Of a stretch of DNA of 64,000 nt, positions 1 through 64,000 are shown piece after piece. The notes beneath the pieces were generated by a model that was not told where the DNA came from, made no database searches, and was given only the letters and a program-made list of their open reading frames with translations. The stretch covers positions 5,642,001 to 5,706,000 of the forward strand of contig CM060187.1 of assembly GCA_030549335.1 (NCBI GenBank), read 5' to 3'. Position numbers and translations under genes: made by a program. The stretch comes from Pontederia crassipes. Its lineage: Eukaryota > Streptophyta > Magnoliopsida > Commelinales > Pontederiaceae. Within the stretch, counting starts at the first letter, position 1, and every line of letters starts with the position of its first letter.

Positions 1-3000
1 ACGCTTTCGTGCCCATTGATGCATGGTGAGATGATTGGGACAAAAAAATGGACTCGGATGAAAATTTTCCGGGGGTGCGAAATTTCGCGCGCGCGCTTTT
101 ACTCGTGTTTTCAGCCAAGATGGTCACAAAACGTGCAATTTTTGACGCTGTCAAAAGATGCCAACTTTTCGACGCTTTCGTGCCTATTGATGCATGGTGA
201 GATGATTGGGATGAAAAAATGGACTCGGATGAAAATTTTATGGGAGTGAGAAATTTCGCGCGCGCGCCTTTTACTTGTGTTTTCAGCCAAGAAGGTCAAA
301 AAACGCGAAATTTTTGACGCTGTCAAAAGATGCCAAATTTTTTACGCTTTCGTGTCTGTTGATGCATGGTGAGATGATTGGGATGAAAAAATGGACTCGG
401 ATGAAAATTTTCCGGGGGGGCGAAATTTCGCGCGCGCGCCTTTTACTCGTGTTTTCAGCCAAGAAGGTCAAAAAATGCAAAATTTTTGACGCTGTCAAAA
501 GATGCCAAATTTTCGACGCTTTCTTGCCTATTGATGCATGTTGAGATGATTGGGACGAAAAAATGGACTCGGATGAAAATTTTCCGGGGGTGCGAAATTT
601 CGCGCGCGCGCCTTTTACTTGTGTTTTCTGCCAAGAAGGTCAAAAAATGCGAAATTTTTCACGCTGTCAAAAGATGCCAAATTTTCGACGCTTTCATGCC
701 TATTGATGCATGGTGAGATGATTGGCACAAAAAAATCGAGTCGGATGAAAATTTTCCGGGGGTGCGAAATTTTGCGCGCGCGCCTTTTACTCGGGTTTTC
801 AGCCAAGAAGGTCAAAAAATGCGAAATTATTGACGATGTCAAAAGATGCCAAATTTTCGATGCTTTCGTGCCTGTTGATGCATGGAGAGATGATTGGGAC
901 GAAAAAATGGACTCGGATGAAAATTTTATGGGAGTGAGAAATTTCGCGCGCGCGCCTTTTACTTGTGTTTTCAGCCAAGAAGGTCAAAAAACGCGAAATT
1001 TTTGACGCTGTCAAAAGATGCCAAATTTTTGACGCTTTCGTGTCTGTTGATGCATGGTGAGATGATTGGGACGAAAAAATGGACTCGAATGAAAATTTTC
1101 CGGGGGGGGCGAAATTTCGCGCGCGCGCCTTTTACTCGTGTTTTCAGCCAAGAAGGTCAAAAAATGCGCAATTTTTGACGCTGTCAAAAGATGCCAAATT
1201 TTCGACGCTTTCTTGCCTATTGATGCATGTTGAGATGATTGGGACGAAAAAATGGACTCGGAAGAAAATTTTCCGGGGGTGCGAAATTTCGCGCGCGCGC
1301 CTTTTACTCGTGTTTTCAGCCAAAAAGGTCAAAAAACGCGAAATTTTTGACGCTGTCAAAAGATGCCAAATTTTCGACGCTATTGTGCCTGTTGATTCAT
1401 GGAGAGATGATTGGGATGAAAAAATGGACTCGGATGAAAATTTTCCGGGGGTGCGAAATTTCGCGCGCGCGCCTTTTACTCGTGTTTTCAGCCAAGAAGG
1501 TCAAAAAACGCGCAATTTTTGACGCTGTCAAAAGATGCCAAATTTTCGATGCTTTCGTGCCTATTGATGCATGGTGAGATGATTGGGATGAAAAAATGGA
1601 CTCGGATGAAAATTTTCCGGGGGTGAGAAATTTCGCGCGCGCGCCTTTTACTCGTGTTTTCTGCCAAGAAGGTCAAAAAACGCGAAATTTTTGACGCTGT
1701 CAAAAGATGCCAAATTTTCGACGCTTTCTTGCCTATTGATGCATGTTGAGATGATTGAGACGAAAAAATGGACTCGGATGAAAATTTTCCGGGGGTGCGA
1801 AATTTCGCGCGCGTGCCTTTTACTTGTGTTTTCAGCCAAGAAGGTCAAAAAATGCGAAATTTTTCACGCTGTCAAAAGATGCCAAATTTTCGACGCTTTC
1901 ATGCCTATTGATGCATGGTGAGATGATTGGGACGAAAAAATGGACTCGGATGAAAATTTTCCGGGGGTGCGAAATTTCGCGCGCGCGCCTTTTACTCGTG
2001 TTTTCAGCCAAAAAGGTAAAAAAACGCGAAATTTTTGACGTTGTCAAAAGATGCCAAAGTTTTGACGCTTTCGTGCCTATTGATGCATGGAGAGATGATT
2101 GGGATGAAAAAATGGACTCGGATGAAAATTTTCCGGGGGTGCGAAATTTCGCGCGCGCGCTTTTACTCGTGTTTTCAGCCAAGAAGGTCAAAAAACACGC
2201 AATTTTTGACGCTGTCAAAAGATGCCAAATTTTCGACACTTTCGTGCCTATTGATGCATGGTGAGATGATTGGGATGAAAAAATGGACTCGGATGAAAAT
2301 TTTCCGGGGGTGAGAAATTTCGCGCGCGCGCCTTTTACTCGTGTTTTCAGCCAAGAAGGTAAAAAAATGCGAAATTTTTGACGCTGTCAAAAGATGCCAA
2401 ATTTTTTACGCTTTCGTGTCTGTTGATGCATGGTGAGATGATTGGGACGAAAAAATGGACTCGGATGAAAATTTTCCGGGGGTGCAAAATTTCGCGCGCG
2501 CGCCTTTTACTCGTGTTTTCAGCCAAGAAGGTCAAAAAATGCGCAATTTTTGACGCTGTCAAAAGATGCCAAATTTTCAACGCTTTCTTGCCTATTGATG
2601 CATGGTGAGATGATTGGGACGAAAAAATGGACTCGGATGAAAATTTTCCGGGGGTGCAAAATTTCGCGCGCGCGCCTTTTACTCGTGTTTTCAGCCAAGA
2701 AGGTCAAAAAATGCGCAATTTTTGACGCTGTCAAAAGATGCCAAATTTTCGACGCTTTCTTGCCTATTGATGCATGTTGAGATGATTGGGACGAAAAAAT
2801 GGACTCGGAAGAAAATTTTCCGGGGGTGCGAAATTTCGCGCGCGCGCCTTTTACTCGTGTTTTCAGCCAAAAAGGTCAAAAAACGCGAAATTTTTGACGC
2901 TGTCAAAAGATGCCAAATTTTCGACGCTATTGTGCCTGTTGATTCATGGAGAGATGATTGGGATGAAAAAATGGACTCGGATGAAAATTTTCCGGGGGTA

Positions 3001-6000
3001 CGAAATTTCGCGCGCGCTCCTTTTACTCGTGTTTTCAGCCAAAAAGGTCAAAAAACGCGAAATTTTTGACACTGTCAAAAGATGCCAAAGTTTTGACGCT
3101 TTCGTGCCCATTGATGCATGGTGAGATGATTGGGACAAAAAAATGGACTCGGATGAAAATTTTCCGGGGGTGCGAAATTTCGCGCGCGCGCTTTTACTCG
3201 TGTTTTCAGCCAAGATGGTCACAAAACGTGCAATTTTTGACGCTGTCAAAAGATGCCAAATTTTCGACGCTTTCGTGCCTGTTGATGCATGGTGAGATGA
3301 TTGGGACGAAAAAATGGACTCGGATGAAAATTTTCCGGGGGTGCGAAATTTCGCGCGCGCGCTTTTTACTCGTGTTTTCAGCCAAGAAGGTCAAAAAACG
3401 CAAAATTTTTTACGCTGTCAAAAGATGCCAAATTTTTGACACTTTCGTGTCTGTTGATGCATGGTGAGATGATTGGGACGAAAAAATGGACTCGGATGAA
3501 AATTTTCCGGGGGGGCGAAATTTCGCGCGCGCGCCTTTTACTCGTGTTTTCAGCCAAGAAGGTCAAAAAATGCGCAATTTTTGACGCTGTCAAAAGATGC
3601 CAAATTTTCGACGCTTTCTTGCCTATTGATGCATGTTGAGATGATTGGGACGAAAAAATGGACTCGGATGAAAATTTTCCGGGGGTGCGAAATTTCGCGC
3701 GCGCGCGCCTTTTACTTGTGTTTTCTGCCAAGAAGGTCAAAAAATGCGAAATTTTTCACGCTGTCAAAAGATGCCAAATTTTCGACGCTTTCATGCCTAT
3801 TGATGCTTGGTGAGATGATTGGCACAAAAAAATCGAGTCGGATGAAAATTTTCCGGGGGTGCGAAATTTCGCGCGCGCGCCTTTTACTCGGGTTTTCAGC
3901 CAAGAAGGTCAAAAAATGCGAAATTATTGACGATGTCAAAAGATGCCAAATTTTCGATGCTTTCGTGCCTGTTGATGCATGGAGAGATGATTGGGACGAA
4001 AAAATGGACTCGGATGAAAATTTTCCGGGGGTGCGAATTTCGCGCGCGCGCCTTTTACTCGTGTTTTCAGCCAAGAAGGTCAAAAAATGCGAAATTTTAT
4101 ACGCTGTCAAAAGATGCCAAATTTTCGACGCTTTCGTGTCTGTTGATGCATGGTGAGATGATTGGGACGAAAAAATGGACTCGGATGAAAATTTTCCGGG
4201 GGTGCAAAATTTCGCGCGCGCGCCTTTTACTCGTGTTTTCAGCCAAGAAGGTCAAAAAACGCGAAATTTTTGACGCTGTCAAAAGATGCCAAATTTTTTA
4301 CGCTTTCGTGTCTGTTGATGCATGGTGAGATGATTGGGACGAAAAAATGGACTCGGATGAAAATTTTCCGGGGGTGCGAAATTTCGCGCGCGCGCTTTTT
4401 ACTCGTGTTTTCAGCCAAGAAGGTCAAAAAACGCAAAATTTTTTACGCTGTCAAAAGATGCCAAATTTTTGACACTTTCGTGTCTGTTGATGCATGGTGA
4501 GATGATTGGGACGAAAAAATGGACTCGGATGAAAATTTTCCGGGGGTGCAAAATTTCGCGCGCGCGACTTTTACTCGTGTTTTCAGCCAAGAAGGTCAAA
4601 AAATGCGCAATTTTTGACGCTGTCAAAAGATGCCAAATTTTCGACGCTTTCTTGCCTATTGATGCATGTTGAGATGATTGGGACGAAAAAATGGACTCGG
4701 AAGAAAATTTTCCGGGGGTGCGAAATTTCGCGCGCGCGCTTTTTACTCGTGTTTTCAGCCAAAAAGGTCAAAAAACGCGAAATTTTTGACGCTGTCAAAA
4801 GATGCCAAATTTTCGACGCTATTGTGCCTGTTGATTCATGGAGAGATGATTGGGATGAAAAAATGGACTCGGATGAAAATTTTCCGGGGGTGCGAAATTT
4901 CGCGCGCGCGCCTTTTACTCGTGTTTTCAGCCAAGAAGGTCAAAAAATGCGAAATTTTTGACGCTGTCAAAAGATGCCAAATTTTCGACGCTATCGTGCC
5001 TGTTGATTCATGGAGAGATGATTGGGATGAAAAAATGGACTCGGATGAAAATTTTCCGGGGGTGCGAAATTTCGCGCGCGCGCTTTTACTCGTGTTTTCA
5101 GCCAAGAAGGTCAAAAAACGCGAAATTTTTGACGCTGTCAAAAGATGCCAAATTTTTGACGCTTTCGTGTCTGTTGATGCATGGTGAGATGATTGGGACG
5201 AAAAAATGGACTCGGATGAAAATTTTCCGGGGGTGCGAAATTTCGCGCGCGCGCTTTTTACTCGTGTTTTCAGCCAAGAAGGTCAAAAAACGCAAAATTT
5301 TTTACGCTGTCAAAAGATGCCAAATTTTTGACACTTTCGTGTCTGTTGATGCATGGTGAGATGATTGGGACGAAAAAATGGACTCGGATGAAAATTTTCC
5401 GGGGGTGCAAAATTTCGCGCGCGCGCCTTTTACTCGTGTTTTCAGCCAAGAAGGTCAAAAAATGCGCAATTTTTGACGCTGTCAAAAGATGCCAAATTTT
5501 CGACGCTTTCTTGCCTATTGATGCATGTTGAGATGATTGGGACGAAAAAATGGACTCGGAAGAAAATTTTCCGGGGGTGCGAAATTTCGCGCGCGCGCGC
5601 TTTTTACTCGTGTTTTCAGCCAAAAAGGTCAAAAAACGCGAAATTTTTGACGCTGTCAAAAGATGCCAAATTTTCGACGCTATTGTGCCTGTTGATTCAT
5701 GGAGAGATGATTGTGATGAAAAAATGGACTCGGATGAAAATTTTCCGGGGGTGCGAAATTTCGCGCGCGCGCCTTTTACTCGTGTTTTCAGCCAAGAAGG
5801 TCAAAAAATGCGAAATTTTTGACGCTGTCAAAAGATGCCAAATTTTCGACGCTATCGTGCCTGTTGATTCATGGAGAGATGATTGGGATGAAAAAATGGA
5901 CTCGGATGAAAATTTTCCGGGGGTGCGAAATTTCGCGCGCGCGCTTTTACTCGTGTTTTCAGCCAAGATGGTCACAAAACGTGCAATTTTTTACGCTGTC

Positions 6001-6594
6001 AAAAGATGCCAAATTTTCGACCCTTTCGTGCCTATTGATGCATGTTGAGATGATTGGGACGAAAAAATGGACTCGGATGAAAATTTTCCGGGGGTGCGAA
6101 ATTTCGCGCGCGCGCCTTTTAATCGTGTTTTCAGCCAAGAAGGTCAAAAAATGCGCAATTTTTGACGCTGTCAAAAGATGCCAAATTTTTTACGCTTTCG
6201 TGCCTATTGATGCATGGTGAGATGATTGGGACGAAAAAATGGACTCGGATGAAAATTTTCCGGGGGGGCGAAATTTCGCGCGCGCGCCTTTTACTCGTGT
6301 TTTCAGCCAAGAAGGTCAAAAAATGCAAAATTTTTGACGCTGTCAAAAGATGCCAAATTTTCGACGCTTTCTTGCCTATTGATGCATGTTGAGATGATTG
6401 GGACGAAAAAATGGACTCGGATGAAAATTTTCCGGGGGTGCGAAATTTCGCGCGCGCGCCTTTTACTTGTGTTTTCTGCCAAGAAGGTCAAAAAATGCGA
6501 AATTTTTCACGCTGTCAAAAGATGCCAAATTTTCGACGCTTTCATGCCTATTGATGCATGGTGAGATGATTGGCACAAAAAAATCGAGTCGGAT
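1..6594. repeat. Left zone: irregular satellite with 5-, 9-, 11-, 16- and 18-monomer recurrences
   Basis: No single HOR runs through this stretch. A monomer with gaagaaaatttt instead of gatgaaaatttt occurs near 1261, 2808, 4700 and 5558, at spacings of 9, 11 and 5 monomers. The ggcacaaaaaa monomer is at 724, 3821 and 6572, at spacings of 18 and 16. A monomer with gatggtcacaaaacgtgc lies at about 111, 3206 and 5966. Position 1 matches position 3096, but the match ends after little more than one monomer. Short copied segments of different lengths therefore overlap. Nothing else is present here. Confidence 0.85.
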
Positions 6595-8313
6595 GAAAAT
6601 TTTCCGGGGGTGCGAAATTTCGCGCGCGCGCCTTTTACTCGGGTTTTCAGCCAAGAAGGTCAAAAAATGCGAAATTATTGACGATGTCAAAAGATGCCAA
6701 ATTTTCGATGCTTTCGTGCCTGTTGATGCATGGAGAGATGATTGGGACGAAAAAATGGACTCGGATGAAAATTTTCCGGGGGTGCGAATTTCGCGCGCGC
6801 GCCTTTTACTCGTGTTTTCAGCCAAGAAGGTCAAAAAATGCGAAATTTTATACGCTGTCAAAAGATGCCAAATTTTCGACGCTTTCGTGTCTGTTGATGC
6901 ATGGTGAGATGATTGGGACGAAAAAATGGACTCGGATGAAAATTTTCCGGGGGTGCAAAATTTCGCGCGCGCGCCTTTTACTCGTGTTTTCAGCCAAGAA
7001 GGTCAAAAAACGCGAAATTTTTGACGCTGTCAAAAGATGCCAAATTTTTGACGCTTTCGTGTCTGTTGATGCATGGTGAGATGATTGGGACGAAAAAATG
7101 GACTCGGATGAAAATTTTCCGGGGGTGCGAAATTTCGCGCGCGCGCTTTTTACTCGTGTTTTCAGCCAAGAAGGTCAAAAAACGCAAAATTTTTTACGCT
7201 GTCAAAAGATGCCAAATTTTTGACACTTTCGTGTCTGTTGATGCATGGTGAGATGATTGGGACGAAAAAATGGACTCGGATGAAAATTTTCCGGGGGTGC
7301 AAAATTTCGCGCGCGCGCCTTTTACTCGTGTTTTCAGCCAAGAAGGTCAAAAAATGCGCAATTTTTGACGCTGTCAAAAGATGCCAAATTTTCAACGCTT
7401 TCTTGCCTATTGATGCATGTTGAGATTATTGGGACGAAAAAATGGACTCGGATGAAAATTTTCCGGGGGTGCAAAATTTCGCGCGCGCGCCTTTTACTCG
7501 TGTTTTCAGCCAAGAAGGTCAAAAAATGCGAAATTTTTGACGCTGTCAAAAGATGCCAAATTTTTGACGCTTTCATGCCTATTGATGCATGGTGAGATGA
7601 TTGGGACGAAAAAATGGACTCGGATGAAAATTTTATGGGGGTGCGAAATTTCGCGCGCGCGCCTTTTACTCGTGTTTTCAGCCAAGAAGGTCAAAAAATG
7701 CGAAATTTTTGACGATGTCAAAAGATGCCAAATTTTTGACGCTTTCTTGCCTATTGATGCATGTTGAGATGATTGGGATGAAAAAATGGACTCGGATGAA
7801 AATTTTATGGGAGTGAGAAATTTCGCGCGCGCGCCTTTTACTTGTGTTTTCAGCCAAGAAGGTCAAAAAACGCGAAATTTTTGACGCTGTCAAAAGATGC
7901 CAAATTTTTGACGCTTTCGTGTCTGTTGATGCATGGTGAGATGATTGGGACGAAAAAATGGACTCGGATGAAAATTTTCCGGGGGGGCGAAATTTCGCGC
8001 GCGCGCCTTTTACTCGTGTTTTCAGCCAAGAAGGTCAAAAAATGCAAAATTTTTGACGCTGTCAAAAGATGCCAAATTTTCGACGCTTTCTTGCCTATTG
8101 ATGCATGTTGAGATGATTGGGACGAAAAAATGGACTCGGATGAAAATTTTCCGGGGGTGCGAAATTTCGCGCGCGCGCCTTTTACTCGTGTTTTCAGCCA
8201 AGAAGGTCAAAAAATGCGCAATTTTTGACGCTGTCAAAAGATGCCAAATTTTCAACGCTTTCTTGCCTATTGATGCATGTTGAGATGATTGGGACGAAAA
8301 AATGGACTCGGAT
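6595..8313. repeat. 10-monomer HOR, copy 1 of a 1719-bp tandem duplication
   Basis: Matches the next 1719 bp base for base apart from scattered single differences, for example gagattatt near 7427 against gagatgatt, and aaaatgcgaaa near 7697 against aaaatacgaaa. The left limit lies between the ggcac monomer head (6572), which is not shared with the second copy, and the ctcgggttttcag segment, which is shared. The unit contains the ctcggg/attattgacgatg type, the gcaaaattt types, the gtgagaaattt type with ttttatggga, and the ccgggggggcg type. Confidence 0.85.
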
Positions 8314-10032
8314 GAAAATTTTCCGGGGGTGCGAAATTTCGCGCGCGCGCCTTTTACTCGGGTTTTCAGCCAAGAAGGTCAAAAAATGCGAAATTATTGA
8401 CGATGTCAAAAGATGCCAAATTTTCGATGCTTTCGTGCCTGTTGATGCATGGAGAGATGATTGGGACGAAAAAATGGACTCGGATGAAAATTTTCCGGGG
8501 GTGCGAATTTCGCGCGCGCGCCTTTTACTCGTGTTTTCAGCCAAGAAGGTCAAAAAATGCGAAATTTTATACGCTGTCAAAAGATGCCAAATTTTCGACG
8601 CTTTCGTGTCTGTTGATGCATGGTGAGATGATTGGGACGAAAAAATGGACTCGGATGAAAATTTTCCGGGGGTGCAAAATTTCGCGCGCGCGCCTTTTAC
8701 TCGTGTTTTCAGCCAAGAAGGTCAAAAAACGCGAAATTTTTGACGCTGTCAAAAGATGCCAAATTTTTGACGCTTTCGTGTCTGTTGATGCATGGTGAGA
8801 TGATTGGGACGAAAAAATGGACTCGGATGAAAATTTTCCGGGGGTGCGAAATTTCGCGCGCGCGCTTTTTACTCGTGTTTTCAGCCAAGAAGGTCAAAAA
8901 ACGCAAAATTTTTTACGCTGTCAAAAGATGCCAAATTTTTGACACTTTCGTGTCTGTTGATGCATGGTGAGATGATTGGGACGAAAAAATGGACTCGGAT
9001 GAAAATTTTCCGGGGGTGCAAAATTTCGCGCGCGCGCCTTTTACTCGTGTTTTCAGCCAAGAAGGTCAAAAAATGCGCAATTTTTGACGCTGTCAAAAGA
9101 TGCCAAATTTTCAACGCTTTCTTGCCTATTGATGCATGTTGAGATGATTGGGACGAAAAAATGGACTCGGATGAAAATTTTCCGGGGGTGCAAAATTTCG
9201 CGCGCGCGCCTTTTACTCGTGTTTTCAGCCAAGAAGGTCAAAAAATGCGAAATTTTTGACGCTGTCAAAAGATGCCAAATTTTTGACGCTTTCATGCCTA
9301 TTGATGCATGGTGAGATGATTGGGACGAAAAAATGGACTCGGATGAAAATTTTATGGGGGTGCGAAATTTCGCGCGCGCGCCTTTTACTCGTGTTTTCAG
9401 CCAAGAAGGTCAAAAAATACGAAATTTTTGACGATGTCAAAAGATGCCAAATTTTTGACGCTTTCTTGCCTATTGATGCATGTTGAGATGATTGGGATGA
9501 AAAAATGGACTCGGATGAAAATTTTATGGGAGTGAGAAATTTCGCGCGCGCGCCTTTTACTTGTGTTTTCAGCCAAGAAGGTCAAAAAACGCGAAATTTT
9601 TGACGCTGTCAAAAGATGCCAAATTTTTGACGCTTTCGTGTCTGTTGATGCATGGTGAGATGATTGGGACGAAAAAATGGACTCGGATGAAAATTTTCCG
9701 GGGGGGCGAAATTTCGCGCGCGCGCCTTTTACTCGTGTTTTCAGCCAAGAAGGTCAAAAAATGCAAAATTTTTGACGCTGTCAAAAGATGCCAAATTTTC
9801 GACGCTTTCTTGCCTATTGATGCATGTTGAGATGATTGGGACGAAAAAATGGACTCGGATGAAAATTTTCCGGGGGTGCGAAATTTCGCGCGCGCGCCTT
9901 TTACTCGTGTTTTCAGCCAAGAAGGTCAAAAAATGCGCAATTTTTGACGCTGTCAAAAGATGCCAAATTTTCAACGCTTTCTTGCCTATTGATGCATGTT
10001 GAGATGATTGGGACGAAAAAATGGACTCGGAT
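8314..10032. repeat. 10-monomer HOR, copy 2 of the 1719-bp tandem duplication
   Basis: Second copy of 6595-8313. Similarity at offset 1719 continues to about 10079 and ends where copy 1 has ctcgggttttc and the third position has ctcgtgttttc. The duplication is direct and adjacent, as expected from one unequal exchange between phased monomers. Confidence 0.85.
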
Positions 10033-10486
10033 GAAAATTTTCCGGGGGTGCGAAATTTCGCGCGCGCGCCTTTTACTCGTGTTTTCAGCCAAGAAGGTCA
10101 AAAAATGCGAAATTTTTGACGCTGTCAAAAGATGCCAAATTTTCGACGCTATCGTGCCTGTTGATTCATGGAGAGATGATTGGGACGAAAAAATGTACTC
10201 GGATGAAAATTTTCCGGGGGTGCGAAATTTCGCGCGCGCGCTTTTACTCGTGTTTTCAGCCAAGAAGGTCAAAAAATGCGAAATTTTTGACGCTGTCAAA
10301 AGATGCCAAATTTTTGACGCTTTCGTGCCTATTGATGCATGGTGAGATGATTGGGACGAAAAAATGGACTCGGATGAAAATTTTCCGGGGGTGCGAATTT
10401 CGCGCGCGCGCCTTTTACTCGTGTTTTCAGCCAAGAAGGTCAAAAAATGTGAAATTTTATACGCTGTCAAAAGATGCCAAATTTTC

Positions 10487-11308
10487 GACGCTTTCGTGTC
10501 TGTTGATGCATGGTGAGATGATTGGGACGAAAAAATGGACTCGGATGAAAATTTTCCGGGGGGGCGAAATTTCGCGCGCGCGCCTTTTACTCGTGTTTTC
10601 AGCCAAGAAGGTCAAAAAATGCAAAATTTTTGACGCTGTCAAAAGATGCCAAATTTTCGACGCTTTCTTGCCTATTGATGCATGTTGAGATGATTGGGAC
10701 GAAAAAATGGACTCGGATGAAAATTTTCCGGGGGTGCGAAATTTCGCGCGCGCGCCTTTTACTTGTGTTTTCTGCCAAGAAGGTCAAAAAATGCGAAATT
10801 TTTCACGCTGTCAAAAGATGCCAAATTTTTGACGCTTTCATGCCTATTGATGCATGGTGAGATGATTGGCACAAAAAAATCGAGTCGGATGAAAATTTTC
10901 CGGGGGTGCGAAATTTCGCGCGCGCGCCTTTTACTCGGGTTTTCAGCCAAGAAGGTCAAAAAATGCGAAATTATTGACGATGTCAAAAGATGCCAAATTT
11001 TCGATGCTTTCGTGCCTGTTGATGCATGGAGAGATGATTGGGACGAAAAAATGGACTCGGATGAAAATTTTCCGGGGGTGCGAATTTCGCGCGCGCGCCT
11101 TTTACTCGTGTTTTCAGCCAAGAAGGTCAAAAAATGCGAAATTTTATACGCTGTCAAAAGATGCCAAATTTTCGACGCTTTCGTGTCTGTTGATGCATGG
11201 TGAGATGATTGGGACGAAAAAATGGACTCGGATGAAAATTTTCCGGGGGTGCAAAATTTCGCGCGCGCGCCTTTTACTCGTGTTTTCAGCCAAGAAGGTC
11301 AAAAAACG
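10487..11308. repeat. Segmental copy, about 5 monomers, paired with 12378-13199
   Basis: Matches 12378-13199 at offset 1891. It begins after a ttcgacg/tttgacg difference and ends where atgcaaaa-type and acgcgaaa-type monomers replace each other (gca against gcg near 11309). It contains the run ccgggggggcg, ggcac, attattgacgatg, and the gaatttcg type with attttatacg. Confidence 0.75.
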
Positions 11309-12377
11309 CAAAATTTTTGACGCTGTCAAAAGATGCCAAATTTTTGACGCTTTCGTGTCTGTTGATGCATGGTGAGATGATTGGGACGAAAAAATGGACT
11401 CGGATGAAAATTTTCCAGGGGGTGCGAAATTTCGCGCGCGCGCTTTTTACTCGTGTTTTCAGCCAAGAAGGTCAAAAAACGCAAAATTTTTTACGCTGTC
11501 AAAAGATGCCAAATTTTTGACGCTTTCGTGTCTGTTGATGCATGGTGAGATGATTGGGACGAAAAAATGGACTCGGATGAAAATTTTCCGGGGGTGCAAA
11601 ATTTCGCGCGCGCGCCTTTTACTCGTGTTTTCAGCCAAGAAGGTCAAAAAATGCGCAATTTTTGACGCTGTCAAAAGATGCCAAATTTTCAACGCTTTCT
11701 TGCCTATTGATGCATGTTGAGATGATTGGGACGAAAAAATGGACTCGGATGAAAATTTTCCGGGGGTGCAAAATTTCGCGCGCGCGCCTTTTACTCGTGT
11801 TTTCAGCCAAGAAGGTCAAAAAATGCGAAATTTTTGACGCTGTCAAAAGATGCCAAATTTTCGACGCTATCGTGCCTGTTGATTCATGGAGAGATGATTG
11901 GGATGAAAAAATGGACTCGGATGAAAATTTTCCGGGGGTGCGAAATTTCGCGCGCGCGCTTTTACTCGTGTTTTCAGCCAAGAAGGTCAAAAAATGCGAA
12001 ATTTTTGACGCTGTCAAAAGATGCCAAATTTTTGACGCTTTCATGCCTATTGATGCATGGTGAGATGATTGGGACGAAAAAATGGACTCGGATGAAAATT
12101 TTATGGGGGTGCGAAATTTCGCGCGCGCGCCTTTTACTCGTGTTTTCAGCCAAGAAGGTCAAAAAACGCGAAATTTTTTACGCTGTCAAAAGATGCCAAA
12201 TTTTTGACGCTTTCTTGCCTATTGATGCATGTTGAGATGATTGGGATGAAAAAATGGACTCGGATGAAAATTTTATGGGAGTGAGAAATTTCGCGCGCGC
12301 GCCTTTTACTTGTGTTTTCAGCCAAGAAGGTCAAAAAACGCGAAATTTTTGACGCTGTCAAAAGATGCCAAATTTTT

Positions 12378-13199
12378 GACGCTTTCGTGTCTGTTGATGC
12401 ATGGTGAGATGATTGGGACGAAAAAATGGACTCGGATGAAAATTTTCCGGGGGGGCGAAATTTCGCGCGCGCGCCTTTTACTCGTGTTTTCAGCCAAGAA
12501 GGTCAAAAAATGCAAAATTTTTGACGCTGTCAAAAGATGCCAAATTTTCGACGCTTTCTTGCCTATTGATGCATGTTGAGATGATTGGGACGAAAAAATG
12601 GACTCGGATGAAAATTTTCCGGGGGTGCGAAATTTCGCGCGCGCGCCTTTTACTTGTGTTTTCTGCCAAGAAGGTCAAAAAATGCGAAATTTTTCACGCT
12701 GTCAAAAGATGCCAAATTTTCGACGCTTTCATGCCTATTGATGCATGGTGAGATGATTGGCACAAAAAAATCGAGTCGGATGAAAATTTTCCGGGGGTGC
12801 GAAATTTCGCGCGCGCGCCTTTTACTCGGGTTTTCAGCCAAGAAGGTCAAAAAATGCGAAATTATTGACGATGTCAAAAGATGCCAAATTTTCGATGCTT
12901 TCGTGCCTGTTGATGCATGGAGAGATGATTGGGACGAAAAAATGGACTCAGATGAAAATTTTCCGGGGGTGCGAATTTCGCGCGCGCGCCTTTTACTCGT
13001 GTTTTCAGCCAAGAAGGTCAAAAAATGCGAAATTTTATACGCTGTCAAAAGATGCCAAATTTTCGACGCTTTCGTGTCTGTTGATGCATGGTGAGATGAT
13101 TGGGACGAAAAAATGGACTCGGATGAAAATTTTCCGGGGGTGCAAAATTTCGCGCGCGCGCCTTTTACTCGTGTTTTCAGCCAAGAAGGTCAAAAAACG
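12378..13199. repeat. Segmental copy, about 5 monomers, paired with 10487-11308
   Basis: Second member of the 1891-bp-offset pair. One private change is actcagatg near 12947 where the partner has actcggatg. The flanking monomers differ from those around the first copy, so the homology is an internal island and not a full 11-monomer repeat. Confidence 0.75.
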
Positions 13200-16100
13200 C
13201 GAAATTTTTGACGCTGTCAAAAGATGCCAAATTTTTTACGCTTTCGTGTCTGTTGATGCATGGTGAGATGATTGGGACGAAAAAATGGACTCGGATGAAA
13301 ATTTTCCGGGGGTGCGAAATTTCGCGCGCGCGCCTTTTACTCGTGTTTTCAGCCAAGAAGGTCAAAAAACGCGAAATTTTTCACGCTATCAAAAGATGCC
13401 AAATTTTCGACGCTTTCGTGTCTGTTGATGCATGGTGAGATGATTGGGACGAAAAAATGGACTCGGATGAAAATTTTCCGGGGGTGCAAAATTTCGCGCG
13501 CGCGCCTTTTACTCGTGTTTTCAGCCAAGAAGGTCAAAAAATGCGCAATTTTTGACGCTGTCAAAAGATGCCAAATTTTCAACGCTTTCTTGCCTATTGA
13601 TGCATGTTGAGATGATTGGGACGAAAAAATGGACTCGGATGAAAATTTTCCGGGGGGGCGAAATTTCGCGCGCGCGCCTTTTACTCGTGTTTTCAGCCAA
13701 GAAGGTCAAAAAATGCAAAATTTTTGACGCTGTCAAAAGATGCCAAATTTTTGACGCTTTCGTGCCTATTGATGCATGGTGAGATGATTGGGACGAAAAA
13801 ATGGACTCGGATGAAAATTTTATGGGGGTGCGAAATTTCGCGCGCGCGCCTTTTACTCGTGTTTTCAGCCAAGAAGGTCAAAAAACGCGAAATTTTTTAC
13901 GCTGTCAAAAGATGCCAAATTTTTTACGCTTTCTTGCCTATTGATGCATGTTGAGATGATTGGGACGAAAAAATGGACTCGGATGAAAATTTTTCGGGGG
14001 TGCGAAATTTCGCGCGCGCGCCTTTTACTCGTGTTTTCAGCCAAGAAGGTCAAAAAATGCGCAATTTTTGACGCTGTCAAAAGATGCCAAATTTTTTACG
14101 CTTTCGTGCCTATTGATGCATGGTGAGATGATTGGGACGAAAAAATGGACTCGGATGAAAATTTTCCGGGGGTGCGAATTTCGCGCGCGCGCCTTTTACT
14201 CTGGTTTTCAGCCAAGAAGGTCAAAAAATGCGAAATTTTTTACGCTGTCAAAAGATGCCAAATTTTCGACGCTTTCGTGTCTGTTGATGCATGGTGAGAT
14301 GATTGGGACGAAAAAATGGACTCGGATGAAAATTTTCCGGGGGTGCGAAATTTCGCGCGCGCGCATTTTACTCTTGTTTTCAGCCAAGAAGGTCAAAAAA
14401 CGCGAAATTTTTGACGCTGTCAAAAGATGCCAAATTTTTTACGCTTTCTTGCCTATTGATGCATGTTGAGATGATTGGGACGAAAAAATGGACTCGGATG
14501 AAAATTTTTTGGGGGTTCGAAATTTCGCGCGCGCGCCTTTTACTCGTGTTTTCAGCCAAGAAGGTCAAAAAATGCGAAATTTTTCACGCTGTCAAAAGAT
14601 GCCAAATTTTCGACGCTTTCATGCCTATTGATGCATGGTGAGATGATTGGCACAAAAAAATCGAGTCGGATGAAAATTTTCCGGGGGTGCGAAATTTCGC
14701 GCGCGCTCCTTTTACTCGGGTTTTCAGCCAAGAAGGTCAAAAAATGCGAAATTTTATACGCTGTCAAAAGATGCCAAATTTTCGACGCTTTCGTGTCTGT
14801 TGATGCATGGTGAGATGATTGGGACGAAAAAATGGACTCGGATGAAAATTTTCCGGGGGTGCAAAATTTCGCGCGCGCGCCTTTTACTCGTGTTTTCAGC
14901 CAAGAAGGTCAAAAAACGCGAAATTTTTGACGCTGTCAAAAGATGCCAAATTTTTGACGCTTTCGTGTCTGTTGATGCATGGTGAGATGATTGGGACGAA
15001 AAAATGGACTCGGATGAAAATTTTCCGGGGGTGCGAAATTTCGCGCGCGCGCCTTTTACTCGTGTTTTCAGCCAAGAAGGTCAAAAAACGCGAAATTTTT
15101 CACGCTATCAAAAGATGCCAAATTTTCGACGCTTTCGTGTCTGTTGATGCATGGTGAGATGATTGGGACGAAAAAATGGACTCGGATGAAAATTTTCCGG
15201 GGGTGCAAAATTTCGCGCGCGCGCCTTTTACTCGTGTTTTCAGCCAAGAAGGTCAAAAAATGCGCAATTTTTGACGCTGTCAAAAGATGCCAAATTTTCA
15301 ACGCTTTCTTGCCTATTGATGCATGTTGAGATGATTGGGACGAAAAAATGGACTCGGATGAAAATTTTCCGGGGGTTCGAAATTTCGCGCGCGCGCCTTT
15401 TACTCGTGTTTTCAGCCAAGAAGGTCAAAAAATGCGAAATTTTTGACGCTGTCAAAAGATGCCAATTTTTCGACGCTATCGTGCCTGTTGATTCATGGAG
15501 AGATGATTGGGATCAAAAAATGGACTCGGATGAAAATTTTCCGGGGGTGCGAAATTTCGCGCGCGCGCTTTTACTCGTGTTTTCAGCCAAGAAGGTCAAA
15601 AAATGCGAAATTTTTGACGCTGTCAAAAGATGCCAAATTTTTGACGCTTTCGTGCCTATTGATGCATGGTGAGATGATTGGGACGAAAAAATGGACTCGG
15701 ATGAAAATTTTATGGGGGTGCGAAATTTCGCGCGCGCGCCTTTTACTCGTGTTTTCAGCCAAGAAGGTCAAAAAACGCGAAATTTTTTACGCTGTCAAAA
15801 GATGCCAAATTTTTTACGCTTTCTTGCCTATTGATGCATGTTGAGATGATTGGGACGAAAAAATGGACTCGGATGAAAATTTTCCGGGGGTGCGAAATTT
15901 CGCGCGCGCGCCTTTTACTCGTGTTTTCAGCCAAGAAGGTCAAAAAATGCGCAATTTTTGACGCTGTCAAAAGATGCCAAATTTTTTACGCTTTCGTGCC
16001 TATTGATGCATGGTGAGATGATTGGGACGAAAAAATGGACTCGGATGAAAATTTTCCGGGGGTGCGAATTTCGCGCGCGCGCCTTTTACTCTGGTTTTCA

Positions 16101-19100
16101 GCCAAGAAGGTCAAAAAATGCGAAATTTTTTACGCTGTCAAAAGATGCCAAATTTTCGACGCTTTCGTGTCTGTTGATGCATGGTGAGATGATTGGGACG
16201 AAAAAATGGACTCGGATGAAAATTTTCCGGGGGTGCGAAATTTCGCGCGCGCGCATTTTACTCGTATTTTCAGCCAAGAAGGTCAAAAAATGCGAAATTT
16301 TTGACGCTGTCAAAAGATGACAAATTTTTTACGCTTTCTTGCCTATTGATGCATGTTGAGATGATTGGGACGAAAAAATGGACTCGGATGAAAATTTTTC
16401 GGGGGTTCGAAATTTCGCGCGCGCGCCTTTTACTCGTGTTTTCAGCCAAGAAGGTCAAAAAATGCGAAATTTTTGACGCTGTCAAAAGATGCAAAATTTT
16501 CGACGCTATCGTGCCTGTTGATTCATGGAGAGATGATTGGGATGAAAAAATGGACTCGGATGAAAATTTTCCGGGGGTGCGAAATTTCGCGCGCGCGCTT
16601 TTACTCGTGTTTTCAGCCAAGAAGGTCAAAAAATGCGAAATTTTTGACGCTGTCAAAAGATGCCAAATTTTTTACGCTTTCGTGCCTATTGATGCATGGT
16701 GAGATGATTGGGACGAAAAAATGGACTCGGGTGAAAATTTTCCGGGGGTGCGAATTTCGCGCGCGCGCCTTTTACTCGTGTTTTCAGCCAAGAAGGTCAA
16801 AAAATGTGAAATTTTATACGCTGTCAAAAGATGCCAAATTTTCGACGCTTTCGTGTCTGTTGATGCATGGTGAGATGATTGGGACGAAAAAATGGACTCG
16901 GATGAAAATTTTTCGGGGGTGCAAAATTTCGCGCGCGCGCCTTTTACTCGTGTTTTCAGCCAAGAAGGTCAAAAAACGCGAAATTTTTGACGCTGTCAAA
17001 AGATGCCAAATTTTTGACGCTTTCGTGTCTGTTGATGCATGGTGAGATGATTGGGACGAAAAAATGGACTCGGATGAAAATTTTCCGGGGGTGCGAAATT
17101 TCGCGCGCGCGCCTTTTACTCGTGTTTTCAGCCAAGAAGGTCAAAAAACGCGAAATTTTTCACGCTATCAAAAGATGCCAAATTTTCGACGCTTTCGTGT
17201 CTGTTGATGCATGGTGAGATGATTGGGACGAAAAAATGGACTCGGATGAAAATTTTCCGGGGGTGCAAAATTTCGCGCGCGCGCCTTTTACTCGTGTTTT
17301 CAGCCAAGAAGGTAAAAAAATGCGCAATTTTTGACGCTGTCAAAAGATGCCAAATTTTCAACGCTTTCTTGCCTATTGATGCATGTTGAGATGATTGGGA
17401 CGAAAAAATGGACTCGGATGAAAATTTTCCGGGGGTGCGAATTTCGCGCGCGCGCCTTTTACTCTGGTTTTCAGCCAAGAAGGTCAAAAAATGCGAAATT
17501 TTTTACGCTGTCAAAAGATGCCAAATTTTCGACGCTTTCGTGTCTGTTGATGCATGGTGAGATGATTGGGACGAAAAAATGGACTCGGATGAAAATTTTC
17601 CGGGGGTGCGAAATTTCGCGCAGCGCGCATTTTACTCGTGTTTTCAGCCAAGAAGGTCAAAAAACGCGAAATTTTTGACGCTGTCAAAAGATGCCAAATT
17701 TTTTACGCTTTCTTGCCTATTGATGCATGTTGAGATGATTGGGACGAAAAAATGGACTCGGATGAAAATTTTTCGGGGGTTCGAAATTTCGCGCGCGCGC
17801 CTTTTACTCGTGTTTTCAGCCAAGAAGGTCAAAAAACGCGAAATTTTTGACGCTGTCAAAAGATGCCAAATTTTCGACGCTATCGTGCCTGTTGATTCAT
17901 GGAGAGATGATTGGGATGAAAAAATGGACTCGGATGAAAATTTTCCGGGGGTGCGAAATTTCGCGCGCGCGCTTTTACTCGTGTTTTCAGCCAAGAAGGT
18001 CAAAAAATGCGCAATTTTTGACGCTGTCAAAAGATGCCAAATTTTTTACGCTTTCGTGCCTATTGATGCATGGTGAGATGATTGGGACGAAAAAATGGAC
18101 TCGGATGAAAATTTTCCGGGGGTGCGAATTTCGCGCGCGCGCCTTTTACTCGTGTTTTCAGCCAAGAAGGTCAAAAAATGTGAAATTTTATACGCTGTCA
18201 AAAGATGCCAAATTTTCGACGCTTTCGTGTCTGTTGATGCATGGTGAGATGATTGGGACGAAAAAATGGACTCGGATGAAAATTTTCCGGGGGTGCGAAA
18301 TTTCGCGCGCGCGCATTTTACTCGTGTTTTCAGCCAAGAAGGTCAAAAAACGCGAAAATTTTGACGCTGTCAAAAGATGCCAAATTTTTTACGCTTTCTT
18401 GCCTATTGATGCATGTTGAGATGATTGGGACGAAAAAATGGACTCGGATGAAAATTTTCCGGGGGTGCGAAATTTCGCGCGCGCGCCTTTTACTCGTGTT
18501 TTCAGCCAAGAAGGTCAAAAAATGCAAAATTTTTGACGCTGTCAAAAGATGCCAAATTTTCGACGCTTTCGTGCCTATTGATGCATGGTGAGATGATTGG
18601 GATGAAAAAATGGACTCGGATGAAAATTTTCCGGGGGTGAGAAATTTGCGCGCGCCCCTTTTACTCGTGTTTTCAGCCAAGAAGGTCAAAAAATGCGAAA
18701 TTTTTGACGCTGTCAAAAGATGCCAAATTTTCGACGCTTTCGTGTCTGTTGATGCATGGTGAGATGATTGGGACGAAAAAATGGACTCGGATGAAAATTT
18801 TTCGGGGGTGCGAAATTTCGCGCGCGCGCCTTTTACTCATGTTTTCAGCCAAGAAGGTCAAAAAATGCGAAATTTTTCACGCTATCAAAAGATGCCAAAT
18901 TTTCGACGCTTTCGTGTCTGTTGATGCATGGTGAGATGATTGGGACGAAAAAATGGACTCGGATGAAAATTTTCCGGGGGTGCAAAATTTCGCGCGCGCG
19001 CCTTTTACTCGTGTTTTCAGCCAAGAAGGTCAAAAAATGCGCAATTTTTGACGCTGTCAAAAGATGCCAAATTTTCAACGCTTTCTTGCCTATTGATGCA

Positions 19101-19267
19101 TGTTGAGATGATTGGGACGAAAAAATGGACTCGGATGAAAATTTTCCGGGGGTTCGAAATTTCGCGCGCGCGCCTTTTACTCGTGTTTTCAGCCAAGAAG
19201 GTCAAAAAATGCGAAATTTTTGACGCTGTCAAAAGATGCCAAATTTTCGACGCTATCGTGCCTGTTG

Positions 19268-19438
19268 ATTCATGGAGAGATGATTGGGATGAAAAAATGG
19301 ACTCGGATGAAAATTTTCCGGGGGTGCGAAATTTCGCGCGCGCGCTTTTACTCGTGTTTTCAGCCAAGAAGGTCAAAAAACGCGAAATTTTTTACGCTGT
19401 CAAAAGATGCCAAATTTTCGACGCTTTCGTGTCTGTTG
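19268..19438. repeat. Hybrid monomer (m6b head, m9 tail)
   Basis: The first half follows a gattcatggagag head with gcgcgcgctttta, as in monomer m6b of the 10-monomer HOR. The second half carries ttttttacgctgtc, ttcgacg and tgtctgttg, as in m9. Monomers m7 and m8 are missing between them. The copy is 171 bp. The same joint is seen at 25460-25630. Confidence 0.7.
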
Positions 19439-19610
19439 ATGCATGGTGAGATGATTGGGACGAAAAAATGGACTCGGATGAAAATTTTCCGGGGGTGCGA
19501 AATTTCGCGCGCGCGCATTTTACTCGTGTTTTCAGCCAAGAAGGTCAAAAAATGCGCAATTTTTGACGCTGTCAAAAGATGCCAAATTTTCGACGCTTTC
19601 GTGCCTATTG
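19439..19610. repeat. Hybrid monomer (m1 head, m2 tail)
   Basis: The head has gcgcgcattttac, diagnostic of m1. The tail has atgcgcaattttt and tgcctattg followed by atgcatggtg, diagnostic of m2. In complete HOR copies these are two separate neighbours, so one monomer length has been lost here. Confidence 0.75.
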
Positions 19611-20985
19611 ATGCATGGTGAGATGATTGGGATGAAAAAATGGACTCGGATGAAAATTTTCCGGGGGTGAGAAATTTCGCGCGCGCCCCTTTTACTCGTG
19701 TTTTCAGCCAAGAAGGTCAAAAAATGCGAAATTTTTGACGCTGTCAAAAGATGCCAAATTTTCGACGCTTTCGTGTCTGTTGATGCATGGTGAGATGATT
19801 GGGACGAAAAAATGGACTCGGATGAAAATTTTTCGGGGGTGCGAAATTTCGCGCGCGCGCCTTTTACTCATGTTTTCAGCCAAGAAGGTCAAAAAACGCG
19901 AAATTTTTCACGCTATCAAAAGATGCCAAATTTTCGACGCTTTCGTGTCTGTTGATGCATGGTGAGATGATTGGGACGAAAAAATGGACTCGGATGAAAA
20001 TTTTCCGGGGGTGCAAAATTTCGCGCGCGCGCCTTTTACTCGTGTTTTCAGCCAAGAAGGTCAAAAAATGTGCAATTTTTGACGCTGTCAAAAGATGCCA
20101 AATTTTCAACGCTTTCTTGCCTATTGATGCATGTTGAGATGATTGGGACGAAAAAATGGACTCGGATGAAAATTTTCCGGGGGTTCGAAATTTCGCGCGC
20201 GCGCCTTTTACTCGTGTTTTCAGCCAAGAAGGTCAAAAAATGCGAAATTTTTGACGCTGTCAAAAGATGCCAAATTTTCGACGCTATCGTGCCTGTTGAT
20301 TCATGGAGAGATGATTGGGATGAAAAAATGGACTCGGATGAAAATTTTCCGGGGGTGCGAAATTTCGCGCGCGCGCTTTTACTCGTGTTTTCTGCCAAGA
20401 AGGTCAAAAAATGCGAAATTTTTGACGCTGTCAAAAGATGCCAAATTTTTGACGCTTTCGTGCCTATTGATGCATGGTGAGATGATTGGGACGAAAAAAT
20501 GGACTCGGATGAAAATTTTATGGGGGTGCGAAATTTCGCGCGCGCGCCTTTTACTCGTGTTTTCAGCCAAGAAGGTCAAAAAACGCGAAATTTTTGACGC
20601 TGTCAAAAGATGCCAAATTTTTGACGCTTTCGTGTCTGTTGATGCATGGTGAGATGATTGGGACGAAAAAATGGACTCGGATGAAAATTTTCCGGGGGTG
20701 CGAAATTTCGCAGCGCGCGCTTTTTACTCGTGTTTTCAGCCAAGAAGGTCAAAAAACGCAAAATTTTTTACGCTGTCAAAAGATGCCAAATTTTTGACAC
20801 TTTCGTGTCTGTTGATGCATGGAGAGATGATTGGGACGAAAAAATGGACTCGGATGAAAATTTTCCGGGGGTGCGAATTTCGGGCGCGCGCCTTTTACTC
20901 GTGTTTTCAGCCAAGAAGGTCAAAAAATGCGAAATTTTTTACGCTGTCAAAAGATGCCAAATTTTCGACGCTTTCGTGTCTGTTG

Positions 20986-22703
20986 ATGCATGGTGAGATG
21001 ATTGGGACGAAAAAATGGACTCGGATGAAAATTTTCCGGGGGTGCGAAATTTCGCGCGCGCGCATTTTACTCGTGTTTTCAGCCAAGAAGGTCAAAAAAC
21101 GCGAAAATTTTGACGCTGTCAAAAGATGCCAAATTTTTTACGCTTTCTTGCCTATTGATGCAAGTTGAGATGATTGGGACGAAAAAATGGACTCGGATGA
21201 AAATTTTCCGGGGGTGCGAAATTTCGCGCGCGCGCCTTTTACTCGTGTTTTCAGCCAAGAAGGTCAAAAAATGCGCAATTTTTGACGCTGTCAAAAGATG
21301 CCAAATTTTCGACGCTTTCGTGCCTATTGATGCATGGTGAGATGATTGGGATGAAAAAATGGACTCGGATGAAAATTTTCCGGGGGTGAGAAATTTGCGC
21401 GCGCCCCTTTTACTCGTGTTTTCAGCCAAGAAGGTCAAAAAATGCGAAATTTTTGACGCTGTCAAAAGATGCCAAATTTTCGACGCTTTCGTGTCTGTTG
21501 ATGCATGGTGAGATGATTGGGACGAAAAAATGGACTCGGATGAAAATTTTTCGGGGGTGCGAAATTTCGCGCGCGCGCCTTTTACTCATGTTTTCAGCCA
21601 AGAAGGTCAAAAAACGCGAAATTTTTCACGCTATCAAAAGATGCCAAATTTTCGACGCTTTCGTGTCTGTTGATGCATGGTGAGATGATTGGGACGAAAA
21701 AATGGACTCGGATGAAAATTTTCCGGGGGTGCAAAATTTCGCGCGCGCGCCTTTTACTCGTGTTTTCAGCCAAGAAGGTCAAAAAATGCGCAATTTTTGA
21801 CGCTGTCAAAAGATGCCAAATTTTCAACGCTTCCTTGCCTATTGATGCATGTTGAGATGATTGGGACGAAAAAATGGACTCGGATGAAAATTTTCCGGGG
21901 GTTCGAAATTTCGCGCGCGCGCCTTTTACTCGTGTTTTCAGCCAAGAAGGTCAAAAAATGCGAAATTTTTGACGCTGTCAAAAGATGCCAAATTTTCGAC
22001 GCTATCGTGCCTGTTGATTCATGGAGAGATGATTGGGATGAAAAAATGGACTCGGATGAAAATTTTCCGGGGGTGCGAAATTTCGCAGCGCGCGCTTTTA
22101 CTCGTGTTTTCAGCCAAGAAGGTCAAAAAATGCGAAATTTTTGACGCTGTCAAAAGATGCCAAATTTTTGACGCTTTCGTGCCTATTGATGCATGGTGAG
22201 ATGATTGGGACGAAAAAATGGACTCGGATGAAAATTTTATGGGGGTGCGAAATTTCGCGCGCGCGCCTTTTACTCGTGTTTTCAGCCAAGAAGGTCAAAA
22301 AACGCGAAATTTTTGACGCTGTCAAAAGATGCCAAATTTTTGACGCTTTCTTGCCTATTGATGCATGTTGAGATGATTGGGACGAAAAAATGGACTCGGA
22401 TGAAAATTTTCCGGGGGTGCGAAATTTCGCGCGCGCGCCTTTTACTCGTGTTTTCAGCCAAGAAGGTCAAAAAATGCGCAATTTTTGACGCTGTCAAAAG
22501 ATGCCAAATTTTTTACGCTTTCGTGCCTATTGATGCATGGTGAGATGATTGGGACGAAAAAATGGACTCGGATGAAAATTTTCCGGGGGTGCGAATTTCG
22601 GGCGCGCGCCTTTTACTCGTGTTTTCAGCCAAGAAGGTCAAAAAATGCGAAATTTTTTACGCTGTCAAAAGATGCCAAATTTTCGACGCTTTCGTGTCTG
22701 TTG
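20986..22703. repeat. Central HOR, 10-monomer unit (1718 bp)
   Basis: The order of types defines the central HOR: m1 gcgcgcattttac; m2 atgcgcaattttt with tgcctattg; m3 gtgagaaattt with gcgcgcccc; m4 tcggggg with ctcatg and tttcacgctatc; m5 gtgcaaaattt with ttcaacg; m6 ggttcgaaattt ending in gattcatggag; m6b gcgcgctttta; m7 ttttatggggg; m8 gcgcaattttt with ttttttacg; m9 gcgaatttcg with ttttttacgctgtc. This copy and the next share rare changes such as atgcaagttgag (21161) and acgcttccttg (21830). A CAG interrupts the CG tract at 22086. Confidence 0.85.
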
Positions 22704-24426
22704 ATGCATGGTGAGATGATTGGGACGAAAAAATGGACTCGGATGAAAATTTTCCGGGGGTGCGAAATTTCGCGCGCGCGCATTTTACTCGTGTTTTCAG
22801 CCAAGAAGGTCAAAAAACGCGAAAATTTTGACGCTGTCAAAAGATGCCAAATTTTTTACGCTTTCTTGCCTATTGATGCAAGTTGAGATGATTGGGACGA
22901 AAAAATGGACTCGGATGAAAATTTTCCGGGGGTGCGAAATTTCGCGCGCGCGCGCCTTTTACTCGTGTTTTCAGCCAAGAAGGTCAAAAAATGCGCAATT
23001 TTTGACGCTGTCAAAAGATGCCAAATTTTCGACGCTTTCGTGCCTATTGATGCATGGTGAGATGATTGGGATGAAAAAATGGACTCGGATGAAAATTTTC
23101 CGGGGGTGAGAAATTTGCGCGCGCCCCTTTTACTCGTGTTTTCAGCCAAGAAGGTCAAAAAATGCGAAATTTTTGACGCTGTCAAAAGATGCCAAATTTT
23201 CGACGCTTTCGTGTCTGTTGATGCATGGTGAGATGATTGGGACGAAAAAATGGACTCGGATGAAAATTTTTCGGGGGTGCGAAATTTCGCGCGCGCGCCT
23301 TTTACTCATGTTTTCAGCCAAGAAGGTCAAAAAACGCGAAATTTTTCACGCTATCAAAAGATGCCAAATTTTCGACGCTTTCGTGTCTGTTGATGCATGG
23401 TGAGATGATTGGGACGAAAAAATGGACTCGGATGAAAATTTTCCGGGGGTGCAAAATTTCGCGCGCGCGCCTTTTACTCGTGTTTTCAGCCAAGAAGGTC
23501 AAAAAATGCGCAATTTTTGACGCTGTCAAAAGATGCCAAATTTTCAACGCTTCCTTGCCTATTGATGCATGTTGAGATGATTGGGACGAAAAAATGGACT
23601 CGGATGAAAATTTTCCGGGGGTTCGAAATTTCGCGCGCGCGCCTTTTACTCGTGTTTTCAGCCAAGAAGGTCAAAAAATGCGAAATTTTTGACGCTGTCA
23701 AAAGATGCCAAATTTTCGACGCTATCGTGCCTGTTGATTCATGGAGAGATGATTGGGATGAAAAAATGGACTCGGATGAAAATTTTCCGGGGGTGCGAAA
23801 TTTCGCGCGCGCGCGCTTTTACTCGTGTTTTCAGCCAAGAAGGTCAAAAAATGCGAAATTTTTGACGCTGTCAAAAGATGCCAAATTTTTGACGCTTTCG
23901 TGCCTATTGATGCATGGTGAGATGATTGGGACGAAAAAATGGACTCGGATGAAAATTTTATGGGGGTGCGAAATTTCGCGCGCGCGCCTTTTACTCGTGT
24001 TTTCAGCCAAGAAGGTCAAAAAACGCGAAATTTTTTACGCTGTCAAAAGATGCCAAATTTTTTACGCTTTCTTGCCTATTGATGCATGTTGAGATGATTG
24101 GGACGAAAAAATGGACTCGGATGAAAATTTTCCGGGGGTGCGAAATTTCGCGCGCGCGCGCCTTTTACTCGTGTTTTCAGCCAAGAAGGTCAAAAAATGC
24201 GCAATTTTTGACGCTGTCAAAAGATGCCAAATTTTTTACGCTTTCGTGCCTATTGATGCATGGTGAGATGATTGGGACGAAAAAATGGACTCGGATGAAA
24301 ATTTTCCGGGGGTGCGAATTTCGCGCGCGCGCCTTTTACTCTGGTTTTCAGCCAAGAAGGTCAAAAAATGCGAAATTTTTTACGCTGTCAAAAGATGCCA
24401 AATTTTCGACGCTTTCGTGTCTGTTG
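22704..24426. repeat. Central HOR, 10-monomer unit (1723 bp)
   Basis: Same monomer order as 20986-22703. The extra 5 bp come from CG-tract length changes (for example at 22942, 23807 and 24150) and from absence of the one-base loss in the CAG-interrupted tract. The rare changes atgcaagttgag and acgcttccttg are shared only with the preceding unit, so these two are sister copies. Confidence 0.85.
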
Positions 24427-25630
24427 ATGCATGGTGAGATGATTGGGACGAAAAAATGGACTCGGATGAAAATTTTCCGGGGGTGCGAAATTTCGCGCGC
24501 GCGCATTTTACTCGTGTTTTCAGCCAAGAAGGTCAAAAAACGCGAAAATTTTGACGCTGTCAAAAGATGCCAAATTTTTTACGCTTTCTTGCCTATTGAT
24601 GCATGTTGAGATGATTGGGACGAAAAAATGGACTCGGATGAAAATTTTCCGGGGGTGCGAAATTTCGCGCGCGCGCCTTTTACTCGTGTTTTCAGCCAAG
24701 AAGGTAAAAAAATGCGCAATTTTTGACGCTGTCAAAAGATGCCAAATTTTCGACGCTTTCGTGCCTATTGATGCATGGTGAGATGATTGGGATGAAAAAA
24801 TGGACTCGGATGAAAATTTTCCGGGGGTGAGAAATTTGCGCGCGCCCCTTTTACTCGTGTTTTCAGCCAAGAAGGTCAAAAAATGCGAAATTTTTGACGC
24901 TGTCAAAAGATGCCAAATTTTCGACGCTTTCGTGTCTGTTGATGCATGGTGAGATGATTGGGACGAAAAAATGGACTCGGATGAAAATTTTTCGGGGGTG
25001 CGAAATTTCGCGCGCGCGCCTTTTACTCATGTTTTCAGCCAAGAAGGTCAAAAAACGCGAAATTTTTCACGCTATCAAAAGATGCCAAATTTTCGACGCT
25101 TTCGTGTCTGTTGATGCATGGTGAGATGATTGGGACGAAAAAATGGACTCGGATGAAAATTTTCCGGGGGTGCAAAATTTCGCGCGCGCGCGCCTTTTAC
25201 TCGTGTTTTCAGCCAAGAAGGTCAAAAAATGCGCAATTTTTGACGCTGTCAAAAGATGCCAAATTTTCAACGCTTTCTTGCCTATTGATGCATGTTGAGA
25301 TGATTGGGACGAAAAAATGGACTCGGATGAAAATTTTCCGGGGGTTCGAAATTTCGCGCGCGCGCCTTTTACTCGTGTTTTCAGCCAAGAAGGTCAAAAA
25401 ATGCGAAATTTTTGACGCTGTCAAAAGATGCCAAATTTTCGACGCTATCGTGCCTGTTGATTCATGGAGAGATGATTGGGATGAAAAAATGGACTCGGAT
25501 GAAAATTTTCCGGGGGTGCGAAATTTCGCGCGCGCGCTTTTACTCGTGTTTTCAGCCAAGAAGGTCAAAAAACGCGAAATTTTTTACGCTGTCAAAAGAT
25601 GCCAAATTTTCGACGCTTTCGTGTCTGTTG
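24427..25630. repeat. Central HOR, shortened 7-monomer unit (1204 bp)
   Basis: Runs m1 to m6 normally, then jumps from the head of m6b to the tail of m9 inside the hybrid monomer 25460-25630. Three monomers of the full 10-mer are therefore missing. The segments on both sides match the neighbouring full units. Confidence 0.85.
25460..25630. repeat. Hybrid monomer (m6b head, m9 tail) marking the 7-monomer deletion
   Basis: The gattcatggagag head and gcgcgctttta segment come from m6b. The acgcgaaattttttacg tail with ttcgacg and tgtctgttg is of m9 type. It is the same joint as 19268-19438, so either the event recurred or one joint was copied. Confidence 0.75.
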
Positions 25631-27347
25631 ATGCATGGTGAGATGATTGGGACGAAAAAATGGACTCGGATGAAAATTTTCCGGGGGTGCGAAATTTCGC
25701 GCGCGCGCATTTTACTCGTGTTTTCAGCCAAGAAGGTCAAAAAACGCGAAATTTTTGACGCTGTCAAAAGATGCCAAATTTTTTACGCTTTCTTGCCTAT
25801 TGATGCATGTTGAGATGATTGGGACGAAAAAATGGACTCGGATGAAAATTTTCCGGGGGTGCGAAATTTCGCTGCGCGCGCCTTTTACTCGTGTTTTCAG
25901 CCAAGAAGGTCAAAAAATGCGCAATTTTTGACGCTGTCAAAAGATGCCAAATTTTCGACGCTTTCGTGCCTATTGATGCATGGTGAGATGATTGGGATGA
26001 AAAAATGGACTCGGATGAAAATTTTCCGGGGGTGAGAAATTTGCGCGCGCCCCTTTTACTCGTGTTTTCAGCCAAGAAGGTCAAAAAATGCGAAATTTTT
26101 GACGCTGTCAAAAGATGCCAAATTTTCGACGCTTTCGTGTCTGTTGATGCATGGTGAGATGATTGGGACGAAAAAATGGACTCGGATGAAAATTTTTCGG
26201 GGGTGCGAAATTTCGCGCGCGCGCCTTTTACTCATGTTTTCAGCCAAGAAGGTCAAAAAACGCGAAATTTTTCACGCTATCAAAAGATGCCAAATTTTCG
26301 ACGCTTTCGTGTCTGTTGATGCATGGTGAGATGATTGGGAAAAAAAATGGACTCGGATGAAAATTTTCCGGGGGTGCAAAATTTCGCGCGCGCGCCTTTT
26401 ACTCGTGTTTTCAGCCAAGAAGGTCAAAAAATGCGCAATTTTTGACGCTGTCAAAAGATGCCAAATTTTCAACGCTTTCTTGCCTATTGATGCATGTTTA
26501 GATGATTGGGACGAAAAAATGGACTCGGATGAAAATTTTCCGGGGGTTCGAAATTTCGCGCGCGCGCCTTTTACTCGTGTTTTCAGCCAAGAAGGTCAAA
26601 AAATGCGAAATTTTTGACGCTGTCAAAAGATGCCAAATTTTCGACGCTATCGTGCCTGTTGATTCATGGAGAGATGATTGGGATGAAAAAATGGACTCGG
26701 ATGAAAATTTTCCGGGGGTGCGAAATTTCGCGCGCGCGCTTTTACTCGTGTTTTCTGCCAAGAAGGTCAAAAAATGCGAAATTTTTGACGCTGTCAAAAG
26801 ATGCCAAATTTTTGACGCTTTCGTGCCTATTGATGCATGGTGAGATGATTGGGACGAAAAAATGGACTCGGATGAAAATTTTATGGGGGTGCGAAATTTC
26901 GCGCGCGCGCCTTTTACTCGTGTTTTCAGCCAAGAAGGTCAAAAAACGCGAAATTTTTTACGTTGTCAAAAGATGCCAAATTTTTGACGCTTTCTTGCCT
27001 ATTGATGCATGTTGAGATGATTGGGACGAAAAAATGGACTCGGATGAAAATTTTCCGGGGGTGCGAAATTTCGCGCGCGCGCCTTTTACTCGTGTTTTCA
27101 GCCAAGAAGGTCAAAAAATGCGCAATTTTTGACGCTGTCAAAAGATGCCAAATTTTTTACGCTTTCGTGCCTATTGATGCATGGTGAGATGATTGGGACG
27201 AAAAAATGGACTCGGATGAAAATTTTCCGGGGGTGCGAATTTCGCGCGCGCGCCTTTTACTCTGGTTTTCAGCCAAGAAGGTCAAAAAATGCGAAATTTT
27301 TTACGCTGTCAAAAGATGCCAAATTTTCGACGCTTTCGTGTCTGTTG
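25631..27347. repeat. Central HOR, full 10-monomer unit (1717 bp)
   Basis: Complete m1-m9 order. Private marks are a CTG in the CG tract at 25872, a one-base-shorter A-rich run (gggaaaaaaaatgg) near 26337, and catgtttagatg near 26496 where other copies have catgttgagatg. Confidence 0.85.
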
Positions 27348-28893
27348 ATGCATGGTGAGATGATTGGGACGAAAAAATGGACTCGGATGAAAATTTTCCG
27401 GGGGTGCGAAATTTCGCGCGCGCGCATTTTACTCGTGTTTTCAGCCAAGAAGGTCAAAAAACGCGAAAATTTTGACGCTGTCAAAAGATGCCAAATTTTT
27501 TACGCTTTCTTGCCTATTGATGCATGTTGAGATGATTGGGACGAAAAAATGGACTCGGATGAAAATTTTCCGGGGGTGCGAAATTTCGCGCGCGCGCCTT
27601 TTACTCGTGTTTTCAGCCAAGAAGGTCAAAAAATGCGCAATTTTTGACGCTGTCAAAAGATGCCAAATTTTCGACGCTTTCGTGCCTATTGATGCATGGT
27701 GAGATGATTGGGATGAAAAAATGGACTCGGATGAAAATTTTCCGGGGGTGAGAAATTTGCGCGCGCCCCTTTTACTCGTGTTTTCAGCCAAGAAGGTCAA
27801 AAAATGCGAAATTTTTGACGCTGTCAAAAGATGCCAAATTTTCGACGCTTTCGTGTCTGTTGATGCATGGTGAGATGATTGGGACGAAAAAATGGACTCG
27901 GATGAAAATTTTTCGGGGGTGCGAAATTTCGCGCGCGCGCCTTTTACTCATGTTTTCAGCCAAGAAGGTCAAAAAACGCGAAATTTTTCACGCTATCAAA
28001 AGATGCCAAATTTTCGACGCTTTCGTGTCTGTTGATGCATGGTGAGATGATTGGGACGAAAAAATGGACTCGGATGAAAATTTTCCGGGGGTGCAAAATT
28101 TCGCGCGCGCGCCTTTTACTCGTGTTTTCAGCCAAGAAGGTCAAAAAATGCGCAATTTTTGACGCTGTCAAAAGATGCCAAATTTTCAACGCTTTCTTGC
28201 CTATTGATGCATGTTGAGATGATTGGGACGAAAAAATGGACTCGGATGAAAATTTTCCGGGGGTTCGAAATTTCGCGCGCGCGCCTTTTACTCGTGTTTT
28301 CAGCCAAGAAGGTCAAAAAATGCGAAATTTTTGACGCTGTCAAAAGATGCCAAATTTTCGACGCTATCGTGCCTGTTGATTCATGGAGAGATGATTGGGA
28401 CGAAAAAATGGACTCGGATGAAAATTTTATGGGGGTGCGAAATTTCGCGCGCGCGCCTTTTACTCGTGTTTTCAGCCAAGAAGGTCAAAAAACGCGAAAT
28501 TTTTTACGCTGTCAAAAGATGCCAAATTTTTGACGCTTTCTTGCCTATTGATGCATGTTGAGATGATTGGGACGAAAAAATGGACTCGGATGAAAATTTT
28601 CCTTGGGTGCGAAATTTCGCGCGCGCGCCTTTTACTCGTGTTTTCAGCCAAGAAGGTCAAAAAATGCGCAATTTTTGACGCTGTCAAAAGATGCCAAATT
28701 TTTTACGCTTTCGTGCCTATTGATGCATGGTGAGATGATTGGGACGAAAAAATGGACTCGGATGAAAATTTTCCGGGGGTGCGAATTTCGCGCGCGCGCC
28801 TTTTACTCTGGTTTTCAGCCAAGAAGGTCAAAAAATGCGAAATTATTGACGATGTCAAAAGATGCCAAATTTTCGATGCTTTCGTGCCTGTTG
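27348..28893. repeat. Central HOR, 9-monomer unit, copy 1 (1546 bp)
   Basis: Order m1-m6, m7, m8, m9, with m6b lost in the joint monomer 28379-28550. m8 has ccttgggtgcg (28601) in place of ccgggggtgcg, which breaks the G5 run. m9 has ctctgg with attattgacgatgtc, a type otherwise typical of the left zone. These two marks define the 9-mer lineage and later appear in the 11-mer units and in both copies of the 26-mer duplication. Confidence 0.85.
28379..28550. repeat. Joint monomer (gattcatggag head fused to ttttatggggg body)
   Basis: In 10-monomer units the gattcatggag head is followed by gggatg and a gcgcgctttta body. Here it is followed by gggacg and the ttttatggggg body of m7. The joint falls within about the first 45 bases of the monomer and accounts for the loss of one monomer (10 to 9). 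Confidence 0.75.
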
Positions 28894-30439
28894 ATGCATG
28901 GAGAGATGATTGGGACGAAAAAATGGACTCGGATGAAAATTTTCCGGGGGTGCGAAATTTCGCGCGCGCGCATTTTACTCGTGTTTTCAGCCAAGAAGGT
29001 CAAAAAACGCGAAAATTTTGACGCTGTCAAAAGATGCCAAATTTTTTACGCTTTCTTGCCTATTGATGCATGTTGAGATGATTGGGACGAAAAAATGGAC
29101 TCGGATGAAAATTTTCCGGGGGTGCGAAATTTCGCGCGCGCGCCTTTTACTCGTGTTTTCAGCCAAGAAGGTCAAAAAATGCGCAATTTTTGACGCTGTC
29201 AAAAGATGCCAAATTTTCGACGCTTTCGTGCCTATTGATGCATGGTGAGATGATTGGGATGAAAAAATGGACTCGGATGAAAATTTTCCGGGGGTGAGAA
29301 ATTTGCGCGCGCCCCTTTTACTCGTGTTTTCAGCCAAGAAGGTCAAAAAATAAGAAATTTTTGACGCTGTCAAAAGATGCCAAATTTTCGACGCTTTCGT
29401 GTCTGTTGATGCATGGTGAGATGATTGGGACGAAAAAATAGACTCGGATGAAAATTTTTCGGGGGTGCGAAATTTCGCGCGCGCGCCTTTTACTCATGTT
29501 TTCAGCCAAGAAGGTCAAAAAACGCGAAATTTTTCACGCTATCAAAAGATGCCAAATTTTCGACGCTTTCGTGTCTGTTGATGCATGGTGAGATGATTGG
29601 GACGAAAAAATGGACTCGGATGAAAATTTTCCGGGGGTGCAAAATTTCGCGCGCGCGCCTTTTACTCGTGTTTTCAGCCAAGAAGGTCAAAAAATGCGCA
29701 ATTTTTGACGCTGTCAAAAGATGCCAAATTTTCAACGCTTTCTTGCCTATTGATGCATGTTGAGATGATTGGGACGAAAAAATGGACTCGGATGAAAATT
29801 TTCCGGGGGTTCGAAATTTCGCGCGCGCGCCTTTTACTCGTGTTTTCAGCCAAGAAGGTCAAAAAATGCGAAATTTTTGACGCTGTCAAAAGATGCCAAA
29901 TTTTTGACGCTATCGTGCCTGTTGATTCATGGAGAGATGATTGGGACGAAAAAATGGACTCGGATGAAAATTTTATGGGGGTGCGAAATTTCGCGCGCGC
30001 GCCTTTTACTCGTGTTTTCAGCCAAGAAGGTCAAAAAACGCGAAATTTTTTACGCTGTCAAAAGATGCCAAATTTTTGACGCTTTCTTGCCTATTGATGC
30101 ATGTTGAGATGATTGGGACGAAAAAATGGACTCGGATGAAAATTTTCCTTGGGTGCGAAATTTCGCGCGCGCGCCTTTTACTCGTGTTTTCAGCCAAGAA
30201 GGTCAAAAAATGCGCAATTTTTGACGCTGTCAAAAGATGCCAAATTTTTTACGCTTTCGTGCCTATTGATGCATGGTGAGATGATTGGGACGAAAAAATG
30301 GACTCGGATGAAAATTTTCCGGGGGTGCGAATTTCGCGCGCGCGCCTTTTACTCTGGTTTTCAGCCAAGAAGGTCAAAAAATGCGAAATTATTGACGATG
30401 TCAAAAGATGCCAAATTTTCGATGCTTTCGTGCCTGTTG
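28894..30439. repeat. Central HOR, 9-monomer unit, copy 2 (1546 bp)
   Basis: Repeats 27348-28893 monomer by monomer, with ccttggg at 30147. New marks are aaaaaataagaaattt near 29345 and aaaaaatagactcgg at 29439. The latter is inherited by the next two copies at 30986 and 32531. Confidence 0.88.
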
Positions 30440-31986
30440 ATGCATGGAGAGATGATTGGGACGAAAAAATGGACTCGGATGAAAATTTTCCGGGGGTGCG
30501 AAATTTCGCGCGCGCGCGCATTTTACTCGTGTTTTCAGCCAAGAAGGTCAAAAAACGCGAAAATTTTGACGCTGTCAAAAGATGCCAAATTTTTTACGCT
30601 TTCTTGCCTATTGATGCATGTTGAGATGATTGGGACGAAAAAATGGACTCGGATGAAAATTTTCCGGGGGTGCGAAATTTCGCGCGCGCGCCTTTTACTC
30701 GTGTTTTCAGCCAAGAAGGTCAAAAAATGCGCAATTTTTGACGCTGTCAAAAGATGCCAAATTTTCGACGCTTTCGTGCCTATTGATGCATGGTGAGATG
30801 ATTGGGATGAAAAAATGGACTCGGATGAAAATTTTCCGGGGGTGAAAATTTGCGCGCGCCCCTTTTACTCGTGTTTTCAGCCAAGAAGGTCAAAAAATGC
30901 GAAATTTTTGACGCTGTCAAAAGATGCCAAATTTTCGACGCTTTCGTGTCTGTTGATGCATGGTGAGATGATTGGGACGAAAAAATAGACTCGGATGAAA
31001 ATTTTTCGGGGGTGCGAAATTTCGCGCGCGCGCCTTTTACTCATGTTTTCAGCCAAGAAGGTCAAAAAACGCGAAATTTTTCACGCTATCAAAAGATGCC
31101 AAATTTTCGACGCTTTCGTGTCTGTTGATGCATGGTGAGATGATTGGGACGAAAAAATGGACTCGGATGAAAATTTTCCGGGGGTGCAAAATTTCGCGCG
31201 CGCGCCTTTTACTCGTGTTTTCAGCCAAGAAGGTCAAAAAATGCGCAATTTTTGACGCTGTCAAAAGATGCCAAATTTTCAACGCTTTCTTGCCTATTGA
31301 TGCATGTTGAGATGATTGGGACGAAAAAATGGACTCGGATGAAAATTTTCCGGGGGTTCGAAATTTCGCGCGCGCGCCTTTTACTCGTGTTTTCAGCCAA
31401 GAAGGTCAAAAAATGCGAAATTTTTGACGCTGTCAAAAGATGCCAAATTTTTGACGCTATCGTGCCTGTTGATTCATGGAGAGATGATTGGGACGAAAAA
31501 ATGGACTCGGATGAAAATTTTATGGGGGTGCGAAATTTCGCGCGCGCGCCTTTTACTCGTGTTTTCAGCCAAGAAGGTCAAAAAACGCGAAATTTTTTAC
31601 GCTGTCAAAAGATGCCAAATTTTTGACGCTTTCTTGCCTATTGATGCATGTTGAGATGATTGGGACGAAAAAATGGACTCGGATGAAAATTTTCCTTGGG
31701 TGCGAAATTTCGCGCGCGCGCCTTTTACTCGTGTTTTCAGCCAAGAAGGTCAAAAAATGCGCAATTTTTGACGCTGTCAAAAGATGCCAAATTTTTTACG
31801 CTTTCGTGCCTATTGATGCATGGTGAGATGATTGGGACGAAAAAATGGACTCGGATGAAAATTTTCCGGGGGTGCGAATTTCGCGCGCGCGCCTTTTACT
31901 CTGGTTTTCAGCCAAGAAGGTCAAAAAATGCGAAATTATTGACGATGTCAAAAGATGCCAAATTTTCGATGCTTTCGTGCCTGTTG
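30440..31986. repeat. Central HOR, 9-monomer unit, copy 3 (1547 bp)
   Basis: Third copy, with ccttggg at 31694 and the tagactcgg mark at 30986. A 2-bp loss in m3 (gtgaaaatttgcg near 30842 instead of gtgagaaatttgcg) is shared with the following partial copy near 32387 but absent from copies 1 and 2. This gives a clear branching order. Confidence 0.88.
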
Positions 31987-32672
31987 ATGCATGGAGAGAT
32001 GATTGGGACGAAAAAATGGACTCGGATGAAAATTTTCCGGGGGTGCGAAATTTCGCGCGCGCGCATTTTACTCGTGTTTTCAGCCAAGAAGGTCAAAAAA
32101 CGCGAAAATTTTGACGCTGTCAAAAGATGCCAAATTTTTTACGCTTTCTTGCCTATTGATGCATGTTGAGATGATTGGGACGAAAAAATGGACTCGGATG
32201 AAAATTTTCCGGGGGTGCGAAATTTCGCGCGCGCGCCTTTTACTCGTGTTTTCAGCCAAGAAGGTCAAAAAATGCGCAATTTTTGACGCTGTCAAAAGAT
32301 GCCAAATTTTCGACGCTTTCGTGCCTATTGATGCATGGTGAGATGATTGGGATGAAAAAATGGACTCGGATGAAAATTTTCCGGGGGTGAAAATTTGCGC
32401 GCGCCCCTTTTACTCGTGTTTTCAGCCAAGAAGGTCAAAAAATGCGAAATTTTTGACGCTGTCAAAAGATGCCAAATTTTCGACGCTTTCGTGTCTGTTG
32501 ATGCATGGTGAGATGATTGGGACGAAAAAATAGACTCGGATGAAAATTTTTCGGGGGTGCGAAATTTCGCGCGCGCGCCTTTTACTCATGTTTTCAGCCA
32601 AGAAGGTCAAAAAACGCGAAATTATTGACGATGTCAAAAGATGCCAAATTTTCGATGCTTTCGTGCCTGTTG
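31987..32672. repeat. Central HOR, truncated 4-monomer unit (686 bp)
   Basis: Begins as a fourth 9-mer copy (m1, m2, m3) and ends in the hybrid monomer 32501-32672, which joins m4 to m9. Similarity to the preceding copy at offset 1545 stops at about 32617. Confidence 0.85.
32501..32672. repeat. Hybrid monomer (m4 head, m9 tail)
   Basis: The head has tagactcgg, ttttcgggggtgcg, ctcatgttttcag and aaaaaacgcgaa, all of m4. From about 32618 the tail has attattgacgatgtc, ttcgatg and tgcctgttg followed by atgcatggag, all of m9. The copy keeps the normal 172-bp length, so the exchange was in register. It is the sharpest recombination joint in the window. Confidence 0.85.
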
Positions 32673-33187
32673 ATGCATGGAGAGATGATTGGGACGAAAA
32701 AATGGACTCGGATGAAAATTTTCCGGGGGTGCGAAATTTCGCGCGCGCGCATTTTACTCGTGTTTTCAGCCAAGAAGGTCAAAAAACGCGAAAATTTTGA
32801 CGCTGTCAAAAGATGCCAAATTTTTTACGCTTTCTTGCCTATTGATGCATGTTGAGGTGATTGGGACGAAAAAATGGACTCGGATGAAAATTTTCCGGGG
32901 GTGCGAAATTTCGCGCGCGCGCCTTTTACTCGTGTTTTCAGCCAAGAAGGTCAAAAAATGCGCAATTTTTGACGCTGTCAAAAGATGCCAAATTTTCGAC
33001 GCTTTCGTGCCTATTGATGCATGGTGAGATGATTGGGATGAAAAAATGGACTCGGATGAAAATTTTCCGGGGGTGAGAAATTTGCGCGCGCCCCTTTTAC
33101 TCGTGTTTTCAGCCAAGAAGGTCAAAAAATGCGAAATTTTTGACGCTGTCAAAAGATGCCAAATTTTCGACGCTTTCGTGTCTGTTG

Positions 33188-33359
33188 ATGCATGGTGAGA
33201 TGATTGGGACGAAAAAATGGACTCGGATGAAAATTTTTCGGGGGTGCGAAATTTCGCGCGCGCGCCTTTTACTCATGTTTTCAGCCAAGAAGGTCAAAAA
33301 ACGCGAAATTTTTCACGCTATCAAAAGATGCCAAATTTTCGACGCTTTCGTGTCTGTTG
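33188..33359. repeat. Single-monomer tandem duplication, copy 1 (m4 type)
   Basis: Carries ttttcggggg, ctcatg and tttcacgctatc. It reads identically to the next monomer over its whole length. Elsewhere m4 is always flanked by m3 and m5. Confidence 0.85.
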
Positions 33360-33531
33360 ATGCATGGTGAGATGATTGGGACGAAAAAATGGACTCGGAT
33401 GAAAATTTTTCGGGGGTGCGAAATTTCGCGCGCGCGCCTTTTACTCATGTTTTCAGCCAAGAAGGTCAAAAAACGCGAAATTTTTCACGCTATCAAAAGA
33501 TGCCAAATTTTCGACGCTTTCGTGTCTGTTG
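33360..33531. repeat. Single-monomer tandem duplication, copy 2 (m4 type)
   Basis: Second m4 in succession, 172 bp after the first and with no base difference that I could find. It is the only place in the window where two ctcatg monomers are adjacent. Confidence 0.85.
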
Positions 33532-34561
33532 ATGCATGGTGAGATGATTGGGACGAAAAAATGGACTCGGATGAAAATTTTCCGGGGGTGCAAAATTTCG
33601 CGCGCGCGCCTTTTACTCGTGTTTTCAGCCAAGAAGGTCAAAAAATGCGCAATTTTTGACGCTGTCAAAAGATGCCAAATTTTCAACGCTTTCTTGCCTA
33701 TTGATGCATGTTGAGATGATTGGGACGAAAAAATGGACTCGGATGAAAATTTTCCGGGGGTTCGAAATTTCGCGCGCGCGCCTTTTACTCGTGTTTTCAG
33801 CCAAGAAGGTCAAAAAATGCGAAATTTTTGACGCTGTCAAAAGATGCCAAATTTTCGACGCTATCGTGCCTGTTGATTCATGGAGAGATGATTGGGATGA
33901 AAAAATGGACTCGGATGAAAATTTTCCGGGGGTGCGAAATTTCGCGCGCGCGCTTTTACTCGTGTTTTCAGCCAAGAAGGTCAAAAAATGCGAAATTTTT
34001 GACGCTGTCAAAAGATGCCAAATTTTTTACGCTTTCGTGCCTATTGATGCATGGTGAGATGATTGGGACGAAAAAATGGACTCGGATGAAAATTTTATGG
34101 GGGTGCGAAATTTCGCGCGCGCGCCTTTTACTCGTGTTTTCAGCCAAGAAGGTCAAAAAACGCGAAATTTTTTACGCTGTCAAAAGATGCCAAATTTTTG
34201 ACGCTTTCTTGCCTATTGATGCATGTTGAGATGATTGGGACGAAAAAATGGACTCGGATGAAAATTTTCCGGGGGTGCGAAATTTCGCGCGCGCGCCTTT
34301 TACTCGTGTTTTCAGCCAAGAAGGTCAAAAAATGCGCAATTTTTGACGCTGTCAAAAGATGCCAAATTTTTTACGCTTTCGTGCCTATTGATGCATGGTG
34401 AGATGATTGGGACGAAAAAATGGACTCGGATGAAAATTTTCCGGGGGTGCGAATTTCGCGCGCGCGCCTTTTACTCTGGTTTTCAGCCAAGAAGGTCAAA
34501 AAATGCGAAATTTTTTACGCTGTCAAAAGATGCCAAATTTTCGACGCTTTCGTGTCTGTTG

Positions 34562-36449
34562 ATGCATGGTGAGATGATTGGGACGAAAAAATGGACTCGG
34601 ATGAAAATTTTCCGGGGGTGCGAAATTTCGCGCGCGCGCATTTTACTCGTGTTTTCAGCCAAGAAGGTCAAAAAACGCGAAATTTTTGACGCTGTCAAAA
34701 GATGCCAAATTTTTTACGCTTTCTTGCCTATTGATGCATGTTGAGATGATTGGGACGAAAAAATGGACTCGGATGAAAATTTTCCGGGGGTGCGAAATTT
34801 CGCGCGCGCGCCTTTTACTCGTGTTTTCAGCCAAGAAGGTCAAAAAATGCGCAATTTTTGACGCTGTCAAAAGATGCCAAATTTTCGACGCTTTCGTGCC
34901 TATTGATGCATGGTGAGATGATTGGGATGAAAAAATGGACTCGGATGAAAATTTTCCGGGGGTGAGAAATTTGCGCGCGCCCCTTTTACTCGTGTTTTCA
35001 GCCAAGAAGGTAAAAAAATGCGAAATTTTTGACGCTGTCAAAAGATGCCAAATTTTCGACGCTTTCGTGTCTGTTGATGCATGGTGAGATGATTGGGACG
35101 AAAAAATGGACTCGGATGAAAATTTTTCGGGGGTGCGAAATTTCGCGCGCGCGCCTTTTACTCATGTTTTCAGCCAAGAAGGTCAAAAAACGCGAAATTT
35201 TTCACGCTATCAAAAGATGCCAAATTTTCGACGCTTTCGTGTCTGTTGATGCATGGTGAGATGATTGGGACGAAAAAATGGACTCGGATGAAAATTTTCC
35301 GGGGGTGCAAAATTTCGCGCGCGCGCCTTTTACTCGTGTTTTCAGCCAAGAAGGTCAAAAAATGCGAAATTTTTGACGCTTTCAAAAGATGCCAAATTTT
35401 CGACGCTATCGTGCCTGTTGATTCATGGAGAGATGATTGGGATGAAAAAATGGACTCGGATGAAAATTTTCCGGGGGTGCGAAATTTCGCGCGCGCGCTT
35501 TTACTCGTGTTTTCAGCCAAGAAGGTCAAAAAATGCGAAATTTTTTACGCTGTCAAAAGATGCCAAATTTTTGACGCTTTCGTGCCTATTGATGCATGGT
35601 GAGATGATTGGGACGAAAAAATGGACTCGGATGAAAATTTTATGGGGGTGCGAAATTTCGCGCGCGCGCCTTTTACTCGTGTTTTCAGCCAAGAAGGTCA
35701 AAAAACGCGAAATTTTTTACGCTGTCAAAAGATGCCAAATTTTTGACGCTTTCTTGCCTATTGATGCATGTTGAGATGATTGGGACGAAAAAATGGACTC
35801 GGATGAAAATTTTCCTTGGGTGCGAAATTTCGCGCGCGCGCCTTTTACTCGTGTTTTCAGCCAAGAAGGTCAAAAAATGCGCAATTTTTGACGCTGTCAA
35901 AAGATGCCAAATTTTTTACGCTTTCGTGCCTATTGATGCATGGTGAGATGATTGGGACGAAAAAATGGACTCGGATGAAAATTTTCCGGGGGTGCGAATT
36001 TCGCGCGCGCGCCTTTTACTCTGGTTTTCAGCCAAGAAGGTCAAAAAATGCGAAATTATTGACGATGTCAAAAGATGCCAAATTTTCGATGCTTTCGTGC
36101 CTGTTGATGCATGGAGAGATGATTGGGACGAAAAAATGGACTCGGATGAAAATTTTCCGGGGGTGCGAATTTCGGGCGCGCGCCTTTTACTCGTGTTTTC
36201 AGCCAAGAAGGTCAAAAAATGCGAAATTTTTTACGCTGTCAAAAGATGCCAAATTTTCGACGCTTTCGTGTCTGTTGATGCATGGTGAGATGATTGGGAC
36301 GAAAAAATGGACTCGGATGAAAATTTTCCGGGGGTGCGATATTTCGCGCGCGCGCATTTTACTCGTGTTTTCAGCCAAGAAGGTCAAAAAATGCGAAATT
36401 TTTTACGCTGTCAAAAGATGCCAAATTTTCGACGCTTTCGTGTCTGTTG
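34562..36449. repeat. Central HOR, 11-monomer unit (1888 bp) with rearranged content
   Basis: Order: m1, m2, m3, m4, an m5/m6 hybrid (35249-35420: gtgcaaaattt head, gattcatggag end, and gctttcaaaag instead of gctgtcaaaag), m6b, m7, m8 with ccttggg (35814), m9 with attattgacgatg, a gcgaatttcgggcgcg monomer, and an m1/m9 hybrid (36278-36449) with gtgcgatatttcg. It unites marks from the 9-mer and 10-mer lineages. Confidence 0.8.
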
Positions 36450-38166
36450 ATGCATGGTGAGATGATTGGGACGAAAAAATGGACTCGGATGAAAATTTTC
36501 CGGGGGTGCGAAATTTCGCGCGCGCGCATTTTACTCGTGTTTTCAGCCAAGAAGGTCAAAAAACGCGAAAATTTTGACGCTGTCAAAAGATGCCAAATTT
36601 TTTACGCTTTCTTGCCTATTGATGCATGTTGAGATGATTGGGACGAAAAAATGGACTCGGATGAAAATTTTCCGGGGGTGCGAAATTTCGCTGCGCGCGC
36701 CTTTTACTCGTGTTTTCAGCCAAGAAGGTCAAAAAATGCGCAATTTTTGACGCTGTCAAAAGATGCCAAATTTTCGACGCTTTCGTGCCTATTGATGCAT
36801 GGTGAGATGATTGGGATGAAAAAATGGACTCGGATGAAAATTTTCCGGGGGTGAGAAATTTGCGCGCGCCCCTTTTACTCGTGTTTTCAGCCAAGAAGGT
36901 CAAAAAATGCGAAATTTTTGACGCTGTCAAAAGATGCCAAATTTTCGACGCTTTCGTGTCTGTTGATGCATGGTGAGATGATTGGGACGAAAAAATGGAC
37001 TCGGATGAAAATTTTTCGGGGGTGCGAAATTTCGCGCGCGCGCCTTTTACTCATGTTTTCAGCCAAGAAGGTCAAAAAACGCGAAATTTTTCACGCTATC
37101 AAAAGATGCCAAATTTTCGACGCTTTCGTGTCTGTTGATGCATGGTGAGATGATTGGGACGAAAAAATGGACTCGGATGAAAATTTTCCGGGGGTGCAAA
37201 ATTTCGCGCGCGCGCCTTTTACTCGTGTTTTCAGCCAAGAAGGTCAAAAAATGCGAAATTTTTGACGCTTTCAAAAGATGCCAAATTTTCGACGCTATCG
37301 TGCCTGTTGATTCATGGAGAGATGATTGGGATGAAAAAATGGACTCGGATGAAAATTTTCCGGGGGTGCGAAATTTCGCGCGCGCGCTTTTACTCGTGTT
37401 TTCAGCCAAGAAGGTCAAAAAATGCGAAATTTTTTACGCTGTCAAAAGATGCCAAATTTTTGACGCTTTCGTGCCTATTGATGCATGGTGAGATGATTGG
37501 GACGAAAAAATGGACTCGGATGAAAATTTTATGGGGGTGCGAAATTTCGCGCGCGCGCCTTTTACTCGTGTTTTCAGCCAAGAAGGTCAAAAAACGCGAA
37601 ATTTTTTACGCTGTCAAAAGATGCCAAATTTTTGACGCTTTCTTGCCTATTGATGCATGTTGAGATGATTGGGACGAAAAAATGGACTCGGATGAAAATT
37701 TTCCTTGGGTGCGAAATTTCGCGCGCGCGCCTTTTACTCGTGTTTTCAGCCAAGAAGGTCAAAAAATGCGCAATTTTTGACGCTGTCAAAAGATGCCAAA
37801 TTTTTTACGCTTTCGTGCCTATTGATGCATGGTGAGATGATTGGGACGAAAAAATGGACTCGGATGAAAATTTTCCGGGGGTGCGAATTTCGCGCGCGCG
37901 CCTTTTACTCTGGTTTTCAGCCAAGAAGGTCAAAAAATGCGAAATTATTGACGATGTCAAAAGATGCCAAATTTTCGATGCTTTCGTGCCTGTTGATGCA
38001 TGGAGAGATGATTGGGACGAAAAAATGGACTCGGATGAAAATTTTCCGGGGGTGCGAATTTCGGGCGCGCGCCTTTTACTCGTGTTTTCAGCCAAGAAGG
38101 TCAAAAAATGCGAAATTTTTTACGCTGTCAAAAGATGCCAAATTTTCGACGCTTTCGTGTCTGTTG
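36450..38166. repeat. Central HOR, 10-monomer unit (1717 bp)
   Basis: Same order as the preceding unit, without the m1/m9 hybrid. ccttggg is at 37703 and a CTG interrupts the CG tract at 36691. Matches 34998-36387 at offset 1889 over most of its length, including the gctttcaaaag mark in the m5/m6 hybrid. Confidence 0.82.
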
Positions 38167-39221
38167 ATGCATGGTGAGATGATTGGGACGAAAAAATGGA
38201 CTCGGATGAAAATTTTCCGGGGGTGCGAAATTTCGCGCGCGCGCATTTTACTCGTGTTTTCAGCCAATAAGGTCAAAAAACGCGAAATTTTTGACGCTGT
38301 CAAAAGATGCCAAATTTTTTACGCTTTCTTGCCTATTGATGCATGTTGAGATGATTGGGACGAAAAAATGGACTCGGATGAAAATTTTCCGGGGGTGCGA
38401 AATTTCGCGCGCGCGCCTTTTACTCGTGTTTTCAGCCAAGAAGGTCAAAAAATGCGCAATTTTTGACGCTGTCAAAAGATGCCAAATTTTCGACGCTTTC
38501 GTGCCTATTGATGCATGGTGAGATGATTGGGATGAAAAAATGGACTCGGATGAAAATTTTCCGGGGGTGAGAAATTTGCGCGCGCCCCTTTTACTCGTGT
38601 TTTCAGCCAAGAAGGTCAAAAAATGCGAAATTTTTGACGCTGTCAAAAGATGCCAAATTTTCGACGCTTTCGTGTCTGTTGATGCATGGTGAGATGATTG
38701 GGACGAAAAAATGGACTCGGATGAAAATTTTTCGGGGGTGCGAAATTTCGCGCGCGCGCCTTTTACTCATGTTTTCAGCCAAGAAGGTCAAAAAACGCGA
38801 AATTTTTCACGCTATCAAAAGATGCCAAATTTTCGACGCTTTCGTGTCTGTTGATGCATGGTGAGATGATTGGGACGAAAAAATGGACTCGGATGAAAAT
38901 TTTCCGGGGGTGCAAAATTTCGCGCGCGCGCCTTTTACTCGTGTTTTCAGCCAAGAAGGTCAAAAAATGCGAAATTTTTCACGCTTTCAAAAGATGCCAA
39001 ATTTTCGACGCTATCGTGCCTGTTGATTCATGGAGAGATGATTGGGACGAAAAAATGGACTCGGATGAAAATTTTCCGGGGGTGCAAAATTTCGCGCGCG
39101 CGCCTTTTACTCGTGTTTTCAGCCAAGAAGGTCAAAAAATGCGAAATTTTTTACGCTGTCAAAAGATGCCAAATTTTTGACGCTATCGTGCCTGTTGATT
39201 CATGGAGAGAAGATTGGGATG
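38167..39221. repeat. Start of an 11-monomer unit, up to the 26-mer duplication
   Basis: Begins m1 (with gccaataagg near 38264), m2, m3, m4 (ctcatg near 38766, the last of the window), then two successive m5/m6 hybrids, the second ending in gagagaagattggg near 39204. The unit continues to 40054, but from about 39222 it is part of a larger duplicated block. Confidence 0.8.
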
Positions 39222-42200
39222 AAAAAATGGACTCGGATGAAAATTTTCCGGGGGTGCGAAATTTCGCGCGCGCGCTTTTACTCGTGTTTTCAGCCAAGAA
39301 GGTCAAAAAATGCGAAATTTTTTACGCTGTCAAAAGATGCCAAATTTTTGACGCTTTCGTGCCTATTGATGCATGGTGAGATGATTGGGACGAAAAAATG
39401 GACTCGGATGAAAATTTTATGGGGGTGCGAAATTTCGCGCGCACGCCTTTTACTCGTGTTTTCAGCCAAGAAGGTCAAAAAATGCGAAATTTTTTACGCT
39501 GTCAAAAGATGCCAAATTTTTGACGCTTTCTTGCCTATTGATGCATGTTGAGATGATTGGGACGAAAAAATGGACTCGGATGAAAATTTTCCTTGGGTGC
39601 GAAATTTCGCGCGCGCGCCTTTTACTCGTGTTTTCAGCCAAGAAGGTCAAAAAATGCGCAATTTTTGACGCTGTCAAAAGATGCCAAATTTTTTACGCTT
39701 TCGTGCCTATTGATGCATGGTGAGATGATTGGGACGAAAAAATGGACTCGGATGAAAATTTTCCGGGGGTGCGAATTTCGCGCGCGCGCCTTTTACTCTG
39801 GTTTTCAGCCAAGAAGGTCAAAAAATGCGAAATTATTGACGATGTCAAAAGATGCCAAATTTTCGATGCTTTCGTGCCTGTTGATGCATGGAGAGATGAT
39901 TGGGACGAAAAAATGGACTCGGATGAAAATTTTCCGGGGGTGCGAATTTCGGGCGCGCGCCTTTTACTCGTGTTTTCAGCCAAGAAGGTCAAAAAATGCG
40001 AAATTTTTTACGCTGTCAAAAGATGCCAAATTTTCGACGCTTTCGTGTCTGTTGATGCATGGTGAGATGATTGGGACGAAAAAATGGACTCGGATGAAAA
40101 TTTTCCGGGGGTGCGAAATTTCGCGCGCGCGCATTTTACTCGTGTTTTCAGCCAATAAGGTCAAAAAACGCGAAATTTTTGACGCTGTCAAAAGATGCCA
40201 AATTTTTTACGCTTTCTTGCCTATTGATGCATGTTGAGATGATTGGGACGAAAAAATGGACTCGGATGAAAATTTTCCGGGGGTGCGAAATTTCGCGCGC
40301 GCGCCTTTTACTCGTGTTTTCAGCCAAGAAGGTCAAAAAATGCGCAATTTTTGACGCTGTCAAAAGATGCCAAATTTTCGACGCTTTCGTGCCTATTGAT
40401 GCATGGTGAGATGATTGGGATGAAAAAATGGACTCGGATGAAAATTTTCCGGGGGTGAGAAATTTCGCGCGCGCCCCTTTTACTCGTGTTTTCAGCCAAG
40501 AAGGTCAAAAAATGCGAAATTTTTGACGCTGTCAAAAGATGCCAAATTTTCGACGCTTTCGTGTCTGTTGATGCATGGTGAGATGATTGGGACGAAAAAA
40601 TGGACTCGGATGAAAATTTTTCGGGGGTGCGAAATTTCGCGCGCGCGCCTTTTACTCGTGTTTTCAGCCAAGAAGGTCAAAAAACGCGAAATTTTTCACG
40701 CTATCAAAAGATGCCAAATTTTCGACGCTTTCGTGTCTGTTGATGCATGGTGAGATGATTGGGACGAAAAAATGGACTCGGACGAAAATTTTCCGGGGGT
40801 GCAAAATTTCGCGCGCACGCCTTTTACTCGTGTTTTCAGCCAAGAAGGTCAAAAAATGCGCAATTTTTGACGCTGTCAAAAGATGCCAAATTTTCAACGC
40901 TTTCTTGCCTATTGATGCATGTTGAGATGATTGGGACGAAAAAATGGACTCGGATGAAAATTTTCCGGGGGTTCGAAATTTCGCGCGCGCGCCTTTTACT
41001 CGTGTTTTCAGCCAAGAAGGTCAAAAAATGCGAAATTTTTGACGCTGTCAAAAGATGCCAAATTTTCGACGCTATCGTGCCTGTTGATTCATGGAGAGAT
41101 GATTGGGATGAAAAAATGGACTCGGATGAAAATTTTCCGGGGGTGCGAAATTTCGCGCGCGCGCTTTTACTCGTGTTTTCAGCCAAGAAGGTCAAAAAAT
41201 GCGAAATTTTTGACGCTGTCAAAAGATGCCAAATTTTTGACGCTTTCGTGCCTATTGATGCATGGTGAGATGATTGGGACGAAAAAATGGACTCGGATGA
41301 AAATTTTATGGGGGTGCGAAATTTCGCGCGCGCGCCTTTTACTCGTGTTTTCAGCCAAGAAGGTCAAAAAACGCGAAATTTTTTACGCTGTCAAAAGATG
41401 CCAAATTTTTGACGCTTTCGTGCCTATTGATGCATGGTGAGATGATTGGGATGAAAAAATGGACTCGGATGAAAATTTTCCGGGGGTGAGAAATTTCGCG
41501 CGCGCCCCTTTTACTCGTGTTTTCAGCCAAGAAGGTCAAAAAATGCGAAATTTTTGACGTTGTCAAAAGATGCCAAATTTTCGACGCTATCGTGCCTGTT
41601 GATTCATGGAGAGATGATTGGGATCAAAAAATGGACTCGGATGAAAATTTTCCGGGGGTGCGAAATTTCGCGCGCGCGCTTTTACTCGTGTTTTCAGCCA
41701 AGAAGGTCAAAAAATGCGAAATTTTTGACGCTGTCAAAAGATGCCAAATTTTCGACGCTTTCGTGTCTATTGATGCAAGGTGAGATGATTGGGACGAAAA
41801 AATGGACTCGGATGAAAATTTTCCGGGGGTGCAAAATTTCGCGCGCGCCTTTTACTCGTGTTTTCAGCCAAGAAGGTCAAAAAACGCGAAATTTTTGACG
41901 CTGTCAAAAGATGCCAAATTTTTGACGCTTTCGTGTCTGTTGATGCATGGTGAGATGATTGGGACGAAAAAATGGACTCGGATGAAAATTTTCCGGGGGT
42001 GCGAAATTTCGCGCGCGCGCTTTTTACTCGTGTTTTCAGCCAAGAAGGTCAAAAAACGCGAAATTTTTTACGCTGTCAAAAGATGCCAAATTTTTTACGC
42101 TTTCGTGTCTGTTGATGCATGGTGAGATGATTGGGACGAAAAAATGGACTCGGATGAAAATTTTCCGGGGGTGCGAAATTTCGCGCGCGCGCTTTTACTC

Positions 42201-43686
42201 GTGTTTTCAGCCAAGAAGGTCAAAAAATGCAAAATTTTTGACGCTGTCAAAAGATGCCAAATTTTCGACGCTTTCTTGCCTATTGATGCATGTTGAGATG
42301 ATTGGGTCGAAAAAATGGACTCGGATGAAAATTTTCCGGGGGTGTGATATTTCGCGCGCGCGCCTTTTACTTGTGTTTTCAGCCAAGAAGGTCAAAAAAT
42401 GCGAAATTATTGGCGATGTCAAAAGATGCCAAATTTTCGATGCTTTCGTGCCTGTTGATGCATGGAGAGATGATTGGGACGAAAAAATGGACTCGGATGA
42501 AAATTTTCCGGGGGTGCGAAATTCGCGCGCGCGCCTTTTACTCTGGTTTTCAGCCAAGAAGGTCAAAAAATGCGAAATTATTGACGATGTCAAAAGATGC
42601 CAAATTTTCGATGCTTTCGTGCCTGTTGATGCATGGAGAGATGATTGGGACGAAAAAATGGACTCCGGATGAAAATTTTCCGGGGGTGCGAATTTCGGGC
42701 GCGCGCCTTTTACTCGTGTTTTCAGCCAATAAGGTCAAAAAATGCGAAATTTTTTACGCTGTCAAAAGATGCCAAATTTTCGACGCTTTCGTGTCTGTTG
42801 ATGCATGGTGAGATGATTGGGACGAAAAAATGGACTCGGATGAAAATTTTCTGGCGGTGCGAAATTTCGCGCGCGCGCATTTTACTCGTGTTTTCAGCCA
42901 AGAAGGTCAAAAAACGCGAAATTTTTGACGCTGTCAAAAGATGCCAAATTTTTTACGCTTTCTTGCCTATTGATGCATGTTGAGATGATTGGGACGAAAA
43001 AATGGACTCGGATGAAAATTTTCCGGGGGTGCGAAATTTCGCGCGCGCGCGCCTTTTACTCGTGTTTTCAGCCAAGAAGGTCAAAAAATGCGCAATTTTT
43101 GACGCTATCAAAAGATGCCAAATTTTCGACGCTTTCGTGCCTATTGATGCATGGTGAGATGATTGGGATGAAAAAATGGACTCGGATGAAAATTTTCCGG
43201 GGGTGAGAAATTTCGCGCGCGCCCCTTTTACTCGTGTTTTCAGCCAAGAAGGTCAAAAAATGCGAAATTTTTGACGCTGTCAAAAGATGCCAAATTTTCG
43301 ACGCTTTCGTGTCTGTTGATGCATGGTGAGATGATTGGGACGAAAAAATGGACTCGGATGAAAATTTTTCGGGGGTGCGAAATTTCGCGCGCGCGTCTTT
43401 TACTCGTGTTTTCAGCCAAGAAGGTCAAAAAACGCGAAATTTTTCACGCTATCAAAAGATGCCAAATTTTCGACGCTTTCGTGTCTGTTGATGCATGGTG
43501 AGATGATTGGGACGAAAAAATGGACTCGGATGAAAATTTTCCGGGGGTGCAAAATTTCGCGCGCGCGCCTTTTACTCGTGTTTTCAGCCAAGAAGGTCAA
43601 AAAATGCGCAATTTTTGACGCTGTCAAAAGATGCCAAATTTTCAACGCTTTCTTGCCTATTGATGCATGTTGAGATGATTGGGACG
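39222..43686. repeat. 26-monomer HOR, copy 1 (about 4465 bp)
   Basis: Matches 43687-48152 at an offset of 4465, stepping to 4468 and back to 4466. Shared rare marks include ccttggg (39591 and 44056), gcacgcc in the CG tract (near 39443 and 43908; again near 40817 and 45282), gccaataagg, a one-base insertion actccggatg (near 42662 and 47130), gtgtgatattt (near 42343 and 46811), ctggcggtgcg, and gacgctatc in an m2-type monomer (near 43101 and 47567). The left limit is set by ggatg against ggacg at about 39220 and 43685. Confidence 0.88.
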
Positions 43687-46600
43687 AAAAAATGGACTCG
43701 GATGAAAATTTTCCGGGGGTGCGAAATTTCGCGCGCGCGCTTTTACTCGTGTTTTCAGCCAAGAAGGTCAAAAAATGCGAAATTTTTTACGCTGTCAAAA
43801 GATGCCAAATTTTTGACGCTTTCGTGCCTATTGATGCATGGTGAGATGATTGGGACGAAAAAATGGACTCGGATGAAAATTTTATGGGGGTGCGAAATTT
43901 CGCGCGCACGCCTTTTACTCGTGTTTTCAGCCAAGAAGGTCAAAAAACGCGAAATTTTTTACGCTGTCAAAAGATGCCAAATTTTTGACGCTTTCTTGCC
44001 TATTGATGCATGTTGAGATGATTGGGACGAAAAAATGGACTCGGATGAAAATTTTCCTTGGGTGCGAAATTTCGCGCGCGCGCCTTTTACTCGTGTTTTC
44101 AGCCAAGAAGGTCAAAAAATGCGCAATTTTTGACGCTGTCAAAAGATGCCAAATTTTTTACGCTTTCGTGCCTATTGATGCATGGTGAGATGATTGGGAC
44201 GAAAAAATGGACTCGGATGAAAATTTTCCGGGGGTGCGAATTTCGCGCGCGCGCCTTTTACTCTGGTTTTCAGCCAAGAAGGTCAAAAAATGCGAAATTA
44301 TTGACGATGTCAAAAGATGCCAAATTTTCGATGCTTTCGTGCCTGTTGATGCATGGAGAGATGATTGGGACGAAAAAATGGACTCGGATGAAAATTTTCC
44401 GGGGGTGCGAATTTCGGGCGCGCGCCTTTTACTCGTGTTTTCAGCCAAGAAGGTCAAAAAATGCGAAATTTTTTACGCTGTCAAAAGATGCCAAATTTTC
44501 GACGCTTTCGTGTCTGTTGATGCATGGTGAGATGATTGGGACGAAAAAATGGACTCGGATGAAAATTTTCCGGGGGTGCGAAATTTCGCGCGCGCGCATT
44601 TTACTCGTGTTTTCAGCCAATAAGGTCAAAAAACGCGAAATTTTTGACGCTGTCAAAAGATGCCAAATTTTTTACGCTTTCTTGCCTATTGATGCATGTT
44701 GAGATGATTGGGACGAAAAAATGGACTCGGATGAAAATTTTCCGGGGGTGCGAAATTTCGCGCGCGCGCCTTTTACTCGTGTTTTCAGCCAAGAAGGTCA
44801 AAAAATGCGCAATTTTTGACGCTGTCAAAAGATGCCAAATTTTCGACGCTTTCGTGCCTATTGATGCATGGTGAGATGATTGGGATGAAAAAATGGACTC
44901 GGATGAAAATTTTCCGGGGGTGAGAAATTTCGCGCGCGCCCCTTTTACTCGTGTTTTCAGCCAAGAAGGTCAAAAAATGCGAAATTTTTGACGCTGTCAA
45001 AAGATGCCAAATTTTCGACGCTTTCGTGTCTGTTGATGCATGGTGAGATGATTGGGACGAAAAAATGGACTCGGATGAAAATTTTTCGGGGGTGCGAAAT
45101 TTCGCGCGCGCGCCTTTTACTCGTGTTTTCAGCCAAGAAGGTCAAAAAACGCGAAATTTTTCACGCTATCAAAAGATGCCAAATTTTCGACGCTTTCGTG
45201 TCTGTTGATGCATGGTGAGATGATTGGGACGAAAAAATGGACTCGGACGAAAATTTTCCGGGGGTGCAAAATTTCGCGCGCACGCCTTTTACTCGTGTTT
45301 TCAGCCAAGAAGGTCAAAAAATGCGCAATTTTTGACGCTGTCAAAAGATGCCAAATTTTCAACGCTTTCTTGCCTATTGATGCATGTTGAGATGATTGGG
45401 ACGAAAAAATGGACTCGGATGAAAATTTTCCGGGGGTTCGAAATTTCGCGCGCGCGCCTTTTACTCGTGTTTTCAGCCAAGAAGGTCAAAAAATGCGAAA
45501 TTTTTGACGCTGTCAAAAGATGCCAAATTTTCGACGCTATCGTGCCTGTTGATTCATGGAGAGATGATTGGGATGAAAAAATGGACTCGGATGAAAATTT
45601 TCCGGGGGTGCGAAATTTCGCGCGCGCGCTTTTACTCGTGTTTTCAGCCAAGAAGGTCAAAAAATGCGAAATTTTTGACGCTGTCAAAAGATGCCAAATT
45701 TTTGACGCTTTCGTGCCTATTGATGCATGGTGAGATGATTGGGACGAAAAAATGGACTCGGATGAAAATTTTATGGGGGTGCGAAATTTCGCGCGCGCGC
45801 CTTTTACTCGTGTTTTCAGCCAAGAAGGTTAAAAAACGCGAAATTTTTTACGCTGTCAAAAGATGCCAAATTTTTGACGCTTTCGTGCCTATTGATGCAT
45901 GGTGAGATGATTGGGATGAAAAAATGGACTCGGATGAAAATTTTCCGGGGGTGAGAAATTTCGCGCGCGCCCCTTTTACTCGTGTTTTCAGCCAAGAAGG
46001 TCAAAAAATGCGAAATTTTTGACGTTGTCAAAAGATGCCAAATTTTCGACGCTATCGTGCCTGTTGATTCATGGAGAGATGATTGGGATCAAAAAATGGA
46101 CTCGGATGAAAATTTTCCGGGGGTGCGAAATTTCGCGCGCGCGCTTTTACTCGTGTTTTCAGCCAAGAAGGTCAAAAAATGCGAAATTTTTGACGCTGTC
46201 AAAAGATGCCAAATTTTCGACGCTTTCGTGTCTATTGATGCAAGGTGAGATGATTGGGACGAAAAAATGGACTCGGATGAAAATTTTCCGGGGGTGCAAA
46301 ATTTCGCGCGCGCCTTTTACTCGTGTTTTCAGCCAAGAAGGTCAAAAAACGCGAAATTTTTGACGCTGTCAAAAGATGCCAAATTTTTGACGCTTTCGTG
46401 TCTGTTGATGCATGGTGAGATGATTGGGACGAAAAAATGGACTCGGATGAAAATTTTCCGGGGGTGCGAAATTTCGCGCGCGCGCGCTTTTTACTCGTGT
46501 TTTCAGCCAAGAAGGTCAAAAAACGCGAAATTTTTTACGCTGTCAAAAGATGCCAAATTTTTTACGCTTTCGTGTCTGTTGATGCATGGTGAGATGATTG

Positions 46601-48152
46601 GGACGAAAAAATGGACTCGGATGAAAATTTTCCGGGGGTGCGAAATTTCGCTGCGCGCGCTTTTACTCGTGTTTTCAGCCAAGAAGGTCAAAAAATGCAA
46701 AATTTTTGACGCTGTCAAAAGATGCCAAATTTTCGACGCTTTCTTGCCTATTGATGCATGTTGAGATGATTGGGTCGAAAAAATGGACTCGGATGAAAAT
46801 TTTCCGGGGGTGTGATATTTCGCGCGCGCGCCTTTTACTTGTGTTTTCAGCCAAGAAGGTCAAAAAATGCGAAATTATTGGCGATGTCAAAAGATGCCAA
46901 ATTTTCGATGCTTTCGTGCCTGTTGATGCATGGAGAGATGATTGGGACGAAAAAATGGACTCGGATGAAAATTTTCCGGGGGTGCGAAATTCGCGCGCGC
47001 GCCTTTTACTCTGGTTTTCAGCCAAGAAGGTCAAAAAATGCGAAATTATTGACGATGTCAAAAGATGCCAAATTTTCGATGCTTTCGTGCCTGTTGATGC
47101 ATGGAGAGATGATTGGGACGAAAAAATGGACTCCGGATGAAAATTTTCCGGGGGTGCGAATTTCGGGCGCGCGCCTTTTACTCGTGTTTTCAGCCAATAA
47201 GGTCAAAAAATGCGAAATTTTTTACGCTGTCAAAAGATGCCAAATTTTCGACGCTTTCGTGTCTGTTGATGCATGGTGAGATGATTGAGACGAAAAAATG
47301 GACTCGGATGAAAATTTTCTGGCGGTGCGAAATTTCGCGCGCGCGCATTTTACTCGTGTTTTCAGCCAAGAAGGTCAAAAAACGCGAAATTTTTGACGCT
47401 GTCAAAAGATGCCAAATTTTTTACGCTTTCTTGCCTATTGATGCATGTTGAGATGATTGGGACGAAAAAATGGACTCGGATGAAAATTTTCCGGGGGTGC
47501 GAAATTTCGCGCGCGCGCCTTTTACTCGTGTTTTCAGCCAAGAAGGTCAAAAAATGCGCAATTTTTGACGCTATCAAAAGATGCCAAATTTTCGACGCTT
47601 TCGTGCCTATTGATGCATGGTGAGATGATTGGGATGAAAAAATGGACTCGGATGAAAATTTTCCGGGGGTGAGAAATTTCGCGCGCGCCCCTTTTACTCG
47701 TGTTTTCAGCCAAGAAGGTCAAAAAATGCGAAATTTTTGACGCTGTCAAAAGATGCCAAATTTTCGACGCTTTCGTGTCTGTTGATGCATGGTGAGATGA
47801 TTGGGACGAAAAAATGGACTCGGATGAAAATTTTTCGGGGGTGCGAAATTTCGCGCGCGCGTCTTTTACTCGTGTTTTCAGCCAAGAAGGTCAAAAAACG
47901 CGAAATTTTTCACGCTATCAAAAGATGCCAAATTTTCGACGCTTTCGTGTCTGTTGATGCATGGTGAGATGATTGGGACGAAAAAATGGACTCGGATGAA
48001 AATTTTCCGGGGGTGCAAAATTTCGCGCGCGCGCCTTTTACTCGTGTTTTCAGCCAAGAAGGTCAAAAAATGCGCAATTTTTGACGCTGTCAAAAGATGC
48101 CAAATTTTCAACGCTTTCTTGCCTATTGATGCATGTTGAGATGATTGGGACG
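43687..48152. repeat. 26-monomer HOR, copy 2 (about 4466 bp)
   Basis: Second tandem copy. Differences found from copy 1 are few: aaaaaacgcg against aaaaaatgcg near 43946, ggttaaaaaacg near 45829, gattgagacg near 47285, and CG-tract length changes (two extra bases near 46480, a CTG interruption at 46651, two bases fewer near 47510). Most indels between the copies are in the CG tract. Confidence 0.88.
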
Positions 48153-50035
48153 AAAAAATGGACTCGGATGAAAATTTTCCGGGGGTGCGAAATTTCGCGC
48201 GCGCGCCTTTTACTCGTGTTTTCAGCCAAGAAGGTCAAAAAATGCGAAATTTTTGACGCTGTCAAAAGATGCCAAATTTTCGACGCTATCGTGCCTGTTG
48301 ATTCATGGAGAGATGATTGGGATGAAAAAATGGACCCGGATGAAAATTTTCCGGGGGTGCGAAATTTCGCGCGCGCGCTTTTACTCGTGTTTTCAGCCAA
48401 GAAGGTCAAAAAATGCGAAATTTTTGACGCTGTCAAAAGATGCCAGATTTTTGACGCTTTCGTGCCTATTGATGCATGGTGAGATGATTGGGACGAAAAA
48501 ATGGACTCGGATGAAAATTTTATGGGGGTGCGAAATTTCGAGCGCGCGCCTTTTACTCGTGTTTTCAGCCAAGAAGGTCAAAAAACGCGAAATTTTTTAC
48601 GCTGTCAAAAGATGCCAAATTTTTTACGCTTTCTTGCCTATTGATGCATGTTGAGATGATTGGGACGAAAAAATGGACTCGGATGAAAATTTTCCGGGGG
48701 TGCGAAATTTCGCGCGCGCGCCTTTTACTCGTGTTTTCAGCCAAGAAGGTCAAAAAATGCGCAATTTTTGACGCTGTCAAAAGATGCCAAATTTTCGACG
48801 CTTTCGTGCCTATTGATGCATGGTGAGATGATTGGGATGAAAAAATGGACTCGGATGAAAATTTTCCGGGGGTGAGAAATTTCGCGCGCGCCCCTTTTAC
48901 TCGTGTTTTCAGCCAAGAAGGTCAAAAAATGCGAAATTTTTGACGCTGTCAAAAGATGCCAAATTTTCGACGCTTTCGTGTCTGTTGATGCATGGTGAGA
49001 TGATTGGGACGAAAAAATGGACTCGGATGAAAATTTTTCGGGGGTGAGAAATTTCGCGCGCGCGCCTTTTACTCGTGTTTTCAGCCAAGAAGGTCAAAAA
49101 ACGCGAAATTTTTCACGCTATCAAAAGATGCCAAATTTTCGACGCTTTCGTGTCTGTTGATGCATGGTGAGATGATTGGGACGAAAAAATGGACTCGGAT
49201 GAAAATTTTCCGGGGGTGCAAAATTTCGCGCGCGCGCGCCTTTTACTCGTGTTTTCAGCCAAGAAGGTCAAAAAATGCGCAATTTTTTACGCTGTCAAAA
49301 GATGCCAAATTTTCAACGCTTTCTTGCCTATTGATGCATGTTGAGATGATTGGGACGAAAAAATGGACTCGGATGAAAATTTTCCGGGGGATCGAAATTT
49401 CGCGCGCGCGCCTTTTACTCGTGTTTTCAGCCAAGAAGGTCAAAAAATGCGAAATTTTTGACGCTGTCAAAAGATGCCAAATTTTCGACGCTATCGTGCC
49501 TGTTGATTCATGGAGAGATGATTGGGATGAAAAAATGGACTCGGATGAAAATTTTCCGGGGGTGCGAAATTTCGCGCGCGCGCTTTTACTCGTGTTTTCA
49601 GCCAAGAAGGTCAAAAAATGCGAAATTTTTGACGCTGTCAAAAGATGCCAAATTTTTGACGCTTTCGTGCCTATTGATGCATGGTGAGATGATTGGGACG
49701 AAAAAATGGACTCGGATGAAAATTTTATGGGGGTGCGAAATTTCGCGCGCGCGCCTTTTACTCGTGTTTTCAGCCAAGAAGGTCAAAAAACGCGAAATTT
49801 TTTACGCTGTCAAAAGATGCCAAATTTTTGACGCTTTCGTGCCTATTGATGCATGGTGAGATGATTGGGATGAAAAAATGGACTCGGATGAAAATTTTCC
49901 GGGGGTGAGAAATTTCGCGCGCGCCCCTTTTACTCGTGTTTTCAGCCAAGAAGGTCAAAAAATGCGAAATTTTTGACGCTGTCAAAAGATGCCAAATTTT
50001 CGACGCTTTCGTGTCTATTGATGCAAGGTGAGATG
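48153..50035. repeat. Transition block related to the 26-mer
   Basis: About 11 monomers. 49255-49985 matches 40836-41566 at offset 8419, and from about 50114 the match continues at offset 8250, so one monomer present near 41.5-41.7 kb is absent here. Private marks are ggacccggatg near 48333 (shared with the 21-mer units at 52971, 58120 and 61724), a G-to-A change in the CG tract (cgagcgcg near 48539) and ggggatcgaaattt near 49386. Confidence 0.78.
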
Positions 50036-53000
50036 ATTGGGACGAAAAAATGGACTCGGATGAAAATTTTCCGGGGGTGCAAAATTTCGCGCGCGCGCCT
50101 TTTACTCGTGTTTTCAGCCAAGAAGGTCAAAAAACGCGAAATTTTTGACGCTGTCAAAAGATGCCAAATTTTTGACGCTTTCGTGTTTGTTGATGCATGG
50201 TGAGATGATTGGGACGAAAAAATGGACTCGGATGAAAATTTTCCGGGGGTGCGAAATTTCGCGCGCGCGCTTTTTACTCGTGTTTTCAGCCAAGAAGGTC
50301 AAAAAACGCGAAATTTTTTACGCTGTCAAAAGATGCCAAATTTTTTACGCTTTCGTGTCTGTTGATGCATGGTGAGATGATTGGGACGAAAAAATGGACT
50401 CGGATGAAAATTTTCCGGGGGTGCGAAATTTCGCGCGCGCGCTTTTACTCGTGTTTTCAGCCAAGAAGGTCAAAAAATGCAAAATTTTTGACGCTGTCAA
50501 AAGATGCCAAATTTTCGACGCTTTCTTGCCTATTGATGCATGTTGAGATGATTGGGTCGAAAAAATGGACTCGGATGAAAATTTTCCGGGGGTGTGAAAT
50601 TTCGCGCGCGCGCCTTTTACTTGTGTTTTCAGCCAAGAAGGTCAAAAAATACGAAATTATTAGCGATGTCAAAAGATGCCAAATTTTCGATGCTTTCGTG
50701 CCTGTTGATGCATGGAGAGATGATTGGGACGAAAAAATGGACTCGGATGAAAATTTTCCGGGGGTGCGAATTTCGCGCGCGCGCCTTTTACTCTGGTTTT
50801 CAGCCAAGAAGGTCAAAAAATGCGAAATTATTGACGATGTCAAAAGATGCCAAATTTTCGATGCTTTCGTGCCTGTTGATGCATGGAGAGATGATTGGGA
50901 CGAAAAAATGGACTCGGATGAAAATTTTCCGGGGGTGCAAAATTTCGCGCGCGCGCCTTTTACTCGTGTTTTCAGCCAAGAAGGTCAAAAAACGCGAAAT
51001 TTTTGACGCTGTCAAAAGATGCCAAATTTTTGACGCTTTCGTGTCTGTTGATGCATGGTGAGATGATTGGGACGAAAAAATGGACTCGGATGAAAATTTT
51101 CCGGGGGTGCGAAATTTCGCGCGCGCGCTTTTTACTCGTGTTTTCAGCCAAGAAGGTCAAAAAACGCGAAATTTTTTACGCTGTCAAAAGATGCCAAATT
51201 TTTGACGCTTTCGTGTCTGTTGATGTATGGTGAGATGATTGGGACGAAAAAATGGACTCGGATGAAAATTTTCCGGGGGTGCGAAATTTCGCGCGCGCGC
51301 TTTTACTCGTGTTTTCAGCCAAGAAGGTCAAAAAATGCAAAATTTTTGACGCTGTCAAAAGATGCCAAATTTTCGACGCTTTCTTGCCTATTGATGCATG
51401 TTGAGATGATTGGGTCGAAAAAATGGACTCGGATGAAAATTTTCCGGGGGTGTGATATTTCGCGCGCGCGCCTTTTACTTGTGTTTTCAGCCAAGAAGGT
51501 CAAAAAATGCGAAATTATTGGCGATGTCAAAAGATGCCAAATTTTCGATGCTTTCGTGCCTGTTGATGCATGGAGAGATGATTGGGACGAAAAAATGGAC
51601 TCGGATGAAAATTTTCCGGGGGTGCGAATTTCGCGCGCGCGCCTTTTACTCTGGTTTTCAGCCAAGAAGGTCAAAAAATGCGAAATTATTGACGATGTCA
51701 AAAGATGCCAAATTTTCGATGCTTTCGTGCCTGTTGATGCATGGAGAGATGATTGGGACGAAAAAATGGACTCGGATGAAAATTTTCCGCGGGTGCGAAT
51801 TTCGGGCGCGCGCCTTTTACTCGTGTTTTCAGCCAAGAAGGTCAAAAAATGCGAAATTTTTTACGCTGTCAAAAGATGCCAAATTTTCGACGCTTTCGTG
51901 TCTGTTGATGCATGGTCAGATGATTGAGACGAAAAAATGGACTCGGATGAAAATTTTCTGGCGGTGCGAAATTTCGCGCGCGCGCATTTTACTCGTGTTT
52001 TCAGCCAAGAAGGTCAAAAAACGCGAAATTTTTGACGCTGTCAAAAGATGCCAAATTTTTTACGCTTTCTTGCCTATTGATGCATGTTGAGATGATTGGG
52101 ACGAAAAAATGGACTCGGATGAAAATTTTCCGGGGGTGCGAAATTTCGCGCGCGCGCCTTTTACTCGTGTTTTCAGCCAAGAGGTCAAAAAATGCGCAAT
52201 TTTTGACGCTGTCAAAAGATGCCAAATTTTCGACGCTTTCGTGCCTATTGATGCATGGTGAGATGATTGGGATGAAAAAATGCACTCGGATGAAAATTTT
52301 CCGGGGGTGAGAAATTTCGCGCGCGCCCCTTTTACTCGTGTTTTCAGCCAAGAAGGTCAAAAAATGCGAAATTTTTGACGCTGTCAAAAGATGCCAAATT
52401 TTCGACGCTTTCGTGTCTGTTGATGCATGGTGAGATGATTGGGACGAAAAAATGGACTCGGATGAAAATTTTTCGGGGGTGCGAAATTTCGCGCGCGCGC
52501 CTTTTACTCGTGTTTTCAGCCAAGAAGGTCAAAAAACGCGAAATTTTTCACGCTATCAAAAGATGCCAAATTTTCGACGCTTTCGTGTCTGTTGATGCAT
52601 GGTGAGATGATTGGGACGAAAAAATGGACTCGGATGAAAATTTTCCGGGGGTGCAAAATTTCGCGCGCGCGCCTTTTACTCGTGTTTTCAGCCAAGAAGG
52701 TCAAAAAATGCGCAATTTTTGACGCTGTCAAAAGATGCCAAATTTTCAACGCTTTCTTGCCTATTGATGCATGTTGAGATGATTGGGACGAAAAAATGGA
52801 CTCGGATGAAAATTTTCCGGGGGTGCGAAATTTCGCGCGCGCGCCTTTTACTCGTGTTTTCAGCCAAGAAGGTCAAAAAATGCGAAATTTTTGACGCTGT
52901 CAAAAGATGCCAAATTTTCGACGCTATCGTGCCTGTTGATTCATGGAGAGATGATTGGGATGAAAAAATGGACCCGGATGAAAATTTTCCGGGGGTGCGA

Positions 53001-54008
53001 AATTTCGCGCGCGCGCTTTTACTCGTGTTTTCAGCCAAGAAGGTCAAAAAATGCGAAATTTTTGACGCTGTCAAAAGATGCCAAATTTTCAACGCTTTCT
53101 TGCCTATTGATGCATGTTGAGATGATTGGGACGAAAAAATGGACTCGGATGAAAATTTTCCGGGGGTGCGAAATTTCGCGCGCGCGCTTTTACTCGTGTT
53201 TTCAGCCAAGAAGGTCAAAAAATGCGAAATTTTTGACGCTGTCAAAAGATGCCAAATTTTGGACGCTTTCGTGCCTATTGATGCATGGTGAGATGATTGG
53301 GACGAAAAAATGGACTCGGATGAAAATTTTATGGGGGTGCGAAATTTCGCGCGCGCGCCTTTTACTCGTGTTTTCAGCCAAGAAGGTCAAAAAACGCGAA
53401 ATTTTTCACGCTATCAAAAGATGCCAAATTTTCGACGCTTTCGTGTCTATTGATGCATGGTGAGATGATTGGGACGAAAAAATGGACTCGGATGAAAATT
53501 TTCCGGGGGTGCAAAATTTCGCGCGCGCGCCTTTTACTCGTGTTTTCAGCCAAGAAGGTCAAAAAATGCGCAATTTTTGACGCTGTCAAAAGATGCCAAA
53601 TTTTCAACGCTTTCTTGCCTATTGATGCATGTTGAGATGATTGGGACGAAAAAATGGACTCGGATGAAAATTTTCCGGGGGTGCGAAATTTCGCGCGCGC
53701 GCTTTTACTCGTGTTTTCAGCCAAGAAGGTCAAAAAATGCGAAATTTTTGACGCTGTCAAAAGATGCCAAATTTTTGACGCTTTCGTGCCTATTGATGCA
53801 TGGTGAGATGATTGGGACGAAAAAATGGACTCGGATGAAAATTTTATGGGGGTGCGAAATTTCGCGCGCGCGCCTTTTACTCGTGTTTTCAGCCAAGAAG
53901 GTCAAAAAACGCGAAATTTTTTACGCTGTCAAAAGATGCCAAATTTTTGACGCTTTCTTGCCTATTGATGCATGTTGAGATGATTGGGACGAAAAAATGG
54001 ACTCGGAT

Positions 54009-54018
54009 GAAAATTTTC
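54009..54018. other. Perfect 10-bp palindrome GAAAATTTTC
   Basis: This is monomer position 42-51 in the reference copy. The 10 bases equal their own reverse complement. The element is present in the great majority of monomers. Types with tttttcggggg or ttttatggggg at this point alter only the last base(s) and keep the AAAATTTT core. It could be a binding site for an AT-hook or minor-groove protein, or a nucleosome-positioning AT tract; no specific protein can be inferred. Confidence 0.85.
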
Positions 54019-54026
54019 CGGGGGTG

Positions 54027-54036
54027 CGAAATTTCG
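54027..54036. other. Perfect 10-bp palindrome CGAAATTTCG abutting the CG tract
   Basis: This is monomer position 60-69. It is self-complementary and runs directly into the (CG)n tract. Several monomer types break the symmetry: gtgcaaaatttcg loses the left CG, gtgcgaatttcg deletes one A, and gtgagaaattt loses the left CG. Others extend it, as in ttcgaaatttcg. Symmetry is therefore a feature of the majority type, not of every copy. Confidence 0.85.
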
Positions 54037-54044
54037 CGCGCGCG
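54035..54044. other. Alternating (CG)5 tract, Z-DNA-prone, recurring in nearly every monomer
   Basis: In the reference copy CG repeats five times, followed by CCTTTT. Similar tracts occur in nearly all monomers. Lengths range from (CG)4, for example near 41839, to (CG)6, for example near 3696, 22942, 24150, 25183, 30513, 43040, 46480 and 49229. Some copies are interrupted by CAG or CTG. Alternating C and G is the classic sequence able to adopt left-handed Z-DNA under negative supercoiling. Whether it does so here is not shown by sequence. Confidence 0.9.
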
Positions 54045-54080
54045 CCTTTTACTCGTGTTTTCAGCCAAGAAGGTCAAAAA

Positions 54081-54134
54081 ATGCGAAATTTTTGACGCTG
54101 TCAAAAGATGCCAAATTTTTGACGCTTTCGTGCC
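54081..54134 (+). repeat. Internal 27-bp direct duplication within the monomer
   Basis: Monomer segments 114-140 and 141-167 align without gaps over their first 22 bases, around the shared frame atgcnaaattttngacgct. About 19-20 of 22 bases match depending on the type, and the last five bases do not match. The same frame (tgcgaaattt) appears once more 57 bp upstream, at monomer position 58. The modern 172-bp unit may therefore have grown from a shorter ancestral repeat; that is inference. Confidence 0.7.
54090..54106. other. 17-bp dyad TTTTGAC-GCT-GTCAAAA (7-bp arms)
   Basis: This is monomer position 123-139. Arms TTTTGAC and GTCAAAA are exact reverse complements around a 3-bp centre. The dyad is intact in the common types. 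It is weakened in ttttttacgctgtc copies (one mismatch) and ttttcacgctatc copies (two mismatches), and shortened but symmetric in attattgacgatgtc copies. It could be a protein-binding dyad or a cruciform-prone site. No known box is recognised. Confidence 0.85.
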
Positions 54135-54609
54135 TATTGATGCATGTTGAGATGATTGGGATGAAAAAATGGACTCGGATGAAAATTTTCCGGGGGTGCA
54201 AAATTTCGCGCGCGCGCCTTTTACTCGTGTTTTCAACCAAGAAGGTCAAAAAACGCGAAATTTTTGACGCTGTCAAAAGATGCCAAATTTTTGACGCTTT
54301 CGTGTCTGTTGATGCATGGTGAGATGATTGGGACGAAAAAATGGACTCGGATGAAAATTTTCCGGGGGTGCGAAATTTCGCGCGCGCGCTTTTTACTCGT
54401 GTTTTCAGCCAAGAAGGTCAAAAAATGCGAAATTTTTTACGCTGTCAAAAGATGCCAAATTTTTGACGCTTTCGTGTCTGTTGATGCATGGTGAGATGAT
54501 TGGGACGAAAAAATGGACTCGGATGAAAATTTTTCGGGGGTGCGAAATTTCGCGCGCGCGCTTTTACTCGTGTTTTCAGCCAAGAAGGTCAAAAAATGCA
54601 AAATTTTTG

Positions 54610-57600
54610 ACGCTGTCAAAAGATGCCAAATTTTCAACGCTTTCTTGCCTATTGATGCATGTTGAGATGATTGGGACGAAAAAATGGACTCGGATGAAAA
54701 TTTTCCGGGGGTGCGAAATTTCGCGCGCGCGCTTTTACTCGTGTTTTCAGCCAAGAAGGTCAAAAAATGCGAAATTTTTGACGCTGTCAAAAGATGCCAA
54801 ATTTTTGACGCTTTCGTGCCTATTGATGCATGGTGAGATGATTGGGACGAAAAAATGGACTCGGATGAAAATTTTATGGGGGTGCGAAATTTCGCGCGCG
54901 CGCCTTTTACTCGTGTTTTCAGCCAAGAAGGTCAAAAAACGCGAAATTTTTTACGCTGTCAAAAGATGCCAAATTTTTGACGCTTTCTTGCCTATTGATG
55001 CATGTTGAGATGATTGGGACGAAAAAATGGACTCGGATGAAAATTTTCCGGGGGTGCGAAATTTCGCGCGCGCGCCTTTTACTCGTGTTTTCAGCCAAGA
55101 AGGTCAAAAAATGCGAAATTTTTGACGCTGTCAAAAGATGCCAAATTTTTGACGCTTTCGTGCCTATTGATGCATGTTGAGATGATTGGGACGAAAAAAT
55201 GGACTCGGATGAAAATTTTCCGGGGGTGCAAAATTTCGCGCGCGCGCCTTTTACTCGTGTTTTCAACCAAGAAGGTCAAAAAACGCGAAATTTTTGACGC
55301 TGTCAAAAGATGCCAAATTTTTGACGCTTTCGTGTCTGTTGATGCATGGTGAGATGATTGGGACGAAAAAATGGACTCGGATGAAAATTTTCCGGGGGTG
55401 CGAAATTTCGCGCGCGCGCTTTTTACTCGTGTTTTCAGCCAAGAAGGTCAAAAAATGCGAAATTTTTTACGCTGTCAAAAGATGCCAAATTTTTGACGCT
55501 TTCGTGTCTGTTGATGCATGGTGAGATGATTGGGACGAAAAAATGGACTCGGATGAAAATTTTTCGGGGGTGCGAAATTTCGCGCGCGCGCTTTTACTCG
55601 TGTTTTCAGCCAAGAAGGTCAAAAAATGCAAAATTTTTGACGCTGTCAAAAGATGCCAAATTTTCGACGCTTTCTTTCCTATTGATGCATGTTGAGATGA
55701 TTGGGTCGAAAAAATGGACTCGGATGAAAATTTTCCGGGGGTGTGAAATTTCGCGCGCGCGCCTTTTACTTGTGTTTTCAGCCAAGAAGGTCAAAAAATA
55801 CGAAATTATTGGCGATGTCAAAAGATGCCAAATTTTCGATGCTTTCGTGCCTGTTGATGCATGGAGAGATGATTGGGACGAAAAAATGGACTCGGATGAA
55901 AATTTTCCGGGGGTGCGAATTTCGCGCGCGCGCCTTTTACTCTGGTTTTCAGCCAAGAAGGTCAAAAAATGCGAAATTATTGACGATGTCAAAAGATGCC
56001 AAATTTTCGATGCTTTCGTGCCTGTTGATGCATGGAGAGATGATTGGGACGAAAAAATGGACTCGGATGAAAATTTTCCGGGGGTGCAAAATTTCGCGCG
56101 CGCGCCTTTTACTCGTGTTTTCAGCCAAGAAGGTCAAAAAACGCGAAATTTTTGACGCTGTCAAAAGATGCCAAATTTTTGACGCTTTCGTGTCTGTTGA
56201 TGCATGGTGAGATGATTGGGACGAAAAAATGGACTCGGATGAAAATTTTCCGGGGGTGCGAAATTTCGCGCGCGCGCATTTTACTCGTGTTTTCAGCCAA
56301 GAAGGTCAAAAAACGCGAAATTTTTTACGCTGTCAAAAGATGCCAAATTTTTGACGCTTTCGTGTCTGTTGATGTATGGTGAGATGATTGGGACGAAAAA
56401 ATGGACTCGGATGAAAATTTTCCGGGGGTGCGAAATTTCGCGCGCGCGCTTTTACTCGTGTTTTCAGCCAAGAAGGTCAAAAAATGCAAAATTTTTGACG
56501 CTGTCAAAAGATGCCAAATTTTCGACGCTTTCTTGCCTATTGATGCATGTTGAGATGATTGGGTCGAAAAAATGGACTCGGATGAAAATTTTCCGGGGGT
56601 GTGATATTTCGCGCGCGCGCCTTTTACTTGTGTTTTCAGCCAAGAAGGTCAAAAAATGCGAAATTATTGGCGATGTCAAAAGATGCCAAATTTTCGATGC
56701 TTTCGTGCCTGTTGATGCATGGAGAGATGATTGGGACGAAAAAATGGACTCGGATGAAAATTTTCCGGGGGTGCGAATTTCGCGCGCGCGCCTTTTACTC
56801 TGGTTTTCAGCCAAGAAGGTCAAAAAATGCGAAATTATTGACGATGTCAAAAGATGCCAAATTTTCGATGCTTTCGTGCCTGTTGATGCATGGAGAGATG
56901 ATTGGGACGAAAAAATGGACTCGGATGAAAATTTTCCGCGGGTGCGAATTTCGGGCGCGCGCCTTTTACTCGTGTTTTCAGCCAAGAAGGTCAAAAAATG
57001 CGAAATTTTTTACGCTGTCAAAAGATGCCAAATTTTCGACGCTTTCGTGTCTGTTGATGCATGGTGAGATGATTGAGACGAAAAAATGGACTCGGATGAA
57101 AATTTTCCGGCGGTGCGAAATTTCGCGCGCGCGCATTTTACTCGTGTTTTCAGCCAAGAAGGTCAAAAAACGCGAAATTTTTGACGCTGTCAAAAGATGC
57201 CAAATTTTTTACGCTTTCTTGCCTATTGATGCATGTTGAGATGATTGGGACGAAAAAATGGACTCGGATGAAAATTTTCCGGGGGTGCGAAATTTCGCGC
57301 GCGCGCCTTTTACTCGTGTTTTCAGCCAAGAGGTCAAAAAATGCGCAATTTTTGACGCTGTCAAAAGATGCCAAATTTTCGACGCTTTCGTGCCTATTGA
57401 TGCATGGTGAGATGATTGGGATGAAAAAATGCACTCGGATGAAAATTTTCCGGGGGTGAGAAATTTCGCGCGCGCCCCTTTTACTCGTGTTTTCAGCCAA
57501 GATGGTCAAAAAATGCGAAATTTTTGACGCTGTCAAAAGATGCCAAATTTTCGACGCTTTCGTGTCTGTTGATGCATGGTGAGATGATTGGGACGAAAAA

Positions 57601-58213
57601 ATGGACTCGGATGAAAATTTTTCGGGGGTGCGAAATTTCGCGCGCGCGCCTTTTACTCGTGTTTTCAGCCAAGAAGGTCAAAAAACGCGAAATTTTTCAC
57701 GCTATCAAAAGATGCCAAATTTTCGACGCTTTCGTGTCTGTTGATGCATGGTGAGATGATTGGGACGAAAAAATGGACTCGGATGAAAATTTTCCGGGGG
57801 TGCAAAATTTCGCGCGCGCGCCTTTTACTCGTGTTTTCAGCCAAGAAGGTCAAAAAATGCGCAATTTTTGACGCTGTCAAAAGATGCCAAATTTTCAACG
57901 CTTTCTTGCCTATTGATGCATGTTGAGATGATTGGGACGAAAAAATGGACTCGGATGAAAATTTTCCGGGGGTGCGAAATTTCGCGCGCGCGCCTTTTAC
58001 TCGTGTTTTCAGCCAAGAAGGTCAAAAAATGCGAAATTTTTGACGCTGTCAAAAGATGCCAAATTTTCGACGCTATCGTGCCTGTTGATTCATGGAGAGA
58101 TGATTGGGATGAAAAAATGGACCCGGATGAAAATTTTCCGGGGGTGCGAAATTTCGCGCGCGCGCTTTTACTCGTGTTTTCAGCCAAGAAGGTCAAAAAA
58201 TGCGAAATTTTTG
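54610..58213. repeat. 21-monomer HOR (3604 bp), copy 1
   Basis: Every position examined matches +3604 except isolated bases: 55668 (c, against a), 56278-56279 (gcgcatttt against gctttttac), 57503 (t, against a), and the ttttgacg/ttttggacg site near 54806 against 58410. Contains gggtcg monomers near 55705 and 56564, the one-base deletion gccaagaggtc at 57330, ggacccggatg and ttttcaacc. Its first 1030 bp are the second half of the 6-monomer duplication. Confidence 0.92.
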
Positions 58214-61200
58214 ACGCTGTCAAAAGATGCCAAATTTTCAACGCTTTCTTGCCTATTGATGCATGTTGAGATGATTGGGACGAAAAAATGGACTCGGATG
58301 AAAATTTTCCGGGGGTGCGAAATTTCGCGCGCGCGCTTTTACTCGTGTTTTCAGCCAAGAAGGTCAAAAAATGCGAAATTTTTGACGCTGTCAAAAGATG
58401 CCAAATTTTGGACGCTTTCGTGCCTATTGATGCATGGTGAGATGATTGGGACGAAAAAATGGACTCGGATGAAAATTTTATGGGGGTGCGAAATTTCGCG
58501 CGCGCGCCTTTTACTCGTGTTTTCAGCCAAGAAGGTCAAAAAACGCGAAATTTTTTACGCTGTCAAAAGATGCCAAATTTTTGACGCTTTCTTGCCTATT
58601 GATGCATGTTGAGATGATTGGGACGAAAAAATGGACTCGGATGAAAATTTTCCGGGGGTGCGAAATTTCGCGCGCGCGCCTTTTACTCGTGTTTTCAGCC
58701 AAGAAGGTCAAAAAATGCGAAATTTTTGACGCTGTCAAAAGATGCCAAATTTTTGACGCTTTCGTGCCTATTGATGCATGTTGAGATGATTGGGACGAAA
58801 AAATGGACTCGGATGAAAATTTTCCGGGGGTGCAAAATTTCGCGCGCGCGCCTTTTACTCGTGTTTTCAACCAAGAAGGTCAAAAAACGCGAAATTTTTG
58901 ACGCTGTCAAAAGATGCCAAATTTTTGACGCTTTCGTGTCTGTTGATGCATGGTGAGATGATTGGGACGAAAAAATGGACTCGGATGAAAATTTTCCGGG
59001 GGTGCGAAATTTCGCGCGCGCGCTTTTTACTCGTGTTTTCAGCCAAGAAGGTCAAAAAATGCGAAATTTTTTACGCTGTCAAAAGATGCCAAATTTTTGA
59101 CGCTTTCGTGTCTGTTGATGCATGGTGAGATGATTGGGACGAAAAAATGGACTCGGATGAAAATTTTTCGGGGGTGCGAAATTTCGCGCGCGCGCTTTTA
59201 CTCGTGTTTTCAGCCAAGAAGGTCAAAAAATGCAAAATTTTTGACGCTGTCAAAAGATGCCAAATTTTCGAAGCTTTCTTTCCTATTGATGCATGTTGAG
59301 ATGATTGGGTCGAAAAAATGGACTCGGATGAAAATTTTCCGGGGGTGTGAAATTTCGCGCGCGCGCCTTTTACTTGTGTTTTCAGCCAAGAAGGTCAAAA
59401 AATACGAAATTATTGGCGATGTCAAAAGATGCCAAATTTTCGATGCTTTCGTGCCTGTTGATGCATGGAGAGATGATTGGGACGAAAAAATGGACTCGGA
59501 TGAAAATTTTCCGGGGGTGCGAATTTCGCGCGCGCGCCTTTTACTCTGGTTTTCAGCCAAGAAGGTCAAAAAATGCGAAATTATTGACGATGTCAAAAGA
59601 TGCCAAATTTTCGATGCTTTCGTGCCTGTTGATGCATGGAGAGATGATTGGGACGAAAAAATGGACTCGGATGAAAATTTTCCGGGGGTGCAAAATTTCG
59701 CGCGCGCGCCTTTTACTCGTGTTTTCAGCCAAGAAGGTCAAAAAACGCGAAATTTTTGACGCTGTCAAAAGATGCCAAATTTTTGACGCTTTCGTGTCTG
59801 TTGATGCATGGTGAGATGATTGGGACGAAAAAATGGACTCGGATGAAAATTTTCCGGGGGTGCGAAATTTCGCGCGCGCGCTTTTTACTCGTGTTTTCAG
59901 CCAAGAAGGTCAAAAAACGCGAAATTTTTTACGCTGTCAAAAGATGCCAAATTTTTGACGCTTTCGTGTCTGTTGATGTATGGTGAGATGATTGGGACGA
60001 AAAAATGGACTCGGATGAAAATTTTCCGGGGGTGCGAAATTTCGCGCGCGCGCTTTTACTCGTGTTTTCAGCCAAGAAGGTCAAAAAATGCAAAATTTTT
60101 GACGCTGTCAAAAGATGCCAAATTTTCGACGCTTTCTTGCCTATTGATGCATGTTGAGATGATTGGGTCGAAAAAATGGACTCGGATGAAAATTTTCCGG
60201 GGGTGTGATATTTCGCGCGCGCGCCTTTTACTTGTGTTTTCAGCCAAGAAGGTCAAAAAATGCGAAATTATTGGCGATGTCAAAAGATGCCAAATTTTCG
60301 ATGCTTTCGTGCCTGTTGATGCATGGAGAGATGATTGGGACGAAAAAATGGACTCGGATGAAAATTTTCCGGGGGTGCGAATTTCGCGCGCGCGCCTTTT
60401 ACTCTGGTTTTCAGCCAAGAAGGTCAAAAAATGCGAAATTATTGACGATGTCAAAAGATGCCAAATTTTCGATGCTTTCGTGCCTGTTGATGCATGGAGA
60501 GATGATTGGGACGAAAAAATGGACTCGGATGAAAATTTTCCGCGGGTGCGAATTTCGGGCGCGCGCCTTTTACTCGTGTTTTCAGCCAAGAAGGTCAAAA
60601 AATGCGAAATTTTTTACGCTGTCAAAAGATGCCAAATTTTCGACGCTTTCGTGTCTGTTGATGCATGGTGAGATGATTGAGACGAAAAAATGGACTCGGA
60701 TGAAAATTTTCCGGCGGTGCGAAATTTCGCGCGCGCGCATTTTACTCGTGTTTTCAGCCAAGAAGGTCAAAAAACGCGAAATTTTTGACGCTGTCAAAAG
60801 ATGCCAAATTTTTTACGCTTTCTTGCCTATTGATGCATGTTGAGATGATTGGGACGAAAAAATGGACTCGGATGAAAATTTTCCGGGGGTGCGAAATTTC
60901 GCGCGCGCGCCTTTTACTCGTGTTTTCAGCCAAGAGGTCAAAAAATGCGCAATTTTTGACGCTGTCAAAAGATGCCAAATTTTCGACGCTTTCGTGCCTA
61001 TTGATGCATGGTGAGATGATTGGGATGAAAAAATGCACTCGGATGAAAATTTTCCGGGGGTGAGAAATTTCGCGCGCGCCCCTTTTACTCGTGTTTTCAG
61101 CCAAGAAGGTCAAAAAATGCGAAATTTTTGACGCTGTCAAAAGATGCCAAATTTTCGACGCTTTCGTGTCTGTTGATGCATGGTGAGATGATTGGGACGA

Positions 61201-61817
61201 AAAAATGGACTCGGATGAAAATTTTTCGGGGGTGCGAAATTTCGCGCGCGCGCCTTTTACTCGTGTTTTCAGCCAAGAAGGTCAAAAAACGCGAAATTTT
61301 TCACGCTATCAAAAGATGCCAAATTTTCGACGCTTTCGTGTCTGTTGATGCATGGTGAGATGATTGGGACGAAAAAATGGACTCGGATGAAAATTTTCCG
61401 GGGGTGCAAAATTTCGCGCGCGCGCCTTTTACTCGTGTTTTCAGCCAAGAAGGTCAAAAAATGCGCAATTTTTGACGCTGTCAAAAGATGCCAAATTTTC
61501 AACGCTTTCTTGCCTATTGATGCATGTTGAGATGATTGGGACGAAAAAATGGACTCGGATGAAAATTTTCCGGGGGTGCGAAATTTCGCGCGCGCGCCTT
61601 TTACTCGTGTTTTCAGCCAAGAAGGTCAAAAAATGCGAAATTTTTGACGCTGTCAAAAGATGCCAAATTTTCGACGCTATCGTGCCTGTTGATTCATGGA
61701 GAGATGATTGGGATGAAAAAATGGACCCGGATGAAAATTTTCCGGGGGTGCGAAATTTCGCGCGCGCGCTTTTACTCGTGTTTTCAGCCAAGAAGGTCAA
61801 AAAATGCGAAATTTTTG
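58214..61817. repeat. 21-monomer HOR (3604 bp), copy 2
   Basis: Exact-length repeat of 54610-58213 in the same phase. Site 59272 is a where copy 1 has c and copy 3 has t. Marks recur at +3604: gggtcg near 59309 and 60168, and gccaagaggtc near 60934. Apart from the single-base sites named here and in the neighbouring entries, I found no difference. Confidence 0.93.
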
Positions 61818-64000
61818 ACGCTGTCAAAAGATGCCAAATTTTCAACGCTTTCTTGCCTATTGATGCATGTTGAGATGATTGGGACGAAAAAATGGACTCG
61901 GATGAAAATTTTCCGGGGGTGCGAAATTTCGCGCGCGCGCTTTTACTCGTGTTTTCAGCCAAGAAGGTCAAAAAATGCGAAATTTTTGACGCTGTCAAAA
62001 GATGCCAAATTTTGGACGCTTTCGTGCCTATTGATGCATGGTGAGATGATTGGGACGAAAAAATGGACTCGGATGAAAATTTTATGGGGGTGCGAAATTT
62101 CGCGCGCGCGCCTTTTACTCGTGTTTTCAGCCAAGAAGGTCAAAAAACGCGAAATTTTTTACGCTGTCAAAAGATGCCAAATTTTTGACGCTTTCTTGCC
62201 TATTGATGCATGTTGAGATGATTGGGACGAAAAAATGGACTCGGATGAAAATTTTCCGGGGGTGCGAAATTTCGCGCGCGCGCCTTTTACTCGTGTTTTC
62301 AGCCAAGAAGGTCAAAAAATGCGAAATTTTTGACGCTGTCAAAAGATGCCAAATTTTTGACGCTTTCGTGCCTATTGATGCATGTTGAGATGATTGGGAC
62401 GAAAAAATGGACTCGGATGAAAATTTTCCGGGGGTGCAAAATTTCGCGCGCGCCCCTTTTACTCGTGTTTTCAACCAAGAAGGTCAAAAAACGCGAAATT
62501 TTTGACGCTGTCAAAAGATGCCAAATTTTTGACGCTTTCGTGTCTGTTGATGCATGGTGAGATGATTGGGACGAAAAAATGGACTCGGATGAAAATTTTC
62601 CGGGGGTGCGAAATTTCGCGCGCGCGCTTTTTACTCGTGTTTTCAGCCAAGAAGGTCAAAAAATGCGAAATTTTTTACGCTGTCAAAAGATGCCAAATTT
62701 TTGACGCTTTCGTGTCTGTTGATGCATGGTGAGATGATTGGGACGAAAAAATGGACTCGGATGAAAATTTTTCGGGGGTGCGAAATTTCGCGCGCGCGCT
62801 TTTACTCGTGTTTTCAGCCAAGAAGGTCAAAAAATGCAAAATTTTTGACGCTGTCAAAAGATGCCAAATTTTCGATGCTTTCTTTCCTATTGATGCATGT
62901 TGAGATGATTGGGTCGAAAAAATGGACTCGGATGAAAATTTTCCGGGGGTGTGAAATTTCGCGCGCGCGCCTTTTACTTGTGTTTTCAGCCAAGAAGGTC
63001 AAAAAATACGAAATTATTGGCGATGTCAAAAGATGCCAAATTTTCGATGCTTTCGTGCCTGTTGATGCATGGAGAGATGATTGGGACGAAAAAATGGACT
63101 CGGATGAAAATTTTCCGGGGGTGCGAATTTCGCGCGCGCGCCTTTTACTCTGGTTTTCAGCCAAGAAGGTCAAAAAATGCGAAATTATTGACGATGTCAA
63201 AAGATGCCAAATTTTCGATGCTTTCGTGCCTGTTGATGCATGGAGAGATGATTGGGACGAAAAAATGGACTCGGATGAAAATTTTCCGGGGGTGCAAAAT
63301 TTCGCGCGCGCGCCTTTTACTCGTGTTTTCAGCCAAGAAGGTCAAAAAACGCGAAATTTTTGACGCTGTCAAAAGATGCCAAATTTTTGACGCTTTCGTG
63401 TCTGTTGATGCATGGTGAGATGATTGGGACGAAAAAATGGACTCGGATGAAAATTTTCCGGGGGTGCGAAATTTCGCGCGCGCGCTTTTTACTCGTGTTT
63501 TCAGCCAAGAAGGTCAAAAAACGCGAAATTTTTTACGCTGTCAAAAGATGCCAAATTTTTGACGCTTTCGTGTCTGTTGATGTATGGTGAGATGATTGGG
63601 ACGAAAAAATGGACTCGGATGAAAATTTTCCGGGGGTGCGAAATTTCGCGCGCGCGCTTTTACTCGTGTTTTCAGCCAAGAAGGTCAAAAAATGCAAAAT
63701 TTTTGACGCTGTCAAAAGATGCCAAATTTTCGACGCTTTCTTGCCTATTGATGCATGTTGAGATGATTGGGTCGAAAAAATGGACTCGGATGAAAATTTT
63801 CCGGGGGTGTGATATTTCGCGCGCGCGCCTTTTACTTGTGTTTTCAGCCAAGAAGGTCAAAAAATGCGAAATTATTGGCGATGTCAAAAGATGCCAAATT
63901 TTCGATGCTTTCGTGCCTGTTGATGCATGGAGAGATGATTGGGACGAAAAAATGGACTCGGATGAAAATTTTCCGGGGGTGCGAATTTCGCGCGCGCGCC
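61818..64000. repeat. 21-monomer HOR, copy 3, cut by the window end
   Basis: The first 2183 bp of a third copy. Differences found from copy 2 are 62454 (c, against g at 58850, in the CG tract) and 62876 (t, against a at 59272). The array clearly continues beyond base 64000. Confidence 0.92.

Follow-up and report, generated by a model that had tools for sequence, protein, structure and literature searches.

A 21-monomer, 3,604-bp tandem unit and other block duplications in a 172-bp satellite array

HORs outside primates have been documented in several systems (PMC10199239, PMC12046899, PMC3694981, PMC12371157; here and below, statements on published arrays follow excerpts of the papers cited). 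For Arabidopsis, HORs are said to comprise "mostly 2 or 3 monomers" (PMC12321929), and a 34-mer HOR, longer than the 21-mer described here, is reported from the human Y chromosome in the excerpt of PMC8997354, in which the monomers within a unit of human alpha satellite are given as 50-70% alike. According to PMC12046899, non-centromeric arrays of Populus and Salix also form HORs, so that HORs are no proof of a centromere. Models of unequal exchange and of break-induced replication (BIR) have both been described for satellite arrays (PMC8997354, in part), and BIR is favoured in the relevant passage of a 2025 review (PMC12321929).

The stretch of DNA analysed here (64,000 bp, hereinafter the window) is occupied by a 172-bp satellite. 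The first-pass annotation had considered HORs of this length outside primates worth documenting; HORs outside primates in general are already well published, although a 21-mer is long compared with those of Arabidopsis.

The satellite array and its 3,604-bp unit

Monomers were delimited by matches to an anchor (at most 3 mismatches), with two 343-bp gaps divided by a script. They run from position 48 to the last anchor near 63,952 without a break, and no opposite-strand anchors were found in the window. With 372 monomers of one kind following each other head to tail, the array is tandem satellite DNA. The first 47 bases, which precede the first anchor, and the incomplete monomer at the end enter base-level counts but not monomer counts. 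The mean pairwise identity of monomers was 94.5% (background divergence, 5.5%), and the 372 monomers comprised 166 distinct sequences, which were grouped into 56 classes. GC content was even at 43-44% (2-kb steps), and CpG was present at 1.7 times the expected level. The longest CG run was (CG)5 in 308 of the monomers; this alternating CG tract was almost free of transitions, and other CpG sites varied much. Between 50,001 and 64,000, two adjoining similar 27-bp stretches were present in most monomers (66 rows of the period for about 82 monomers). No single period dominated the window, and none held left of 54,600.

Among offsets of 1-5,999, the top self-match of positions 54,000-64,000 was found at 3604 (identity 0.9945, versus 0.742 for the next offset). 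Comparison of 54,601-60,396 with 58,205-64,000 yielded 6 mismatches in 5,796 bases and 0 gaps, which corresponds to 99.90% identity and a divergence of 0.104% (95% interval, 0.038-0.225%). The substitutions were located at 54806, 55668, 56278, 57503, 58850, and 59272. An offset of 3604 holding without indels from about 54,610 to the window end over 2.6 copies, as previously annotated, was thus borne out, the number of unit copies being (64000-54600)/3604 = 2.61. The phase of the unit was taken from the point where the clean periodicity starts on the left, beyond which mismatches at this offset were frequent (54600, 54534, 54519, 54506); on the right, the window truncates the periodicity. Likewise, the count of 21 monomers per 3604 bp agreed with our cut, in which the monomers measured 171-172 bp, with lengths that were equal in copies 1 and 2 and totalled 3,604 bp in each. 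At a lag of 21 monomers, 34 consecutive monomer pairs were near-identical, with no more than 3 differences in any pair, whereas the longest runs in 50 shuffles of monomer order reached 3-5. This run begins at the monomer at 54,513, slightly left of the clean edge, with 3 extra substitutions there. The annotated start near 54,610 was correct as the start of the regular part, but a related, irregular stretch of equal monomer order starts about 4.5 kb earlier (copy 0 in Table 1).

Table 1. Satellite array, copies of the 3,604-bp unit, and block pairs in the window
Feature	Position	Strand	Offset (bp)	Details
Uninterrupted head-to-tail 172-bp satellite, one orientation	1..64000	.		372 monomers of 170-174 bp
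Copy 0, same order as unit	50050..53310	.		19 monomers; 11 substitutions, 0 gaps in 3,260 bp
Copy 1 of 3,604-bp unit	54601..58204	.		21 monomers; 4 substitutions, 0 indels vs copy 2
Copy 2 of 3,604-bp unit	58205..61808	.		2 substitutions, 0 indels vs windowed part of copy 3
Copy 3 of 3,604-bp unit, partial	61809..64000	.		2,192 of 3,604 bp; cut by window end
ILMNJ twice in tandem inside unit	55199..56914	.	858	Monomer classes; also doubled in copies 0 and 2
Six-monomer (6-mer) tandem duplication of first part of copy 1	53572..54635	.	1030	1 substitution in 1,064 bp; 0 gap events
21-mer pair			3604	6 substitutions in 5,796 bp; 0 gap events
30-monomer offset, not adjacent			5149	11 substitutions in 3,260 bp (0.34%, 0.17-0.60%); 0 gap events
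26-mer tandem duplication, comparison block outside unit	39227..48157	.	4465	3 substitutions in 4,463 bp; 3 gap events
9-mer			1546	6 substitutions in 3,605 bp; 3 gap events
10-mer			1718	9 substitutions in 2,920 bp; 5 gap events
10-mer, second			1719	4 substitutions in 1,719 bp; 0 gap events
11-mer			1888	2 substitutions in 1,716 bp; 1 gap event
11-mer offset, second			1888	3 substitutions in 1,544 bp; 1 gap event

From the monomer starting at 54,513, the unit reads XDHYILMNJILMNJOGFEBAC in monomer classes, an order shared by copy 1, copy 2, and as much of copy 3 as the window shows. The unit is composite, consisting of a doubled 5-mer (ILMNJ) and a cassette that is found elsewhere in the window (GFEBAC). 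GFEBAC occurred 10 times from 18,266 on and was missing from the first 18 kb. ILMNJ occurred 8 times, once at 41,802 and otherwise from 50,050 on, there in pairs where the window does not cut them; the offset of this doubling ranked within the top ten self-matches of 54,000-64,000. In copy 0, the order ILMNJILMNJOGFEBACXD is followed by extra monomers, including the six-monomer tandem duplication. Copy 0 sits 5,149 bp (30 monomers) before its counterparts in copy 1, a spacing of 9 monomers more than one unit. SacII, an enzyme blocked by CpG methylation, has a single site in each unit (near 51791, 56940, and 60544, corresponding to fragments of 5,149 and 3,604 bp) and none in the first 50 kb; AvaII sites lie near 52971, 58120, and 61724, with one more in the first 50 kb. 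The partner of the six-monomer duplication (start, 54,602) and the clean 3604 periodicity start within one base of each other, and therefore the sharp left edge of this periodicity goes with the nested event.

As for the term HOR, the TRASH definition asks for three or more monomer pairs in a row with no more than 5 differences, and such arrangements were found with our own script at a stricter limit of 3 differences. Measured against the classical alphoid HOR, in which near-identical units of strongly diverged monomers form a regular array, units were 99.9% alike and monomers within the unit 94.4% alike, with 2.6 regular units visible. The previously assigned label is accordingly apt for a near-identical tandem unit of 21 monomers, but its classical sense fits loosely, given such similar monomers and the lack of a dominant period.

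Block duplications in the window and their relative age

Of the 372 monomers, 313 belonged to repeated runs five or more monomers long in which no pair showed more than 3 differences, compared with 0-10 in 50 shuffles. For runs of at least 3, the number was 346; because shuffles placed 23-86 monomers in such runs, runs of 3 alone are no proof. The window contained 165 runs of at least 5 monomers, 70 of which were listed. Gapped comparison was performed for eight chosen pairs and for the 1,030 pair (Table 1). These nine block pairs, 6 to 30 monomers apart, differed by 0.07-0.34% substitutions versus the 5.5% background. One and two monomers lie between the blocks of the two 1888 pairs; the other pairs are tandem except the 5149 pair. 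Divergence of the 26-mer pair was 0.067% (0.014-0.196%), and since this interval overlaps that of the 3604 pair, the two cannot be ranked by divergence. The 3604 pair forms the longest run and has one of the lowest divergences, yet it is no outlier; its block appears to represent one of several recent duplications of this kind in the array.

The first-pass annotation had also proposed very recent amplification, pointing to the constancy of units with slippage-prone CG tracts. The low divergence fits this proposal, but CG-tract constancy is a poor clock. CG tracts do slip in this array, and most of the gap events listed fall in the CG tract. Gaps, however, do not track divergence: none was present in the 5149 pair at 0.34%, and three were present in the 26-mer pair at 0.067%. 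For scale only, 0.10% divergence would correspond to about 50,000 generations if 1e-8 changes per site and generation are assumed.

Five sites were variable in the unit, at four of which copy 0 gives a comparison state. Copy 1 departs from copy 0 at 56278 and 57503, and copy 3 departs at 55246. The site at 55668/59272/62876 has three states, with C, C, A, and T in copies 0-3, respectively. This pattern fits changes after duplication. The doubling of the 5-mer probably preceded the copying of the 21-mer, since it is present in copies 0, 1, and 2. The 3604 copies are probably younger than the 5149 pair, although their intervals overlap slightly.

Recombination and alternative explanations

It is likely that the locus belongs to an extended 172-bp satellite array in which displaced in-register recombination took place repeatedly, and that a composite 21-mer was recently copied in tandem at least two more times. 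Blocks would have been duplicated again and again by homologous, in-register, displaced recombination between neighbouring repeats, with unequal sister exchange or BIR as the putative route. The composite block of 21 monomers (the GFEBAC cassette plus the doubled ILMNJ) would recently have been copied in tandem at least twice more, after which each copy would have acquired a few point changes. The periods, the nested composition, the near-identity of blocks, and the monomer phase kept throughout are direct observations, whereas we infer the recombination mechanism, its recency and the order of events, as well as the chromosomal place and role of the array, which probably belongs to plant or animal heterochromatin at or near a centromere. 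Block junctions keep the monomer phase, as homologous exchange would, because all 372 monomers measure 170-174 bp; this kept phase, the varying block sizes, and the nested local duplications fit displaced homologous recombination. The outcomes of BIR and unequal exchange are indistinguishable in this sequence. Gene conversion could also have lowered divergence.

The single-strand DNA fold of one monomer was no better than shuffles (z -0.27), and on this one test non-B structure as a trigger is unsupported; a hairpin-forming monomer was rejected as a trigger on the same result. Two small inverted repeats were present in the folded monomer.

The all-transversion spectrum is not predicted by recombination. 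All six differences of the 3604 pair are transversions, compared with 26 transitions and 31 transversions in ten block pairs together, a tally that includes lag-16 and lag-25 pairs from outside the gapped comparison. Six transversions are too few to separate chance, exchange with other monomers, and error. Errors could have produced such a spectrum if the tandem copies were not real, two haplotypes or an unresolved repeat graph having led the assembler to repeat a block. Near-identical long repeats can mislead long-read assembly, and 99.90% identity without an indel over 5,796 bp marks the kind of repeat that is prone to it. On the other hand, the window contains many duplications of other sizes, so that block duplication is the usual pattern of this array; in addition, the differences fall in all three copies, next to which lies a more diverged stretch of equal order. 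An assembly artefact is therefore improbable. Exchange with other monomer types might be reflected in the three-state site C/A/T, and the 2025 review reports gene conversion in Arabidopsis centromeres over tracts of about 125 bp (PMC12321929). That conversion rather than fresh duplication keeps old copies alike is nevertheless improbable, as such short tracts would have to act evenly over an order of 21 monomers without mixing, and the class order is unchanged among copies.

There is a modest chance that the window catches the start of a long regular array of 3,604-bp HORs extending far past its end, like the cores of active human centromeres. The periodicity is still exact where the window end cuts copy 3; against this, just 2.6 regular copies are visible, no single period is found left of 54,600, and the compared block pairs are local. 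Displaced recombination with recent tandem copying is the preferred reading.

Other origins were rejected. A 19-base monomer pattern had no match in viral contigs, and the 3,604-bp unit had none in plasmids and phages. In prokaryote genome contigs (257 billion bases), the 19-base pattern gave 2 matches versus about 2 expected by chance; the first corresponded to a repeated 22-bp match in the output listed, and both were taken as chance. The unit had no Rfam match at the gathering score, which argues against a known structured RNA. A coding function was set aside, since the longest stop-free stretches (274-277 codons on the plus strand and 232 on the minus strand) each repeat one monomer. Twelve stretches of the satellite had no match in the literature text searched.

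Comparison with known satellite systems

No match to the CENP-B box core with 0-1 mismatch was found on either strand of the window. With 2 mismatches, 168 matches were found on the plus strand and 1 on the minus strand, and with 3 mismatches 679 and 702, respectively, as counts without a shuffle control. The CpG level (1.7 times expected) and the missing CENP-B core argue against great-ape B-type alpha satellite, and against that type only; the placement outside primates in the first-pass annotation is an assumption.

It is doubtful, though conceivable, that a long composite 21-mer HOR (3.6 kb) is taking over a non-primate 172-bp satellite at an early stage of expansion, with likely predecessors (copy 0 and the 6-mer and 5-mer duplications) adjoining; the CG tract could then mark a maintained structural or protein-binding element. 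If reads confirm the assembly, apparent stages of HOR birth (cassette, 5-mer doubling, 6-mer doubling, 21-mer copying) would lie within about 14 kb. The locus would then be of use as a local example in modelling satellite expansion, without altering existing knowledge of such models.

Among described systems, each compared by the description in the cited excerpts, Meloidogyne shares with this locus HORs outside primates (reported in 2013) and monomers of about 170 bp, but its HORs combine highly dissimilar monomers, with identities as low as 32%, whereas one close family is present here (PMC3694981). The arrays of Populus and Salix (centromeric Palv156 and non-centromeric Palv148) are likewise plant satellites with TRASH-called HOR blocks; their monomer names imply 145-156 bp (PMC12046899). 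Human alpha satellite resembles the present array in monomer length (about 171 versus 172 bp) and in nested, near-identical multi-monomer units (PMC8997354), and differs in that monomers here are 94.4% alike and no regular period extends across the window. Arabidopsis CEN178 (CEN180) shares nucleosome-length monomers and very many multi-monomer duplications with this array (PMC10199239, PMC12321929), although the blocks, mostly of 2 or 3 monomers there, reach 21-26 monomers here.

Base variation inside and outside the CG tract

Across the 372 monomers, CpG positions within the CG tract were almost invariant, with six transitions, at 3 of the 10 positions; transversions at tract CpG positions numbered 40, at five positions. 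In contrast, according to raw counts made without correction for the shared descent of the monomers or for gap placement, CpG positions outside the tract were above average in variation: 20 such positions carried 690 non-consensus bases, of which 468 were transitions, spread over 17 positions. Non-CpG C/G positions varied less (852 non-consensus bases at 48 positions). The low variation of the tract, likewise uncorrected for descent and gap placement, may hint at deamination protection or selection in the CG tract.

In addition, most monomers of positions 50,001-64,000 contained two neighboring 27-bp stretches (81-92% alike), which look like an older duplication within the monomer. Folding of one monomer placed a small inverted repeat in each stretch.

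Features of the array and their coordinates
Feature	Position	Description
CG tract	1-64000 (example, 55065-55074)	one per monomer
Paired 27-bp stretches	55103-55156 (example)	
10-monomer block	6583-8301	offset 1,719
26-monomer tandem block	39227-48157	26 monomers, 4,465 bp, two copies

Substitutions between block copies

All six substitutions among the copies of the 21-monomer, 3,604-bp unit (54601-64000) were transversions, in contrast to the 26-monomer block, a second long block in tandem, whose copies differed by three substitutions, all of them transitions, and three gap events. One site of the 3,604-bp unit showed three states in consecutive copies (C at 55668, A at 59272, and T at 62876), and its counterpart in copy 0, the more diverged stretch left of copy 1, was C.

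Array character along the window

The GFEBAC cassette, a six-monomer part of the 3,604-bp unit, was absent from positions 1-18000 and occurred farther right, and blocks peculiar to the first 18 kb, such as the 10-monomer block, were found. Array character thus shifts along the window.
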